Of a stretch of DNA of 64,000 nucleotides, positions 1 through 64,000 are shown piece by piece. The translations under genes and the position numbers were made by a program. The notes under the pieces were generated by a model. The model was not told the DNA's origin. It did not search any database and worked only from the letters and a program-made list of their open reading frames with translations. The DNA lies in NCBI GenBank assembly GCA_020629155.1, contig JAHDDW010000003.1, forward strand, positions 1 to 64,000, in the 5' to 3' direction. The stretch is from Acidimicrobiales bacterium (GTDB lineage: Bacteria; Actinomycetota; Acidimicrobiia; Acidimicrobiales; SZUA-35). The stretch's first letter is position 1, and every line of letters begins with the position of its first letter.

Positions 1-95
1 ATGGACATACACAGGCAAAAAAAATAGTCACCCAACTAACAAATCACAACACTAGGCGTAACTAATTATGCAGCAAACTGCCTGCCGCTAAGCAT
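1..95. other. Non-coding edge downstream of hisF
   Basis: No coding region is supported in these first bases. They lie 3' of the minus-strand hisF gene. Short GCAG/CTGC arms near 68-84 could pair, but no T-run follows, so I do not call a terminator. Confidence 0.4.
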
Positions 96-866
96 CTATG
101 TATAGGCTGGGCGGACGTTCACGTTGCTGGCGAGTAACGCTTCTTTTACCTCGGCAACAGTTACCTCGCCGAAATGAAAAATACTGGCAGCTAATAAACC
201 GTCAGCGTTCGCCTCGATGGCTGCTGGCGCGAAATGGCTGACATCGCCCACTCCCCCTGACGCGATCACAGGAATAGAAACTTGGCCGCTAACTAACGTT
301 GTTAGCGCAATATCGAAACCGCTTTTTGTGCCGTCACGGTCCATCGAAGTGAGAAGTAGCTCGCCAGCACCAAGCGATTCGCACTGGGTAACCCAATCAA
401 CTACTGTCCTTTGCGTTGACGTGCGACCGCCATGTGTATGCACTATATAGTCACCTGTCGCTTCATCGAATCGAGCATCGACAGCAACGACACAACATTG
501 CGAACCAAATTCTTGCGCTATGTCTGCGATAAGCTCTGGGCGTGCAACAGCCGCCGAATTAACTGCCACTTTGTCGGCGCCGGCAAGCAGCAACGCACGA
601 GCATCTTCGACAGTGCGCACGCCACCGCCAATAGTAAACGGGATAAAAACAGTCGCCGCTACCTTCTGGGCCATTTCAAAAGCTGTTTGACGATTATCGC
701 TTGTGGCTGTGATATCTAGAAATACCAGCTCGTCAGCACCCTGAGCGTCATAGCGTTGCGCCAATTCAACTGGATCTCCAGCGTCTCGCAAATCGACAAA
801 GTTGACGCCTTTCACTGTGCGTCCGTTGCTGACATCTAGGCACGGAATAATTCGGACTGATTTCAT
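96..866 (-). CDS. hisF: Imidazole glycerol phosphate synthase, cyclase subunit HisF
   Basis: HisF is the cyclase half of IGP synthase. It uses ammonia from HisH and PRFAR to make imidazole glycerol phosphate and AICAR in histidine synthesis. The 256-residue length is normal for this (beta/alpha)8 barrel. Asp11 (in IIPCLDV) and Asp130 (in VAVDAR) fall at the canonical catalytic positions, and the phosphate-binding loops TIGGGVR and IASGGVG are present. The start codon overlaps the hisA stop by 4 bases (ATGA), so the two are translationally coupled. It is the last visible gene of hisH-sORF-hisA-hisF. No hisI is seen before the window edge. Confidence 0.97.
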
Positions 867-1666
867 CGCAATACCTGTAACGCCTGCTGTGCGGTAAACG
901 TTTTTTCATAGAGCGCTTTGCCGACGATAGCGCCAGCTAATCGACTATTCTTGCTACTGGTACATGCAGCTAGTGCTGTCAGATCTTTGAGTGTGCCGAC
1001 GCCGCCAGAGGCGATAACAGGCACGGCTGTGGCGTCCAGCAGCGATGTCAGCCCAACTAAATCTGGGCCTTCTAACGTGCCATCACGTGCAATGTCGGTT
1101 ACAATGAAAGCGTCGATGCCGCTTTCTTCAAACACGCGAACTGCATCAAAAAGTTGCACGCCGCTGTCTTGTGTCCAGCCATGCGTTGCGACGCTACCGT
1201 TGCGCGCATCAAGCCCAACAGCAACCGCAATGCCAGCTTCTATAACGTCGCGAACAAGGCTAGGGTTTTCTTGTGCAGCTGTCCCGATCACAACTCGCGA
1301 CACGCCAGCATCGGCTAAACGTTGCGCCTGTTCAAGTGAACGTACGCCACCGCCAACTTGCACAAACATCGAGGTTTGCTTACAGATTGCCTCAATCGAA
1401 GCAAGGTTTTTGTTTGTGCCATGGCGAGCTGCGTCTAGGTCAACAACATGCAGATGGGTAGCACCCGCCTCGGCGAATACTTGCGCCTGATTTACAGGGC
1501 TAGCACCATAGGTTGTTTCTTGCTCATAGTCGCCCTGATAAAGACGGACACAATTGCCACCACGAATATCTATCGCAGGGAAAAAATGCATAGTCGAATC
1601 TTTATCGACGTTACATTCTTCATTGTCGCCGCTCCGCTCAGTGCGTTTGCCCACAGATTCTGTCAT
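863..1666 (-). CDS. hisA: Phosphoribosylformimino-AICAR-P isomerase HisA, possible N-terminal extension
   Basis: HisA isomerises ProFAR to PRFAR, the step before HisF/HisH. The barrel starts at [12 protein letters not shown], with the catalytic Asp at residue 8 of that core; later motifs are [14 protein letters not shown] and IASGGVG. Two starts are possible. The ATG at 1591 gives a standard 241-residue HisA but has no visible Shine-Dalgarno. The ATG at 1666 adds 25 polar residues, has GAGG seven bases upstream, and overlaps the stop of a 17-codon ORF by ATGA; I list the longer form. The sequence reads as HisA rather than the dual HisA/TrpF enzyme PriA of many actinobacteria, but that call needs a tree. 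Confidence 0.95.
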
Positions 1667-1716
1667 AGATTTGCCTCATCCGTTAGTTCGAGGAATGTTT
1701 TATAAGGACTTGTCAT
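1663..1716 (-). CDS. 17-codon ORF between hisH and hisA
   Basis: Translation gives [18 protein letters not shown] strong Shine-Dalgarno (AAGGAAG) lies about five bases upstream of the ATG, and the stop overlaps the upstream hisA ATG as ATGA. It begins 13 bases after the hisH stop. It contains no histidine, so it is not a classical His attenuator peptide. It could couple translation of hisA to hisH, be a small protein, or be the remnant of a longer gene. Expression is inferred only from the start and stop signals. Confidence 0.45.
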   Translation of the reverse strand: MTSPYKTFLELTDEANL

Positions 1717-1729
1717 ACTTCTTCCTTTT

Positions 1730-2365
1730 TCACGCGTTTATTCTCGTCATGTTCTGACCGACGTTAGCGACAAAGGACTTCAAAAATGACAGCCCAGCTT
1801 GCGAAGATTTTTCAGGATGAAACTGTGTTGCTACCAAGGAACCTTTTTCTAAAGCAGCTACAACAGGCCCCCCATAGTCAACCGTTGCTGTGACATACTC
1901 GTTTTGTTCGCCAGCATAGCTGTGCACAAAATACATCCACTCGCCAGCATGTTGCTCAAGTGAAGAGCCAGCTGAAGCTTCTAGTTTATTCCATTGCATT
2001 TGTGGACGTTTCACGCTCTCTGGTAGAAGCGTCACCTGCCCTGGCACAACGTTCAGGCCAGTAACGCCAGGTGATTCTTGTGAACCTTCATACAACATCT
2101 GCATTCCAACACAAATAGCTAGCAGCGGCTGGCCACGATCTATAGACGCCAGAACGTCTTTGTCTAAACCGCTTGATCGTAGCGCATTCATGCACGATCC
2201 GAAGGCACCAACGCCAGGAAGCACAACTGCATCTGCAGCTGCTATCGCGTGGCTGTCAGAAGTCAAGAAAGCGTCTGCACCAACTTTTTGTAGTGCTTTA
2301 TGGACAGAATGGAGGTTGCCGATTCCATAATTTATGATGGCAACCCTAGGTTGAACGTTTTTCAC
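1730..2365 (-). CDS. hisH: Imidazole glycerol phosphate synthase, glutaminase subunit HisH
   Basis: HisH hydrolyses glutamine and channels ammonia to HisF. Class I amidotransferase features are clear: the PGVGAFG oxyanion region, nucleophile Cys85 in LLAICVGMQ, and the His/Glu pair in ATQFHPEKS. I chose the GTG at 2365 (211 residues) because AGAAGGG lies just upstream and the first residues lead straight into VAIINYGIGN, the usual HisH N-terminus. A longer reading to 2464 would add 33 residues that look non-homologous. It heads the his operon and is followed after 13 bases by the small ORF. Confidence 0.94.
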   Translation of the reverse strand: MKNVQPRVAIINYGIGNLHSVHKALQKVGADAFLTSDSHAIAAADAVVLPGVGAFGSCMNALRSSGLDKDVLASIDRGQPLLAICVGMQMLYEGSQESPGVTGLNVVPGQVTLLPESVKRPQMQWNKLEASAGSSLEQHAGEWMYFVHSYAGEQNEYVTATVDYGGPVVAALEKGSLVATQFHPEKSSQAGLSFLKSFVANVGQNMTRINA

Positions 2366-2549
2366 ATCAGCCCTTCTGTCTAGTACGTCTCTGTGCAGAG
2401 TGTAGGCTATCTTGTTTTTTAATTTTCGGTGTGCAAAGACATGCAGCTTTTTACTGACTCCCACGCAAGTGGTTCAGCAAAAAACAGTAAAAAGACACTG
2501 CCTCCAGATACCCTGAGAAGACACGCCCTTCTCTTCTTCGGAGCCTTTC

Positions 2550-2726
2550 ATGTCAGTTGACTACAGCGAGCTAAGCTCACTTTCTTCCATGTTAGAAGAA
2601 ACCACAAATAGAATTGGCGAAATAGCCAAATCAGGAGATGAAGAGGACGAAGCTATTCTTTCACTCTATGAAATTGAACGCCAACTGCAAACAGCCAGTC
2701 GTCGACTCGCTAAGCTTCTACGGTAA
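2550..2726 (+). CDS. 58-residue acidic helical protein, unknown function
   Basis: The ATG at 2550 is preceded by CGGAG, and the frame is open for 58 codons to a TAA. The product is acidic in the middle (a GDEEDE stretch) and ends in basic residues (RRLAKLLR). A heptad-like spacing of L/I suggests a short helical hairpin or coiled coil. It is divergent from hisH and convergent with pheT. I do not recognise a family. The Shine-Dalgarno and protein-like composition support it as real, but there is no functional evidence. Confidence 0.6.
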   Translation: MSVDYSELSSLSSMLEETTNRIGEIAKSGDEEDEAILSLYEIERQLQTASRRLAKLLR

Positions 2727-2733
2727 CTTTCGA

Positions 2734-2780
2734 CGGCACGGTTAGCACTCTAATGATAGGCATGCTATCGTAACGTGCCG
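2734..2780. terminator. Inverted repeat between convergent genes
   Basis: CGGCACG (2734-2740) and CGTGCCG (2774-2780) can pair. The smaller dyad GATAG/CTATC (2755-2769) lies inside and covers the pheT stop codon. It sits between the 58-residue gene and pheT, which converge, so a bidirectional terminator is plausible. There is no strong T-run. Confidence 0.3.
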
Positions 2781-5155
2781 TTATGCTTTTTAGCAACCGC
2801 ATCAATGCAGTTCTGGCGAACCGTTGCTGCTTCATCATCTGTTAACGTACGATCTTGGGCTTGCAGTCTGATTGCATAGGCCAACGAACGAGCATCGCCG
2901 AGCGAATCGCTACGGAACGTGTCAAACAGTGTTACCGAAACTGCCAACTCACCACAAGCTTTGCCTATGGTTGCCTTCACTGCTTGTGCATCAACGGTGT
3001 TTGGCACAACAATAGCAATATCGAAATCGCTAGAAGGAAAACGAGAAACCGTTTTTTGTTTTGGAGGTTTCACCAAGGCAGCAAGCAAAGGTTCAACATC
3101 AAATTGCAGCCACGCTACACGATCTGAAACGTTGTATTGCTCAAGCACTGACGGGTCGACCTCGCCAACTTGGCCAAGCGTTTTGCCTCGGAAAACAATT
3201 TTTGCACTCCGAGTTGGATGTAATCCAGCTATCGGTTCATTCACGATCTGCAGCGACGAAACGTGTAGCTGATCAGCTAACGCATGCAGCCACGAAACAG
3301 CTTTGAACGCGGCGTTGTCGCCTGGACTGCACCCAGAGCAGCACAACGCCGCAGTCAACGTTTCATTCGGAAGGTCGTCGCTGCCGTTAACAGCTTCGAA
3401 CACTTTGCCTAGTTCGTAGAACTGCGCGACGCCGTTACGGTGTGACTGGTTATAGGCAATCGATTTCAGCAAACCAGGCAGCAGTGACGTACGCAAAATA
3501 GATTCGGCGTGCACTAACGGGTTCTCAAGCGAAATGATCTTATCTGTTGGCAACCCTGCTGCCTCAAGGTCTTCGGGAGAGATAAACGGCATCGGCATTG
3601 CTTCGGTGAAGCCTAGCCCTTGAATTGTTTGACGCAGACGACGCCTATTTTTTTGACGCAACGTCAGACCGCCACTTTGCGCAGGCGTCAGTGTTGCTTT
3701 AGCAACTTTGTCATAGCCCCAGTGGCGACCAATCTCTTCGATAATATCGACTTCGAGAGAAGAGTCAGGCCGCCATGTTGGCACTTGCACCGAAAACGTA
3801 TCACCGTCTTGGTTGACTGTTTCAAAACCAATTGGGGCAAGCATAGCTTGCATCTCTTCACTCGTCAGCTGCGACGTAAGATAGGCATTAACACGCGCTG
3901 GCCTCACCGAAACCACAGGCGCAGGTGATTGCTCGCCTGTTGCCGAGACGACGCCTTGGGCAATTTCTGCTCCGCAAAGTTCGGCTGCTAGCTCGCAGAA
4001 ACGATCTAACGCAAGCTCTACGCCAGCACTGTCGATACCACGTTCAAATCGAGTTGAAGCTTCTGAACGCAGCGCTAACCGCCGTGACGTGTGTGCGATC
4101 GTCATCTGATCCCAAAGGGCCGCTTCAACAACAACACGAGTTGAAGTTTGTGAAATCTCAGTGCTTGCCCCGCCCATAACGCCAGCAAGGCCGATCGCTT
4201 CGTCGTTGGCATTGGTGATCACAATGTCATCGGCGATAAGGGTTCGTTTAATGTCGTCAAGAGTTGTTAACGCTTCACCGTCTTTTGCAAGACGCACACC
4301 GAGTGACCCTTGCGGCACAAGGTCAAGGTCATAGGCATGGTTTGGTTGACCGAGTTCTAGCATCACATAGTTAGAGATATCGACGATTACGTTGATTGAA
4401 CGCATCCCAGCGGCAGCTAAACGATCCTTCATCAGCTGTGGCGTTTCGCCTAGGGTCACATTTTCTAGAACACGAACAGCAAACGCTCCACATTTTTGTG
4501 GCGCTGCGATAGCGACCGATGCTTGTTCGCTTGCCTGCCTAGCAGATTCGGCGATAATCGGCTTTTTCTGGATAAATTCAACACCAATTTTTGCAGCCAA
4601 GTCACGGGCCACTCCTGCAACAGACAGCGCATCAGGACGGTTGCCTTCTAAATCTAAATCAAAAACACTATCTGTAGAAAGGTTAAGCGCCTGTTGCAAC
4701 GGCTCGCCGACCGTTAACTCTTCATCAAGAATAAATAAACCATCTTCGTCGTTTAGATGGCCTAAACCGACTTCTTCAGCAGCGCATAGCATGCCGAAAG
4801 AGTCTTCGCCACGCATTTTGCGAGCAGCAATTTCCATGCCAGAAGGCAGCGTTGTGCCAACCGTCGCTAGCGGCACACGATCGCCTTCGGCAAAATTTTG
4901 TGCGCCACAGCAGATCTGCAATGGCTCGTCTAACCCTGCATCGACCGAAACAAGGCGAATACGATCGGCCTTTGGGTGCGGAGTTATTTCGCGCACGCGT
5001 GCAACAACAACACCATCTAGCGAAACACCGACCGTGTCGATAGATTCGGTGACCATACCAAGCGAAGTAAATACGTCACCAATTTCTTCGTTAGAAAACG
5101 AATCCAACGCACCTTGCGGCAAGAACTCTTTTAACCAAGATAAAACAATTTTCAT
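2765..5155 (-). CDS. pheT: Phenylalanyl-tRNA synthetase beta subunit
   Basis: PheT forms the alpha2-beta2 synthetase that charges tRNA-Phe. The 796-residue length is typical. An N-terminal tRNA-binding OB domain (about residues 40-155, with VVARVREITPHPKADRI) is followed by the B3/B4 editing and B5 domains. A ferredoxin-fold anticodon-binding domain closes the protein (from about 705, RFPSSDFDIAIVV). The ATG at 5155 has TTAGGAAA just upstream. It lies downstream of pheS with a 169-base gap that contains a hairpin element, so pheT could be read through or have its own promoter. Confidence 0.97.
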   Translation of the reverse strand: MKIVLSWLKEFLPQGALDSFSNEEIGDVFTSLGMVTESIDTVGVSLDGVVVARVREITPHPKADRIRLVSVDAGLDEPLQICCGAQNFAEGDRVPLATVGTTLPSGMEIAARKMRGEDSFGMLCAAEEVGLGHLNDEDGLFILDEELTVGEPLQQALNLSTDSVFDLDLEGNRPDALSVAGVARDLAAKIGVEFIQKKPIIAESARQASEQASVAIAAPQKCGAFAVRVLENVTLGETPQLMKDRLAAAGMRSINVIVDISNYVMLELGQPNHAYDLDLVPQGSLGVRLAKDGEALTTLDDIKRTLIADDIVITNANDEAIGLAGVMGGASTEISQTSTRVVVEAALWDQMTIAHTSRRLALRSEASTRFERGIDSAGVELALDRFCELAAELCGAEIAQGVVSATGEQSPAPVVSVRPARVNAYLTSQLTSEEMQAMLAPIGFETVNQDGDTFSVQVPTWRPDSSLEVDIIEEIGRHWGYDKVAKATLTPAQSGGLTLRQKNRRRLRQTIQGLGFTEAMPMPFISPEDLEAAGLPTDKIISLENPLVHAESILRTSLLPGLLKSIAYNQSHRNGVAQFYELGKVFEAVNGSDDLPNETLTAALCCSGCSPGDNAAFKAVSWLHALADQLHVSSLQIVNEPIAGLHPTRSAKIVFRGKTLGQVGEVDPSVLEQYNVSDRVAWLQFDVEPLLAALVKPPKQKTVSRFPSSDFDIAIVVPNTVDAQAVKATIGKACGELAVSVTLFDTFRSDSLGDARSLAYAIRLQAQDRTLTDDEAATVRQNCIDAVAKKHNGTLR

Positions 5156-5267
5156 AATTTCCTAACGGCAATCTTTCCAAATTTTTCGTACATTTTATTT
5201 AAACTTTTTTACTTTTCTTCGAAACGTTTTAAGTAGCAAACGGCCAACAGCTGCGTGCCAACGCCCT

Positions 5268-5315
5268 GAGCGGAGCGGAAATACTGAGGGGATCTACAAT
5301 AAAAAGAGATCCCCT
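5268..5315 (-). repeat. Hairpin element, copy 1, after pheS
   Basis: A 9-bp stem (AGGGGATCT 5287-5295, AGATCCCCT 5307-5315) encloses an 11-base loop. It starts 10 bases after the pheS stop. Next to it is a conserved block, 5268-5290, that matches 47429-47451 except for two positions. The second copy has different but still complementary stem arms. It may act as a terminator or belong to a dispersed repeat family. Confidence 0.6.
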
Positions 5316-5324
5316 ATGACATCC

Positions 5325-6323
5325 TCAAAATTGGGCTAAAAAACGGCTGTCGTTGCTAAACATTTCACGCAAGTCAGTTACCCCAAACTTCAGCGACGCT
5401 AACCGATCGATGCCGAAACCAAAAGCGAACCCTGACCATTCTTCTGAATCAATACCACCGGCTTTCAACACGTTTGGGTGCACCATGCCACAGCCGCCAA
5501 GTTCAAGCCATGAACCATCAGGGCGTTGAATATCAAACTCGGCTGAAGGCTCTGTGAAGGGGAAATAGTTCGGGCGAAGCCGTGAGGTGAAACCGTCACC
5601 AAAATAGCTTGTAGTGAACGCTTCAATTGTGCCAGCAAGATGTGCCATAGAAATATCTTTATCGATTACTAAACATTCAAGCTGATGGAATACTGGCATA
5701 TGTGTCGCATCAGCAGTATCGCGACGATAGACACGGCCAGGAGTAATTACATAGATAGGCGGTTTCTGCTCTAGCATGGTGCGGATCTGCACTGGCGAGG
5801 TGTGCGTGCGTAAAAGCGTCGACCCTGGCGCACCGTAGTCTACAAAAAGTGAATCAAACCCGTCACGGGCAGGGTGGCCGACAGGAATGTTTAACGCATC
5901 GAAGTTGTGCCAATCAGTTTCGACTTCAGGGCCTTCAGCTACGTTGAAACCCATGCCAACAAATGTGTCTTCAAGTTCTTGCATTGCTTGGGTGATAATG
6001 TGTGACCGACCGACACGCAACGCTTCGGTGTTTTCAGTTAAATCAAGACGCTCACTTTCAAGCTGTTTTGCACGCTCAGCCTTCTCATAGTCAGCTTTTT
6101 TGTTTGCAAGCTGCGCAGCAAGCGAGACGTTCGCTTCTTTAAGCGCCATACCTGTTGTTTTACGGTCTTCAGGGGGCAACGAACCAAACGATTTTTTCAA
6201 CCCCTGCAAAGGCGCTGCTTTGCCAAGGTGGCTACGTTCTGCTGTTTCAAGTTCAACAAGTGAAGACGCAGCCTCTATAGCAGCGCTAGCTTCTTCACGA
6301 TATTTCTTAATTTCTTCAATCAT
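5325..6323 (-). CDS. pheS: Phenylalanyl-tRNA synthetase alpha subunit
   Basis: PheS carries the class II catalytic core. The 332-residue product has an N-terminal coiled coil (about 1-90) and the core with HTSPVQIRTM (motif 2 region), YRRDTADATHMPVFHQLE, and motif 3 GFAFGFGIDRL near the C-terminus. Phe-pocket residues in FTEPSAEFD are present. The gene precedes pheT. Upstream, a TATACT -10 box overlaps a perfect-looking dyad. No T-box features are visible. Confidence 0.97.
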   Translation of the reverse strand: MIEEIKKYREEASAAIEAASSLVELETAERSHLGKAAPLQGLKKSFGSLPPEDRKTTGMALKEANVSLAAQLANKKADYEKAERAKQLESERLDLTENTEALRVGRSHIITQAMQELEDTFVGMGFNVAEGPEVETDWHNFDALNIPVGHPARDGFDSLFVDYGAPGSTLLRTHTSPVQIRTMLEQKPPIYVITPGRVYRRDTADATHMPVFHQLECLVIDKDISMAHLAGTIEAFTTSYFGDGFTSRLRPNYFPFTEPSAEFDIQRPDGSWLELGGCGMVHPNVLKAGGIDSEEWSGFAFGFGIDRLASLKFGVTDLREMFSNDSRFLAQF

Positions 6324-6332
6324 TTTCTGCCT

Positions 6333-6362
6333 CTACTCTGGTGCAAGCACCAAAGTAGTATA
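6333..6362 (-). promoter_or_regulatory. Putative pheS promoter with dyad
   Basis: On the minus strand TATACT (6362-6357) looks like a -10 box. A dyad CTACT-n-TGGTGC-nn-GCACCA-n-AGTAG spans 6333-6358 and would cover the transcription start. It could be an operator or a 5' hairpin. No good -35 box is seen. Confidence 0.4.
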
Positions 6363-6410
6363 ACCAACAAGAGACCTAAGAAGCATTTTCTTTTCGAGGC
6401 ACTATCATCA

Positions 6411-7967
6411 TCACACCACTTGTTCAACTTCGAAACCGCTAATAGTACGACTTGTTTTACTGAACTCGATGCCAATCAGGTATATCTTCTCAGCGGCTGC
6501 ACGAAACTTCTCATGATAGTTTCTATCGCGTAGTTGTTTCATTGCTGTGCTACTAGGTTTTTCGGTATCGGTTACTTTAAACTCGAAAATAGCAACACAA
6601 CTTTTTCCTTGCTGATCATTAAATTGCAATGTCAAATCTATTCGACCACGGTTTGTGACATCTTCAGCCGTCACTTCAACATCAAGAGAGCTGAAAAAAG
6701 CAAAAACCACCGAGGCGTAAAAACCTTCATACGCTGCTAAAGAATTTTTCCTATAATTATCATGTGCGATACCAGCAAACAAGGACTCAAGACGAACGCG
6801 TATTGTGTCATAATCATTGACCGATAATGCTTGCAACACTGGAAGTCTTTCTGGCATAGACTCCAAAAAATACTGCTCTAAAAGCATTTGATTGAAACTG
6901 CTCCGAACCTCTTTATTTGGAAAACCTAATAAAAAAATGGGTTCTGTAAAGGGCTGAACAACATCACGAATAGTTAAGTAGCCTGTTTGAAAAAGAATTG
7001 TCTCAAGACGTAGCCTATCGACATCGAAATCTCCTAGCTGGTGAAGACTCATCTCTACGCCATCTAAATCTGGCAGATAATACTGCTTTGATTTAAAAAG
7101 TTCGACCAAAAACTGTGGCGTACCTGTTTCAAACCAATAAGAACGAAACTGTTTACCTGTATCTAAGAAAAGCAGGATGTCGTATGGGTTGTATACCTTC
7201 TCGCCTAACCAATTGTAACCGTTATACCACTGCCTCACTTGCTCCAGATCGACGTCTTTTAGGCGATCTCCGAAAACGTGCAGAAGTTCTTGTTCTGTAT
7301 AGCCGCATACCGAACCATAGCGACTATCTAACGTTATGTCTTTGAGGTTATTTAATCCGCTAAAAATCGATACCTTGGAAAACTTTGTGACCCCTGTAAG
7401 TAAAACAAACTTCAAGTGTGCATCATGACTTTTAACAATCGAATAAAAATTTCTCAAACCTTCACGAATTTCGGAAGCGACAGATGGCTCGGAAATAGTA
7501 TCCAAAATTGGTTTATCGTATTCGTCTACAAGAAGCACAACCTCAGAGCCGTGCGAATCGCTTACTTGTCGAATCAGCTCGGAAAACCGTGTGGCTACAT
7601 CTAACCCATCGCCAGAAGCTACCCCTAGTCGTCGTTCATTCGTAGATAAAAGGGCAGCAATCCTTGTATCTAGCTCTTGACGATTGCGGCAAACCCCTTT
7701 AGCAAAGTCAATCGAAATAACAGGATAGGTCGTGTTCCAGTCCCAACTAGAAGAAAGCGCTAAACCTTCAAAAAGTACCTTGTTGCCTTCAAAAGCTTCA
7801 CGAAAAGTATCGAGAAGAAGAGATTTACCAAATCGTCTTGGACGAGACAGAAAATAATAACTACCTCCCCCAACAAGTTGCGCAATACTCCCCGTTTTGT
7901 CCACATAACTATAGTTATCACGAATGATCTTGTTAAATGTTGTTATGCCAATAGGAAGTTTTTGCAT
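6411..7967 (-). CDS. AAA ATPase with C-terminal PD-(D/E)XK nuclease domain (AAA-ATPase_like/DUF1703 type)
   Basis: The 518-residue protein has an N-terminal AAA-ATPase_like domain with YVDKT near residue 22, the P-loop variant RPRRFGKS at 42-49 and Walker B LLVDEYDKP at about 146-153. The C-terminal domain has Asp444 in GRIDLTL and Glu462-x-Lys464 in FEFKV, the pattern of a PD-(D/E)XK nuclease. The family is expanded in many bacteria and its role is not settled; mobile or defence functions are guesses. A close paralogue of almost equal length lies at 28147-29712. A TATGCT box sits six bases before the ATG, so the mRNA is probably leaderless. Confidence 0.88.
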   Translation of the reverse strand: MQKLPIGITTFNKIIRDNYSYVDKTGSIAQLVGGGSYYFLSRPRRFGKSLLLDTFREAFEGNKVLFEGLALSSSWDWNTTYPVISIDFAKGVCRNRQELDTRIAALLSTNERRLGVASGDGLDVATRFSELIRQVSDSHGSEVVLLVDEYDKPILDTISEPSVASEIREGLRNFYSIVKSHDAHLKFVLLTGVTKFSKVSIFSGLNNLKDITLDSRYGSVCGYTEQELLHVFGDRLKDVDLEQVRQWYNGYNWLGEKVYNPYDILLFLDTGKQFRSYWFETGTPQFLVELFKSKQYYLPDLDGVEMSLHQLGDFDVDRLRLETILFQTGYLTIRDVVQPFTEPIFLLGFPNKEVRSSFNQMLLEQYFLESMPERLPVLQALSVNDYDTIRVRLESLFAGIAHDNYRKNSLAAYEGFYASVVFAFFSSLDVEVTAEDVTNRGRIDLTLQFNDQQGKSCVAIFEFKVTDTEKPSSTAMKQLRDRNYHEKFRAAAEKIYLIGIEFSKTSRTISGFEVEQVV

Positions 7968-7979
7968 ACCAGCAGCATA
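7968..7979 (-). promoter_or_regulatory. Leaderless-type -10 box of the AAA/nuclease gene
   Basis: TATGCT (7979-7974, minus strand) then six bases then ATG at 7967. The same hexamer and spacing precede the genes at 37964, 42426 and 45906. Confidence 0.6.
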
Positions 7980-8096
7980 ACGTCATCCGTTGTGACAAGG
8001 CGCTATCGTTGTCATACAATACTTGGCAAAATTCTCAAGGTCGAATAACCTAAAACAGTTACATAGCCTATCCCCCAAGGCACAAACTGAACACGC

Positions 8097-8108
8097 TACT
8101 GTGTTTCG
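8097..8108 (+). promoter_or_regulatory. Leaderless-type -10 box of the ABC permease gene
   Basis: TACTGT (8097-8102) then six bases then GTG at 8109. No Shine-Dalgarno precedes the GTG, which favours transcription starting at the start codon. Confidence 0.5.
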
Positions 8109-9077
8109 GTGGCTATAAAAACGACGGAAAAACCAGATATTGAAATAACTTCTGAGCATGTGCGCATACAACATCAGGATTTACCACCGCTAGTCGAAAA
8201 CGGTGTGCAACAGACAAACGTTTTTGTACGTCTTAAAACAATCTGGCAATATCGAGAGTTACTCAACAATCTAATCCGCAAAGAGCTAAAAATTAAATAC
8301 AAAGACAGCTTTCTTGGGTTTGTTTGGTCGCTGCTTAACCCATTGCTTTACTTGGCTATCTATTCGCTAGTTTTTGGCTTTCTTCTCCAAGGAAGCATCG
8401 AACTATTCGGCATTTTCCTTCTTGCGGGTCTTTTACCTTATAATCTTTTTTCTGTTGGCCTTATGGCAGCAACAACCTCAATAACAAGCAATGGTCCGCT
8501 TGTCCAAAAAGTTTGGTTCCCAAGAGAGATACTTCCTATCGCAGCGGTAGGAGCCAACCTGATCAACTTCTGTTTTCAGCTAATTATTCTTGTCGGAGGG
8601 CTTGCTGTTTTTCGTCTGCAACCTGAGTGGTCGATGCTTTGGCTCTTGTTTGGCGCTTTATTCGCTACGCTGCTGTTAACTATCGGGCTCGGGCTCATCC
8701 TTTCAGCGGTGAACGTCTATTTTCGCGATGTGCAGCACTTCTTGGAGCTGGGCTTAGCCGCCTGGTTCTGGCTCACCCCTATTGTGTATCATTACGGCCA
8801 TATCGCAAATGCTTTGACTGAACGACTTGGCTTAAGCACAGATAGGTTTGCGATGATTAACCCGATGACGCCGATGGTCACGATCTTTCAAAGAGTGGCC
8901 TATAACCCGACAAACTTTCCAGAAGAAAGCCAGCAGCAACATTTCTCCGAACTCCTACGGCCAACATCATGGCATGCGATCAACCTAGCCATCGCAACAA
9001 CTGGCGCTTTCCTTCTCTTCTACTTCGGGCTCAAACTATTCGCCAAGCTCGAAGCAAACCTAGGCGAAGAAATCTAA
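8109..9077 (+). CDS. ABC-2 type permease, polysaccharide export (Wzm/TagG-like)
   Basis: This 322-residue inner-membrane protein looks like the transmembrane subunit of an ABC exporter for O-antigen or teichoic-acid-like polymers. After a hydrophilic N-terminus of about 50 residues comes the family motif YRELLNNLIRKELKIKYKDS and then FLGFVWSLLNPLLYLAIYSLVF, with six hydrophobic segments and an LTPIVY motif before the last ones. Such permeases need an ATPase (Wzt/TagH), normally the next gene; here the next gene is a Fic protein, so the ATPase must be elsewhere or lost. Neighbouring rml and glycosyltransferase genes support a polysaccharide role. Confidence 0.85.
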   Translation: MAIKTTEKPDIEITSEHVRIQHQDLPPLVENGVQQTNVFVRLKTIWQYRELLNNLIRKELKIKYKDSFLGFVWSLLNPLLYLAIYSLVFGFLLQGSIELFGIFLLAGLLPYNLFSVGLMAATTSITSNGPLVQKVWFPREILPIAAVGANLINFCFQLIILVGGLAVFRLQPEWSMLWLLFGALFATLLLTIGLGLILSAVNVYFRDVQHFLELGLAAWFWLTPIVYHYGHIANALTERLGLSTDRFAMINPMTPMVTIFQRVAYNPTNFPEESQQQHFSELLRPTSWHAINLAIATTGAFLLFYFGLKLFAKLEANLGEEI

Positions 9078-9133
9078 CGCTGAGTAACTATTTTTGATAT
9101 TCGTAATACTCTCATTATCCTCAAGAGGTTCCA

Positions 9134-10273
9134 ATGAAGAATAAGACAGAACGGGCCTTAAAGGATTGGAGGGATGGGCAGGTCAACGCTGAGCGTCTAT
9201 GTGCTGACGTTCTCATGATCGATGGATATTCTAGCATCGACCCTCAATGCCCTTTAGGTGGACCAGATGGAACTAAAGATATCCTCTGTAAAAAAAATGG
9301 ATGGAAATATGTTGGAGCAGTATATTTTCCAACTGGAGAAAAAACATTCAATCAAATCAAGCAAAAATTTATAGAAGATTTGTCAGGAGTAAAGAAAAAT
9401 ACAACCCAAGGAATCGTATTCTTAACTAATCAAAAAATATCGCCAGCTGAAAGAGAATCCCTAAAAGAAATTGCCGGCTCATCTGATGCTAAAGCAATAA
9501 TCTTCCATATCGAAAAAATTCGAACGATCTTGGATAATCCAGAAGGGCTTTCATGCAGGCTACGGCTTCTTGGCATCAAGATGTCTAAAGCGGATCAGAT
9601 AAGTTTCTTTGCACGCTGGGACAACATCTTCAGTCAGGAAATGCAGAGCCAAAGCGAACATATTATTTCTGCCTTGTCAGAAAAAATCGATGCTATGGCA
9701 AAGCTCCAACAAAGATCATGCGCTTCTTTACCGGCTAAAACCTTTAGGCGTAGCAGCGAAGTTTCTTTTTATACTCCTGCTACGCATCAAGTTACTCATA
9801 ATCTGACTATCTCTCTTATTTGTATGCTTCACAGTTCTATTTTTTTTGAAGATTCAACACCTCTTGAAATAGGGAGATTAAGAAAAATTCAAGTTTTTGT
9901 AGGAACAAAAATAGATCCGCTAAGAAGCTATATACCTCCAGAACCTGAAGAGATACAAGACCTATTGGAGACACTCTTAGAGGAGTGGAATAATAACTAT
10001 AGTGTTTTATTAACTTCTGATAGGACACAGATACTTAAAGCAATAACAAGTTTTCATCATGAATTAGTAAGGATCCATCCTTTTGTTGATGGAAACGGGC
10101 GATTAGCCAGATACATCCTGATGTTGCAAGCTTCTGAACTTCTTAAGATTACGAGAAAAATTACTCTTGATAACAGCAGTTCTTACTTAAATGCCTTAAA
10201 ACAAGCTGATGCTGGTGATCCAGGCGCACTAAACAGTATTATTACTCAGGCTTTCTATGGCATAGAGAACTGA
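9134..10273 (+). CDS. Fic-domain protein with nuclease-like N-terminal domain
   Basis: The C-terminal half is a Fic domain with the catalytic loop HPFVDGNGRLAR at 315-326. Fic enzymes transfer AMP or related groups to target proteins. A possible inhibitory-type motif, S235-x-x-x-E239 followed by Asp rather than Gly/Asn, lies in the preceding helix. Residues 1-150 resemble a restriction-endonuclease fold: GGPDGTKDI at 42-50 looks like the nuclease Asp loop, but the following strand reads KYVGAVYF and lacks the E-x-K pair, so catalysis there is probably lost. AAGAGG precedes the ATG. Codon use is visibly more A/T-rich than in the neighbours, suggesting acquisition. A toxin or defence role is inference. 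Confidence 0.82.
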   Translation: MKNKTERALKDWRDGQVNAERLCADVLMIDGYSSIDPQCPLGGPDGTKDILCKKNGWKYVGAVYFPTGEKTFNQIKQKFIEDLSGVKKNTTQGIVFLTNQKISPAERESLKEIAGSSDAKAIIFHIEKIRTILDNPEGLSCRLRLLGIKMSKADQISFFARWDNIFSQEMQSQSEHIISALSEKIDAMAKLQQRSCASLPAKTFRRSSEVSFYTPATHQVTHNLTISLICMLHSSIFFEDSTPLEIGRLRKIQVFVGTKIDPLRSYIPPEPEEIQDLLETLLEEWNNNYSVLLTSDRTQILKAITSFHHELVRIHPFVDGNGRLARYILMLQASELLKITRKITLDNSSSYLNALKQADAGDPGALNSIITQAFYGIEN

Positions 10274-10324
10274 TCCTATTATATAAAGCCAAGGCAGCGC
10301 CAATAGTAGTAAAATTACTACAAC

Positions 10325-11209
10325 CTAACCGATACTGACCATGTCGTAGTTTAATAAATCGAGAAGGTAGTCGCCGTAGCCGCTTTTTAAAAGTGGGTTT
10401 GCAAGGGTTGCTAGTTGATCTGCGGTGATCCAACCCATACGCCACGCTACTTCTTCAACACAACCAATTTTCATTGCCTGGCGCTGCTCAAGCACACGCA
10501 CAAACTCTGACGCTGAGACCATCGAGTCGAAGGTTCCTGTGTCTAACCATGCGACACCTCGGCTAAATTTTTCGACCCATAGCTCGCCTTCGTCGAGATA
10601 CATCTTATTGAGATCAGTTATTTCAAGCTCTCCACGAGCTGAAGGCTTCAACGACTTTGCATAGTCGACAACACGATTGTCATAAAAATACAGCCCTGTT
10701 ACCGCCCAACTCGATGTTGGATTCAATGGCTTTTCGACAATCGACAGCGCTTTGCCATGCTCATCAAACGAAACAACGCCATAGCGTTCAGGGTCTTTTA
10801 CTTCCTGCGCAAACACGCTTGCGCCGAACGACTCGACCGCTGCTTTTTGCATTAACACCGAAAGCCCGTCGCCATAAAAAAGGTTATCTCCCAAGATCAG
10901 CGAACAACTTTCGCTGCCGAGGAAATCTTCTGCAATCAGGAAAGCTTGCGCAATCCCGTCAGGAGAATCTTGCGTTGCATAACTAATCGATATGCCCCAT
11001 TGGCTCCCGTCACCAAGCAGGTCAGCGAAAAGCTGTTGATCTGATGTTCTAGTAATTATCAGAATATCCTTAACACCTGCGAGCATAAGTGTTGACAGCG
11101 GATAGTAAATCATCGGCTTGTCATACACAGGCAACAGTTGTTTCGATACTGAAAGCGTTAAAGGGTGAAGCCTGCTGCCAGTGCCTCCAGCAAGAATTAT
11201 TCCCTTCAT
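10325..11209 (-). CDS. rmlA: Glucose-1-phosphate thymidylyltransferase RmlA
   Basis: RmlA makes dTDP-glucose from dTTP and glucose-1-phosphate, the first step to dTDP-rhamnose. The 294-residue length is normal. The nucleotidyltransferase signature [16 protein letters not shown] opens the protein, followed by [18 protein letters not shown] and the active-site region [11 protein letters not shown]. Its start overlaps the rmlD stop by 4 bases. The gene converges with the Fic gene. Confidence 0.96.
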
Positions 11210-12081
11210 TTTAAGCCGTTCACAGTCAGCTCGTCAGAAACAAGTTTTAACGATTCACGCCATGGTGGTGCAGAAAAATCGTACGACGCAGCAAAGTTAG
11301 CCGACGAAAGCCGTGTATCACGCGGCCTTGGTGCAGGCGTCGGGTACTCAGGGGTTGTCAACTTTTTGATATCTATATCAAACCCTGCGAGACTGATCGC
11401 CTCATCTGCAAGATCCCACCAGGTAGCATCGTCGATTGAGGCAAAATGATACAGCCCAGGCTGTGAGACGTTTTGATCAATTACCGTGGCGATGGCCGTC
11501 GCAATATCGGCGGCGCTTGTCGGGCAGCCGTGCTGGTCAGCAACTACGCCAATTGCTTTACCTTCTGTTGCGAGACGACGCATTGTTTGCACAAAGTTAG
11601 GACCAAGCGCGCTATAGACCCAAGAGGTACGCAACACAACAGCTCGTTTCGCGGCTAGTGCGGCTGCTTCGCCAGCAAGCTTACTCGCTCCGTAGACACC
11701 TAACGGGTTTGCTCTATCAACTTCGTCGTACCAGCCATCTTGGCGGCCATCAAAAACGTAGTCGGTAGAGATATGGATAAGCGATGCTTTGTTGTCGTCT
11801 GCCGCTTTTGCTAGGTGACCAACTGCTGTTTCGTTCACAGCAAACGCTGTTTTTTCGTCCTCTTCTGCCTTGTCAACAGCGGTATAGGCCGCAGCGTTCA
11901 CAATCACGTCTGGCTTGAAACTATGCGCACAGTCTGCAACTGCTGCAGCGTCAGTGATATCAAGGTCTACACGTGTAGTGGTTTTGATGGAAATGTTCTC
12001 AGGCCACGCAAATCTGGCAAGTTCTTGCCCTACTTGCCCGTTGGCTCCTGTGACTAGAATTTTTTTAGGTTGTGCACTCAT
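11206..12081 (-). CDS. rmlD: dTDP-4-dehydrorhamnose reductase RmlD
   Basis: RmlD catalyses the last, NAD(P)H-dependent step of dTDP-L-rhamnose synthesis. It is an extended SDR of 291 residues with [14 protein letters not shown] at the N-terminus, ISTDYVFDG (substrate loop) and YGASKLAGE carrying the Tyr-x3-Lys pair. It lies between rmlC (139-base gap) and rmlA (4-base overlap), giving the order rmlC-rmlD-rmlA. No rmlB, the 4,6-dehydratase, is in the window. Confidence 0.95.
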
Positions 12082-12220
12082 GGTTTTTGCTCCTTAATAA
12101 TTTTTAACTGGTAGTTGACAACCCGCCGTGGTTTCTTTGGTTTCTGTAAGCAAGATCTAGCAATGCTACGTTTTAGTCCGCCGAATGCAGCTTGCATGTG
12201 TCTAGCAAAAACGCCTGTCT

Positions 12221-12787
12221 TTACTCGGAAAGGTCACCGTTTTCTTTCAATTGTTCAAGCTTCAAAGCAGTTCGATCTTTCTCAGACAGCTGCACTTTGT
12301 CACTTGTAACTGGCCATTCGATCTGTAAAGCTGGGTCGTTCCAAAGAAGAGAGCGATCAGCCTGTGGGTTATAAAAATCGGTTACCTTGTAAGAAAGTAT
12401 GGTGTTTGGCGCTAACGTCACAAAACCATGGGCAAAGCCTTCTGGGACCCAAAGCTGTTTGCCTGTTTCTGCATCAAGTTCGACTGCTACGTGATGCCCA
12501 AACGTTGGAGAAGACTTTCTGATATCAACTGCGATGTCAAGCAAACGCCCTGCAAGTACTCGAACAAGCTTTCCCTGAGCAAACGGTGCTGTCTGGAAGT
12601 GTAAACCTCGCAACGTTCCTACAGCTGCCGAAAGCGACTCGTTGTCTTGGACAAACGAGACATCAAGCTCTGTAGCTTCAGCAAATTTCTTTTCGTTATA
12701 GACTTCAGAGAAATAGCCACGATCATCACCGAAACGCGCAGGCGTTATAGTTATAACTTCTTTGATCTCTGTTGGCTCTACTATCAT
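12221..12787 (-). CDS. rmlC: dTDP-4-dehydrorhamnose 3,5-epimerase RmlC
   Basis: RmlC epimerises dTDP-4-keto-6-deoxyglucose at C3 and C5. The 188-residue cupin has FGDDRGYFSEVYN near the N-terminus, GTLRGLHFQ with the catalytic His region, and LWVPEGFAHGFVTL. I take the ATG at 12787 because GGAGGAAG lies just upstream and the protein then begins MIVEPTEI as expected; the open frame continues 48 codons further upstream but those residues are not family-like. It is divergent from the next glycosyltransferase. Confidence 0.95.
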   Translation of the reverse strand: MIVEPTEIKEVITITPARFGDDRGYFSEVYNEKKFAEATELDVSFVQDNESLSAAVGTLRGLHFQTAPFAQGKLVRVLAGRLLDIAVDIRKSSPTFGHHVAVELDAETGKQLWVPEGFAHGFVTLAPNTILSYKVTDFYNPQADRSLLWNDPALQIEWPVTSDKVQLSEKDRTALKLEQLKENGDLSE

Positions 12788-13023
12788 CGTTCTTCCTCCG
12801 TAGTTACGATTTGATATCTTCGAGACACAGTACACGATGTTGATCGGCACAATGGTGACCGTGACACAATTGGGTGCTTCATACGAAAGCTTTGATTCTC
12901 GATCGCTGATTACGAGAATTTGCTGCGCCATATCTGTTTCGCCTGCAACTGAACCATCGCCGTTGCACTAGTTTCTCAGTGCTACTGTTTGTCTGTTCAT
13001 CGCCCAATTTCTGCGGAGTCACC

Positions 13024-14070
13024 TTGAAACTAATTATCCAAATCCCCTGCCTTAATGAAGAAGAACAGCTACCGTCAACTCTTTCGTATCTGCCAAGAAA
13101 GGTTGCTGGGTTTGACCAGGTTGAGTGGCTTATAATTGATGACGGGTCCCGTGATGCCACTATCGAAAAAGCCCGTGTCGCTGGTGTTGATCACATAGTT
13201 AAACTGCCGCAGAATAAAGGTCTAGCCGCCGCATTTCAAGCAGGTTTAGATGCGGCTTTAAAACTTGGCGCTGATGTCATCGTCAACACAGACGCCGATA
13301 ATCAATATGACGCTTCCTGCATTCCTTTGTTAACGCAACCGATTCTCGACAAGCAAGCGGACATGGTAATAGGCAGCCGTGACGTGAAAGGTCACGCCGA
13401 ATTTTCTGCCCTCAAGATAAAGTTGCAGCTTCTTGGCAGCTGGGTTGTCCGCAAAGCATCGGATACGAGCGTGCCTGACGCAACAACAGGTTTCAGAGCA
13501 TACAGCCGTGAAGCAGCCATCGGGCTAACTGTTGTCAACAACTATACCTATACGATCGAGTCGCTAATCCAAGCTGGCAAGTCGAATGTGCCGATTGTTT
13601 CTGTGCCGATAAAAACTAACCCTAAAACACGTGATTCTCGACTTTTCGGCTCTATGTGGGGTTACATACGCCGTAACGCTGGTACTATTACCCGTGTTTT
13701 CGCAGCGTATGAGCCGTTGAAGTTTTTTGGTCGCATGTCTCTTCTCATGTTTCTATCTTCACTCGTTGCCTTTAGCCCGTTTGTTTTTGATTGGGTTTCA
13801 ACAGGTGAATCAGGAGGGCATCTTCAATCGATTATTTTAGGGGCGATCCTTGCACTAGGGAGTCTGCAACTTCTTGCTGTTGGCATTATGGCCGATTTGA
13901 TTGCTTCAAATCGAGCTTTGACACAACGGGTTTTTGAACATACTAGACGCATCGAACTTGCGCTAGAAATTGAACCAAGCCATTACCTCAACGGGCAACT
14001 CGGCACCGAAAAACAAAACAGCCCGCTGCTTCAAAAACGAAGAACAAAAAAAAATAAATCCACTGCCTAA
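13024..14070 (+). CDS. Family 2 glycosyltransferase with C-terminal membrane helices
   Basis: The GT-A domain shows IPCLNEEEQLP, the DDGS nucleotide-binding motif, and DADNQYD with the metal-binding Asp residues, followed by IGSRD and ATTGFRAYSRE. This is the pattern of dolichyl/undecaprenyl-phosphate sugar synthases. Two hydrophobic helices follow (about 245-265 and 275-305), and the tail is very basic (QKRRTKKNK). I chose the TTG at 13024 because GCGGAG precedes it and the fold begins at once; an ATG 15 codons earlier is possible. It probably loads a sugar on a lipid carrier for surface polymer synthesis. The actual sugar is unknown. Confidence 0.88.
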   Translation: MKLIIQIPCLNEEEQLPSTLSYLPRKVAGFDQVEWLIIDDGSRDATIEKARVAGVDHIVKLPQNKGLAAAFQAGLDAALKLGADVIVNTDADNQYDASCIPLLTQPILDKQADMVIGSRDVKGHAEFSALKIKLQLLGSWVVRKASDTSVPDATTGFRAYSREAAIGLTVVNNYTYTIESLIQAGKSNVPIVSVPIKTNPKTRDSRLFGSMWGYIRRNAGTITRVFAAYEPLKFFGRMSLLMFLSSLVAFSPFVFDWVSTGESGGHLQSIILGAILALGSLQLLAVGIMADLIASNRALTQRVFEHTRRIELALEIEPSHYLNGQLGTEKQNSPLLQKRRTKKNKSTA

Positions 14071-14155
14071 GCCGCAACACTAAACCACAGGCTAGTCGGT
14101 ATTGCCTGACTTTCAGCTACCGCTGCCTAGTTCCCCTCCGAGATCAAGGATAATC

Positions 14156-14189
14156 TAAAGGGTCAATCTCAACTGACACTGGCCCTTTA
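14156..14189. terminator. Putative bidirectional terminator
   Basis: TAAAGGG (14156-14162) and CCCTTTA (14183-14189) form arms with an inner TCA/TGA pairing. The hairpin lies between two convergent genes and touches the stop of the minus-strand one. The T/A-rich arm ends could serve as U-tracts on either strand. Confidence 0.45.
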
Positions 14190-14191
14190 AC

Positions 14192-15757
14192 CTAAGGCGT
14201 AACCGAATGGAGTACGTTACGAACCGTTTCTACTTGATCGCGATAGTTAGCCTGGTAGTTTCCTAAATCTGCGCGAGCGATATGAGCGGGCATCCCCGAC
14301 AAGAAGTACAGCCCAAGAAGCGCAATTACAGCAACTGGGTACATATTTTTCCCGAGATAACGGGCAACGTAATACAGCGGAATCGCCATGAGAAAAAAAT
14401 AGACAGGAAACACATAGCGCCCCTGAAGCGCTAACCCAAACAAACCAGATGTAACATAAATCTGGTAGTTTCCATAGGCTGCAAGCGCAAGATATGCCAC
14501 ACTGATCAAAGCCAGCAACGACACAATGTTGCGCTTCGCAATCTCACGCAAACGAATATTTCTCGCCATGATCAGAAGCGAAGCAATAAACAACCAGAAG
14601 GTTATCTTCTCTATTTTGGTAAACGTAGCAACGTTTTTATGTGATAAAGTCCCAACCGTTCGTGTGTGATTCAGAACAAGCCACCGAGAAGTGAATATTG
14701 CTTTATGCATCCGCTCATTTGCAGCCACTTCATTGAACCCTAAGCTTCTTCGGTACAGAGCACTTTGCATACAAACTTCTTCGCTATGGATAGCATCGCA
14801 TGCTGGACGCATCGAACCATGTGCCACCATATTCCCGCCGTAACGTTCTGCAAACAACCCAAAACCCACGAGAAACACAACTGCATACAAAAGGAATTTC
14901 TTGTTTCTTGCTAGTAAGCCGCGCCAAAGATGCTGCAAAGTGTCAAGAACTTCAAACCGTCGGAAAAGCAGCAGAATAGGCAACCAAATCATGACGGCAA
15001 GCGGCAGAAGCGTAAACTTTATAATCGGTGCAATGACAGAAAGCAACAGCAAGAAAAGCAGGTTTCGCCTATTCGGCGAGAAATACTGTTTGCATAAATA
15101 ATAGAACAGTAAACTTGCGCACAAGTTAGCAGCGTTGTCATAGTTGATAGCACCAGCAAGCAACGTATACATCATCAGGTTTGAGAAAATGAAAACAGCT
15201 GGGTACACAACATGTTTAGGCAACCGACAAACAAGTAATGTTTTTGCAAGCACAACAAGGTTAGCTGCTGCTAAACCAACGTTAAGTAACCGAAGTGGGA
15301 CAACAACGTTATCTACGCCAAGTAGATTTAAAAAGCGAACAGGCCAGCTCAATGCGTAATGATACAGATATTGTGGCGGCCGAGTAATATCGCGCCAATC
15401 GCCACCGAAACCTTCTTGAGAATCGAGTAGCGGCGACCATGAATGATCAGCATAATACTGAATAAAATTTGTATGAAAAAGCTCGTCGGGCGGAACAGTA
15501 AATTTTGAAGTGTAGAGCGAAGTCAACGCAAAAAAGACGCCCTGAATCAGAAACCAACCAAGCGTGGCGACCCAAAAGGTTCGAGAGCCTAAAAAAATAG
15601 TCACTGCTTGCGCTAAAGGCCACATTCTTTCTTTGCGGACCTGTACATCATCTGGCAGCGACCCTTCAGAAAGCGTTTCGTTTATAGAAACGCTTTCTCG
15701 CAAGTCAACATTAGCCACAATAGAGATGCTCTTGCTGAGCTGGCCATGCACGAGCAT
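14192..15757 (-). CDS. Polytopic membrane protein, DUF2142-like
   Basis: The 521-residue protein has about 11-12 hydrophobic helices. After the first helix comes VPPDELFHTNFIQYYADH, which resembles the PDE-x2-H motif of DUF2142 and other GT-C-like membrane glycosyltransferases, placed in the first outer loop where the catalytic acid usually sits. The start is uncertain: the ATG at 15757 overlaps the upstream gene by 47 bases, while a GTG at 15718 would overlap by only 8. The context (rml and GT genes) suggests transfer of a lipid-linked sugar outside the membrane, but no substrate can be read from the sequence. Confidence 0.75.
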   Translation of the reverse strand: MLVHGQLSKSISIVANVDLRESVSINETLSEGSLPDDVQVRKERMWPLAQAVTIFLGSRTFWVATLGWFLIQGVFFALTSLYTSKFTVPPDELFHTNFIQYYADHSWSPLLDSQEGFGGDWRDITRPPQYLYHYALSWPVRFLNLLGVDNVVVPLRLLNVGLAAANLVVLAKTLLVCRLPKHVVYPAVFIFSNLMMYTLLAGAINYDNAANLCASLLFYYLCKQYFSPNRRNLLFLLLLSVIAPIIKFTLLPLAVMIWLPILLLFRRFEVLDTLQHLWRGLLARNKKFLLYAVVFLVGFGLFAERYGGNMVAHGSMRPACDAIHSEEVCMQSALYRRSLGFNEVAANERMHKAIFTSRWLVLNHTRTVGTLSHKNVATFTKIEKITFWLFIASLLIMARNIRLREIAKRNIVSLLALISVAYLALAAYGNYQIYVTSGLFGLALQGRYVFPVYFFLMAIPLYYVARYLGKNMYPVAVIALLGLYFLSGMPAHIARADLGNYQANYRDQVETVRNVLHSVTP

Positions 15758-17480
15758 GAAAATCTGCTTTCCCTTGTTCCTCCAAAATAATTGTTAACGG
15801 AGGGTTAGGTGGCGGATATTCATCAACATTTTCAGCGATATGATTCGGATTATCATATGGGTCGTTGTGAAGGAGCGGCTTCCACCGCTCATGAACCTGT
15901 TTGAATTCCCACTCGGCAACCGTAGGGTCACGGGTGCTTGACTCGTGGTGCACAACCTTCGTCGCACAATCGACTACGCTGCGATAGCCTGCTCGGTTGA
16001 GCTTCAAACACAAATCAACATCGTTATAGGCCAATGGATAAATTGTGGCGAAACCTCCGACCTGATCGAATTTGTGCCGCTCGACTAAAAGACACGCACC
16101 AGTGACTGCTATAGCATTCTGTGCCGTCGCCAATGCTGCTAAATAGCCAGGATGATCACCGCGATAATGGGCGTAGCGGTGGAACGGACAACCTTCACGC
16201 GACCAAATACCCGCGTGTTGAATACGACCGTCGGAGTAAAGCAGCTTCGCTCCGACAGCGCCAATATCTTCACGCGTTGCATACATGACCATCCGATCAA
16301 GCCAGTCTGGCTGAATAATTTCGGTGTCGTCATTGTGGAACAAAAGCAAATCGCCGCTTGCACGAGCTGCACCTAAATTACAAGCATGCGAGAAATTAAA
16401 ATCACGCGTATCTTGCACAAATTTGACTTGGCCATAGTTTCCATAGCGCTGCAGGCTGAGGCCTAACTCTTCCTCTGAGTTTTTGTCCAAAACAACAATC
16501 ACTTCGACATTTGGGTACGTTGTTCTTGCTAGTAAGCTTTTGACAGCTAAATCGACAAGAACAACTTCTTCGCCGCGAATAATTCTTTTGTAGCCACCTG
16601 TAGGAATGATGACACTGACCAATGGGAACTCAGTAAGTTGCGGTTCTAAATCGATAATGCCAGGCCAATCAGGGTTGCGACTTGCAACAGCAGGAAAGTT
16701 AGTGCGCTCTAGATGTGACTGCACAACACGCACACCTGCTTCATACGCCCAATCTTTTGTTGTGGGATCTAACGCAGTTGACGTTTCACATTCACGCCAG
16801 TGATATAAAACCTGCGGAATATGGAGAATACGGCGTGCCTTCTCCGTCGCTCGTAAGCTAATGTCATGGTCTTGCGAACCGTCAAAACCAGGACGGAAAC
16901 CGCCGACTTCTATGGCCAACGAACGGCGGCAAACAACAAGATGCCCCAAATACATTTGCTGGCGTAAACGTTCACGCGAAAAACCAGGTTTATGGAACGG
17001 ATTAATGCGTTCCCCGTTGCCAGCATCTAAATGATCTTCGTCACTGAAAACAAAATCGACGTCTTCGAAATTGGCCATTTCCCACGCGACAGTCCCTAAC
17101 GCATGTGGGGCGAGCGTGTCATCGTTGTCGAGAAGAGCGATGAATTCGCCCGTCGCCATGTTCAAAGCGTCATCAGTTGCAGCGGCGATGCCACCGTTTT
17201 CTTCACGAAAATGCACCTTTATTCGACTATCACGGTTTCGGTACCCTTTTAGCACCTGATTGACCGGCTCTGGCTGCGGGCCATCGGCAACAAGACAGAG
17301 CTCCCAATCAGAGGTTGTTTGCGCCAAAACAGATTCAATGCATTCGTCAAGAAAATCGATTTCGGGGTGGTACACAGGGACAAGCAAAGAGAACATTGGC
17401 CCGTCTGTTTTTTCATTGCCCATTTCAGGGGAACTATCTTCGCTGTCTGTTAAATCAATAAGCTCAGTTGAATCGCTCAC
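15711..17480 (-). CDS. Glycosyltransferase with two tandem GT2 domains
   Basis: The 589-residue protein carries two GT-A domains. The first (about 25-270) has SLLVPVYHPEIDFLDECI, a DNDDT metal motif and FVFSDEDHLD. The second (about 285-560) has VSVIIPTGGYK, NVEVIVVLDKNS, LLFHNDDTEI and a C-terminal AYNDVDLCLKLNRAG acceptor region. Such double enzymes often add repeating sugars such as rhamnose in surface polysaccharides, which fits the rml genes nearby. No membrane helix is seen, so it acts in the cytoplasm. Its start overlaps the upstream coiled-coil gene by 4 bases. Confidence 0.88.
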   Translation of the reverse strand: MSDSTELIDLTDSEDSSPEMGNEKTDGPMFSLLVPVYHPEIDFLDECIESVLAQTTSDWELCLVADGPQPEPVNQVLKGYRNRDSRIKVHFREENGGIAAATDDALNMATGEFIALLDNDDTLAPHALGTVAWEMANFEDVDFVFSDEDHLDAGNGERINPFHKPGFSRERLRQQMYLGHLVVCRRSLAIEVGGFRPGFDGSQDHDISLRATEKARRILHIPQVLYHWRECETSTALDPTTKDWAYEAGVRVVQSHLERTNFPAVASRNPDWPGIIDLEPQLTEFPLVSVIIPTGGYKRIIRGEEVVLVDLAVKSLLARTTYPNVEVIVVLDKNSEEELGLSLQRYGNYGQVKFVQDTRDFNFSHACNLGAARASGDLLLFHNDDTEIIQPDWLDRMVMYATREDIGAVGAKLLYSDGRIQHAGIWSREGCPFHRYAHYRGDHPGYLAALATAQNAIAVTGACLLVERHKFDQVGGFATIYPLAYNDVDLCLKLNRAGYRSVVDCATKVVHHESSTRDPTVAEWEFKQVHERWKPLLHNDPYDNPNHIAENVDEYPPPNPPLTIILEEQGKADFHARAWPAQQEHLYCG

Positions 17481-18478
17481 TTGCTGCCGCCTTTGTCTTG
17501 GAACTGTCGAGCTAGAGGGCCTTTAATTCTGGAAGCAAGTTTAAACGGGGCTGTCTCACGTAGCTGCTCTAACCTTTCAGCAGCAGCAGAGTTTGATTCC
17601 AAACGACTTTTTAGGAAGTCTATTTCTTTATCACGAACGCAGAGCTGATAATGAAGTTCAGTTGCTTCACCTTTCGCGCGGGCTTTTTCAGCCTCAGCCC
17701 CAACAACAGCATCTTTTGCGACATACATTTTCTGTATCGATTCATCAAGCCGCTGTGACAAACCAGCAATTAACTGATCTTTTTCTGCTAAAGCGACTTT
17801 TAAGCTTCTAGTTCCGTCATCAGTAATTTCTTCCACGCTGAGAGCCGCTAGCCCTTTTTGAAGCATGTCTACTTTCAACCGTTCGTTCTCCGCAACAGCC
17901 CGAGTCAACTCTTTCTCGTATTCTCCTAATGTTTTATGAAGAACGAGCGTCTCTTGTTTTCCTTTAACTGCCACCTTTGTGTAGAACGCAGAAACCATAC
18001 ATGATGCGTTTGCGCTAAAAGAAAAGTCGCGGACATAGCCAAGTTTTGCGAACGCTTCAGTCCACTGTGCAAGCAAACTAGCACTTTTTGAGCTGACAAC
18101 GTTTACTGCATCGGTTGTGACAGGGATAGACAACACAATCGCATCAGATGACTCAGATAAAGCAAGCAAAGCAGAGTTCGCCTCTTCAGCTGTGAACGTT
18201 TGAGCGCATCCGATACACAACGCTACGTCATATGTCGCATTTGCTGCTGCAGTTAAGTCACCAGCATAGTTAGAAGTTTTTACGCCTTGACGCAGAAAAA
18301 AATCAGATAGATTCAGCGAACTCACAGGTTCATTTGCCGAAAATGTTGGTTCACCCAACAAAAGAGCTGATTCTGGCTGCAAAACGTCGATAATTTTTTG
18401 GGCGACGTCAACGATGCAATCGTCTAGATAACTGAAGGAGGAACTGGCTGTGTCGAGAGTAGTATTTGATTGTTTCAC
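17477..18478 (-). CDS. Coiled-coil protein with degenerate methyltransferase-like N-terminus
   Basis: Residues 20-170 have the strand/helix rhythm of a Rossmann methyltransferase (ALLLGEP, YDVALCIGCAQTF) but lack a recognisable E/D-x-G-x-G SAM-binding motif. Residues 190-305 form a long charged coiled coil (EYEKELTRAVAENERLK onward). A basic tail ends the protein. It is the first gene of an operon with the double glycosyltransferase and DUF2142-like protein, so a scaffold or chain-length role in polymer synthesis is possible. The GTG start has TATTGT seven bases upstream, a leaderless layout. Confidence 0.6.
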   Translation of the reverse strand: MKQSNTTLDTASSSFSYLDDCIVDVAQKIIDVLQPESALLLGEPTFSANEPVSSLNLSDFFLRQGVKTSNYAGDLTAAANATYDVALCIGCAQTFTAEEANSALLALSESSDAIVLSIPVTTDAVNVVSSKSASLLAQWTEAFAKLGYVRDFSFSANASCMVSAFYTKVAVKGKQETLVLHKTLGEYEKELTRAVAENERLKVDMLQKGLAALSVEEITDDGTRSLKVALAEKDQLIAGLSQRLDESIQKMYVAKDAVVGAEAEKARAKGEATELHYQLCVRDKEIDFLKSRLESNSAAAERLEQLRETAPFKLASRIKGPLARQFQDKGGSK

Positions 18479-18491
18479 TCTGGTGACAATA
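18479..18491 (-). promoter_or_regulatory. Leaderless-type -10 box of the coiled-coil/GT operon
   Basis: TATTGT (18491-18486, minus strand), then seven bases, then GTG at 18478. Confidence 0.45.
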
Positions 18492-18583
18492 GCAGACGCC
18501 CCTACGGTGCTGGTGCACCCAGCTGCATTCTTTTGGGATTCTCTAAATATCTAAACCCTTTAGCAAGAAACAAATAACATAGC

Positions 18584-18596
18584 TACCCTAGAGGCA
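18584..18596 (+). promoter_or_regulatory. Leaderless-type -10 box of pabB
   Basis: TACCCT (18584-18589), then seven bases, then GTG at 18597. GAGG inside the spacer could also act as a Shine-Dalgarno if transcription starts further upstream. Confidence 0.4.
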
Positions 18597-19745
18597 GTGT
18601 CCCAAAGGTCAACCTCTCAAGCTTCTGCGTTAGTACGTTTTCCTTCAAACCGCACCCAGACTCGTCAGTGGTTACAGTTTTCTTCTGCTATAGGCTCGAC
18701 ACAAACCAATGCGCTAGGTGACGTCGTTGCGTGTCTTGCAAAAGTAGAACAAGCCGTTTCAAACGGTTTATGGGCTGTTGGGTACCTCTCTTATGACGCA
18801 TCTCCTGCGTTTGATCCAAAACTGGTAGCACACTGCGATCTGACGATGCCGCTCGTGTCATTCTATTTTTTTGATCAGCCAACTATTCTTGCTACGCTGC
18901 CCCCTCCACGTACTAAACTGTTGCAGCCTCTTGCCTGGGAGTACTCCCATGACCAAGCCCTGTACAACAAAAAACTACAACAAATCAAAGAATATATCGA
19001 AGTTGGAGATACCTATCAAGTCAACTACACGTTGCGTCTTGCCGCCAAGTATAGCGATGACCCATATACTTTTTTTCATCTCATGCACACAGCGCAGCAA
19101 GCGAAATATAGTGTGTATCTTGATTTTGGCCGACACAAAATTTGCTCAGCCTCTCCCGAGCTTTTTTTTCATCAGCATCACGAGATACTTACGACGAAGC
19201 CGATGAAAGGAACAGCTAAGCGCCACAGCGACCCTCAGCTTGACAACCAGTTAGCGCAACAATTGCAGTCAAGCGAAAAAAATCTGGCTGAGAATACGAT
19301 GATTGTCGATATGGCTCGCAACGATTTAGGCCGAATCTGTCGATATGGCAGCATTGAAACAACAAAGTTGCATGCGATAGAGTCCTATCCGACGGTCCAT
19401 CAAATGGTTTCAACAGTTTCTGGTCACACTGATGCTTCACTAGTTGAGGTGTTGCATGCCCTTTTCCCTGCTGCTTCTATCACAGGGGCGCCAAAGTATC
19501 GAACAAGTGAAATAATTGCTGAACTTGAGACGACGCCACGAGGTCTCTATACAGGATGTATCGGTGCGATCTCTCCAGATGGAATCACTGAATTTAATGT
19601 GGCTATTCGCACAGCAGTGATCGATACTGACCAACAAAAAGTGAGCTATGGCGCAGGCGGCGGGATCGTCTATGATTCTAATAACGAAGACGAATGGCAA
19701 GAGATGAACCAAAAAACTAAAATTATTGTCGATAGCGTCACCTGA
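18597..19745 (+). CDS. pabB: Aminodeoxychorismate synthase component I
   Basis: PabB converts chorismate to aminodeoxychorismate for folate synthesis. The chorismate-binding domain shows GDTYQVNYTLRL, SASPELFF, ENTMIVDMARNDLGRI and FPAASITGAPK. Lys204 in KPMKGTAKR matches the PabB-type PIKGT lysine rather than the PIAGT of anthranilate synthase, which supports PabB over TrpE. At 382 residues it lacks most of the usual N-terminal region. The amidotransferase PabA is not in the window. pabC follows with a 1-base overlap. Confidence 0.9.
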   Translation: MSQRSTSQASALVRFPSNRTQTRQWLQFSSAIGSTQTNALGDVVACLAKVEQAVSNGLWAVGYLSYDASPAFDPKLVAHCDLTMPLVSFYFFDQPTILATLPPPRTKLLQPLAWEYSHDQALYNKKLQQIKEYIEVGDTYQVNYTLRLAAKYSDDPYTFFHLMHTAQQAKYSVYLDFGRHKICSASPELFFHQHHEILTTKPMKGTAKRHSDPQLDNQLAQQLQSSEKNLAENTMIVDMARNDLGRICRYGSIETTKLHAIESYPTVHQMVSTVSGHTDASLVEVLHALFPAASITGAPKYRTSEIIAELETTPRGLYTGCIGAISPDGITEFNVAIRTAVIDTDQQKVSYGAGGGIVYDSNNEDEWQEMNQKTKIIVDSVT

Positions 19746-20362
19746 TGGCTCCCTTTAAGTTGTTAGAAACTATGCGGTATGAGCCGTCTTTAGGCATTGT
19801 ATTGCAAGAGTTGCATTTTGAGCGGCTCGGTAGCGCAGCGAAGCATTTCGGTTTCGAAATGGCAGATGCTTCCACCACTAAGATAGCAAAAAAGTATATT
19901 CCTGGGGCATTCAGTACTTCATTCGTCGTGCGCATCACGGTTGATAACGCAGGCGCACTAGTAGTTGAAGAGAAACCACTGCCAGCTGTTACACCACTGC
20001 TACGTGTCTGCTTTGCGGCTCAGCCATTAGATGCAGCAAATGAATTTTTGTATCATAAAACAACAAATCGATCTGTCTATCAACAGGCACGGCAACCTTT
20101 CCCAAATGTTGATGACGTTATCTTATGGAATGAAGCTGGCGAGATTTGCGAGACAACGTTCGGGAACATCGTCGTCAAACTAGATGGCCGCTATATAACA
20201 CCGCCAAACGAAGCTGGGCTTCTGCCAGGAACCTTCCGACAAAAACTGCTCAACGATAAAATTATTGTAGAGCAAACCATTTCGAAGCAAGCATGTGAAG
20301 AAGCAACCGACCTGTTCTTTATCAATTCGGTTCGGGGCTGGGTCAAGCTGACGCTAGTCTAA
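19745..20362 (+). CDS. pabC: Aminodeoxychorismate lyase (class IV PLP enzyme)
   Basis: PabC releases pyruvate from aminodeoxychorismate to give p-aminobenzoate. It is short (205 residues against about 270), like the forms fused to or coupled with PabB. Lys105 in FLYHKTTNR is the likely PLP lysine, followed by WNEAGEICETTFGNIVV and the cofactor phosphate loop LLPGTFRQ. The ATG overlaps the pabB stop (TGATG). The end overlaps the convergent nurA gene by 20 bases. Confidence 0.88.
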   Translation: MAPFKLLETMRYEPSLGIVLQELHFERLGSAAKHFGFEMADASTTKIAKKYIPGAFSTSFVVRITVDNAGALVVEEKPLPAVTPLLRVCFAAQPLDAANEFLYHKTTNRSVYQQARQPFPNVDDVILWNEAGEICETTFGNIVVKLDGRYITPPNEAGLLPGTFRQKLLNDKIIVEQTISKQACEEATDLFFINSVRGWVKLTLV

Positions 20363-21257
20363 GCCCACGTTCTAGCAAATCACGGCTACCTAGACGGCGA
20401 CGCAGTTGACGCTCTAAACCAGAAATAGGATACAGATTTTGCGGCGCTCGCGATTCTTTATGCGCCATACTTGCATACCTTGGCAGCAGCGCAGAAACAT
20501 AGTTTGCCCGCTCAACAGCAGCTTCAATGCTAAGCGACCGAGGTAACTCTAGACGCACGATACTGCTTGCAACCGAACCAACATCAGCAAGCCGCAAGAA
20601 CCATGACCAACGCAAAAACCTACCTTCAATATCGATCAGCGGAGTGCGCTCCCCTGGTTTCAATTTTCCTAACACAGGTACAACATCGTCAGGCAAATAT
20701 TGCACGTGCTGCGACTTTACGTAACCAACGCCACAGGCAAGCTCACGTTGCTGCAAAGGCCCATCAAATACAACCAGCTCTTCATCTTCGCACTCTGCTG
20801 AGATAAGATCTTCCAGCCGAGCCATATGGTTTTGCACACTCATATTTAAAGCTTCGCTTGAATCATCTTTTGTTGCTTTAAACTTGTACGTTTCGCCGAA
20901 TCGTGGCAGCTCTATATCAGCTATTCCTACCGCACTAGTATGTACCGCACGTTCGATACGAGTGTGTTCCACTTCAGCTTTTGTGGCTGTGCAGCGTACA
21001 GAACCAGCACCCACCGTTGCACAAATACCTCGGTGTGGATGGCCCTCGTCTTCAAACCAGATGTGTGCATCGAAACGACGCACGCCGTCGATAAAGATAA
21101 TTGATGAGCGCAGGTTAACAGCTGGCACACTAATGGGTTTCCACTTCTCTACAGCAACCTCGGCATCGACTTTTACTGATTCGCTCGCTGAATCTAACTC
21201 GTTTATTTCTATTGGAGAGCCGTACGAAGGATCCCATGTTTCAACAAAAAAGCTCAT
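20343..21257 (-). CDS. nurA: NurA-like nuclease
   Basis: NurA is a nuclease that works in the central channel of the HerA translocase to resect DNA ends. The 304-residue protein shows the NurA pattern: SIIFIDGVRRFDAHIWF with Asp57 early, ELVVFDGPL with Asp165 in the middle, and later RLEL. The family assignment rests on these motifs and on position: it is the last gene of herA-sbcD-sbcC-nurA, overlapping sbcC by 4 bases. It overlaps the convergent pabC at its 3' end. Confidence 0.82.
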   Translation of the reverse strand: MSFFVETWDPSYGSPIEINELDSASESVKVDAEVAVEKWKPISVPAVNLRSSIIFIDGVRRFDAHIWFEDEGHPHRGICATVGAGSVRCTATKAEVEHTRIERAVHTSAVGIADIELPRFGETYKFKATKDDSSEALNMSVQNHMARLEDLISAECEDEELVVFDGPLQQRELACGVGYVKSQHVQYLPDDVVPVLGKLKPGERTPLIDIEGRFLRWSWFLRLADVGSVASSIVRLELPRSLSIEAAVERANYVSALLPRYASMAHKESRAPQNLYPISGLERQLRRRLGSRDLLERGLRLASA

Positions 21258-23671
21258 GCTGTCACTTTCTCTACCGTCGAGGTTGAAGGGTTTTTGGTTA
21301 CTTCGTAGCGCACTGGCATGCGCATCGCCATCTCGCGAACATGGGTTACGATAACAACCATCGTGCCGTTAGATGCTAACTCTTCAATTGCTCCAGCGGC
21401 AATATCTAACGTTTCGGCGTCTAATGTTCCGAAGCCCTCGTCAAGAAAAATCGATTCTAGTCGTGGTGAATCTAGCGATGCTAGCTCTGCAACTGAGTCA
21501 GACAAGGCGAGCGCCAAGGCAAGCGATACAAGAAAGGTTTCGCCACCTGAAAGCGTCCGCACATCACGTCGCTCGCCTGCATTCAGGTGATCAACAATCT
21601 GAAAGTTTCGATCATGCAGCTCTAATGAATATTGTTTGCTTGATAAGGTTTGTAGACGCTGCGTGGCACGTACTACTATTTCTTCCATAGCTTCAGCAAG
21701 CAACCAGCCTTCAAAACCTTGTGCCGATAAATGACGGCCGAGTACTTCGGCTGTTTTAACTGCTTTCTGCTCTGTTCGCATCTCTGAGGTAAGCCGTTTT
21801 CTTTCTGCCGTGTGATTTTCAATCGTTGCGATAGCTCGCTGTGCCTGTGATTTCGCTTCAGCAATAACTATAGTAAGTTGGTCAAACTCCGACAGTTCGA
21901 GCTGAGCCTCGGCCGCACTACTCTGAAGCTCGTCAACAAGTTGTTTCTTTTCTCTAGCAAGGCGTTTACCTTTTCCTGCCAAAGCTTCACGCTCTTTGGT
22001 AAGCAATGCAACTTTTTCTGTCGCCCAACTGGCCAGGTTCTTGGCCATTACAGAAACTTCTTGCTGGTCAATAGCTGGCGGCCCTAGAACAGCGACGCTA
22101 TCTCTGAACGCTAAAAAGTTAGCGTGTTGTGTTTTTTCTGCTTGTTCAGCTTCTCGAAGGCGTTGCTGAACGTGGATTAAAACTTTCTCTGCCGCTACTA
22201 TTTTCGCTGCCAACTCTTTTTGTTTTTGCTCATTTTTCTTAGCAGCAACCAGTTTTTTTTCGACTTCTGTTTTTGTTAAAGCATCACTAAGAAGCTGCTC
22301 GGATTCAGCAACATGGATGCTTTCGCGCTCTAGCGCTTTTTGTATAGCTTTAACACCAGCCTCCGAAGCAGCAGCACTTTTTGTTGCTTGTGCCAGCGTG
22401 GTTTCGCTTTTTTTCAGCACGCTACGCAACTCCTGCAATGCTTCAGGAGGAACGTGATCGGGCACTTCCGATACATCTTGTTCACATACTGGACATGGCT
22501 CGCCAACAACAAGTTGCGCACGCCACCCGTCACTGTCAGCCTTAGCTCTAGCGATGTTAAATTCAGCTGCAGCAGCTTCTTGCGCTTTTTCTGAGACTCT
22601 CAGATTCTTCTGCGCCACCTTGTCAGCGTTCTCAGCTTCAGCTAGTTCACTGCCAAGTTTTTTAGCTGCCTCAAAATGATTCTCATAATGGCTATGCCGT
22701 TGCTGCATCTCGTGTAGTTGTAAAAGCGAATACTCGGCTGGTTGTACTTCTTGTTGCTCTCTGCGTGCGCTCTCAACAAGAAGTTGAGATTCTTCGAATG
22801 CTGCGACAAGTGAGCCAATTTCAAAATTTTTGTACTCAAATGGCTTATCAGTAATGTCTTTAAGCAGCACAAGCGATGAATCAAGTTCTTTCACTTGGTC
22901 ACGTATTGGCGATAAATCTTGTTCGATTTGGTTTACCTGTTTTTGCAGTTTGAGGCCATCTGCTTCAAATTGTTCAATGTCTCCAAGTGCTGTTTGTGCT
23001 TTTTCCAATGCGTCTGGCTCAATACTATGGCGCTGTTTTTCTGATTCTAGAAAAAGAATTTTCTGCTTCGCATGTTTTGCCTTTTCACGAGATCGTGAAC
23101 CCATTTTTGCATAGATCTCAACATCAAGAAGCCGACGAAGCAACTTTTGCCGTTCGGCTGGTTCATCTTTAAGAAATCGCGCAAACGCACCTTGCGGCAA
23201 AACAACGGTGCGCGTGAACTGTGAAAAGTTAAGACCCAGCAGGTCTTCTACGGCTTGGTCAAGCTCTTTCACATTGCCTGCGAGCACTTGTGTCTGTGTG
23301 TTTTCGTCAGAATCTGCACTAGATAAATGGCGTTCAAGACGTGCTTCTTTTGTTGTGGCTTTTACTTTGCCAGGTGTTTTTGATTGCAAACGACGAACAA
23401 CTCGAACAGCGGTGTAGGTGCTATTTCCAAGTTGAAACGTTAAACAGACCCTGGCTTCGTTCGCAAGCTGATGGATGACTGGGGCAACAAGATTTGTCTT
23501 ATCATAACGAGGCAACGAGCCATAAAGGGCGAAAGTTATCGCATCGATTATTGTCGATTTTCCAGAGCCTGTTGACCCGACGAATGCGGCAAGTTCGACA
23601 TCGGTGAAATCCACTGTGGTGTATTCTTTATAGGCAGCAAACCCTTTAAGTTCTAACGATAATGGCCTCAT
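21254..23671 (-). CDS. sbcC: SbcC/Rad50-type SMC-like ATPase
   Basis: The Rad50/SbcC subunit tethers and senses DNA ends for the Mre11/SbcD nuclease. The N-terminal P-loop is FVGSTGSGKSTIIDAI. Long coiled coils flank a zinc hook (GEPCPVCEQ near residue 395). The C-terminal half has LSGGETFLVSLALALALSD (signature) and Walker B LESIFLDEGFGTLD, ending near YEVTKN. At 805 residues it is a shorter coiled-coil version than E. coli SbcC. It overlaps sbcD and nurA by 4 bases each. Confidence 0.93.
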   Translation of the reverse strand: MRPLSLELKGFAAYKEYTTVDFTDVELAAFVGSTGSGKSTIIDAITFALYGSLPRYDKTNLVAPVIHQLANEARVCLTFQLGNSTYTAVRVVRRLQSKTPGKVKATTKEARLERHLSSADSDENTQTQVLAGNVKELDQAVEDLLGLNFSQFTRTVVLPQGAFARFLKDEPAERQKLLRRLLDVEIYAKMGSRSREKAKHAKQKILFLESEKQRHSIEPDALEKAQTALGDIEQFEADGLKLQKQVNQIEQDLSPIRDQVKELDSSLVLLKDITDKPFEYKNFEIGSLVAAFEESQLLVESARREQQEVQPAEYSLLQLHEMQQRHSHYENHFEAAKKLGSELAEAENADKVAQKNLRVSEKAQEAAAAEFNIARAKADSDGWRAQLVVGEPCPVCEQDVSEVPDHVPPEALQELRSVLKKSETTLAQATKSAAASEAGVKAIQKALERESIHVAESEQLLSDALTKTEVEKKLVAAKKNEQKQKELAAKIVAAEKVLIHVQQRLREAEQAEKTQHANFLAFRDSVAVLGPPAIDQQEVSVMAKNLASWATEKVALLTKEREALAGKGKRLAREKKQLVDELQSSAAEAQLELSEFDQLTIVIAEAKSQAQRAIATIENHTAERKRLTSEMRTEQKAVKTAEVLGRHLSAQGFEGWLLAEAMEEIVVRATQRLQTLSSKQYSLELHDRNFQIVDHLNAGERRDVRTLSGGETFLVSLALALALSDSVAELASLDSPRLESIFLDEGFGTLDAETLDIAAGAIEELASNGTMVVIVTHVREMAMRMPVRYEVTKNPSTSTVEKVTA

Positions 23672-24831
23672 TGCAGCACCTCAGCTGAAGCGCTTTGTAT
23701 CTCGTCAAGGAGAGAAGCGAACTCTTTCGTTAACGTTTCATCAGCATTGTGCTGCTCTTCTAAGTAATCGCCGAAGAGTTGGATCGGGGTGCGCCCATCA
23801 CGCCGTTTTGTTTGCTGGTGTGTTGCATCTTCAACAGCTGTTATCTGTATTTCTACAGCAGCTTGACCAAATAGCTCACGGACATCATCAGCTAGACCTA
23901 CCCGATATGGTTCCTCCACACGAATTCGTAGCCATTCGTTGCCGACATCTTTTTTCTGTTCAGCGAGAGACTCGAAAGTGCCAACCAGCGTCCGTAGTTG
24001 ACGACCACTCTTCAGTTCGACTGCTTCCACTTTGGCAGGCAACCCAGCGGATGCTTCAACAATATTTACTTGCTTGGTTTGCGCTTCTTCACCAAAATCG
24101 AGCTGCAACGGCGAACCGCAATAATGCAGCGCTGTAGGGCCAGCAATTTTTTGTGGACGATGCAGGTGGCCTAGCGCTGCATAGGTCACACTCGTTGGGA
24201 AGTCATTTGCACTAACACCATATTCATCAATGAGATGTGCTGGACGTTCACCGCCACCAGCGACAGCACCTGTTACAAAACAATGCCCAACTAAAATGTT
24301 AACGCTTTCGGCATCGAAGCTAGAACTTAACGCTTTAATAACTTGACGCAGCCGCGCAGTATAGGTTTGCGCATTCTGAAAGGCGGCTTGACTCATCAAC
24401 GATTGCGCTTTAACAATCGCACGTTGTGAGATAAACGGTAGCAACGCTAGCTGTGCTTTTTCTTTTGAAGCGGTTTCGATAGTGATGACTCCACCGTCGG
24501 CAGCCGATTTTGGTTGACACCCCACTGTTATCTGTGCAAGATCAAGCAGTGGCGTTACTGCCTGTAACTTTCTATGGTTGTCATGGTTACCTGCAATAGC
24601 TATGACAGGTGCAATCTCTGCAAGCTGCAGCAAGGTCTCATAGACAATAGTTTCGCTTTCAGGCGTTGGTGCTGCTGTTTCAAAGAGATCGCCAGCGACA
24701 ATAGAAAAATCGACGTTATGCTCAGCAGCGAGTGAAATGATCTCTGCAAAAACAGCTTTGTGTTCTTGGGCACGGCTATGCCCACGAATTGTTTTACCGA
24801 CATGCCAGTCGGAGGTGTGCAAAAATTTCAC
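23668..24831 (-). CDS. sbcD: SbcD/Mre11-type exonuclease subunit
   Basis: This Mn-dependent phosphoesterase cuts DNA ends together with SbcC. Its 387 residues contain all the metal-binding motifs in order: HTSDWHVGKTI, VAGDLFE, IAGNHDNHRK, VGHCFVTG and ALGHLHRPQ. The C-terminal part is the capping domain and SbcC-binding tail. The start overlaps the herA stop by one base, and the end overlaps sbcC by four. Confidence 0.94.
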   Translation of the reverse strand: MKFLHTSDWHVGKTIRGHSRAQEHKAVFAEIISLAAEHNVDFSIVAGDLFETAAPTPESETIVYETLLQLAEIAPVIAIAGNHDNHRKLQAVTPLLDLAQITVGCQPKSAADGGVITIETASKEKAQLALLPFISQRAIVKAQSLMSQAAFQNAQTYTARLRQVIKALSSSFDAESVNILVGHCFVTGAVAGGGERPAHLIDEYGVSANDFPTSVTYAALGHLHRPQKIAGPTALHYCGSPLQLDFGEEAQTKQVNIVEASAGLPAKVEAVELKSGRQLRTLVGTFESLAEQKKDVGNEWLRIRVEEPYRVGLADDVRELFGQAAVEIQITAVEDATHQQTKRRDGRTPIQLFGDYLEEQHNADETLTKEFASLLDEIQSASAEVLQ

Positions 24832-26543
24832 TATAAACCTTCGAACGGGTCAACGTTGCTGTCGGCTTCATCGGCGCTTTGCGCTTCGGAAGGTCGCGTA
24901 GCCCACGACGGAAACGGAAACTCGACCAGCAGTGGCACAGGAAGGCGCGGTTGCGCTATATACATGGAGCCAGGTTTCAAAATAGTTGCTCGTTTACGCT
25001 GCACGCCTGGTAGAAATCCATATTCGTCACGGCGAGCTTCGGCAGGGTCTAACCGGCCGACAACTCGAATAGCGCTGTTGGCTACCACACGGCGTTCGAC
25101 TTCGCTTGCTGTTTGCTGTGCGCCGATCAAAATAATGCCAAGTGAACGGCCACGCTCGGCCACATCTAACAGAATCTCTTTGATAGGGCTCGATGAATCT
25201 CTCGGTGCATATTTGTTTAATTCGTCAAGAACTACAAGTTGCAACGGTTTTGCTGAACCGCTCGCTTCTTTCTCGTCAAAAGCCTGCCGCAGAACAACAC
25301 CTACAACGAAACGCTTCGCTCTATCGTGCAGCGCATGAATATCAATAACAGTAACCTGATGCGAATCTAGATCAAGGGCGTGCTGCGCTGAATCGTCGAT
25401 ATCAGAGCGAATCAAATGCTCAACATGGCGGCGAGCTGACGCCAGCCGACGCACAAATGCGTTAATGGTGCCTGTGCCTACGGCTCGACCTGTCCACCGT
25501 TGATCGGCACCATCTTCAGGATTAGCAGGCACAAGCTTATTTTCTATAGCATCAAGCAGCGCCCCAAACGTGCGGATTATTTGGCCATCAAAGTTAACAG
25601 CACCATCGCCTGTGACAGGAAGCTGTCGCAGCTGCGCAGTAACGGCTTGCACAACAATGGTGTATTGTTGACGTTCATCTTCGGCATCAGCGAACAAAAA
25701 TGGCAACAAATTCTGTTGACAGAAATCAGCGACTGTCCAAAAAAACGGGCTCACGCCAAGGCTGCGAGACCCTGTTGATGGTGTTGCGTTTGCATCGCCT
25801 CGCCTCGGCGGCGCAAGAATCCCTACATCTTTAAACGGGCCAGGATCGATACCCAACGGTTTATAGCGGGCAGCATCTTTATCCTTTAAATCGCCATTTT
25901 TATGGTCTAAGAAAAGCAAATCTTCGCCTTTCACATTAAAAATAAGTGCTTTCGTGTTTGCCGCCTCGGCTCCGAGCACACCTGAGGTAAACATGGAATA
26001 CAACAGAAACGTAGCAAAACTTGTTTTTGTGGCAACGCCAGAAATACCCGAAATGTTGATATGGGCACCTTTTGTTCCATCGATAAAATCAAGATCAAGA
26101 AAAACAGGTTCGTTGTTACGTGACAAACCAGCAGGCAGGCGACGTTCGACCGAGTCGAACGATAGAGCAATGTCACGCTCTTCATCTTCTGCGCGCCTCA
26201 CTGGGTCGCCAGGGAGAGGAGGCAGCAAAATCTCTGGCTCAAACCGAGTGGGCTGTACTAACGCTGCTTCGCTCACTTCGGCAGGCAGAATACCTTCAGA
26301 AATCAGGAATACATCACTTTGAAAGGTTGCACCCTCATGACGAGCACGGATTTGTGTCACCATGCCATAGATATGTACCACTTCGCCGCTTGGCAACACT
26401 CGATCCATAGCAACCACATCATCAAGCTGCAACGCCTGGCCAGGTTCGACAGCAACCCAAAACTCTAATGGTGTTGCATCGTCTATACCAATGACTCGAC
26501 CGACAGTTTCTGACTTTACTGATTTGGCTTTTTTCTTGGCCAT
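24831..26543 (-). CDS. herA: HerA-type DNA translocase
   Basis: HerA is a hexameric FtsK-like translocase that pumps DNA into NurA. Residues 12-85 form a HAS-type beta-barrel (VGRVIGIDDATPLEFWVAV). The P-loop is the variant GISGVATKTSF at 166-176 (Lys173); Walker B is QLVVLDELNKYAPRD. A C-terminal arginine-finger region (VVGRLDPAEARRDEYGF) follows. It heads a four-gene operon. A GAGG lies before the ATG. Alternative annotation would be a generic DUF87 ATP-binding protein; the linked nurA, mre11 and rad50 genes favour HerA. Confidence 0.88.
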   Translation of the reverse strand: MAKKKAKSVKSETVGRVIGIDDATPLEFWVAVEPGQALQLDDVVAMDRVLPSGEVVHIYGMVTQIRARHEGATFQSDVFLISEGILPAEVSEAALVQPTRFEPEILLPPLPGDPVRRAEDEERDIALSFDSVERRLPAGLSRNNEPVFLDLDFIDGTKGAHINISGISGVATKTSFATFLLYSMFTSGVLGAEAANTKALIFNVKGEDLLFLDHKNGDLKDKDAARYKPLGIDPGPFKDVGILAPPRRGDANATPSTGSRSLGVSPFFWTVADFCQQNLLPFLFADAEDERQQYTIVVQAVTAQLRQLPVTGDGAVNFDGQIIRTFGALLDAIENKLVPANPEDGADQRWTGRAVGTGTINAFVRRLASARRHVEHLIRSDIDDSAQHALDLDSHQVTVIDIHALHDRAKRFVVGVVLRQAFDEKEASGSAKPLQLVVLDELNKYAPRDSSSPIKEILLDVAERGRSLGIILIGAQQTASEVERRVVANSAIRVVGRLDPAEARRDEYGFLPGVQRKRATILKPGSMYIAQPRLPVPLLVEFPFPSWATRPSEAQSADEADSNVDPFEGL

Positions 26544-26640
26544 AAAGGCTACCTCACAACTTGTTTCCTCCTAACCTAACAAACACGTGTGACATTTTAT
26601 GAAAGTTACGTTATCTATTTAGCAAATATTGATTTTACTT

Positions 26641-26820
26641 GGGTATGTCAATTCAAGGTTTAGTCTGTCATTTCCAGCCACAACTAGGAATCTAGATCTC
26701 CAATCAAGTTGGAGATGACAAAACTAGGTTGGGTATGTCAATCCAAGGTTTAGTCCGTCATTCCCAGCTGCGACTGGGAATCTAGATCTCCAATCAAGTT
26801 GGAGATGACGAAACTAGGTT
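26641..26820. repeat. Two 90-bp tandem repeats with inner inverted repeats
   Basis: Units 26641-26730 and 26731-26820 are equally long and differ at about ten positions. A decayed third copy of the first and last 20 bases continues to about 26870. Each unit carries a 55-bp core running from TGTCAT or CGTCAT to ATGACA or ATGACG (26666-26720 and 26756-26810) with two small hairpins, TTCCCAG/CTGGGAA and ATCTCCAA/TTGGAGAT. A related element is at 44309-44383. Confidence 0.85.
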
Positions 26821-26954
26821 GGGTATGATGAAACTAGGTTGGAGATGACAGAAGTAGGTTCGAGATGACGTTCTAGTTTAAATTATGATTTTTGCTTGAC
26901 CATTCTTTCTCTGTGGTTCATGATGCAGGTAGGTCATTTCTTCTGAAGTGACAT

Positions 26955-27034
26955 GTGTTAACATTAGAGGGAATCACATTCGGTTGCGGGGGCTTGGCGG
27001 GGCCAACTGACCGAGATTCTCCTCGTGTTAACAC
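26955..27034. promoter_or_regulatory. Pair of GTTAAC-centred palindromes
   Basis: GTGTTAACA-type palindromes occur at 26955-26964 and 27025-27034 (the second, GTGTTAACAC, is perfect), 70 bases apart. The first overlaps a possible extended -10 box, TG-T-TAACAT (26956-26964). They could bind a dimeric regulator of the downstream peroxiredoxin gene. Confidence 0.35.
26967..27024 (+). ncRNA. Candidate structured RNA or leader upstream of peroxiredoxin
   Basis: Three nested helices can form: GAGG+GAATC (26967-26975) with GATTC-t-CCTC (27015-27024); CGGT (26981-26984) with ACCG (27010-27013); and TTGGC (26994-26998) with GCCAA (27002-27006) around a GGG loop. The segment is G-rich, unlike its surroundings, and starts just after a possible -10 box. 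It matches no RNA family I recognise. Confidence 0.35.
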
Positions 27035-27036
27035 CG

Positions 27037-27072
27037 ATGGTGCTTGCACGGTTTATACTGAGCAAGCACCAT
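27037..27072 (+). terminator. 11-bp hairpin before the peroxiredoxin gene
   Basis: ATGGTGCTTGC (27037-27047) pairs perfectly with GCAAGCACCAT (27062-27072) around a 14-base loop, followed by TGCTTTTGG. It could end a short transcript or act as a leader attenuator; the T-run is short. Confidence 0.4.
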
Positions 27073-27118
27073 TGCTTTTGGCGCAATGTTTCGACCCACT
27101 ACTGCGATACGAGGACAT

Positions 27119-27580
27119 ATGAACGTTGGCGATACAGTAACAAATTTTACGGCCACAGATCAAGACGGCACGCAACATTCACTTGAAGAACTTGTTGCTG
27201 ACGGGCCGCTTGTTCTTTTCTTCTATCCCAAAGCAATGTCGCCACTTTGTACCAAAGAAAGCTGCCATTTTCGTGACTTAAAAACTGATTTTTCTGACTT
27301 TAACACCAAAATTGTTGGCATTAGCGCAGATGACCCATCATCACAGAAAAACTTTGATCAAAAACATTCGCTAGGTTTTCCACTTTTAAGCGACAAAGAC
27401 GGCACCATTGCGAAACAATTCGGCGCAAAACGCATGGGCCCACTACCGCCACGCCGCATAACATTTGTGATAAATCAAGATAAAATAGTTATCGGCGCAT
27501 ACAAAAACGAAACCAAAGCAAACGAACACGCCGACCAAGCTTTAGAACTAGTGAAAGGGTTATTGGACGCTAATGGATGA
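27119..27580 (+). CDS. Bcp/PrxQ-type peroxiredoxin
   Basis: This thiol peroxidase reduces hydroperoxides in the cytoplasm. The 153-residue thioredoxin-fold protein has LVLFFYPKAMSPLCTKESC, with peroxidatic and resolving Cys five residues apart as in Bcp/PrxQ. The usual TPGCT reads MSPLCT, a small variation. I chose the ATG at 27119, which has GAGGA just upstream and gives MNVGDTVTNFTATDQDG, over one 11 codons earlier. The unusual non-coding region upstream suggests regulation. The next gene overlaps by 8 bases. Confidence 0.9.
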   Translation: MNVGDTVTNFTATDQDGTQHSLEELVADGPLVLFFYPKAMSPLCTKESCHFRDLKTDFSDFNTKIVGISADDPSSQKNFDQKHSLGFPLLSDKDGTIAKQFGAKRMGPLPPRRITFVINQDKIVIGAYKNETKANEHADQALELVKGLLDANG

Positions 27581-28019
27581 CTCAACCAGTCAACAAGATT
27601 CCAAGCGACGTGCTTCGATTCTGCTACAAACTATCGAAACCCCAGATTGTGTCAACGGGCCCTTCGATAACTTCACGCAAATTTCTGACGCTCAAGAAAT
27701 TATGGCTCGTGTTTCTGCTGAAGATAAACTCATGCTACATGAAACGCTTAAATATTTCTTGAATGGAGAAAAAATCCGAGCAATGTCTGCCTTCAAAATG
27801 TTATCTGAGCAAACCAAACAAGAAGTAACACAGTTTATCTTTGATAAAAAACTCGCAACACGTTTAACCGAAGGTCCTTTTGCCCGAGTACAAACTCCAG
27901 ATCTCAATCAAATCAGGACGTTGCGCCGCGAGGATATTACTGCATTTCCTTCACTTCCCGGAGCAGGTGATTTAGGAACAGGTCCTTTAGGAACGGTCAG
28001 CCCGCTCCGCAGCAATTGA
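27573..28019 (+). CDS. Unknown 148-residue protein
   Basis: I do not recognise a family. It overlaps the peroxiredoxin end by 8 bases, so the two are probably co-transcribed. Residues 35-115 are predicted mostly helical (SAEDKLMLHETLKYFLNG...), and the C-terminus is a Gly/Pro-rich tail. There is no signal peptide, membrane helix or conserved Cys motif. Any role in redox defence would be guilt by association. Confidence 0.65.
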   Translation: MDDSTSQQDSKRRASILLQTIETPDCVNGPFDNFTQISDAQEIMARVSAEDKLMLHETLKYFLNGEKIRAMSAFKMLSEQTKQEVTQFIFDKKLATRLTEGPFARVQTPDLNQIRTLRREDITAFPSLPGAGDLGTGPLGTVSPLRSN

Positions 28020-28146
28020 TCAATGCTGCTTGTCCATCGACATATGGATCGTACAACAACATCGTAACAGTACCTTCAGTGCGATTCTTTCCAGGTTTCT
28101 GAAGTTAAACCGCTTCTCGAACAATACTGAAATGTGTGCATCCAAA

Positions 28147-29712
28147 CTAGTTGTTGGCCAAAACCTCAAACGCGAAGCTTGCGATGTTTCTTGTTTCTTC
28201 GCTGAAGGTTATGCCAACTAAGATAATTTGGTCAGCGTGTGTTTTATACTTTTCGGCATAGTTCTTCTCTTTAATCTGGCTAAGGGCATTCGAAAACTCT
28301 GGGGCTGAATTTGCAGTTACTTTGAATTCAAGGATGTAAACAATTTTTTCGCCGCTTGAATCGTTGACCTGTAGCGTCAAATCAATTCGCCCTTTATTCG
28401 TAACATCTTCAGCTGTTACCACAGCACCGAGAGAGTTTAAATACGCATACATAACAGAGGCGTAATAACCCTCATACTGCGCAATCTTGTTATTACGATA
28501 GTTGTCGTTTGCGATGCCGCTAAATAACGACACGATCTGTTTTTCTAAAGATGTAAGATCAACCTGCTGTAACGCTTTCATCGCAGGCAGAAGCTTCGGT
28601 GTTTTTTCTAGCAAATAGTTTTTCAAAACAAGCTGGTTAAAGCTTGTTCGCACTTCATGGTTCGGAAAACCTAACTCAAAAACATCGGAGCCATACACCG
28701 TCTCGGCTCCTGTGATTGTGATATAGCCACTTTGAAACAGCAACGTTTCAAGTTGCAGATTGTTTGTGTCAAAGCTGCCTAACACTTCATAGGTTGCCTC
28801 AATAGAATCAAGTAATGGAAGATGATAGTGGCTAGAACGCAACACCTGCAACAAAAAACTTGGTGTGCCTGTTTCGAACCAATAGGGACGATACGAGTGC
28901 TCGTTCTGTAGAAACAACAAAATATCAAAAGGGTTATACACCTTTTCGCCCAGCCAGTTATAGCCGTTATACCATTGCCGCAGCTTTTCCATATCGACGC
29001 CATGAAGCACCTCAGAGAAATACGTTGCAACTTCGTCGTGGGTATAGCCACAAAGTGACCCGAAGCGGCGGCCAATCGAGATATCCTCCAAATTGTTTAA
29101 CCCACTAAATACTGAAACCTTCGAAAATTTTGACACGCCCGTAAGAAACGCAAACCGCAAAGCATTATCTTGGTCTTTAATAGCAGAATAAAGACTTTGC
29201 AAGCCACGAGTTATTTCATGCAGTTCGCTATTCGCTAAATTATCCAGAATAGGTTTATCGTATTCGTCGATAAGAACAACTACTTTTTGATCAAATTGCC
29301 GCTGCACAGCACTAATCAAGGTAGACAAGGCCACAGCATTATCAAGCGCTGCATCTAACTCAACGCCTAAGCGTTGCGCATTTTCTTGCAAAAGCGCCAT
29401 AACTCGGACATTTAACTCGGCTCGGGATTCAACAATGCCGTTCGCAAACGAAATATGAATAACTGGATGTTTCGTTTCCCACGCCCATTCGCTATGAATC
29501 GCTAGACCCTCAAAAAGTTCTTCTGCCCCCTCGAAAAGCTCTTTCAATGTGTCAACCAATAGCGATTTTCCAAATCTGCGTGGCCGAGACAAGAAATAAT
29601 ATTTACCCTCAACAAGACGTTTAATATCAGCTGTTTTATCGACATAGACATACCCTTCAGAAATAATTTCTCTGAAGCTGCTAATGCCAATGGGTAAACG
29701 TTTCGAGGCCAT
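28147..29712 (-). CDS. AAA ATPase with C-terminal PD-(D/E)XK nuclease domain, second copy
   Basis: This 521-residue protein is a clear paralogue of the one at 6411-7967. Both begin with LPIGI followed by YVDKT and share SRPRRFGKSLL, VDEYDKPILD, LTGVSKFSKVS/LTGVTKFSKVS, MEKLRQWYNGYNWLGEKVYNP-like segments and the nuclease motif D444...E462-x-K464. A TATAGT box lies nine bases before the ATG, implying a very short leader. The two copies differ throughout, so the duplication is not recent or they arrived separately. Confidence 0.88.
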   Translation of the reverse strand: MASKRLPIGISSFREIISEGYVYVDKTADIKRLVEGKYYFLSRPRRFGKSLLVDTLKELFEGAEELFEGLAIHSEWAWETKHPVIHISFANGIVESRAELNVRVMALLQENAQRLGVELDAALDNAVALSTLISAVQRQFDQKVVVLIDEYDKPILDNLANSELHEITRGLQSLYSAIKDQDNALRFAFLTGVSKFSKVSVFSGLNNLEDISIGRRFGSLCGYTHDEVATYFSEVLHGVDMEKLRQWYNGYNWLGEKVYNPFDILLFLQNEHSYRPYWFETGTPSFLLQVLRSSHYHLPLLDSIEATYEVLGSFDTNNLQLETLLFQSGYITITGAETVYGSDVFELGFPNHEVRTSFNQLVLKNYLLEKTPKLLPAMKALQQVDLTSLEKQIVSLFSGIANDNYRNNKIAQYEGYYASVMYAYLNSLGAVVTAEDVTNKGRIDLTLQVNDSSGEKIVYILEFKVTANSAPEFSNALSQIKEKNYAEKYKTHADQIILVGITFSEETRNIASFAFEVLANN

Positions 29713-29768
29713 ATACGCCTTACTATAGCAAGGTCTTTATCCTTACAGATTAAACCTTCTGAGAATGG

Positions 29769-31271
29769 TTAACGACGAACATCTGGGTCGGTCTGGATCA
29801 CTCGGGAACGAACAGTGAAGACGCTGTCGCCTGAAAGAACACCGCCGCGAGCGAACAAGCGACCATACGCCCAGTTAGACAAACCAAGTTCTGGACGGCC
29901 AAAAGCATACTGACCGTCTACCCATCTGGTAAAACCGTCGCCGACAAACGGCGCATCGATGCTCTGCCAAAAACGATCTTGCTCCTGGCTGTCTTCACTA
30001 ATCAAACTTGCCACAAATCGCGGGGCGTAACGTCCAAATAGTTCAACCGCTTCTTGCACTGAATCGACTGCTATGAGCGTGATTTCTGGCGAATCTTCCC
30101 ATTCCCATTCGGTTGCAAGCTCGGCCTTTGGCAAAACCGTAGCCTTTGCCTCTGTTACACTGCCACCAGCACGACTGATCTGTACTTTCTCATCAAACCA
30201 CGACTGTGGTACAACATCTTGCGAGCCGTCAACAACATGCAGTTTAGGGTTGACACCACGACGATTAGCCGCCTCGTTCAGGCCAGCCAAAACCGCCTGC
30301 ACACCTCTTTCAGCCTGCGATCGCAGCACACACACGGTGTTTAACGTATTGCACACTTTACGATCCAACGAATTTGCGACTACTGCCTGCAAACGCTCAT
30401 AATCGGCACCTTCGCCAACAACCATCCACGCGCCACCAGTGCCATGCAAACTCACAGGCACACCGCTTTGCCGAGCGACCGCCCCGAGTTGGGAAACAGC
30501 TTTGCCACTCCCCCGAGCAACAGCCAACGACAGCCCAGGATTAGAAAACAACGCCCACCCAACACTACGTTCTCTGCTTGGCAGCAAACACGCAGCACCA
30601 AGCGGCAAACCAGCAGCCTCCAGTGCTGGAAGTAACGCCGAAGAAACAATAGCCTGCGCCGTTTGATACGCGTCAGAGCCAATACGAAATACCACAGTAT
30701 TACCGCTGCGAAGCACACCACACGCATCAGCGAAAACATTCGGCCGGCCTTCGAAAATAAACCCGACAACGCCTATGCCAGCTTTTCGCTGCTGCACTTT
30801 CCATCCTTCGTGAACTGTTTCATCAACAAGCTGATCACGGCTTGAGGGCTGCGAAGCCCACATCTGCAAACCAGCAACCATATCGCTACGCATTTTCTCG
30901 TCAAGAATCAGCCGCGTCACTGAACGACCTTTAGCTTTTGCGGCAGCAACATCTTGCCTGTTCGCTTCGGCGATCGCAGCGAAAGAATCATCGTCAGCGA
31001 GCAAAGCAGCGAAGCGTTCATAAAAGTCAGTGATCTGTTGGTCACTGCAACCAGCTAACGCAGCAAACGCATCAGAGGCCTCATCAACCGTAGTAGACGC
31101 AATATCCCACTGGGAAGCTGGAACGTGTAATACATCGCCGCTGTCATTCACAACAATAACTTTGTCACCCTCAACAAAGTTATCCGCCAACTCGGGCGAA
31201 ACAGAAGTGACTTTGTCGCCGCCGAAAAGAATTTTTTGTCCTGGCTGCAATTGTTGAAGCTGTTCAATCAT
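29769..31271 (-). CDS. proA: Glutamate-5-semialdehyde dehydrogenase-like protein with extra N-terminal domain
   Basis: ProA reduces gamma-glutamyl phosphate to the semialdehyde in proline synthesis. The ALDH-fold core (about 63-500) has GVVGFIFEGRPNV, LRSGNTVVFRIGSDA, VSLHGTGGAW and the catalytic Cys in RKVCNTLNTVCVL. It is 500 residues against the usual 415-420. The extra 60 or so N-terminal residues (PGQKILFGGDKVTSV..., beta-rich) are not part of standard ProA. No proB is adjacent. A TAGGCT box six bases before the ATG supports this start and a leaderless mRNA, so the extension is likely real. The exact substrate is inferred from the family. Confidence 0.82.
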   Translation of the reverse strand: MIEQLQQLQPGQKILFGGDKVTSVSPELADNFVEGDKVIVVNDSGDVLHVPASQWDIASTTVDEASDAFAALAGCSDQQITDFYERFAALLADDDSFAAIAEANRQDVAAAKAKGRSVTRLILDEKMRSDMVAGLQMWASQPSSRDQLVDETVHEGWKVQQRKAGIGVVGFIFEGRPNVFADACGVLRSGNTVVFRIGSDAYQTAQAIVSSALLPALEAAGLPLGAACLLPSRERSVGWALFSNPGLSLAVARGSGKAVSQLGAVARQSGVPVSLHGTGGAWMVVGEGADYERLQAVVANSLDRKVCNTLNTVCVLRSQAERGVQAVLAGLNEAANRRGVNPKLHVVDGSQDVVPQSWFDEKVQISRAGGSVTEAKATVLPKAELATEWEWEDSPEITLIAVDSVQEAVELFGRYAPRFVASLISEDSQEQDRFWQSIDAPFVGDGFTRWVDGQYAFGRPELGLSNWAYGRLFARGGVLSGDSVFTVRSRVIQTDPDVRR

Positions 31272-31283
31272 GGCTACAGCCTA
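31272..31283 (-). promoter_or_regulatory. Leaderless-type -10 box of proA
   Basis: TAGGCT (31283-31278, minus strand), then six bases, then ATG at 31271. No Shine-Dalgarno is visible. Confidence 0.5.
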
Positions 31284-31466
31284 TAGCAAAAATAGTCCAG
31301 CAGTAGCCAAAATCGTTCCGAACAGCTTTATAAACGGATGCTCTTTCTCTTTCAAAATAAAGTAAGAGCCTGCTAGGAAATCAACTTCCAAAGGGTACTT
31401 GCTGCTTTGTCTGTTGAAACGTTGAGCCATCTCTAGTATTGCTACTGTTTTATACAGTGCACTCAT
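31281..31466 (-). CDS. Possible 61-residue protein with C-terminal hydrophobic helix
   Basis: An ATG at 31466 opens a frame ending in FIKLFGTILATAGLFLL, a plausible membrane helix. Neither a Shine-Dalgarno nor a leaderless -10 box is found in front, and it fills the gap between hrpB and proA. The protein-like composition is the only support. Confidence 0.25.
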   Translation of the reverse strand: MSALYKTVAILEMAQRFNRQSSKYPLEVDFLAGSYFILKEKEHPFIKLFGTILATAGLFLL

Positions 31467-31538
31467 ACTTTCGCTGCGGTTGGTGCTTACAGACGAGGAT
31501 AGACAGTTCACTGAACATATATTTTCGCAAGAAATTGT

Positions 31539-34004
31539 CTATGGTTTTTCGGGCCAGTCGTGTTTTGGATAGCGGCCTTTCATTTCTTTACGAACGTCAT
31601 GCCAGCTGCCATTCCAGAAACCTGCTAAATCATTGGTTGTTTGAATTGGTCGTTGCGCTGGTGATAGCAGTTCGAATGTTAACAGCACTGCTCCATCGGC
31701 GAGCATGGGTGTTTGTGTAACGCCGAATAATTCTTGCGCTCGAACCGAGACAAGTGGGAAAGGTTTTGTGTAGTCAATTTTTTTCTGACGACCAGATGGC
31801 AGCGTATATGTCGATGGGGCTAACGTGTCCAATCGCTGCTTTTGTTTCCAACTGAGTTCTGACTCGAAGATCTGCGCCATATCTAATGCAGCCACATCTT
31901 TTAGACTTGTTGATTCGAGTAGCCACGGAGTGAAGAAGTGCTGTGCATCACGCCGTAATGTTTCATCACATACGTCAGGCAGTTCTTCTTGCGGACAATG
32001 TGTTGCGGCAAACACTACCCGAGCTTGCAGCTGTTTCGCTTGCGTCGACCATGACAGTAACTTTAGCCCTTGCGTTTGAATCTGTTCTAACAAAAGCTGC
32101 GTCACTTCTTCTGACGGCTGAACTTGTTCATCGACTGTGCCGAAATCGAGTGAACCAAGCCGACGCTCAACTCGCTGGCTGACATCGTTTTGTTTTGCAT
32201 CCCACCCTAAGAAACGGCGTTCGGTTATTTCGCTTTGGAAACCTAATTCAACATCGATTGCATCGATAGGCGCTGCCCGTCGGATCTGCGGGTTTCGTTT
32301 CTCGCCTGTTACTTCAGCCACAACGAGCATCGCTTCAAGCGCAAGCTGGTCATGTTGAGGCACTTGCGCGCCGATGCCGCTACGCAGACGAAACCTGCCA
32401 CCTCGCCCACCACGATTTTGCGCAAGCCGATCAGGATACGCTAACGCTAGTGTGCGCCCTACATCTTCAGGTGCGATTGTGACCCGACGAGCTTTACAAC
32501 GCTTCGCAATATCGCGAGCGCGAGAACGCACTGTTTTGATTGCTCGACCATCGCTAAAAGGGATCGTAACGTTTAGGTCTTCAACAAGAGTGATACGAGA
32601 CCACACATCGGCTGGTCGTTCTGATGGACGACCAGCAATAACATCACGCTCACTCAGCAATGCTGCTAGCACGCATGCAGTCCAACCAAGTGGACCATCG
32701 CCTGACGCTGCCACCATTGCCGCAAGACGAGGCGGCAACGGCAAAGTAAGCATCGCTCGCCCCCGTTTGGTTATACGCCCATTGATGTCTAGCGCATCAA
32801 GCATCTGTAAAACGTCACGAGCTTGCGCTATCGCTTTGTCGTCTGGCTGATCCAGCAGTTGTAATGCGTTGATTGTGGTTCCCCACGCTGCTGCTTCTAA
32901 CAAGACACTTGCAATATCGATCTGTAGAATCTCAGGCGGCTCATGATGTTTACGAGCGCCGTGTTCGAGCTTCGACCAAAGCCGAATCGCCACACCTGGG
33001 CCGAGGCGACCCGCACGACCGCAGCGTTGTTGTGCTGAAGCACGACTATGGTCGACAGTAACGAGCTTTGTTAAACCTGTCGCAGGATCAAACCGTGGAC
33101 GTCTGGCAACACCAGAATCGATGACAACCCCGATACCTTCAACAGTCAGTGACGTTTCGGCGACGTCGGTCGAGACGATCACACGCCGCTTCGCCGGATT
33201 AGCGCGCAGAGCTTCATCTTGCGCTGCGCTGTCAAGCCCACCATATAAAGGTAAAGCAGAAACTTGTGGGTATTTCTGTTGAATGGAGTTTACTAGACGA
33301 CGAATTTCGGCAATACCAGGCATAAAAGCCAGCACGTCGCCAGGTTCATTGAGCGCTTCCTCAACGGCGCGCATCATCGCATTTTCAAGTCGTTCTTTTT
33401 GTTTGCGTGGGCGCCAGCGAATATCAACTGGATATGTCCGCCCTTCACATGCAACAATTGGTGCTGGCTCTTTAGTATCACTAAGCAAATGAGCAATTTT
33501 TTGTGCATCAATTGTGGCCGACATAACCAAAATGCGCAGATCTTCACGCAATGTTTCGGCTGTATCTAAAGCAAAGGCAAGACCCATATCAGCATGCACA
33601 CTACGCTCATGGAACTCATCAAAAATAACTGCGCCAACGCCCACCAGCTCTGGATCTGTCTGTAGGCGACGTGTTAGAATGCCTTCGGTTACAACCACTA
33701 TTCTCGTAGCGGCGCTGACCTTTGCGTCATCACGGACACGATAGCCAACCACATCACCAACACGGGTCTCTAGCAGCTGTGCCATACGTTTTGCAACTGC
33801 ACGAGCAGCCACACGGCGAGGTTCTAACACCAAAATAGTTTGATCGCCAAGCCAAGATTCATCTAACAGCCGTAGCGGAACAATAGTCGATTTACCAGCC
33901 CCAGGCTCGGCAACAAGCACTGCTTTACGTTCATTTTCTAAAGCGCTACGCAGTTCTATAATGCTGTTTTCTATCGGCAGATCAGTGGGTGCTAAACGAC
34001 TCAT
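31539..34004 (-). CDS. hrpB: ATP-dependent helicase HrpB
   Basis: HrpB is a DEAH/RHA helicase of uncertain bacterial role. The 821-residue product has motif I AEPGAGKSTIVPL, motif II FDEFHER, SATIDAQ, the C-terminal helicase motifs STDVAETSLTVEGIGVVIDSG (split across the strand) and QRCGRAGRLGPG, then the HrpB-specific C-terminal domain (about 470-821). I use the ATG at 34004 because TAGAGT lies seven bases upstream; a GTG at 34031 is possible. It follows the SNF2 and SWIM genes on the same strand but may have its own leaderless start. Confidence 0.93.
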   Translation of the reverse strand: MSRLAPTDLPIENSIIELRSALENERKAVLVAEPGAGKSTIVPLRLLDESWLGDQTILVLEPRRVAARAVAKRMAQLLETRVGDVVGYRVRDDAKVSAATRIVVVTEGILTRRLQTDPELVGVGAVIFDEFHERSVHADMGLAFALDTAETLREDLRILVMSATIDAQKIAHLLSDTKEPAPIVACEGRTYPVDIRWRPRKQKERLENAMMRAVEEALNEPGDVLAFMPGIAEIRRLVNSIQQKYPQVSALPLYGGLDSAAQDEALRANPAKRRVIVSTDVAETSLTVEGIGVVIDSGVARRPRFDPATGLTKLVTVDHSRASAQQRCGRAGRLGPGVAIRLWSKLEHGARKHHEPPEILQIDIASVLLEAAAWGTTINALQLLDQPDDKAIAQARDVLQMLDALDINGRITKRGRAMLTLPLPPRLAAMVAASGDGPLGWTACVLAALLSERDVIAGRPSERPADVWSRITLVEDLNVTIPFSDGRAIKTVRSRARDIAKRCKARRVTIAPEDVGRTLALAYPDRLAQNRGGRGGRFRLRSGIGAQVPQHDQLALEAMLVVAEVTGEKRNPQIRRAAPIDAIDVELGFQSEITERRFLGWDAKQNDVSQRVERRLGSLDFGTVDEQVQPSEEVTQLLLEQIQTQGLKLLSWSTQAKQLQARVVFAATHCPQEELPDVCDETLRRDAQHFFTPWLLESTSLKDVAALDMAQIFESELSWKQKQRLDTLAPSTYTLPSGRQKKIDYTKPFPLVSVRAQELFGVTQTPMLADGAVLLTFELLSPAQRPIQTTNDLAGFWNGSWHDVRKEMKGRYPKHDWPEKP

Positions 34005-34017
34005 TGCTTGCACTCTA
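34005..34017 (-). promoter_or_regulatory. Leaderless-type -10 box of hrpB
   Basis: TAGAGT (34017-34012, minus strand), then seven bases, then ATG at 34004. Confidence 0.4.
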
Positions 34018-34037
34018 GTGGGATGTCGCACACTTCT

Positions 34038-35186
34038 CTAACCTGTAAGCTCAGCTGGATCATCTGCTGCTGTGCTGGCCAGGACCCAACCGAGTTGATC
34101 GTCGGCGGCAAAACGCCACCACTGGTTGTCTTGGTCTAGGCGTAGTTGCGTTTTCCCTAGGTTAACGCAGTTATTGTGGCTTCTTGCTGTGCTATTTGAC
34201 GCAGCCTCTAAAGCGTCAATGCCTGGTTTGAGAAGCAATGATGTTGGCTGCCACACCTCACGTGTTATCCGCAAGCCAGCTTCTTGGCCGTAACGCCACG
34301 CTTGTGCCAAGTTAAGAAAGTCGGCTTCCGATAGTTTCTGACTTTCACTCATTTGTTTCTTAGAAATTTCGCCGCTAGCGAACCGACGGACAAGGTCGGC
34401 TTCGGTGTCTATATGCAAATAGCTTTGTGATGTTCCAGAAACCAGATTGTATGCTCGCAGCGCTGCATCAGATACAAGGTGTTGCAAACCTCGCTCTTCG
34501 ATACCGCTATCTTGAGGGGGCACAACACACAGCGTTGCCAGCGAGCCAGATTTTCTAGGCAACCGTTTAAAATCGGTCAGTTCTATCGGCTCTTTTTTGT
34601 AGGCCTTTGACGCCGTTATACCAGGGTCGGCGCCTCGCGGCAAATCGGAAATAGGCTCTTGCACTGTTGCACCTGGTGAACGTTGACTGCGAACTTGTGA
34701 AAGAAGATCATCGCGATCTTGCCCGCAGAAAAGTAGCAGCATAAACGGGTCAGCATCAAATAGTTCGGCTACTGCCCAACAAAAATCGGCGCCATGTTTG
34801 CAGACAACAGCTGCGCTTGGACAGTTGCAGTCAAACACAAAGTTTCTAGCATCAAAGAGAAACAAGGCTAGTTCTTGCGGTACTTCTCCAGAAAGCAGTG
34901 CAACTGCAAGCTGCCCTGTCTCGACAACCTTGGCGATCATAGATGTTAAAGACGCTTCTGTGAACAGTTCTGTGCCTACTTGTACGCTATAAGACTTTTG
35001 ATCAGCTATATCAGCTCGAATACATCCTGGACTCACCTCGATATTTTGGATATGTCGTCTGCGTTTATAGTTTCTCCCTTTTCCTAGGCTGACATTCTGA
35101 GAACTGCCAGCTTCGACTTGCAAAGCCATTTCGATATGGTCTAGCCATAACGCTCCCCAGAAACCTAGCGTGTTAGTTGCCGACAT
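34038..35186 (-). CDS. SWIM zinc-finger protein
   Basis: The 382-residue protein carries a SWIM motif, C-x-C-x(n)-C-x-H, in FDCNCPSAAVVCKHG near residue 120. SWIM domains bind DNA or protein and are often encoded beside SNF2-type helicases. Here the gene starts 3 bases after the SNF2 stop, so the two are surely co-expressed. The N-terminus begins with a WGALWLDH segment and a basic stretch GKGRNYKRRRH typical of this family. The C-terminal half has no recognised domain. A repair role as SNF2 partner is inference. Confidence 0.85.
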   Translation of the reverse strand: MSATNTLGFWGALWLDHIEMALQVEAGSSQNVSLGKGRNYKRRRHIQNIEVSPGCIRADIADQKSYSVQVGTELFTEASLTSMIAKVVETGQLAVALLSGEVPQELALFLFDARNFVFDCNCPSAAVVCKHGADFCWAVAELFDADPFMLLLFCGQDRDDLLSQVRSQRSPGATVQEPISDLPRGADPGITASKAYKKEPIELTDFKRLPRKSGSLATLCVVPPQDSGIEERGLQHLVSDAALRAYNLVSGTSQSYLHIDTEADLVRRFASGEISKKQMSESQKLSEADFLNLAQAWRYGQEAGLRITREVWQPTSLLLKPGIDALEAASNSTARSHNNCVNLGKTQLRLDQDNQWWRFAADDQLGWVLASTAADDPAELTG

Positions 35187-35189
35187 CGC

Positions 35190-37964
35190 CTACGCAGCCT
35201 CCTCTAGTGCAACGAGTTCGCCTAAGTCATCGTCAGATAAGTCACCTAGCCAGGCTTCGCCGCCTCCAATTGCTTTATCTGCTAATTGCCGTTTGACTCG
35301 CAAAAGCTCAGCCACCCGATCTTCGACGGTGCCTTGCGTGACTATTCGATGCACAGTCACTGTCTGTTTTTGACCAATGCGATAGGCACGATCGGTTGCT
35401 TGATCTTCAACCGCTGGGTTCCACCAACGGTCATAATGAATCACGTTGCTTGCCGCAGTCAGGTTCAACCCAGTGCCGCCAGCTTTGAGAGAAAGAATCA
35501 ACACATCAATCTGTTTATTTTGGAACTGGTCAACAAGCTGCTGACGAGATTTGACGCTTTGTCCGCCATGGAGCATCTCAACCTTATAGCCTGCTTCATC
35601 AAGATGGCTTGTCAATAACTCCCCCATTTTCACATATTGTGTAAAAATTAATGTTGACTCTTCACTTTGTCGTGCTGTTTCTAACAAGGTAAGCAACGCA
35701 TCGATTTTGCCCGAACGGCCAGCAAGCGGTGCGCTCTGCCCAAGGTATTGCGCTGGATGGTTGGTGATCTGCTTCAAACCCGTCAACAGTTTCAGAACAA
35801 GCCCTCGACGCTTGATCCCATCTGTTTGGGCAACCTCAGTCAACGCAGAATCGACCGTTGCTTTATACAGCGTTACCTGTTCAGGTGACAGCGGCACCAC
35901 AACATCGCGCTCTATTTTCGGTGGAAGCTCAGGCGCAATGCCAGGGTCTGTTTTTTTGCGGCGCAACAGGAAAGGCTTCGTCAGCTGTTGCAGTTCGGCA
36001 GACGCTTTGGTGTCGTTGTCTTTTTCGATAGGTAGCGCAGTGCGGCGGCGGAACGTTTCAAGCGGACCTAGCAGACCTGGCACCGCCCAATCGAGAATTG
36101 ACCATAGCTCGCTCAGGCGATTTTCGACAGGCGTTCCTGTTAGAGCAATGCGAGCGTTGCTTTGCAGCTGACGAAGTGACTTTGCTGTGCGAGAAAAAGG
36201 GTTTTTTGCGTGCTGCGCTTCATCTGCCACGCACAAATCCCACAGCTGTTCTTTGATAGCTTCATTGTCAGATCGAACAACGCCATAGGTTGTGATAACA
36301 AGTTCACCTTCTTGAATATTGTCAAGGGTCCGATTGGGGCCGTGATAGATTCGCACAGATACATCTGGCACAAACTTTGCAGCTTCACGCGCCCAGTTGT
36401 GCAGCAACGACGTCGGGCAGACAACCAACGTCGACCCACCTCGAAGCGCATGCAGTGAAAGCACCTGGATGGTTTTGCCAAGCCCCATATCATCAGCTAA
36501 ACAGCCACCCATTCCGAGTGAACACAAGTCGGCCATCCACGCTAAACCTCTGCGCTGATACGGCCGCAAGACAGCCTGCAAACCTGGCGGCTCGCTTTGT
36601 TCTCTCGCGTTAGAAAGTTCAAGCAGTTGTTGCGCGATAGCCGCAACACGGTCGTCGGTCCGGATAGCAAAGTCACCGTCTTCATCTTCGAGATCTATCG
36701 ATGACCCCAACGCTGCAGTTAACGCAACAACAGGGTGAAGCTCTGGCGGTCGCTGACGTAAACGCTCAGCAAAACTGCGGTCAATGCGCACCCATTTGCC
36801 GCGTAACTGGACGACGCTACGTTTCGCCCGACCCAAAATTTTCAGTTCGTCAGGCTTCAGCGGTGACCCTTCAAGCAGAAACTCCCAGTTAACTTCTAGC
36901 AACGCTTTTAGCCCTGTCATCGAAGGTAAGCCGCTTTCTGGCGGCCCGCTTGTGACAACAAGCTGGCGTTCTATCTTTGGTGCGACAAGCTCAGACGGCC
37001 AGCGAACATCTATGTCGATATTGTTGAGTGCTTCGAGCTGGTCAAGCAAAATATCTAACTCATCATCGTCTAGCCAAGCCTCGGTCGGGTTTGTTTGTTG
37101 TAAAACATTTTTAAATGGCGAAACAAGATCGGCAAGGCGTCGCAAACCAGCAAGCAACGTGATTTCTGCCTGCTCACCCAAGCGTTGCATCACCTTGGCA
37201 GGAGTCTGCCAGAAATTGGAAACGTCGATGACAAGCGATGGATCAAGCTTGCTTTGCAGGTGAAACGTGACTAGCCACTGTGCGGCGTCTTCTTCTGGAG
37301 GATGCACCCGCAGAATAAGTTGCGAACTAGCGCAATGTGCAACAGCTAGGTCGTTGAGCCAGGGGCGAAGCTGAGGTGCTTTTGTAGGCTGACGATCAGC
37401 GAAAAGAGTAAGTCCGCTAGCATCACTAGCCGCAGATGTTCGGATGAAACAGTCGGCAACTGCATCAAAAAAACTTCGCAAACAATGCGTTGGGTCGCTC
37501 ATGAACAGTTGCTTTGAACGAGTGTTTTGATTCTTAACAACTGTTGCATGCGCCTCGACAGGCAACGCTTTCGCTAGATGCTGCACATAGGTAAGATCTT
37601 GCTGATCGAGTGGGTCGACCCTCCACGAGTCGTATTTCTGCGGACTCAGCCACGGCAGCACTTTGCCCTCTGCAATAAATGCCAGTGCTGTACGCATTGC
37701 CACAGCCCAAACATGTGCACTTTCGCTTGCTGCATCGTCTTTAGAAAGCGCAGCTAACGAATCGATAACCCCAGCTAGTTCTAGCTTATGCGCCGCAACG
37801 CTTACACGCTGACTTCCACGTTTTGCTGGAAGAACAAGCTCTAGATCGACTGTATCAGCATCACTGGTTGAGAAAAGACCGCCAGGAGCAGCAGACTCCC
37901 AACACCCAAACCAAGAGGTACGCGGCGGATCAGCCGCAACAAAAGTCAGGTTCTTCTCAAACAT
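35190..37964 (-). CDS. SNF2-family DNA-dependent ATPase/helicase
   Basis: The 924-residue protein has an N-terminal domain of about 450 residues (bacterial SNF2 type), then the ATPase core: GMGGCLADDMGLGKTIQVL (motif I), TTYGVVRSD, ADEAQHAKNP (motif II), ALTGTPVENRLSELW (III), and the C-terminal lobe with STLIFTQYVKMGELL, LSLKAGGTGLNLT (V) and ATDRAYRIGQ (VI). It probably remodels protein-DNA complexes. A TATGCT box lies six bases before the ATG with an SOS-box-like GAAC-N4-GTTC just upstream. It heads the SNF2-SWIM(-hrpB) cluster. Confidence 0.93.
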   Translation of the reverse strand: MFEKNLTFVAADPPRTSWFGCWESAAPGGLFSTSDADTVDLELVLPAKRGSQRVSVAAHKLELAGVIDSLAALSKDDAASESAHVWAVAMRTALAFIAEGKVLPWLSPQKYDSWRVDPLDQQDLTYVQHLAKALPVEAHATVVKNQNTRSKQLFMSDPTHCLRSFFDAVADCFIRTSAASDASGLTLFADRQPTKAPQLRPWLNDLAVAHCASSQLILRVHPPEEDAAQWLVTFHLQSKLDPSLVIDVSNFWQTPAKVMQRLGEQAEITLLAGLRRLADLVSPFKNVLQQTNPTEAWLDDDELDILLDQLEALNNIDIDVRWPSELVAPKIERQLVVTSGPPESGLPSMTGLKALLEVNWEFLLEGSPLKPDELKILGRAKRSVVQLRGKWVRIDRSFAERLRQRPPELHPVVALTAALGSSIDLEDEDGDFAIRTDDRVAAIAQQLLELSNAREQSEPPGLQAVLRPYQRRGLAWMADLCSLGMGGCLADDMGLGKTIQVLSLHALRGGSTLVVCPTSLLHNWAREAAKFVPDVSVRIYHGPNRTLDNIQEGELVITTYGVVRSDNEAIKEQLWDLCVADEAQHAKNPFSRTAKSLRQLQSNARIALTGTPVENRLSELWSILDWAVPGLLGPLETFRRRTALPIEKDNDTKASAELQQLTKPFLLRRKKTDPGIAPELPPKIERDVVVPLSPEQVTLYKATVDSALTEVAQTDGIKRRGLVLKLLTGLKQITNHPAQYLGQSAPLAGRSGKIDALLTLLETARQSEESTLIFTQYVKMGELLTSHLDEAGYKVEMLHGGQSVKSRQQLVDQFQNKQIDVLILSLKAGGTGLNLTAASNVIHYDRWWNPAVEDQATDRAYRIGQKQTVTVHRIVTQGTVEDRVAELLRVKRQLADKAIGGGEAWLGDLSDDDLGELVALEEAA

Positions 37965-37997
37965 ATCCCGAGCATACCAAGAACGAACACTTGTTCC
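37965..37997 (-). promoter_or_regulatory. SNF2 promoter with SOS-box-like palindrome
   Basis: TATGCT (37976-37971, minus strand) lies six bases before the ATG. CGAAC-ACTT-GTTC (37984-37996) matches the core of the Gram-positive/actinobacterial LexA box, CGAAC-N4-GTTCG, except the last base. It lies between the expected -35 and -10 positions, where a repressor would block RNA polymerase. No lexA gene is in the window. Confidence 0.5.
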
Positions 37998-38086
37998 ATC
38001 ATTGTTCTGTTGTCTAACTACATCTTCTTGCAGAAACCAGTACCTTCTCCTACGCTGGCTCTAGAACAAAGGTAGGAGAACAGTCA

Positions 38087-38914
38087 TTGGAAAAAGTAGA
38101 ACAATACCTCTTAGAACTTGTAAGGAAAGACAATATTGCCCATCAAGAAGTGATCGCAATGCTGGAACGCATAGTACTAGCGATGCCGCAATTTGACCCT
38201 CAACTAACTATTTTCAGCAAGCTAACAGAGACAGAATCAGAGCCTATGCTGCCAACGCTCGACCCAAAGACACAGATGATTTTCGTGCTGGCTGCAACCT
38301 ACGCTAAAGATCACAAGTTTCTTCAACAAGTGAGACTTGGCCACATGCTACATGCCGAGGGGGTGAGCTCTGTCCAGACAACATCATCCTATCTAGCTGC
38401 TACTGCTCTTAGCTATTTAGCAAACTCATCAGACCCAGAATGTTCGAGCCGCGCACTGACTATACTTTTTGACAACAAAAATCTAGTTTCAGGCGATGAA
38501 GATTTAACAGACTTCGCTAACGCTTTGATTGCGCTGCGAACTTTCACAAACCCACTCGGAATCGGCTCACTCCTAAGCGTATTAGGAAAAAAATTGCGCA
38601 ATGGACAGTCCGACCCTGCAAGAACAAAAACTATTCTCTCCTGGCTACTCACCAATAAGAATTCACACATTTCAGGAGAGCTCCAAGGGTTTTTGAGTGA
38701 CCATAGCCTTGCACTAGATGCAGTTACCCCTCCAACAGATGTGCTCTGTTTAGACACGGGAAAATCTTTTAGAGATAATTTGCGTTCTCTGCTACAAACG
38801 ACAGCCACTTTGGCGGATCTACTTTTTTGTGAACCGACCATATTTAGCAGTTTAGATGCCCTTGCAACTGCGATACAGCAAGAAGCGATTCCAACCAGAC
38901 GCCCCACTCGATAG
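38087..38914 (+). CDS. Unknown 275-residue helical protein
   Basis: I do not recognise a family. The TTG start is supported by TAGGAGA about eight bases upstream, one of the best Shine-Dalgarno sequences in the window. The sequence is rich in helices with Leu/Ala faces (for example SSYLAATALSYLANSSDP), a little like HEAT/ARM-type repeats, with no signal peptide or membrane helix. It converges with the next unknown gene, 12 bases away. Confidence 0.7.
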   Translation: MEKVEQYLLELVRKDNIAHQEVIAMLERIVLAMPQFDPQLTIFSKLTETESEPMLPTLDPKTQMIFVLAATYAKDHKFLQQVRLGHMLHAEGVSSVQTTSSYLAATALSYLANSSDPECSSRALTILFDNKNLVSGDEDLTDFANALIALRTFTNPLGIGSLLSVLGKKLRNGQSDPARTKTILSWLLTNKNSHISGELQGFLSDHSLALDAVTPPTDVLCLDTGKSFRDNLRSLLQTTATLADLLFCEPTIFSSLDALATAIQQEAIPTRRPTR

Positions 38915-38926
38915 TTTTGCTAGGTC

Positions 38927-40063
38927 CTACATTTGTAGTTTACCGTAGACTTTTCGGATTTCTTTATGCAGCGTGTTAAGCAACACGTATGCCGTTACCT
39001 CTGGGTGCAGTTTAGGATCGAAATAAACGTTGTGATATTTAGTAACTTCAGATAGCCCAAGAGCCTGCAACAGCACGAACACTTTGTCTTGCTGAGCAGA
39101 AAATTGTTCGCTAAGCATAATGAAATGCAACGTTTCTTTTGATCTACCCTCTAGAAATGTTGCCGCCTCTAGCGCCTGGCAAGTAGGTCTTCCATTGACA
39201 GCTAATAAAACACCAAACTTTCTTAACTCCTGCTTCCGCCCTTTTGATAACCGTAGAAGATCAAGCATATTTTGATCAGGGAAAAAACTAAGGCTTTTCT
39301 TTCCAAGAGTCTCCGTCTCTTTAACCTCTCCTCGCAGAGACATTGCAAGGCTTTTTATAAGTTCAGGATATTTGTCTTCCTGTTCGCTTTCTAAAAGAAT
39401 TAAATAATCGATGCCAGGGCGCTCATCGACCGTGATTATCTCCATCTCCATAAAAATTTGTGCGACAAAACCAACATATTGGTAGCGCTCAGATTCAGTA
39501 AACTCGTGAGTATTGTTTTCTTGGCTGTTATTAAAGTCGTCTAACAAACTGACGGTACGCATTGTCGAACGAGAGACGCGTGCCATTTTTTTAAAAACAC
39601 TTGCAAGCATCAAACCAATTTTTTCGTCATTGGGCATACGTGAACGGTCAAATTCTAACTGCCCTGTCGTAAGGTTTCTGTGCATGCAGGCATACGGCCC
39701 GATGGTTTGCACTTCGATAGAAGTGTTGCCAAGCAACATCGCTGCCACAAGTTCATTAAACTGCGTGTAGTAGTCATCGAATCCTGCATGTTTGCGTTCA
39801 TTCAGGTTGTCTGACATAAGCAATGCAAGCTTGGCCTGTGTTAATTCCTTCGCCCGGATCAAATCATGCACTTTGTGTTCATACTCTTGCAAAAGTGTTT
39901 TAACAACAAAAAGAAGCTCTTCGGCAATATTGGTTACATCTTCTTGTTCTGAAGGCACCCTATTTTGCGTCAGCCAGTGGGCAAACTCTTCAAGATAGGA
40001 CTCATCACGAAGATCAAACTTTGCATGGAAGCTTTTATCGAAGTAAAAATCGTGTTTCGTCAC
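38927..40063 (-). CDS. Unknown 378-residue protein
   Basis: No family is recognised. The protein is soluble and mixed alpha/beta, with a helical N-terminus (EFAHWLTQNRVPSEQEDVTNIAEEL) and a central polar linker (DDFNNSQENNTHEF). The region from about 210 could be a winged-helix-like or nuclease-like fold, but no motif supports this. The GTG start has TAACCT six bases upstream. It is divergent from trpS with 61 bases between the starts. Confidence 0.7.
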   Translation of the reverse strand: MTKHDFYFDKSFHAKFDLRDESYLEEFAHWLTQNRVPSEQEDVTNIAEELLFVVKTLLQEYEHKVHDLIRAKELTQAKLALLMSDNLNERKHAGFDDYYTQFNELVAAMLLGNTSIEVQTIGPYACMHRNLTTGQLEFDRSRMPNDEKIGLMLASVFKKMARVSRSTMRTVSLLDDFNNSQENNTHEFTESERYQYVGFVAQIFMEMEIITVDERPGIDYLILLESEQEDKYPELIKSLAMSLRGEVKETETLGKKSLSFFPDQNMLDLLRLSKGRKQELRKFGVLLAVNGRPTCQALEAATFLEGRSKETLHFIMLSEQFSAQQDKVFVLLQALGLSEVTKYHNVYFDPKLHPEVTAYVLLNTLHKEIRKVYGKLQM

Positions 40064-40075
40064 ATACTAAGGTTA
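40064..40075 (-). promoter_or_regulatory. Leaderless-type -10 box of the 378-residue protein gene
   Basis: TAACCT (40075-40070, minus strand), then six bases, then GTG at 40063. Confidence 0.4.
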
Positions 40076-40112
40076 CAGGCAAAAGTTGTTGGATTACGAA
40101 GGCGAAGACTAC

Positions 40113-40124
40113 TAGTCTGTAGCG
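40113..40124 (+). promoter_or_regulatory. Leaderless-type promoter of trpS
   Basis: TAGTCT (40113-40118), then six bases, then ATG at 40125. TTGGAT at 40089-40094 is a fair -35 box with an 18-base spacer. Confidence 0.55.
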
Positions 40125-41114
40125 ATGACTTCACGATCTACTAAAGCCCGCACGATATCTGGAATCCAGCCGACTGGAGATATCACGCTCGGCAACTACG
40201 TTGGGGCTATTTCAGAGTGGAAAAAACTGCAAGATACCACTGCCGCTTTGTTTTTTCTCGCCGATCTGCATGCTTTAACAGTTGAACGACCACCTGGTGA
40301 GGTATATCAGACTGCTGTCAATCACGCCAGCTGGCTGCTCGCTTGTGGTATCGACCCTGAGAAAGCCACACTTTTTGTCCAATCAGACGTGCGTGAGCAC
40401 AGTGAACTTGCATGGCACATGCAATGTGTTGCCTCTTTCGGTGAGCTTAGCCGTATGACTCAGTTTAAAGACAAAAGTGAATCAAATAAGTTTATTTCAG
40501 CCGGGCTCTTCACCTACCCTGCGTTACAGGCCGCCGATATTTTGCTCTATGACACCAATGTTGTGCCAGTAGGCGACGACCAGAAACAACATTTAGAGTT
40601 CACTCGCGATGTAGCAATACGTTTCAATAGCCGGTTCGGTGAAACCCTTGTTGTGCCAGAACATCATATTCCAGAAGTAGGTGCTAGAGTTATGGATTTG
40701 CAGCACCCGACAAAGAAAATGTCGAAATCTGCCGATTCGCCCCAAGGTACAATCTTTTTACACGACCCGATAAAAACTATAGAGAAGAAGATTAAACGAG
40801 CTGTTACTGACACTGAAAGCGACGTTCGATTTGATCGAGAGAACAAACCAGGCGTATCAAACTTGTTAACATTATTGTCAGTTGCTACTGGTGAAGATAT
40901 CGACGCGTTAGCAAACAAGTACACACAATATGGCCCTCTCAAAGCTGACGTTGCAGCCGCTTGGATAGAAATTATTGAGCCAATCCAAAAAAGGTATGCC
41001 GAAACATCAACCGCAGAAGTTCAGACAACGCTAGAGAAAGGCGCAACCAAAGCCAGAGCTATTGCAAGCGACGTAATGGACCGTGTTCGTTCAGCAGTAA
41101 ACGGTAGCCGATAA
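40125..41114 (+). CDS. trpS: Tryptophanyl-tRNA synthetase
   Basis: TrpS charges tRNA-Trp. The 329-residue class I enzyme has the HIGH-type motif in SGIQPTGDITLGNYVGA, the substrate pocket region GDDQKQHLEFTRDVA, and the KMSKS loop in TKKMSKSADSPQG. The length matches bacterial TrpS. The leaderless-type promoter immediately upstream supports the start. It converges with the RlmG-like gene, 9 bases away. Confidence 0.97.
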   Translation: MTSRSTKARTISGIQPTGDITLGNYVGAISEWKKLQDTTAALFFLADLHALTVERPPGEVYQTAVNHASWLLACGIDPEKATLFVQSDVREHSELAWHMQCVASFGELSRMTQFKDKSESNKFISAGLFTYPALQAADILLYDTNVVPVGDDQKQHLEFTRDVAIRFNSRFGETLVVPEHHIPEVGARVMDLQHPTKKMSKSADSPQGTIFLHDPIKTIEKKIKRAVTDTESDVRFDRENKPGVSNLLTLLSVATGEDIDALANKYTQYGPLKADVAAAWIEIIEPIQKRYAETSTAEVQTTLEKGATKARAIASDVMDRVRSAVNGSR

Positions 41115-41123
41115 AGCAACCAT

Positions 41124-42290
41124 CTAAACCTTTTGACAGCTATGCACAACAAATTTTTTGTTTGATGCTGCTAGTTCATACGATGTAAACAGTTTTTTCA
41201 GAACGCTATGATAGTGAAGATGGCGATTAGCGACGACGACAAGTCGACCTCCTGGAGCTAACGCACCTGCAGCTTGTGTAAACATTTTTCTTGCTGACTC
41301 TTCACCCATCACATGGTTATCGTGAAATGGCGGATTGCATAAAACCAAATCAACTGACCCATCTTGTACAAGACGTTGTTTCCCATCAACCGAACGCAAC
41401 GCATCGCCGAGCAGAAACTGGTGAGGTTCTTGCCGACCGAACCATTGCACCACATTTCTGCGAGCTGAATCTAAAGCCATATATGACCGGTCAACAAAAG
41501 TGCAGGCGAGTGCACTGTTCTGCGAAATAGCTTGCAGCCCTAACAGAGCGTTGCCGCAGCCAAGATCTATCGCGGTTGCAGCTTCGCTGGCCCAGTTGTT
41601 TCTCTGCATTTGTTCAAGCAGAAAACGTGTCCCCTGGTCAAGCTTGCGATGAGAAAAAACGTTTGCATGATTGCTGACTGGCCGCCCATCATAGGCAAAC
41701 GTTTTAGGCCAAGGACTTTCAACAGACGACAAGCCTATTTTCTTTGTTGGGGTACAAAAAATAAGGCGTGCTTTTTGTTTTGCAAGCGATGTAGTTGTTT
41801 CCCCCAAATAACGCTCAAAAAATGTGAGTGTCGACGTGTGAATATGTTTTGCTTTCGCAGCACCAATGACTATTGTGCTACCTGAAACCACTTTTGCAAG
41901 ACGTGCCAGTTGGTCTTCCAACAAGCTAAGGTTTTTCGGTATTTTTATGAGCACAAGCCCAATTGGCGTACCAGAAGGCATATCGTCGATACTTGGCAAG
42001 GCTGACCACGACGAAGTAAGACTATTTCGCTCATAATTGTTTGCAATTGCTTGATGCGCTAACGCTGAATCGTTCCAAACCCAAGGTTCTTGGAGATGCA
42101 ACGCAGTTGTAAGCGCACCAAATTCGTCATTACAGATAACCGTAGCGCCGTCAGGCAGCACAGAGTATCTGTCTGCTAACGTATGTAGCAAATAACGATC
42201 GGCCGCTTCCCAAGCCTGCAAATTAGGGTCGCTAGTTGCAGGGTATCGCTGGAGCGAAAATTCGCCATAAAGAGAAGAGAAGATAGTCAA
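41124..42290 (-). CDS. RlmG/RsmC-like rRNA guanine-N2 methyltransferase
   Basis: The 388-residue protein has two domains: an N-terminal degenerate methyltransferase domain (1-190) and a C-terminal catalytic domain with AIDLGCGNALLGL (SAM binding) and LCNPPFHDNHVM (NPPF catalytic motif), then LVVVANRHLHYHSVLKKLF. This layout and the VANRHL-Y motif fit RlmG and RsmC, which methylate guanine N2 in 23S or 16S rRNA. I cannot decide which. The TTG start has TAGCGT seven bases upstream. Confidence 0.87.
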   Translation of the reverse strand: MTIFSSLYGEFSLQRYPATSDPNLQAWEAADRYLLHTLADRYSVLPDGATVICNDEFGALTTALHLQEPWVWNDSALAHQAIANNYERNSLTSSWSALPSIDDMPSGTPIGLVLIKIPKNLSLLEDQLARLAKVVSGSTIVIGAAKAKHIHTSTLTFFERYLGETTTSLAKQKARLIFCTPTKKIGLSSVESPWPKTFAYDGRPVSNHANVFSHRKLDQGTRFLLEQMQRNNWASEAATAIDLGCGNALLGLQAISQNSALACTFVDRSYMALDSARRNVVQWFGRQEPHQFLLGDALRSVDGKQRLVQDGSVDLVLCNPPFHDNHVMGEESARKMFTQAAGALAPGGRLVVVANRHLHYHSVLKKLFTSYELAASNKKFVVHSCQKV

Positions 42291-42303
42291 GCACCCAACG
42301 CTA
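42291..42303 (-). promoter_or_regulatory. Leaderless-type -10 box of the RlmG-like gene
   Basis: TAGCGT (42303-42298, minus strand), then seven bases, then TTG at 42290. Confidence 0.35.
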
Positions 42304-42373
42304 TCTGCATTAGCTTTAGAGTGCTACTACGCTCAAGCAAGTGAAATTTCAGATTCAGCGTCTACTCACGGCA

Positions 42374-42425
42374 AAATGTTGGTCTTGGTCTTGACTAAGA
42401 CCAACATTTCAACTATGCTCTATGT
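42374..42425 (+). promoter_or_regulatory. Toxin-antitoxin promoter with overlapping operator
   Basis: A perfect 13-bp inverted repeat has arms 42374-42386 (AAATGTTGGTCTT) and 42397-42409. TTGACT (42391-42396) and TATGCT (42414-42419) form a sigma-70 promoter with a 17-base spacer, so the right arm fills the spacer. ATG follows six bases after the -10 box. The layout fits autorepression by the antitoxin of a leaderless mRNA. Confidence 0.75.
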
Positions 42426-42680
42426 ATGGATGTTGTAACTATTGGTGAAGCAAAAACGCATTTGAGTAAACTTGTTCGCAAGGCAGAAGCAGGCGAAATA
42501 GTATACTTAGGCGCATACGGCAAGCCCACTGCAATGATTGTTGCCGTACCCCAAAAGCCCCAACGCAAACTTGGCACGTTAAGCCATCTCTCACATCTTC
42601 TTGACGATGACTCGTTTAACGAAGCCGATCACTTGATAGATGATCTTTTCCACGAATCAGCGAACCAGGATTTTGCATGA
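42426..42680 (+). CDS. Phd/YefM-family antitoxin
   Basis: The 84-residue protein has the Phd/YefM N-terminal DNA-binding fold: VVTIGEAKTHLSKLVRKAEAGEIVYLGAYGKPTAMIV. The acidic C-terminus (DDDSFNEADHLIDDLF) should wrap the toxin. It overlaps the toxin start by 4 bases. A perfect palindrome in its promoter is the likely operator. The start is at the predicted transcription start, so no Shine-Dalgarno is used. Confidence 0.93.
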   Translation: MDVVTIGEAKTHLSKLVRKAEAGEIVYLGAYGKPTAMIVAVPQKPQRKLGTLSHLSHLLDDDSFNEADHLIDDLFHESANQDFA

Positions 42681-43063
42681 CCGTTCTATGTGATACAAGT
42701 GTTGTACTTTGGTCGCTTCTTTCCCCAGAACGTTTGGGACCTGAAACACATAAACGTCTTCTGCAAAAAGAAACCGATGCGTTCGTCAGCGTTTTATCGC
42801 TTTGGGAAATAGCCATAAAACATCGCATTGGAAAACTTGCGATAAACAAGGATCAAGTTTTGCAAGGCCTTCATGATGCCGCTTTCACACTAGTAGACTT
42901 TACTCCAGCGCATTTAGATTCTTTTAACAGTGTCGCCCTTAAACATAGAGACCCTTTTGATCACGGCCTTTGTTCTGTCTCACGATCAGTTGGGGTACCA
43001 CTTCTTACCTCAGATGAGCAAATTTTGATGTCTGCTGAGAATACACTTGACGCACGGCTATAG
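42677..43063 (+). CDS. PIN-domain toxin (VapC-like ribonuclease)
   Basis: PIN toxins are Mg-dependent ribonucleases that block translation by cutting tRNA or rRNA. The acidic residues of the active site are present: Asp6 in LCDTSVV, Glu44 in SLWEIAIKH, Asp92/Asp95 in HRDPFDH and Asp113 in LLTSDEQI. The 128-residue length is typical. It is paired with the Phd-type antitoxin, so the pair should be a type II module. The 3' end lies 9 bases from a broken ROK kinase fragment. Confidence 0.93.
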   Translation: MTVLCDTSVVLWSLLSPERLGPETHKRLLQKETDAFVSVLSLWEIAIKHRIGKLAINKDQVLQGLHDAAFTLVDFTPAHLDSFNSVALKHRDPFDHGLCSVSRSVGVPLLTSDEQILMSAENTLDARL

Positions 43064-43071
43064 CGCAACCT

Positions 43072-43361
43072 TCAAGCACCTTGGCAGCTCAAACTTGCTC
43101 GATACCATTGCATAGAGGTCGAGTAGACATACCCATTGCTGTCTACAGCTCCTTCGTCGAGATAGCGATCTTTTTGCATGAACTAGCGCTAGCAGCTTTT
43201 TCTAATGCACTTTTGACACTAACTTTCATCGCGTCAAGCGTCGCAGCGCTGTATGCGATGGCATCAAGAAGCTCGACGATTGATGCTACCGCAGATGCTG
43301 CAACATCAACTACAGCAGACTTAACTGATGTGCCACCAATATCTAATGCAATATATCTCAT
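43072..43361 (-). pseudogene. Truncated, frameshifted ROK-family sugar kinase
   Basis: The ATG at 43361 starts MRYIALDIGGTSVKSAVVDV, the ATP-binding N-terminus of ROK kinases. The frame stops at 43143 after KKIAIST. If one base is restored there, the reading continues GAVDSNGYVYSTSMQWYR, the next conserved ROK segment, until a stop at 43072. The 290-base length needs one extra base to be in frame, as expected for a single deletion. The remaining two thirds of the enzyme are missing; the break falls beside the toxin-antitoxin pair, whose insertion may have cut it. Confidence 0.75.
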
Positions 43362-43469
43362 AGCTACACAGTACATTTGGATCTAGCCACAACTTGCTCT
43401 AATCTGCTAATTTCAAGCCATTTTATGATAATCCTACGCTCAAGCGTATCTGTCGCTGAAGACAGAAGC

Positions 43470-43481
43470 TAGACTCTTCTG
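43470..43481 (+). promoter_or_regulatory. Leaderless-type -10 box of a methyltransferase gene
   Basis: TAGACT (43470-43475), then six bases, then GTG at 43482. Confidence 0.5.
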
Positions 43482-44285
43482 GTGAACAACCACACCCAAC
43501 CTTCTGACCTCTATGCCGGGATGCAAGATTGGTATGCACAGTTTAGGCCAGGCATTCCCAAACAAGTAAGCGATTGGATTCTGCATTGGGTAGGCGAACG
43601 CAACCCTGGTGACCGACTCTTAGATCTTGGGACTGGGACAGGGCAGGTTCTGCTGGCTCTTGGTTCACATTTTGGCCACATTACTGCGGTAGATCCATCA
43701 CATTCTATGTTGATGCGCGCCAAGCAACAGTGTGCTTCCCTAGCCACTGATCGAGAAATCGTCTGGCTAGAAGAACCAGCAGAAACCGCTGTTTCGCGCG
43801 CATGGCAAGACGTAACCCTTGTGACTGCCTGCCGCTCTTTTCATTGGATGGACAAGGCTTTTATTCTTGACGCTCTAAGCCGAACCACTCCTGCACATGC
43901 TGGCGTTGTGCTATTTTCAGATTCCAGTCTATGGAACTCAGTCGAACCCTGGGCGATAGAAACCAGGCAGCTAGTCCAATCTTTTTTGGGAAAAGATCGT
44001 CGCGCGCGACATGGGTTCTTTGCGAAATACGAGAAACCTTTTGAGGCGACGCTAGCTGACTCTGCTTTTTCGAAGGTCGAGAAAGTAACCATCGAGGTGA
44101 CACGCCAATGGTCCCCCGAAACAGTTCTTGGCTATCTCTATTCAACAACCTTTGCAGCCCCTGACCTTTTTGGCGATCAGCGAACCGATTTTGAGCACTC
44201 GCTCGCGCAGCTTTTAGAAGGATTTTCAGCAAGCAAACCTCTTACAGAACACAACGCTTTCACAATTTTTGCAGCACGACGATAG
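43482..44285 (+). CDS. Class I SAM-dependent methyltransferase, substrate unknown
   Basis: The 267-residue protein has the SAM-binding motif LLDLGTGTGQVLLAL (about 45-59), the acidic loop ITAVDPSHSMLMRA, and motif II/III strands TLVTACRSFHWMD. The FHWMD segment is typical of the UbiE/Methyltransf_11 type that includes trans-aconitate methyltransferase relatives. The substrate cannot be read from the sequence. Start by GTG with a leaderless -10 box. Confidence 0.85.
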   Translation: MNNHTQPSDLYAGMQDWYAQFRPGIPKQVSDWILHWVGERNPGDRLLDLGTGTGQVLLALGSHFGHITAVDPSHSMLMRAKQQCASLATDREIVWLEEPAETAVSRAWQDVTLVTACRSFHWMDKAFILDALSRTTPAHAGVVLFSDSSLWNSVEPWAIETRQLVQSFLGKDRRARHGFFAKYEKPFEATLADSAFSKVEKVTIEVTRQWSPETVLGYLYSTTFAAPDLFGDQRTDFEHSLAQLLEGFSASKPLTEHNAFTIFAARR

Positions 44286-44308
44286 CGCTAACTATCTACA
44301 ACCCAAAC

Positions 44309-44383
44309 TGTCATCCCCAACCCAAACTTGATTGGGGATCTATTCTTCCTTACAGTTGATTCCCAGTCAAGCTGGGAATGACA
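44309..44383. repeat. TGTCAT/ATGACA-bounded palindromic element
   Basis: The 75-bp element begins TGTCAT and ends ATGACA and contains two hairpins, CCCCAA/TTGGGG and TTCCCAG/CTGGGAA. It resembles the 55-bp cores at 26666-26720 and 26756-26810. A further AGCTGGGAAT copy follows at 44391-44400. It lies between convergent genes and may also end transcription. Confidence 0.75.
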
Positions 44384-44399
44384 TCTGAACAGCTGGGAA

Positions 44400-45773
44400 T
44401 CAACCATCTAGCAAAGCTAGACCTTCAAGCAGAGCATTTTCTACTACTTCAGTTAAAGCTGGGTGTATGTAAAACATGTCTTTGGCGACTTGCTCAGCGT
44501 CTTGGTCAAAGGCAATCGCAGCAATAAGAGGCTGCACTAGTGTCGCAGCTTGAGGGCCTATGATATGTGCGCCTAGAATCTTTTTTGTGCCTACTTCTAA
44601 TAGCACTTTCGCAAACGACGTCGAGTCTTCCAGCGCCCAACCATATGCCACCGACCCATAGTCTTTATAGCCAACAACATAGTTGATGTTTTGTTCTTTG
44701 GCAGCTTGTTCTGTTAGGCCGACAGATGCGATTTGTGGGTCGCTGAACACTGCATGAGGCACCGCGTTATAGCTCATGGTTTTTTTTGCGTCAGGGTTTG
44801 CGATGTTCCAAAATGCTACTTTCGCTTCGGCGTTTGCCACATGTTTTAGCTGCCAGGTGTTAGCCACATCGCCGACAGCCCAGACGCCAGCAACCGAGGT
44901 TTGCATATGTTCATCCACCTCGATCACGCCGTTAACATCGGTGGCGACACCGCCAGCGTCAGTGTTGACTAGGTCGCTGTTAGTGCGACGTCCTGTTGCC
45001 ACAAGAACAGCGTCAACAACGACAGAGCCGTTCGGCGCTTCTATCGTGATTTCGCCGTTTTCATCTTTCGAAAAACGGGTCGGAGTTTCGCCGAGACGCA
45101 AGGCTACCCGCTTGCCAAACACTTCGGCAAAACGTTGCGAAACAGCTTCATCTTGCGCTTTAAGTAGCCGATCAGAACGGTTAAACAAGGTGACTTGCGA
45201 GCCATAGGAACTAAAGACATGCCCCATTTCGGCTGCGATAAAACCACCGCCGATAATCGCTAAACGCTTCGGAAATGTTTCGAGACGCATAATTGTGTCA
45301 GACGTATGTGCTTGGACTTCTGCCAAACCTGCGATTGGTGGCATCTGCGGGCGTGACCCGACAGCAAGCAAAATATTGTCAGCTGTGAGTGTGCGTCCGT
45401 TAACTTGAAGCGTTTTTTCAGCTATAAACGAAGCAGTGCCTTCAATAAGCTCTAACCCAGGGGTGCCTTCCGCGCGATAGCTTTTACCGCCTTCAGCTAT
45501 CGGGTCGATTCGACCAAATACACGGTTACGAATGCTTGCCCAGTCAACGCCGTGAAGGGTTGCGTCAACACCTAGATGGTTGCTATCTTGCACGGCATTA
45601 GCAACATCTCCAGGCAAGACAAACATTTTTGAAGGGATGCACCCAACGTTCAAGCACGTGCCGCCAAACGTCGAATTTTTTTCGATTAACGCAACTTTTT
45701 TACCTGCGAAATATTCAGGAATAGCGTTTCCTGAACCGCTACCAACAACAATAAGATCAAATTTTTCTGTCAC
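44400..45773 (-). CDS. mtr: Mycothione reductase
   Basis: Mtr reduces mycothiol disulfide with NADPH, keeping the actinobacterial thiol pool reduced. The 457-residue flavoprotein has the FAD motif DLIVVGSGSGNAIPEYF, the redox-active pair in GGTCLNVGCIPSKMF, the second Rossmann motif AIIGGGFIAAEMGHVF, VWAVGDVAN, and the C-terminal base pair in IHPALTEVVENALL. GSGSGN and FGRIDPIAEGG favour Mtr over glutathione reductase or lipoamide dehydrogenase. The GTG start has TAGGCT six bases upstream. Confidence 0.92.
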   Translation of the reverse strand: MTEKFDLIVVGSGSGNAIPEYFAGKKVALIEKNSTFGGTCLNVGCIPSKMFVLPGDVANAVQDSNHLGVDATLHGVDWASIRNRVFGRIDPIAEGGKSYRAEGTPGLELIEGTASFIAEKTLQVNGRTLTADNILLAVGSRPQMPPIAGLAEVQAHTSDTIMRLETFPKRLAIIGGGFIAAEMGHVFSSYGSQVTLFNRSDRLLKAQDEAVSQRFAEVFGKRVALRLGETPTRFSKDENGEITIEAPNGSVVVDAVLVATGRRTNSDLVNTDAGGVATDVNGVIEVDEHMQTSVAGVWAVGDVANTWQLKHVANAEAKVAFWNIANPDAKKTMSYNAVPHAVFSDPQIASVGLTEQAAKEQNINYVVGYKDYGSVAYGWALEDSTSFAKVLLEVGTKKILGAHIIGPQAATLVQPLIAAIAFDQDAEQVAKDMFYIHPALTEVVENALLEGLALLDG

Positions 45774-45785
45774 GCTGCAAGCCTA
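45774..45785 (-). promoter_or_regulatory. Leaderless-type -10 box of mtr
   Basis: TAGGCT (45785-45780, minus strand), then six bases, then GTG at 45773. Confidence 0.45.
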
Positions 45786-45841
45786 GCAGTATCTTAAAAA
45801 CTATCAGCCATCACCAGCAAAGTTAAACCCCTACCTATTGC

Positions 45842-45905
45842 ATATTTGTCCCTATCTTTGAACAAAATACTAGATAGGGACAAATATAAAAGTTATGCTG
45901 TTTGT
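45842..45905 (+). promoter_or_regulatory. Large palindrome and leaderless -10 box
   Basis: Perfect 16-bp arms, 45842-45857 (ATATTTGTCCCTATCT) and 45872-45887, flank a 14-base spacer. TATGCT (45894-45899) follows, then six bases, then ATG at 45906. The layout copies the toxin-antitoxin promoter at 42374-42425, with a different palindrome sequence. Confidence 0.7.
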
Positions 45906-47330
45906 ATGTTAATTGGCCGAGTAAGAGAAAAAACTATTATCGAAAAGTTATTTTCATCATCAAAAGCAGAGTTTTTGGGGATGTACGGGCGACGTCGAGT
46001 TGGCAAAACGTATCTTTTGCGGCAGACATTGCAGAATAAACCAGGATTCTACTTTGAGCTAACAGGCCTGAAAGACGGATCGATGGCTGATCAGCTGAAT
46101 AATTTCAATGAAGCTTTCCGTCAAGCTTTCCCAGCGGCAACCGTTGAAACCGCGCCGAAAAACTGGCAAGAAGCATTTACCCGCCTAGATGCCCAGATAA
46201 CAAACACAAACCAGCCAGTTACTATTTTTCTCGACGAGCTTCCATGGCTTGCTACTAAAAGATCGAAACTTATTGAAAACATCGACTATTTTTGGAATCG
46301 TTCCTGGAGTCAAAAACCTACTGTATTTTTAGCCGTATGCGGCAGTGCCGCCGCCTGGATGTTCCGTAATGTTATAAACACAAAAGGTGGTCTATATAAC
46401 CGTTTGACACAGCAAATATCTCTGCAGCCGTTTAGCTTAAGTGAAACAAAATCATTTCTGCAAGCCAATAACTTTGATCTGACAAATCAACAGATCGTGG
46501 AGCTTTATATGGTCATGGGCGGCATACCGTACTATTTAGATCAATTACCGCAAACAACTTCTTCATGGGAGATGGTCAACGAGCTTTGTTTCCAGCCTGG
46601 CGGGCGGCTACTTCTCGAATACAAAGATTTATTTCGTTCCCTGTTTGACAACGCCGCAACACACTATGCAATCATAGAACTACTCGCCAACAGCAGAATG
46701 GGGGTACCTCGCAAACTGATCTTAGACAAGGTTTCTGGCAATGCAACCCGCCCTTTAGAAGAGCTAGAACTAGCTGGATTTATTCAACGCTATCAACCTT
46801 ATAAATCGAAGAAGAAAGGCTCGTATTACAAAATACTCGACGAGTACGTTTTTTTCTATAAACGTTGGATCGAAAAAGCGCAGAACTTAACGGCCATCCC
46901 TAAAGAGTATTGGTTAAAACAAGTAGATAAACCTTCATTTCGATCATGGGCAGGCTACAGCTTCGAAACTCTCTGCGTAAAACATATCGATGAGCTGCTT
47001 ACCGCCTTAGGCATATCAGGAATGGCTGTCGATCCGTATAGCTGGCGGTTTCAACCAGCTGAAACCTCCCGAACAGGAGCACAAATTGACGTTATCCTTG
47101 AAAGAGCAGATCGAATTATTTCGATAGGCGAAATCAAATATTCCCAAGACCCTTTTAGAGCTGATAAAGCCTTCTATCAAAAAGTAAAAGAACGAAACAG
47201 CCTTTTTAAGTATGAGAATAAGATCAAACGACCAATCAACAATTTTTTGATAGCAGCCAATGGGGTTATCCCAAACTCCTATTCAGACGAGTTATTTTTC
47301 AAAACAATCACAATAGATGACTTTTTCTAA
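45906..47330 (+). CDS. AAA ATPase with C-terminal DUF234-type nuclease-like domain
   Basis: The 474-residue protein begins with MLIGRVREKTIIEKLF and the P-loop GMYGRRRVGKTYLL (25-38, Lys34), with Walker B TIFLDELPWLA near 115. A winged-helix region lies around 255-330. The C-terminal DUF234-type domain has Asp395 and Glu409-x-Lys411 (GEIKYS), a PD-(D/E)XK pattern. The start at 45906 rather than an ATG 20 codons earlier is set by the -10 box and by the palindrome, which lies inside the longer frame. The role is unknown; its own palindromic promoter suggests self-regulation. Confidence 0.85.
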   Translation: MLIGRVREKTIIEKLFSSSKAEFLGMYGRRRVGKTYLLRQTLQNKPGFYFELTGLKDGSMADQLNNFNEAFRQAFPAATVETAPKNWQEAFTRLDAQITNTNQPVTIFLDELPWLATKRSKLIENIDYFWNRSWSQKPTVFLAVCGSAAAWMFRNVINTKGGLYNRLTQQISLQPFSLSETKSFLQANNFDLTNQQIVELYMVMGGIPYYLDQLPQTTSSWEMVNELCFQPGGRLLLEYKDLFRSLFDNAATHYAIIELLANSRMGVPRKLILDKVSGNATRPLEELELAGFIQRYQPYKSKKKGSYYKILDEYVFFYKRWIEKAQNLTAIPKEYWLKQVDKPSFRSWAGYSFETLCVKHIDELLTALGISGMAVDPYSWRFQPAETSRTGAQIDVILERADRIISIGEIKYSQDPFRADKAFYQKVKERNSLFKYENKIKRPINNFLIAANGVIPNSYSDELFFKTITIDDFF

Positions 47331-47428
47331 CTTGCTGCTAAAAAAGGCATCTTGCTTTAAGGCTAGTAATCATTTTTCGGCTGAACTGCTTGACCAGCGA
47401 ACCGCTAAAACCTCCGTGGGGGCGGTCC

Positions 47429-47477
47429 GAGCGAAGCGGAAATACCGAGGGAATGTATACTTACTAGACATTCCCTC
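47429..47477 (-). repeat. Hairpin element, copy 2
   Basis: Arms GAGGGAATGT (47447-47456) and ACATTCCCTC (47468-47477) flank an 11-base loop. The hairpin ends 2 bases from the MFS stop codon on the minus strand, like copy 1 after pheS. The adjoining block 47429-47451 matches 5268-5290 except for two positions. Confidence 0.6.
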
Positions 47478-47479
47478 CC

Positions 47480-48660
47480 TTAAGGCGTGTCACGCAAGTT
47501 CTCATGCCGAACAGCTGCAAACGAACCTGCACTAAGGAACACGCCAGCGACAACTAACGTCAGCGTTATCGTCAGAGCCGATGTTCTGTCCATGGCAACG
47601 CCTATGATGCCAGCAACAATTCCCATAGCTAGACCGTTGCTAAGCGCAAGAATTGAAAGTGCGGTGGCTTGCTGTGTTGCGGCGGCATGTTTTTGGACAA
47701 CGACTCTAAAAGTAGCACTACTTAAACCGCTCATAGCAGCTGCAGGCAAGACAGCAACAAAAGCAAGAAGCGCATTTTGGAACAAGAAAAGCAACACGGT
47801 GAATGTAACAGCCAGAGCGCTGCCGACAAACACATACTGCGTGCCAAACCGCCGCATAACTCTAGGGACTTGCAACGACCCTAAAACCGTCATAACCGCA
47901 GCCCCAAAATAGTAGATTCCAAAATATGATTCTTCTACACGAATTGATACAAAGTATGGCTGATAGAAATACCAAACAGCCTGGAAAAAAGCTGGAAAAG
48001 AACAACTTGCGGCAAAAATGATCTCATTTGCTTCGTTGCTAGAAGCATCTGAAATGTTTCATGTGTTTGTTGCCAGTTAGATACCGCCTCAGTTTTCTTA
48101 AAACGAGTTGCTGGTAAGGTGAATGCAAGCCATAGAGAAACAGTTAAAGCAGTCGCATACATTCCATACGGCAACACAGGATTTCTCGAATAAAGGAAAC
48201 TACCAGCAAGAACCGCAACAGCCCTGCCAAGGTGACGAGCAGCCAAATTTTTAGAAGCAACAGAAGCATTGATCAAATCTCTGTTTCTGCTCGGCAAAGA
48301 ATTATAGACAAAAGCTTGCAATGCGCCAGATATCATTGCCGCCCCTAAGCCACCAAGACATTGCAGTGCGATCAGGACATAAAAGTTGTGTAAGAAGACA
48401 AAACCCACAATTGGGATTGTGAAAAGCACCAAACCCATTCGGTGAACGAATAAGTAACCATAGCGATCTGCCCAAGCGCCAGTTGGCACCTCAGATACCG
48501 TCGCTGCTAAATCAATAACGGCTACCAAAGCCATTGTCTGCGCAAAGCTGAAGTCCAAATATTGTGTACCAAACAAAACCGAGATAGGTAACGCAAACTG
48601 CATATTCATCAAAAACGTTGATAAATACAGTGTATAAATGCTTCGTCTTGCCCTGGACAC
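47480..48660 (-). pseudogene. MFS transporter broken by a frameshift
   Basis: The N-terminal part (48660 to about 47990) has six helices and the MFS motif GAWADRYGY, but its frame stops at 47935. The C-terminal half continues in another frame: AVWYFYQPYFVSIRVEE leads into an ORF to 47480. The frames meet at a six-A run (47985-47990), and the total of 1181 bases needs one extra base to be in frame. Either one base was lost (a real mutation) or the assembly has a homopolymer error. Its GTG start has TACCCT seven bases upstream. A drug or solute exporter is the likely intact function. Confidence 0.8.
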
Positions 48661-48829
48661 TGTCTTAAGGGTACATGATTATAGACGCCAGCAATACAAC
48701 GACTCGCAATACTCATACCTGCTGTGAACAAAATATCCAGACTTTTCTAAAAGGCGATTTTCTAGGATCATATGGCCCGTGCCGGTTTGGCAACCTATAG
48801 CTCTTGAGGCCAGACCTCACGAAATGAAG

Positions 48830-50065
48830 TTACGTACTTCGAGTAGATAATTCAATAAGCGAAGAAAGAATATTGCCAATTTCTTCTTGCTCTTCAAGCG
48901 ATATATATTCTTGAACATCTGGCATGAATGAATTCAGTATGTCTACATCAACTTCGAAGAGACAGCTGTCACCTCTGACTTTCTCTGTTAACGAGCAAAT
49001 GAAATTATCTGCTGCCATAAAAAACTTTATCGCCCTAACATGGTTCGTTGTATCCACCCAGTATTTTTTTGTAACATTTGTATCTAGATTTGTCAACTTT
49101 TGCGCTTCGTTATAAATCGCAACGACTTCTTCTGCCTCGCATACAGATCCTTCGCCATAGTGCCTTCCGCTCTCCAGAATATCTAAGAAATAAGAAGATT
49201 CGATAACCAGATTAGAACTATCGATCTGGAAGGAACGAAATATTTCTAACGCAGCACGAGCTTTTTGAACTGCAACTCTATCTATTTGGTCGAGGTCGAT
49301 TTTTTTAAACGCTTCAAATAATTCATCGGTGCATTTTGCTATCTGCACAAGTCTTTCATGAAGAGGTTCAAGGTTTCCGCATAAACGAAATTCTTCTTTT
49401 TGTGGATAGTTAGAAGTATAGTCTCCATACTGAAGCCATTCTCGCTCCTGCTTTCTACCTAAGTCTGTAGCGCCACTGTCATAGTAAAGGTAACTTTTTA
49501 AATTATCGTAGAAAGGCGGAGGGCTAAGCAGCAAGCTAACTTCTCCATCCCAAATCGCATCTATCTCCTCAATCTGAGGAATTAAATCGGCAAATGATTC
49601 AAGTTGGTCGGTACGCTCACCTTTGCGATATGCTGCTTGCAGCGCTGCATCTTTTCTTTCCAATTCTGCGACAACTTCTAGTGGAACTTTAATTGCTCGC
49701 TCAATCATAGATCCTTTTAGATTGTAGTTATCTACTTCATCGATGAGTAGTCTGACTACGTGTTTATGCTTTTTCTTTATGGATGTAGTATCTAAAGAAC
49801 ACAGCAGGCTATATAAAGGATTCAGTTCGCGATGGTCTTTTACCTGACGCATGATCGACTGATATTCTTCTTCAAAGTTTCTGGGTTTATAATGGAGAGC
49901 GAGAGGGTCTTCAAAACTCGCATCTGATATAGCACTCAGAAAATGCTCCTTTTCTATGGGTGAAATAAAGGAGCGCACGTTATTTCGAAGCGCTGTCCCC
50001 TGTCCTCTAGCCTTTTCTCGAAACAGTTTCGACAATTTTTGAAGTTCGTTAAGTGCATTATCCAT
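48830..50065 (-). CDS. Unknown 411-residue helical protein
   Basis: No family is recognised. The protein is soluble, charged and almost all helical, with heptad-like stretches (NALNELQKLSKLFREKARG at the start, LVQIAKCTDELFEAFKKIDLDQ in the middle). It has no signal peptide or membrane helix. TACCAT lies six bases before the ATG. It stands alone between the broken MFS gene and the UDP-sugar genes; more A/T-rich codon use than in the neighbours hints at transfer. Confidence 0.65.
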   Translation of the reverse strand: MDNALNELQKLSKLFREKARGQGTALRNNVRSFISPIEKEHFLSAISDASFEDPLALHYKPRNFEEEYQSIMRQVKDHRELNPLYSLLCSLDTTSIKKKHKHVVRLLIDEVDNYNLKGSMIERAIKVPLEVVAELERKDAALQAAYRKGERTDQLESFADLIPQIEEIDAIWDGEVSLLLSPPPFYDNLKSYLYYDSGATDLGRKQEREWLQYGDYTSNYPQKEEFRLCGNLEPLHERLVQIAKCTDELFEAFKKIDLDQIDRVAVQKARAALEIFRSFQIDSSNLVIESSYFLDILESGRHYGEGSVCEAEEVVAIYNEAQKLTNLDTNVTKKYWVDTTNHVRAIKFFMAADNFICSLTEKVRGDSCLFEVDVDILNSFMPDVQEYISLEEQEEIGNILSSLIELSTRST

Positions 50066-50077
50066 TAGCTAATGGTA
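50066..50077 (-). promoter_or_regulatory. Leaderless-type -10 box of the 411-residue protein gene
   Basis: TACCAT (50077-50072, minus strand), then six bases, then ATG at 50065. Confidence 0.4.
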
Positions 50078-50163
50078 GTTAAAAATTCTCGCTAGATCTA
50101 GCGGCACGTTGCTAGACCAAAAAATGCAGGAAACAAGCAAAGCCCATGCCTTTTAGATAAGAG

Positions 50164-51090
50164 TCAAGAAGCAAAATACGCGACTGTTTTTTCTAGGCCT
50201 TCTTCAAGAGAAATTTGCGGCTTCCAACCAAGCGTTTGATTTGCCAGTGTTAGGTCTGGGCGGCGGCGTGTCGGGTCGTCGTTTGGGAGCGGCTGAAAAA
50301 CAATTTCACTAGTGCTATTGGTCGCTTTAAGCACAAGACGGGCAAGGTCGAGCATTGTCCACTCTTTATCGTTTCCGATATTAACAGGCCCATGACAGTC
50401 GCTATCGAGCAAAGCGAGCTGTCCACTGATTTGATCATCGACGTAACAAAAACTGCGTGTCTGCATCCCATCGCCATAGACTGTGATCGGTTTATTAGCT
50501 AATGCCTGCGTCACGAAATTCGAGACAACCCGACCATCATCTGGGCGCATCTGCGGACCATAGGTATTAAAGATCCGCACGATAGCAACATCGAGGCCAT
50601 GATGATGGTGATAGGCCATCGTCATCGCTTCGGCATAGCGTTTCGCCTCGTCATAGACGCTGCGCTCGCCTATCGGGTTAACATTGCCCCAATAGGTTTC
50701 TGGCTGCGGGTGCACAAGCGGGTCGCCATAGACCTCACTGGTCGAAGCAAGTAAAAACCTGGCACCTTTCGCCTTTGCCAGCCCCAACATATTGTGCGTA
50801 CCTAAACCACCGACTTTTAGAATCTGAATCGGGATCTTCGCAAAATCAATCGGCGAAGCAGGTGACGCTAGATGCATAACACAATCAACATCATCAACAA
50901 TTTCTAGCGGACGGGAAACGTCATGCGTTATGAACTGAAATGTGTCGCAGTCTTGCAAATCAGCAATATTGCGCAGCGAACCTGTGCTAAGATTATCGAC
51001 ACAAATCACACGGTCGTCTCGCTGCAAGAGCCGTTTGCAAAGATGTGAGCCAAGGAAACCTGCCCCGCCTGTCACTACAATAGTTCTCAA
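50164..51090 (-). CDS. UDP-glucuronate decarboxylase (UDP-xylose synthase)
   Basis: This extended SDR converts UDP-glucuronate to UDP-xylose (UXS). The 308 residues contain [17 protein letters not shown], the UXS hallmark [16 protein letters not shown], the catalytic SEVYGDP and YDEAK motifs, and [20 protein letters not shown] (split). The TTG start has AAAGG upstream. It follows the UDP-glucose dehydrogenase by 12 bases, giving a two-step path from UDP-glucose to UDP-xylose. Confidence 0.92.
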
Positions 51091-51102
51091 ATGTCTACGC
51101 CT

Positions 51103-52386
51103 TTAGCTTGCGATGCCACGATATTTAAAACCTCGACGCCTAACTATTTCAGGCTCGATCACATTGCGAGTATCAACAATCGTTCGCCCAGTCATCAGCT
51201 CGGCCAACTTATCAAAATCGAGCATCGTGAACTCTTCCCACTCGGTCAACACTACAAGTGTCGAAGCGCCATCGGCGGCTGAATACGCATCGGCTGATAA
51301 CTCAATTTGGTTATCAGGCAAAATTGCAGCTAGTGCAGAAGACTTTGCAGCAGGGTCATAGGCACGGACCTTGATGCCAGCATCGATAACACGGCGCACC
51401 ACTTCAAGTGCAGGCGAGTCACGCAAATCGTCCGTGCCAGCTTTAAACGTTAACCCTAGAACCGCGACATGTCCTTCAGACTCTTGATGTGAAGCGATAA
51501 CTTTTTTGGCGGTACGTTCGAACTGGTCAACATTGATGCCGACCACTTCGTCAAGCAAACCAAACTCCATACCAGCATTTTGCGCTATCTGCTTTAGCGC
51601 TTTTGTATCTTTCGGGAAGCAACTGCCGCCCCAACCAGGGCCAGGGCTGAAATAATTCTGTCCGATGCGTTTGTCATAGCCCATGCCTTGCACAACATCA
51701 TACACATCGGCTCCGACAAGCTCACACAAACCAGAAATGGCATTCACGTACGACAGTTTTGTTGCTAGAAAAGCATTCGAAGCGTACTTTATAGTTTCGG
51801 CAGAAAGAGGATCAGTAAGAATAACAGGTGCGGTAACTTTGGCATAGAGAGCGGCGACTCGGATAGACGCTTCATCATTTGTCGAGCCGATAACGATACG
51901 GTCAGGTGCAAAAAAATCGTCGACCGCTGACCCTTCGCGCAAAAACTCCGGGTTCGACACCACCGCAACGTCGTCACGTTGCAGCACTTCTGCAACGACT
52001 TTCGTCGAGCCAACAGGCACCGTCGATTTGTTGACCACAATAGCGCCTTTAGGAAGCACCTCTTTAATTTCGTTTGCTGCCGCTTCGAGGTATTGCAAAT
52101 CAGCCGAGCCGTCTTCTCCTTGTGGCGTTGGCACACACAAATAGCTAAACTCGGCAGCCCGCGCAGCCTTGGCGGCTCCCAACACAAACTGCAACTTGCC
52201 TGATTTAATCCCCTCGACGACAAGGGCTTCGAGACCTTTTTCGACAATTGGAATTTCGCCTCTTTTAAGCTGCGCTATCTTTTTCTCATCGATATCAGCA
52301 CAGATCACATCGTGACCAAGACGGGCGAAGCATGCGCCACTTGTGAGACCAACATATCCTGTTCCGATTATCGCGATTGAAGCCAT
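51103..52386 (-). CDS. UDP-glucose 6-dehydrogenase
   Basis: The enzyme oxidises UDP-glucose to UDP-glucuronate using two NAD. The 427 residues have the NAD motif AIIGTGYVGLTSGACFA, the dimer helix region SNAFLATKLSYVNAI and the catalytic Cys in GWGGSCFPKDTKAL, then the UDP-binding C-terminal domain (LGLTFKAGTDDLRDSPA). It lies directly upstream of the decarboxylase. An AAGGC Shine-Dalgarno precedes the ATG. Confidence 0.95.
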   Translation of the reverse strand: MASIAIIGTGYVGLTSGACFARLGHDVICADIDEKKIAQLKRGEIPIVEKGLEALVVEGIKSGKLQFVLGAAKAARAAEFSYLCVPTPQGEDGSADLQYLEAAANEIKEVLPKGAIVVNKSTVPVGSTKVVAEVLQRDDVAVVSNPEFLREGSAVDDFFAPDRIVIGSTNDEASIRVAALYAKVTAPVILTDPLSAETIKYASNAFLATKLSYVNAISGLCELVGADVYDVVQGMGYDKRIGQNYFSPGPGWGGSCFPKDTKALKQIAQNAGMEFGLLDEVVGINVDQFERTAKKVIASHQESEGHVAVLGLTFKAGTDDLRDSPALEVVRRVIDAGIKVRAYDPAAKSSALAAILPDNQIELSADAYSAADGASTLVVLTEWEEFTMLDFDKLAELMTGRTIVDTRNVIEPEIVRRRGFKYRGIAS

Positions 52387-52477
52387 AGTTGCCTTTTCGT
52401 GTAGCTAAGCAACCATCATTGACGCAAACACACCAACCCACAAGACTATTCAAAATTAAACTAAAAGTAGCGAAATA

Positions 52478-55400
52478 TTACCTAGCGTTTTGCCTACCGA
52501 AACGCAGTGCAGCACAACCGCCTAACATAAACACAAGCGCCGCCAGCAGTGCAAGCCATAGCGACGAACCAGTAAAGGCAATCGCTAGCTCACTATCATT
52601 TGTTATGACTACCGATGCGCTATCTTGGCTATCTGTCGACGACGGATCGTTATCTGTCACACCAGTTGTTAAAACTTCAATCGGCGTCGAAGCTTCGACA
52701 GTCGCTACATTTGTGAACCCTTCAGTCACGTTTTCGGCGACACATTGCACAACCCAAATTTCGCCAACGCCAAGCACAGGCCGCATACCAGCACACGCTG
52801 GCGTGCTCACATCAGATAAAGCAACATCGGTCAACTCGACGTTGCCGGTATTTGTAACAACAATACGAAATGCGACGTCGTCGCCTTCTGTTATGTCAGT
52901 CGACTCGGCCCAATGGTTATCATCGCTACTATCGCATTGTGACGCTTCTTGCGTACAGATCGACTTTTCTAGGCTCATGCTTGGGTATGAACCAAAATAG
53001 TGTGCTGGGTCTTCGTCGGTGACTCGATCAACTGGTTCACCTGTTTCAGGGTTGATAACAGGGGTAAACCCGCCTTCGCCATCAGGTTGCACAGGCACAG
53101 CGGTCACCGAACCGATGTTGACATATGCACCGTTGACCGCTTGGCTCGCTTCGCCTTCACACGTCATTTCAGCGCCGACGGCAAGCTCAGTTGCTGGGCA
53201 GCTTACGCTGACACCTTGATCATCGCTTACAGCAACATCATGGAGAACGCTATCGCCAATGTTCGTAACAACATAGGTCCACGAGACCGCTTCACCTTCG
53301 CTGACATAAAGACCAGGCGCTTCGTTCGCATCGTCGCCGTTGACTGCTTTGATAATAGAAATCGCTGGACCAGCTCCATAATAGAAGCCGTCGTCATCTG
53401 CTGTTACTATAACCGGCGGTGCGTCTTCACCTGCTGGGGTTGTTTCAATTGGTGCGGTGCCGCGTACCTCAGCGATATTGTGATAGTCGCCAGCGGTAGC
53501 AGTGCCTGTCGCTTCAAAAATCCAGGTTTCGTCGGTGTCTAACAGGCCGTCGTCATCAACATCGCCTTCAAGATACAGCGCCGTCAAATCATCGCTTGAG
53601 TCATCAGCGGTTCCGTTGTCATCTGTCACAGCAACATCTGCAAGTGCGACATTGCCTTCGTTTGTTACAGTATAGGTCCACGTGATCGCAGAACCAGCGA
53701 CAATAAACTGGCCAGGGCCAACCTCGTCATCAGACCCGTTTGTTGTTTTCACAATATCGATAGCAGGGGTAGAACCGAAATAGAAATCTGGGTCCTCAGC
53801 TTCAAGAGGATCATAGGTGGTTACCGTTGCGTCTGGGTTTACTGTCGGCGGTGGTGTGCCCGAAGCGACAGCATTGTTTGCATACTGCCCAGCGGATGCA
53901 GTTCCTTCGATCTCGAAAATCCAGGTCTCGTCTACATCTAACAAGCCATCATCATTCAAATCGCCTGAAATATAACTTGCGGCACCCTCAACATCATCGA
54001 CAACACCAACATCGCTAAGCGCAACATTACCTGGATTCGTCACGGTATAAGTCCATGTCACAGGGTTGCCAGCAGCGATATGGGGGCCTGTTTCGCTTGC
54101 GTTGTCGGTTCCGTTTGTTGTTTTCACCAGGTCGATGGCAGGGTCGGAGCCATAATAGTTTGACGGGTCTTCAGCTTCAACTTCTTCACCTTCGACAATA
54201 GTGCCATCACCGTCAACCGTGTCTGGGGCTGTGCCTGTTGCGGTGCCAGTATTGCTATATGTTCCAGCGGTTGCTGTTCCTTCGATCTCGAAAATCCAGG
54301 TCTCATCTACATCTAACAAGCCATCATCATTCAAATCGCCAGAAATATAACTTGCCGCACCCTCAACATCATCGACAACACCAACATCGCTAAGCGCAAC
54401 ATTGCCTTCATTCGTTACCGTATAAGTCCATACAATGTCGCTGCCGTCGGCAAGTAAAACATCGTCGCTGCCGTTGGTTACTTTGTCGATTGCAATCGCA
54501 GGGTCAGAACCAAAATAGTTCGCAACGTCGTCATCTTCTAGCGGGTTATCAAAGATATCCTCACCAGTAGCAACCGCAGTATTAGCATAACGGTCGGCGG
54601 TGGCTTCGGTTTCGTATGTATAGAGCCACGTCTCATCTGGGTCAAGCAACCCGTCATCATCGCTATCGCCAGAAACGTAGGCCGCTGACCAGTCATCACT
54701 TGCATCACCAGGCGTACCAGCATCGTCAACAAGGTCAAGCACCGTTATTTCCCAGTTGCCTGTGTTTGTCAGCTCATAGGTAAATAGCGCCTCTTCCCCA
54801 GCTTCGATAGAAGGTCCAGGTGCAGTGTTTGCATCATCGCCATTGACATATTTAACAACGTTGATGCCGCTAGTGACGCCATAATAATGTGCAGGGTCTG
54901 ACGCAGTTAACCTTTCAAGAACTAACACCACAGGCTGGCCAGTGACCGTAGCAACGTTGCCATATTGGTCTTCTTCAGCAGTAAAACCAGTCGCTTCATA
55001 CAGCCATGTTTCGCCAGGATCTAACCTGCTGTCGTTATCGCTGTCACCGCTTAGATATGACGGCGCAAAATCATCAGTCATGTCTGCTGGCGTGCCGTTA
55101 TCGTCGGTGACTATCACGTCGCTCAACGGCATATTGCCGCCGTTTGTTGTGACACTATAGGTGAAAATAATCGGGTCACCAGCTTCTAACACAACGCCAG
55201 GTGTTGCCTGCGCGTCGTCACCGTTCACGTATTTAGTGATAGTAAGCCCAGGGTCGCTTGTTGGCGTCACTGAGTTCGCATCATTTGTTGCTTCAACTTC
55301 GACGCCAGAACCAATGCCTTCACCTGTTACGTCAGCGGTGTTTGTCAGGCCAGTCACCGCTGTAGAGGTGCTACAAATCCACGAAACATGGTCGCCGACG

Positions 55401-58400
55401 TTAATGTTACCTATCGCTGCTGCATCTCTATCACAGGTGTCTTCAATGTCATCATCGACAACAACGTTTGTCAACATTTCAAAGCCAGTGTTTATAACCG
55501 AGATACGCCACGTTACATCGTTTGTAAACGGTGTTGTCACTGTTTCGACCCAGCCGTCGTTAGGGTCAAGTGGGTCACTTATCAGATCACAATCACCGAG
55601 TGAACTATCACAAACTTCTTTGATAATGTCGATAGCTGGATCGCCTCTGAAACCAAGGTCAACCGTCAAGTTTGACAACTCGTCAAAAGTTGTTGGCGAG
55701 CCAAGAAAGAAAATGTTTTCGCCAGTTGGCTCTAACCCCAACGGCGGGTCTACCGTCGTATCAGCATCAAGCGTGACAATACCAGAAGTTGTATAGCCGT
55801 TTGTTGAATCATACGCCTGCTGATCACGATCTTCGTTCTCGTCATCATCGGCTGATGTCGGCAAAACAGTTTGCGTCCACGTGTCAAGCGTGCCGCCGTT
55901 CAGTTCGCTATCAGGAATACGGACTTCGTAGCGGCCTTCGAGTAACTCTTCGAAAATGTAACGCCCATTGCCATCTGTCGTTGTCGCTGCAACAAATGTC
56001 ATCACGCCGCCGCCTGCGTCTTGCCACAGCTCAACAGTCGTGCCGCTAATAGGCTGATCGACCCCAGCAGTGAACTTACCGTCAACGTTTGTGTCAAGGA
56101 AAACTAAGTCGCCAACGTTAAGCGCAAGCACTTGGACAAGCACTTCATTAGAACGCACCAAATCATCTACACTGTCGGTTCGAGCTGCGAACCTGTTGAC
56201 ATAACGATCGGCTGGTTCATTCGGGTTCGCAACCGTACCAGCTTGCATCTCAAAGGTTGCTACAACTGACGATTCTGACAGCAACACATCAGTTTGAATA
56301 AAACGCACTGCTGTCACATCATCTAGCACAAAATTGCACGGGGCAGCAGCACCTAGCATTTCAGCCTGCGTACACCATGTGACTGAGCCAGTTGACAGAT
56401 CATTCGCCGCTGCGTCAGCATCATAAGGGATCGTGTTCGGATCATCAGCCGAGTAATACCATGTACCGTTTGTCGGTGTGGTGCTACCGCCGACAAGCAG
56501 CGTCGTAGGTTGTGACATCCAGTTAGTTAAAAAGTAATCGCCTGAATAGTTTGAATCGAACTCAGTTCGTTGATTCAACGGATTAACGCTGTCGCCGTTA
56601 TAACCAAACACATCAATAACATCAGGCGGCGAGAAATCAAAATCTGTTGAAAGGTTACGCCACCCGATCGTGTATTCTTGCGTGTCAAGTTGCAGCTCTA
56701 ACGGCGCGTCAACCTCTTTAAAAAGTTGCAGCTCGCCGCTTGCGACAACGGTAACTGTTCGTTCATCTTCACGAGCTGACGCTGGCGAAACGTCAGTATC
56801 CGAAGAGATTTCTACATTATTTATAAGATCTGTGCCAGGGTCAAGAAAATTGTCGATTTTTGTGCACAAAGGAATCGGACCGATCGGCTCGTTTGTTGCA
56901 CGAGTACCAAGATCGAAAACAACTGTTGTTGTTCCATCAGCGTTTGCTGTCACCGAAGATAACGCAACGTTGGCGTCAGGATAGGTTTGTTGCGACTGGC
57001 ACGACAAGTTGAAACTAACCCCAGCAGGTAACGTATCTGTAATAGTAACGCCAGTTGCTGGTGCACCTGATGTCACGGCTGTAACCGCAGGTTGTAGCCA
57101 CCACACAACAAAGTCCGAACCTTGGACATTAACAAGGTCATCATCAGTCGGCGAAGACGAATCAATAGACGCTGTTTTTGTTATCCGTACTTGATGACGA
57201 TTTAAGAAAAGCCGGTCGCCCCATCCAGAGTTTTCGTACGTTTCAGCGTCCATATGTGTTGTGCTGTAAGGGACACTTCCATATTTACGGTTTGCGTTGT
57301 TAGCCAAAATAGTACCGACGTCGATTGTCTGTCCATCGCGTGGACCGCCGTTATAAGTATCTCTGATCTCAACAGGAAACGATACTTGAAAATATTGTGA
57401 CGGCTTGATCTCAGACACAACCGTAGGGTCAACACGGACACGGATCATCCCAATTTTTTCTAGCGATGTCGTCGGATCAGAATCGAAACTTAACGGGTCA
57501 CTCGACCAGTCATTATTTGGCGCGCTACAGGTTTGTACCGCTGCAACTTGATTAGACCAGTCGTTTGCTGTCACATCATCGTTAAACCCAGCAGTCGCGT
57601 ATTCGACAATGAAAGCGTTAGCTGGTAAAACGCTTCGTATATAGACAGGCTCGCCGCCAGTCCACGTTGTGAGTGACATGGTTGAATTGTCGAACGCGTC
57701 ACAAAGCTCAGCTGACTCGGCTGGCCATGGCGTTGTGCCGTCATTGCGCATCCAATACCAGAAATGAGCTTTTTCACCAGGTTGCACCGGCGCGTCACCC
57801 TGCGAACACGCTTGGGTTTGTCCACTCATCAGTGCTCCAGCAGCAGCCGAACCACATGGGTAACTTGAAGCTGTTCCAACAGGAACACCATCGGGAATAC
57901 GCCCATCAGCCCATTCATATGACCCTAGATGTTTACTAAACCCACCTCGTTCTTTTATCGATACGTTGACTTGACGATCATTATTGTCAGTTGGCTCTTG
58001 CCCATCGCCATAGTTGCTTTGCCCAGTCGCATCTATCGGGTCAAAGTTGGTGATCTCGTTCACCAGCGGATAATCGCCTTCGATAGGGTCATCGCCATAT
58101 TCCCAGTCTGGATCTATGCGTTGATAAAACTCACTCAGCGGATACCAAATAACCACACGACCAGAGAAAGCGACGTATGGTCCAGCCGCCAGCGAATTAC
58201 CGTTTAGACCTTCAGTAGGGATTGGCGAACCATCAGTGTCGACATTGGTGACAGTAATATCAATCTGATTGTTAGCGTAATCTTCAACACAGTTCCATGT
58301 GCCGCGGGTGCCCCAATCTTGAGGTCCTGCAGCATCTATGGGCAAGTTCGTTCCGCTAGGGTATGGCTGGTTATGGCAAGAAACTAAATCCCAGCCAGCA

Positions 58401-59644
58401 AAATCTGAAGTGATCTGGTCAGAAAATGTTATCGGGTCAACAAGCGCTGTTTGCCCTTTCGCATCACCATCATAGAGCACTGTAATATCCCACGAGTAGT
58501 TAGCGCCATATTCCACAACACCAGTGTTTGGGTTTAAGCGTTCAGTTGTTTGGAAATAGACAACACGGTTAAACGGATTGGAAGCGTCATTTCCTTTTGT
58601 TATATCGAACTTCGGGGCGCCTGAAACAAAAATCTCTTCACCTTCCAGCATGCTGTTTTCATCGACTTGCGCACGGTCAGTCCCTGAATATACTCGCGAT
58701 TCAAAGGTGAACGACGACCCGTTTTGCGACTCGCCATCGGTGCGGATATACGTAGGGATAATTGATGTTCCATTGTCTTTCGGGCCTAGATTGCAAGTAA
58801 CAGTGATCACGCCAGTTGTTGGGTCAACAGCAATAGAAGAAACTGGATTAACGCCTGTGGTCAAACAACTCGGATGCAACGAAGGAACTTCTACAACAGC
58901 TCCAGGGTTCGGTGTTATTGTTTGCTCAAGTACCACATCATTGAGCGGGTTTGTCGAACCATCAGGCACGTTATCGACGGTGACGGTATAGCCAATAGTG
59001 GTCGCATCGTTCGTCCGTACCACATTGTCATACGTGCCACAATCATCACCTGGTGTTAATGTTGGGCACGTTCCTTCTGTATCAAAAGGACCTGTTCCTG
59101 TTTCGATCATCGGGTCACCTGTTGGCGTAATAAAATAGCCAAGCCGCAGCTCAGGGAAACCAGAAACAGCGCCAGATATTGTTAGATCATCACCAGTGTT
59201 ATAGGTGAAAGAATAAGAAGAGGTGAACGGATCGCCAGCAGTTGTTGGCGGCGGACCTGGGGTGAAAACATTATCAGTGTTAACAGGCGACCCATAGTAT
59301 TCAGGTGGATATGAAACCTGTAGATCATAGGCACCAGCCGCTATGCCAGGGAAATCGAAACAGCCTGTGACTGGATCGGCTGTCACTGTGGCGACGATAC
59401 TACCGCCAGAAACAAGGTCGAGTGTGATAGGGCCAGCGACGAATGCTGTCTCATCGTTGGTTGATGTGTTTACTGCGTCTCCTTGAATGCCAGTGCCGTT
59501 AAGGTCACGAAAAAAGCAGCCATCGATGCCCGTAGGCGATGCGGAAGCAAACGTTGGCATGAGAAGAGTTATAGCTAGGAGTAATAAGCTAACAGCCACT
59601 CTCGAAAATGTTTTCTTAGAAGAAAGATTGTTATGAGTCGACAT
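52478..59644 (-). CDS. Giant DUF11-repeat surface protein
   Basis: The 2388-residue protein starts with a signal peptide (hydrophobic stretch ending at FASAS, about residue 36). An SdrD-B-like domain with FFRDLNG follows, then beta-rich DUF11-like domains to about 1170. A second SdrD-B domain (VGDLVFLDTNVDGKF) lies near 1180-1300, and eight DUF11 repeats of about 125 residues cover about 1330-2310. Many repeats carry GDSDDDGLLDPDETW-type Asp loops, likely calcium sites. The end is AIAFTGSS, a membrane helix and RFGRQNAR, resembling a sortase-type sorting signal with a non-standard motif. A secreted, wall- or membrane-anchored adhesin or stalk is likely. Confidence 0.88.
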   Translation of the reverse strand: MSTHNNLSSKKTFSRVAVSLLLLAITLLMPTFASASPTGIDGCFFRDLNGTGIQGDAVNTSTNDETAFVAGPITLDLVSGGSIVATVTADPVTGCFDFPGIAAGAYDLQVSYPPEYYGSPVNTDNVFTPGPPPTTAGDPFTSSYSFTYNTGDDLTISGAVSGFPELRLGYFITPTGDPMIETGTGPFDTEGTCPTLTPGDDCGTYDNVVRTNDATTIGYTVTVDNVPDGSTNPLNDVVLEQTITPNPGAVVEVPSLHPSCLTTGVNPVSSIAVDPTTGVITVTCNLGPKDNGTSIIPTYIRTDGESQNGSSFTFESRVYSGTDRAQVDENSMLEGEEIFVSGAPKFDITKGNDASNPFNRVVYFQTTERLNPNTGVVEYGANYSWDITVLYDGDAKGQTALVDPITFSDQITSDFAGWDLVSCHNQPYPSGTNLPIDAAGPQDWGTRGTWNCVEDYANNQIDITVTNVDTDGSPIPTEGLNGNSLAAGPYVAFSGRVVIWYPLSEFYQRIDPDWEYGDDPIEGDYPLVNEITNFDPIDATGQSNYGDGQEPTDNNDRQVNVSIKERGGFSKHLGSYEWADGRIPDGVPVGTASSYPCGSAAAGALMSGQTQACSQGDAPVQPGEKAHFWYWMRNDGTTPWPAESAELCDAFDNSTMSLTTWTGGEPVYIRSVLPANAFIVEYATAGFNDDVTANDWSNQVAAVQTCSAPNNDWSSDPLSFDSDPTTSLEKIGMIRVRVDPTVVSEIKPSQYFQVSFPVEIRDTYNGGPRDGQTIDVGTILANNANRKYGSVPYSTTHMDAETYENSGWGDRLFLNRHQVRITKTASIDSSSPTDDDLVNVQGSDFVVWWLQPAVTAVTSGAPATGVTITDTLPAGVSFNLSCQSQQTYPDANVALSSVTANADGTTTVVFDLGTRATNEPIGPIPLCTKIDNFLDPGTDLINNVEISSDTDVSPASAREDERTVTVVASGELQLFKEVDAPLELQLDTQEYTIGWRNLSTDFDFSPPDVIDVFGYNGDSVNPLNQRTEFDSNYSGDYFLTNWMSQPTTLLVGGSTTPTNGTWYYSADDPNTIPYDADAAANDLSTGSVTWCTQAEMLGAAAPCNFVLDDVTAVRFIQTDVLLSESSVVATFEMQAGTVANPNEPADRYVNRFAARTDSVDDLVRSNEVLVQVLALNVGDLVFLDTNVDGKFTAGVDQPISGTTVELWQDAGGGVMTFVAATTTDGNGRYIFEELLEGRYEVRIPDSELNGGTLDTWTQTVLPTSADDDENEDRDQQAYDSTNGYTTSGIVTLDADTTVDPPLGLEPTGENIFFLGSPTTFDELSNLTVDLGFRGDPAIDIIKEVCDSSLGDCDLISDPLDPNDGWVETVTTPFTNDVTWRISVINTGFEMLTNVVVDDDIEDTCDRDAAAIGNINVGDHVSWICSTSTAVTGLTNTADVTGEGIGSGVEVEATNDANSVTPTSDPGLTITKYVNGDDAQATPGVVLEAGDPIIFTYSVTTNGGNMPLSDVIVTDDNGTPADMTDDFAPSYLSGDSDNDSRLDPGETWLYEATGFTAEEDQYGNVATVTGQPVVLVLERLTASDPAHYYGVTSGINVVKYVNGDDANTAPGPSIEAGEEALFTYELTNTGNWEITVLDLVDDAGTPGDASDDWSAAYVSGDSDDDGLLDPDETWLYTYETEATADRYANTAVATGEDIFDNPLEDDDVANYFGSDPAIAIDKVTNGSDDVLLADGSDIVWTYTVTNEGNVALSDVGVVDDVEGAASYISGDLNDDGLLDVDETWIFEIEGTATAGTYSNTGTATGTAPDTVDGDGTIVEGEEVEAEDPSNYYGSDPAIDLVKTTNGTDNASETGPHIAAGNPVTWTYTVTNPGNVALSDVGVVDDVEGAASYISGDLNDDGLLDVDETWIFEIEGTASAGQYANNAVASGTPPPTVNPDATVTTYDPLEAEDPDFYFGSTPAIDIVKTTNGSDDEVGPGQFIVAGSAITWTYTVTNEGNVALADVAVTDDNGTADDSSDDLTALYLEGDVDDDGLLDTDETWIFEATGTATAGDYHNIAEVRGTAPIETTPAGEDAPPVIVTADDDGFYYGAGPAISIIKAVNGDDANEAPGLYVSEGEAVSWTYVVTNIGDSVLHDVAVSDDQGVSVSCPATELAVGAEMTCEGEASQAVNGAYVNIGSVTAVPVQPDGEGGFTPVINPETGEPVDRVTDEDPAHYFGSYPSMSLEKSICTQEASQCDSSDDNHWAESTDITEGDDVAFRIVVTNTGNVELTDVALSDVSTPACAGMRPVLGVGEIWVVQCVAENVTEGFTNVATVEASTPIEVLTTGVTDNDPSSTDSQDSASVVITNDSELAIAFTGSSLWLALLAALVFMLGGCAALRFGRQNAR
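53901..54426 (-). repeat. Near-identical 375-bp internal repeat in the DUF11 gene
   Basis: About 150 bases from 53901 recur at 54276 almost unchanged, a shift of exactly 375 bases or 125 codons, the length of one DUF11 unit. The DNA is far more alike than between other units, which points to recent duplication or gene conversion. Confidence 0.75.
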
Positions 59645-59662
59645 CTGCCTCTATCGGCAGAT
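59643..59662 (-). promoter_or_regulatory. Hairpin over the DUF11 gene start
   Basis: ATCTGCC (59643-59649) and GGCAGAT (59656-59662) form a 7-bp stem with a 6-base loop. On the mRNA the stem and loop include two bases of the start codon and the GAGG Shine-Dalgarno, so folding would hide the ribosome site. Confidence 0.5.
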
Positions 59663-59702
59663 ATGTACAGAATTAGCTTTTTAGCAGCAAAAATTCACGT
59701 TG

Positions 59703-61214
59703 CTAAATGCATGCAGCAGGATCATGCTTTGAAGGGCCAGATGGTGGAAACTCTGCTAAGGAGCTTGCAGGCGAGGTAGGGTCTCCACCTGATAGAGCAA
59801 CGTTTGCAGGCTTTTTGCTTGTTTCAGAAGAAGCCAGCTGCGACCTTACACTAGTTGTTGATGCCTCAGCTTTTTTCTGTGGCGAGGCAGGCGCTAGAGT
59901 TTCACTTTTTGATACATGCAAGCGGATCGTCACGTCGCGGCCGCTTAACGACGACACCTGTTGTAGAACATAGGGCTGTTGTAGCGAACTTGCTACGATC
60001 TGTGCCGCTGCCACACCGTCGGGGCCGTATTGAACAACCGTTTCTGCGATAGATTTTTTAGTTTCGTCAGTTGCTACTGGGAAGCCATTAACCGTCAACG
60101 TTTTTGCAAGTTCTTGCGCCGCAGCCGCATCTGAACTTGTGGCCAGTACCTTCACGTTTGTTGTGCTCGGGTCACTGAACCCTGCGCCAGCAAACAAATT
60201 TAAGATTGGCTGTGCGCTTTCAAGCGTTGGTTGCAGTACCAAGCGGTCGCCCACTTTTGCATCAACAGTAGGAAAACTATAGGTTTGTAAACTATCTGGC
60301 TCAAACCCTTGGTATGTGGAAGCGATATCCATGATGAGCTGTGGCGTTAACTCATGATCAATTGTTACGTTTGCAAGCCCGGCATCAACCATATCCTTGA
60401 GTACAAGCGGGTTTCTTGCACCTTCATTGATGGCTTTTTTCATTAGACGTCGCAAAAAATCTTGCTGGCGGCGGATGCGACCCAAATCAGATGTTGGGTC
60501 GGTAACCCAAGCACCAGATGCGTCTTGTGTCTGATAATAACGAGAACGAACATAAGCCAGGGCTGTTTCGGCGTCAAGCGTTTGGCAGCCAGCTTCGGCC
60601 ATATAGAACCCAGTTTGGCTGCGAGGTTCAGGTTTTGCGTTTGTATTCCAATCTCTCGCTGGTGTTTCGAAATACACATCAACCGAACCAACCGCAGACA
60701 CCAAACCTTGAAAGCCAGCAAAGTCGACATTGATGTAATGGTTGATTGGAATAGCAAAATTATCTTCAATCGTTTCGATCAACATCGCAGGGCCGCCAGC
60801 TTCAAACGCTTTGTTAATACGTGAGCTTCGCCCTGTGCCTGGGATGGGAAGCCATAAATCTCTTGGCAATGACAGCAGCGCAACGTCACCTGTTCGTTCA
60901 TCAAGGTGAGCGATAATGATAACATCACCAAAACGTTCGCCATCGCGACCGACTTGGATCGGGTCGTTCGGATCCAGCGCAGCCGAAGAGTCTGAGCCGA
61001 CAAGCAAAATATTCATTACTCGCTCACCCTTAGCCCCATCGGCGACTTCTGTTAGCGATTCGTCAAGTGACAGGCGATTGATGGACGAAGCACGGTCATA
61101 GCCGTAATACAATGCCGAAGCTGTGAGCAGGCTGACAAAAATAAGAAAAACATTAAATCCAAGAAAACAGAGTTCACTTAGACTGCGCGATGGGCGGGAT
61201 CGTGTAGGTATCAT
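59703..61214 (-). CDS. LytR-CpsA-Psr family protein with LytR_C domain
   Basis: LCP proteins join polymers such as arabinogalactan or teichoic acids to peptidoglycan. After a cytoplasmic N-terminus and one membrane helix (about 17-38) comes the LCP domain: LLVGSDSSA, GDVIIIAHLDERTGDVALLSLPRD (split), SRINKAFEAGG, YINVDFAGF and YVRSRYYQ...DLGRIRRQQDF. A LytR_C domain follows (about 345-435, VKVLATSSDAAAAQELAK). The tail is Ser/Pro-rich. The position beside UDP-sugar genes and a surface protein fits attachment of a wall polymer. Confidence 0.93.
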   Translation of the reverse strand: MIPTRSRPSRSLSELCFLGFNVFLIFVSLLTASALYYGYDRASSINRLSLDESLTEVADGAKGERVMNILLVGSDSSAALDPNDPIQVGRDGERFGDVIIIAHLDERTGDVALLSLPRDLWLPIPGTGRSSRINKAFEAGGPAMLIETIEDNFAIPINHYINVDFAGFQGLVSAVGSVDVYFETPARDWNTNAKPEPRSQTGFYMAEAGCQTLDAETALAYVRSRYYQTQDASGAWVTDPTSDLGRIRRQQDFLRRLMKKAINEGARNPLVLKDMVDAGLANVTIDHELTPQLIMDIASTYQGFEPDSLQTYSFPTVDAKVGDRLVLQPTLESAQPILNLFAGAGFSDPSTTNVKVLATSSDAAAAQELAKTLTVNGFPVATDETKKSIAETVVQYGPDGVAAAQIVASSLQQPYVLQQVSSLSGRDVTIRLHVSKSETLAPASPQKKAEASTTSVRSQLASSETSKKPANVALSGGDPTSPASSLAEFPPSGPSKHDPAACI

Positions 61215-61444
61215 TATCTCTTAAACTGGTGGCGGAATCTAACGCCTGCGGCGGTAGATCGATCAGCTTAACAAAGCTCAAATCGCATCGAAGTAATTGA
61301 GCAGCATAACCCACTATGACCGATGGGGCAGAGGCGCTACGAGTTTAGGTCTTAAGATGAAGAGTCGAACAGTAGCTGAGTTTTTCTCCTACAATAAAGA
61401 TACTGATGTGACCATTCCCTATTCAGCAGCAATCGCCACAAATT

Positions 61445-62494
61445 TTACGACAACCTGTCTGATGTAGCTATTTTACGAGAGCTCAGCAGCGTAAAGGCGA
61501 GGATGATAACGCACGTAGCTATGCCAGCCGCAGCAGAAAGCATGGCCGCTAAAGTAAAGCTGTACTCGACAGCAGAACCAACCCAGAAGCCAGAAAACGC
61601 TGCTCCCACACTGAAACTCGCCACTATTGCTGTGAGATTATCTGACTGCGTGCCAGATCCAGATGTAGTTGCGGTTGTTTCGATCCGACCTTGAACAACA
61701 AATAATGCAGCGCCTGACACAAACCGAGCCACTAAAATACCTGGCCCCGCCACGACGAGAGCAGCCAACCAGCTGATGCCAGCGGCTAACATCAAGCCTC
61801 CTAAGGCATACTGAGTATCAGGCAATCGTTTATTAATCGAGCCAGCAAGCAGAGCGCCAGCAACGTAGGCAGCCATTTGTGGAATGATCCAAACCCTGCC
61901 AGCTTCTTGCTCAGTGATCGCAACCGAGAGTATAATAAATCCATAAGCGGCCAAGCTCACCAGCAAAGCAAGCAGCGTCGCAGACCTGGTGATTGGCCAT
62001 GACCTTCTGTGCTTAGACGTTTTTTTAGCAAATCCTTTCCCAGGTGTTGTTTGAGAAAAATACACAAAACTGAGCAAAGGGAGAAGAATAGACCACTCAT
62101 CAAAAAATGAGAAAGCCGAAACACCCAGAAGCCCTCCAACCATGGCGTATGGTCCAAGGCCAACAAGTTTCGTAACTGGTGTTGAGGCACGATTTAGTCC
62201 AAAAAAAGCTCTAGAAATGGTGCCAACTCCTATCGCAGCGATTGTAAGCAGAGGACCAGTCACCACAAGAACTGACACGGCAGAAATAGCCCCAATGGAT
62301 GCGCAGGCAAAGACTCTTTTTGAAGTGGTTAGATAACGAATAAGCGACACAGCCATCAGATCGCCTAACGGCAATGCAACGCCAACGCTGACTGTTTCAA
62401 AGGCTGTTCGGTCAACAGTCGCCAGAGAAATCCATGCTCCAAAAATAAATCCTTGCGCTATATACGGAATCACTAAAGAAAATTGCTTGCTCAT
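61445..62494 (-). CDS. MFS-like transporter
   Basis: The 349-residue protein has about 10 hydrophobic helices and no signal peptide. A short basic loop (FAKKTSKHRRSWPITRSATLL) divides two halves, the layout of a small major-facilitator protein. The classic loop 2-3 motif is missing and the substrate is unknown. It sits between uvrB and the LCP gene on the same strand, with 21 bases to uvrB and 230 to the LCP gene. Confidence 0.65.
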   Translation of the reverse strand: MSKQFSLVIPYIAQGFIFGAWISLATVDRTAFETVSVGVALPLGDLMAVSLIRYLTTSKRVFACASIGAISAVSVLVVTGPLLTIAAIGVGTISRAFFGLNRASTPVTKLVGLGPYAMVGGLLGVSAFSFFDEWSILLPLLSFVYFSQTTPGKGFAKKTSKHRRSWPITRSATLLALLVSLAAYGFIILSVAITEQEAGRVWIIPQMAAYVAGALLAGSINKRLPDTQYALGGLMLAAGISWLAALVVAGPGILVARFVSGAALFVVQGRIETTATTSGSGTQSDNLTAIVASFSVGAAFSGFWVGSAVEYSFTLAAMLSAAAGIATCVIILAFTLLSSRKIATSDRLS

Positions 62495-62515
62495 ACATTT
62501 ACAAGGTACTGCTTA

Positions 62516-64000
62516 TTACACCATTTCGCGGAGTTCGCGTTGGAGATCTTTGATCTCATCACGTAGGCGAGCAGCGTATTCGAAACGCAGATCAGTTGAT
62601 GCTTCGCTCATTTCAGCTTGGAGCGAATCGATCAGGCGGCGCAGCTCGTCTTCAGGCAAATCTGATAGCTCTTTTAGACGTTTCTCTTCATCGGGGCGGC
62701 GTTTGCGTTTCCCGTCACCAGGCACAGGTGCTGTTTCATCGTTCGGGCGGATGAGCGACAAAATATCGGTGACCGCTTTACGCACCGTCTGCGGGTCGAT
62801 GCCATGTTTTTCGTTGTAGGCCATCTGCAAGCCACGGCGACGGTTCGTCTCTGAAATTGCTTTTTGCATCGACGGTGTCATTTTGTCGGCATACATAATC
62901 ACTTTGCCGTCGACGTTACGAGCTGCGCGACCGATAGTCTGCACAAGCGACGTTTCGCTACGTAAAAAACCTTCTTTATCTGCATCTAAGATATTGACAA
63001 GCTGCACCTCGGGCAGATCTAACCCTTCTCGCAATAAGTTGATGCCGACCAGCACATCGAACTCGCCAAGCCGCAAACCTCGCAATGTTTCGATGCGCTG
63101 GATTGTGTCTATTTCACTGTGAAGATAGCGAACTTTTACACCTTGTTCAAGCAGATAGTCAGTTAAATCTTCCGCCATCTTTTTCGTTAGCGTTGTTACT
63201 AAAACACGGCCTTCATTTTCAACAACGTTCGTGATATTTTCAAGCAAATCGTCGATTTGGCCTTTGGTTGGTTTCACAATAATTTCAGGGTCAAGCAAAC
63301 CAGTTGGGCGCACAATCTGTTCAACAATAGCTTTGGAATGCTCCAACTCATACGGTCCAGGCGTCGCAGAAAGAAATATTGTTTGCCCAGCTTTTTCGAG
63401 CCACTCCTCGAATTGAAGCGGACGGTTATCGGCCGCAGACGGCAGACGAAAACCGTGTTCGATCAGTGTTGCCTTGCGGCTTCGGTCGCCTTGATATTGC
63501 GCGTGAAGCTGCGGCACCGCAACGTGGCTTTCATCAAGCACCATCAAATAGTCATCAGGGAAAAAATCGATCAGCGTGTTTGGTGTTTCACCAGCGCCAC
63601 GACCATCGATATGACGACTATAGTTTTCGATGCCGTTGCAGAATCCCATCTCGGCCATCATCTCTAAATCATATTCGGTGCGCATCCGCAGACGCTGCGC
63701 CTCCAATAACTTGTTTTCTTTCTCAAATAGCTGCAAACGATCACGCAACTCGTCTTCTATTCGCACGATCGCTTTTGTCATTCGCTCTTCAGATGCGACA
63801 TAATGCGACGCTGGAAAGATGACCAGCTGGTCGAGAGATTCGATGCGTTCGCCTGTCACAGGATCTAGCGTGGTGATCTGCTCTACTTCATCGCCAAAAA
63901 GTTCAACCCGAACAATATGTTCCTCATAGGCTGGATGTATTTCGATCACATCACCACGGACACGAAACGTACCACGCACAAGGTTCATATCGTTGCGATC
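62516..64000 (-). CDS. uvrB: UvrABC system protein B, 3' part
   Basis: UvrB opens damaged DNA and passes it to UvrC in nucleotide excision repair. About 490 codons are inside the window; the frame stays open through base 64000, so the 5' part with the P-loop lies outside. Visible are [16 protein letters not shown], the [14 protein letters not shown] motif, SATPGPYEL, the helicase motifs [20 protein letters not shown] and TIGRAARN, and a C-terminal UVR domain ([20 protein letters not shown]) that binds UvrC. Confidence 0.97.

Follow-up and report, generated by a model that had tools for sequence, protein, structure and literature searches.

The genome of an Acidimicrobiales bacterium carries an operon of four genes, herA, sbcD, sbcC and nurA, that is likely to serve in the processing of double-strand DNA ends during repair. 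The identities of the genes, their conserved order, the kept catalytic residues and the predicted fold of NurA are the basis of this reading, together with the fact that AddAB, AdnAB and RecBCD were not found. This last point is the main interest of the operon, as these are the usual bacterial end-resection enzymes.

Organization of the operon

According to the ORF calls, the four genes form one block on the minus strand at positions 20343-26543 of the window, which is the whole stretch of 64,000 nucleotides that was analysed. The first gene, herA (24831-26543), encodes a protein of 570 aa which, by homology, is a hexameric dsDNA translocase. It is followed by sbcD of the Mre11 family (23668-24831, 387 aa), encoding the phosphoesterase subunit, by sbcC of the Rad50 family (21254-23671, 805 aa), encoding an ABC-type ATPase with a CPVC zinc hook, and by nurA (20343-21257, 304 aa), the last gene, encoding an RNase-H-fold nuclease. 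As the sequence-only reading had proposed, the genes overlap by 1 or 4 bases: from 5' to 3', 1 base at herA/sbcD, 4 at sbcD/sbcC and 4 at sbcC/nurA. The 3' end of nurA also overlaps the end of a convergent gene (19745-20362) by 20 bases.

Upstream of herA lies an intergenic stretch of 542 bases (26544-27085, minus strand), common to herA and a divergent peroxiredoxin gene. It contains direct repeats, and no SOS-type box (consensus GAACNNNNGTTC) was found in it at up to one mismatch. Scans for promoters and terminators did not yield more than shuffled sequence. The herA gene is flanked directly by sbcD and the peroxiredoxin gene, and no Sir2 or DUF4297 partner gene, of the kind known from the Sir2-HerA and HerA-DUF4297 defence systems, adjoins it. 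Eleven of the 12 flanking window genes had no match in 77 loci of relatives, the sole exception being an SNF2 helicase with four matches.

The operon might instead process or translocate DNA that is exchanged between cells. Thermus thermophilus mutants of hepA (HerA) and of another, NurA-like gene, the second of its kind there, are described as defective in cell-to-cell DNA transfer (PMC5448004), but no competence or conjugation gene was found among 17 window proteins from beyond the operon that were scanned with Pfam, and this role is very improbable.

Features of the four proteins

SbcD scored 171.5 bits against TIGR00619 (cut-off 77.65), also matched PF00149 and PF12320, and has the phosphoesterase motifs DWHVG, GDLF, GNHDN and GHLH. 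SbcC matched PF13558 above its cut-off, as well as PF13476, and scored 269.9 bits against TIGR00618, under the cut-off of 478.5. Its motifs are a Walker A (GSTGSGKS), LSGGE and DEGFG, and the CPVC hook stands at residue 393. SbcC had also been called short; at loci with a resolved ORF, the relatives' proteins range from 724 to 999 aa, so that 805 aa is an ordinary length.

HerA was recognized by phmmer through D. radiodurans HerA (7f6d_B, E 1e-145, 489.5 bits), although it stayed under the Pfam and NCBIfam cut-offs in the proposed check against HMM families (HAS-barrel, E 0.042; DUF87, E 0.15). The other HerA chains among the listed matches, which are bacterial, have E 0.011 and 0.13. The Walker A motif GISGVATKT is identical to that of D. 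radiodurans HerA, the Walker B LDE is at 439, and R448 and R505 align with the drHerA pore residues R495 and R552. From the acidic triad by which drHerA contacts NurA (D78, E80, D81), just D78 is kept; according to the published drHerA work, these residues align poorly in other bacteria. The protein groups among Acidimicrobiales, in agreement with the actinobacterial host that had been suggested.

NurA, which was to be checked by HMM or structure, matched PF09376 by hmmscan (E 8.9e-6, 25.8 bits, cut-off 21 bits) and D. radiodurans NurA by phmmer (E 7e-22, 81 bits). A profile search of the window's genome with PF09376 gave no match, although hmmscan and the family alignment both find the protein. 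Its AlphaFold2 model (pLDDT 89.8) resembles 1zup (Z 23.8) and drNurA (7f6d_G, Z 23.0), and is less like archaeal NurA (2ygk, Z 15.6). Residues D57, K181 and R270 align with the catalytic D53, K201 and R309 of drNurA and are invariant in 45 sequences. W8 and WDPSYG (pin motif, 10-15) are also present, W8 being kept in at least 90% of the 45 sequences; this match is by position only, because the region lies outside the phmmer alignment with drNurA. The proposed identities of all four proteins were confirmed by HMM and phmmer searches, and that of NurA also by fold. With the published catalytic residues kept, a complete HerA-NurA(-SbcCD) machine appears plausible.

Distribution among relatives

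The order herA-sbcD-sbcC-nurA on one strand was present at 55 of the 77 fetched loci of relatives, most of the others ending at contig edges. As all 55 loci with a NurA found share this order and strand, the four-gene linkage is more than chance. An alternative order, nurA-herA-sbcD-sbcC, occurs at loci L138 and L139, and L137 has genes inserted. At L003, L006, L009, L012, L042 and L075, herA stands without an adjoining sbcD, sbcC or nurA, and at L004 and L005 nurA is absent after sbcC. Over 49 sets of proteins, pairwise distances correlate for HerA-SbcD (0.85) and HerA-NurA (0.71) and weakly for HerA-SbcC (0.38). The operon is carried by Acidimicrobiia and Micromonosporaceae, including named species of Dactylosporangium (the culturable D. 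roseum is one), Planosporangium, Longispora and Asanoa.

The set is not rare in the class: of 247 Acidimicrobiia genomes in the sample, 86 have herA. These 86 are matches at E <= 1e-20 plus two fragments at contig edges (G192, G212); 35 of the 121 matches at E <= 1e-3 were left out, by judgement, as FtsK/VirB4-like. Genome G227 was scored positive though its HerA and NurA are fragments.

This patchy spread would also suit an anti-phage or anti-plasmid nuclease, in which HerA feeds invading linear DNA to NurA for destruction and SbcCD opens or marks the ends. PADLOC models matched SbcC (mad3, 2.8e-26; LmuB, 7.9e-26) and HerA (mad8, 4e-9; HerA, 5e-8), but matches to such models are a superfamily trait of SbcC-like ATPases, and NurA matched none. 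A chain of TdpAB, a defence system with DNA phosphorothioation genes nearby, is also similar to the NurA model (Z 13.5), but the model is far nearer to drNurA (Z 23). The third gene upstream of herA encodes a protein with AAA-ATPase_like and PDDEXK_9 domains; on the other hand, the closest neighbours of the operon are metabolic by Pfam (pabB, a class IV aminotransferase, the peroxiredoxin and an aldehyde-dehydrogenase family protein). Elsewhere, HerA pairs with defence effectors, and an antiviral role was proposed for archaeal HerA-NurA (PMC12977600), as described there. A further point against defence is that loci named to several phyla show the same link to SbcCD. Taken together, a defence function is improbable.

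Other end-resection enzymes

The whole genome that contains the window (97.4% complete) was searched, and neither AddAB, AdnAB nor RecBCD was found, which extends to the genome, and to AdnAB, what had been remarked of RecBCD and AddAB. RecC, AddA and AddB were likewise not found in this genome. Its lone PDDEXK_1 protein is a stand-alone frame of 294 aa, and its five UvrD-like proteins (591-908 aa) are all without a nuclease domain.

Most carriers differ. A second helicase-nuclease (AddAB, RecBCD or AdnAB-like) was detected in at least 82 of the 86 herA carriers of the class sample, and HerA-NurA-SbcCD is therefore normally an addition. Among the matches listed, four carriers are left, the window's genome included (G000, G109, G154 and G204, the last two 85-87% complete). 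In the count, at least 42 of the 47 carriers without an AddAB/RecBCD match contain an open frame of at least 700 aa that matches PF12705, open frames not being genes; the sole long frame of this kind in G192 has 740 aa and a weak match. The helicase-nuclease pairs of G013 and G018 proved AdnAB-like on reading, and G133 was added to this set since pieces of the two AdnAB-like subunits lie on its contig. An anti-correlation between HerA and AddAB/RecBCD was considered and rejected (47/39 against 80/81, Fisher p 0.50, 247 genomes); most of the 47 apparently HerA-only genomes turned out to carry long PDDEXK_1 frames. Universality of the operon in close relatives that also carry AdnAB had been named as a refutation of the sequence-only reading, and this is borne out in part: the operon is not universal, but at least 82 of the 86 carriers show one of the other enzymes as well.

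These counts bear on the idea that the operon is a redundant backup, dispensable or specialised, for example for protein-blocked ends, while another enzyme resects. An AddA/RecB-like match at E <= 1e-30 in 36 of 47 genomes with named loci agrees with it, and RecJ/RecQ might do the work in the window's genome, but the absence of any detected AddAB, AdnAB or RecBCD there speaks against it, and this explanation is rather unlikely. That HerA-NurA-SbcCD has replaced these three as the sole dedicated end-resection engine of this actinobacterium is conceivable, if somewhat doubtful. The single other genome sampled from the same family, of a different genus, has AddAB and no HerA/NurA of the window's type, so that such a swap could lie within one family. 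An empty-site test was uninformative on AddAB loss, because the gene flanking AddAB in that genome has no match in the window's genome; AddAB flanks were not common to the 13 loci compared.

Comparison with known systems

Among the listed sequence matches of HerA and NurA to solved chains, none is known to be archaeal. Sequence lends no support to an archaeal origin of the proteins, the nearest matches being D. radiodurans chains. The operon had been called archaeal-type, and this holds for the gene order, which is that of herA-mre11-rad50-nurA in Thermococcus (TK2213-TK2210) and Sulfolobus (SiRe_0064-0061), as given in PMC4471258. It does not hold for the proteins, which are bacterial in type: HerA and NurA belong to the Deinococcus/Thermotoga type, with D. 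radiodurans chains as best solved sequence matches (489 and 81 bits), and the SbcCD scores are bacterial.

The likeness to D. radiodurans NurA-HerA (7f6d; PMC9960219) extends to the Walker motifs and to the catalytic and translocation residues. In contrast to D. radiodurans, herA and nurA share one operon with sbcD and sbcC in the window, and drHerA E80 and D81 are not kept. According to a 2015 paper, a link between HerA-NurA and SbcCD was still to be uncovered in D. radiodurans (PMC4663267). The same four genes are reported from a bacterium, Oceanithermus profundus, with sbcD and sbcC downstream of nurA-hepA (PMC5448004); there hepA (herA) follows nurA, whereas nurA is last in the window. Bacterial HerA-NurA adjoining SbcCD is thus of a kind already in print, as is HerA/NurA in Actinobacteria (PMC8708640), and what is new is a member in an unusual gene inventory. 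AdnAB, AddAB and RecBCD presumably do the same work, the generation of 3' tails on DNA ends, with different motor and nuclease families.

Proposed function

The four products probably act together in repair, in the following order. Ends that are blocked or closed by a hairpin would first be bound and trimmed by SbcCD, a complex of Mre11-Rad50 type. Next, the duplex would run through the HerA hexamer and be driven into a NurA dimer, where it would be split and its 5' strand cut, so that RecA is left with a 3' tail.

D. radiodurans NurA-HerA is reported to resect the 5' strand in vitro (PMC9960219), and its loss to lower intermolecular recombination about tenfold (PMC5448004). Counter-evidence comes from the same organism, in which loss of nurA and herA is described as raising resistance to UV and mitomycin C (PMC9960219), and from a 2026 archaeal study in which a resection role of HerA-NurA is doubted (PMC12977600). 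In the present data, the overlapping genes, the recurring linkage, also in another order, the correlated distances and the kept drNurA-HerA activity residues speak for end processing. Other resection enzymes in most carriers, herA-only loci, the weak HerA-SbcC correlation, the lack of an SOS-type box and the single contact-triad residue speak against it.

In the literature considered here, tests of bacterial HerA-NurA come from Deinococcus and Thermus, and their phenotypes conflict. The conserved operon of Acidimicrobiia and Micromonosporaceae is a place to test end resection jointly with SbcCD, and a genome without AddAB, AdnAB and RecBCD would be the cleanest test case.

Identity of the four genes

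The window covers the opening 64 kb of a contig of 239,690 bases. The four minus-strand ORFs of the operon (window 20343-26543) are real and placed as in the sequence-only reading. The herA gene (24831-26543) overlaps sbcD (23668-24831) by 1 base, sbcD overlaps sbcC (21254-23671) by 4 bases, and sbcC overlaps nurA (20343-21257) by 4 bases. At its stop end, nurA shares 20 bases with a convergent gene (19745-20362).

The product described earlier as NurA-like was identified as NurA both by HMM (Pfam, 25.8 bits against a cut-off of 21) and by structure, its AlphaFold2 model (pLDDT 89.8, pTM 0.88) fitting Thermotoga 1zup with Z 23.8 and Deinococcus radiodurans NurA (drNurA, 7f6d) with Z 23.0. Sequence comparison with drNurA gave E 7e-22. 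Lower fits were obtained with archaeal NurA (2ygk, Z 15.6; 3tai, Z 12.6), a TdpAB chain (Z 13.5) and Endonuclease V (Z about 11). HerA matched D. radiodurans HerA (drHerA) with 489 bits and the Pfam and NCBIfam models weakly. SbcD was over the TIGR00619 cut-off, and SbcC matched TIGR00618 with a score under the curated cut-off; its CPVC hook was confirmed and ABC motifs are also present.

According to excerpts of PMC9960219, D53, K201 and R309 of drNurA are required for cutting, its unwinding depends on W8 and a pin (residues 10-15), and translocation by drHerA depends on R495 and R552. The equivalents by alignment are D57, K181 and R270 in NurA and R448 and R505 in HerA (the PDB NurA numbering is offset by 20 in this matching, by our own count). 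The three NurA residues are invariant across 45 NurA sequences, and W8, which stands with WDPSYG at the N-terminus and is matched to drNurA by position only, occurs in at least 90%. D78 alone is retained from the HerA contact triad.

Several other features were observed around the operon. Upstream of herA, direct repeats (26638-26870) comprise two 90-base units 91% alike, surrounded by further copies at 20-base spacing, and a 23-base inverted repeat with a 4-base loop (27030-27079) directly precedes the peroxiredoxin start. The third gene upstream of herA (28147-29712) encodes a protein with AAA-ATPase_like and PDDEXK_9 domains. A SNF2-type helicase gene (35190-37964, minus) lies 8.6 kb upstream of herA; the fetched loci L023, L024, L033 and L069 each have a relative of it, 1-3 kb past the nurA gene. 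Twenty bases before the start of the window's helicase gene is a perfect GAACACTTGTTC palindrome (37985-37996), a possible LexA-type site, although chance alone would give about one such match in the window (estimate). Finally, 52478-59644 encodes a repeat protein of 2388 aa, probably located at the cell surface, that contains DUF7507, DUF11 and SdrD_B domains.

Distribution of the operon

A HerA scan of genome contigs gave 77 loci, mostly from Acidimicrobiia, the other hosts being Micromonosporaceae, MAGs named Gammaproteobacteria and Gemmatimonadetes, and one named Dehalococcoidia. Among the 77, SbcD was found in 68, SbcC in 65 and NurA in 55, and all 55 loci with NurA had the order herA-sbcD-sbcC-nurA on one strand. 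Among nine loci without SbcD, three (L027, L036, L066) stop at herA and six (L003, L006, L009, L012, L042, L075) continue for 3-8 kb. Thirteen others have SbcD without NurA; L004 and L005 extend more than 2 kb after sbcC, and the remaining 11 appear truncated at contig ends.

In the HerA tree, the window protein groups as sister to the Acidimicrobiales loci L002 and L016 (99/94). L003, L006, L009, L012 and L042 form one group with modest support (85/62), nested in a better supported clade (97/92) with L001, L010 and L019. Pairwise distances in 49 sets correlated at 0.85 for HerA-SbcD, 0.71 for HerA-NurA and 0.67 for SbcD-NurA, and lower for SbcC-NurA (0.57), SbcD-SbcC (0.40) and HerA-SbcC (0.38). 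A small acidic protein of about 135-150 aa with a IDLDDLLHPEEQ-like motif follows herA in seven fetched loci (L003:9728-10162, L001:4141-4548, L006, L009, L012, L019, L042). It lies between herA and sbcD in L001 and L019, the other five having no sbcD adjoining herA; two copies scanned gave no confident Pfam match.

In a sample of 247 genomes of the class, HerA was found in 86, NurA in 85 and both in 83. The 86 comprise matches at E <= 1e-20 and two contig-edge fragments (G192, G212); 35 of the 121 matches at E <= 1e-3 were left out by judgement as FtsK/VirB4-like. On the same contig and strand and within 8 kb, nurA follows herA in 38 genomes and precedes it in 25; the two genes are 8-11 kb apart in five and on separate contigs in 15. 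The 38 include G227, whose HerA and NurA on contig C36 are fragmented, with a stop within NurA; this is apparently a decaying copy, and the genome has AddAB.

Gene order was read in six loci. Genomes G075 and G160 have herA-sbcD-sbcC-nurA, as does G109 with extra genes between herA and sbcD, and in G154 the contig end falls after the sbcD start. Archaea share the order with herA first and nurA last (PMC4471258). G007 and G027 (L139 and L138) carry a second arrangement, nurA-herA-sbcD-sbcC, resembling that of Oceanithermus profundus in excerpts of PMC5448004; their HerA proteins are 48% and 37% identical to that of the window.

Other end-resection enzymes

Queried with a relative's AddA and AddB, 70 of the 247 genomes gave AddAB-type matches (69 via AddB, one via AddA alone). 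RecC (PF04257) was found in 47, and three more had a RecB-like match only. No genome had both AddAB and RecBCD at the thresholds used, and HerA-NurA was found with either. The 86 HerA genomes divide into 29 with AddAB, 10 with RecBCD and 47 with neither, and at least 42 of these 47 have a PF12705 match in a frame of at least 700 aa. G013 encodes a pair in which each subunit combines a UvrD helicase with a PDDEXK_1 domain, the second subunit matching 6ppu_B, which we take to be mycobacterial AdnAB, with 248 bits. G018 has a counterpart of each subunit (45% and 47% identity over 946 and 1033 columns), and pieces of both AdnAB-like subunits lie on a 3-kb contig of G133.

The AddAB and RecBCD matches, long PF12705 frames and AdnAB-like pairs thus place another engine in at least 82 of the 86 carriers. 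The operon is not universal in the class sample (HerA in 86 of 247), but where HerA occurs another such enzyme is usually present. An AddA/RecB-like match at E <= 1e-30 was also present in 36 of the 47 named-locus genomes that were searched, which stand for 47 of the 77 loci; a control Corynebacterium gave none at this threshold, so AdnAB can be missed in this search.

AddAB and RecBCD, not seen in the window, were not found in its genome either, which comprises 59 contigs totalling 3.17 Mb (97.4% complete, 2.8% contamination); there, AddA gave no match at 1e-20 and AddB and RecC none at 1e-5. The RecB profile reached frames of up to 910 aa only, none above the cut-off, and the one PF12705 match lies in a frame of 294 aa. 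PDDEXK_1 was not found in five UvrD-like proteins (591, 633, 651, 755 and 908 aa), to which AdnAB-like queries showed UvrD kinship only, mostly at 23-37% identity. AddAB, AdnAB or RecBCD genes may lie in an assembly gap; an empty-site test for AddAB carries no information on this, the flanking gene from the same-family genome having no match here. That genome, G223, the sole one of the same family in the sample, has AddAB; HerA matched there only weakly (2.7e-7) and NurA not at all.

Proposed role of the operon

The analysis shows the identities of the four genes, their order and their conserved residues. We infer the activity of the four proteins from D. radiodurans: most likely, SbcCD would open DNA ends and HerA-NurA would then resect the 5' strand. 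Two reports, each seen as excerpts, count against resection. A D. radiodurans double mutant had raised resistance to UV and mitomycin C (PMC9960219), and an antiviral role was proposed for archaeal HerA-NurA (PMC12977600). In PADLOC, SbcC matched mad3 and LmuB at about 1e-26, a result that SMC-like ATPases can give; HerA matched weakly and NurA had no match.

Our literature search, judged mainly by title and covering few subscription journals, returned no title on a HerA/NurA/SbcCD operon in Acidimicrobiia. HerA and NurA in Actinobacteria already appear in a review (PMC8708640), and a bacterium with all four genes together has been described (PMC5448004), both according to the excerpts available. 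The Acidimicrobiia operon is accordingly filed as a further member of an already known HerA-NurA-SbcCD kind.
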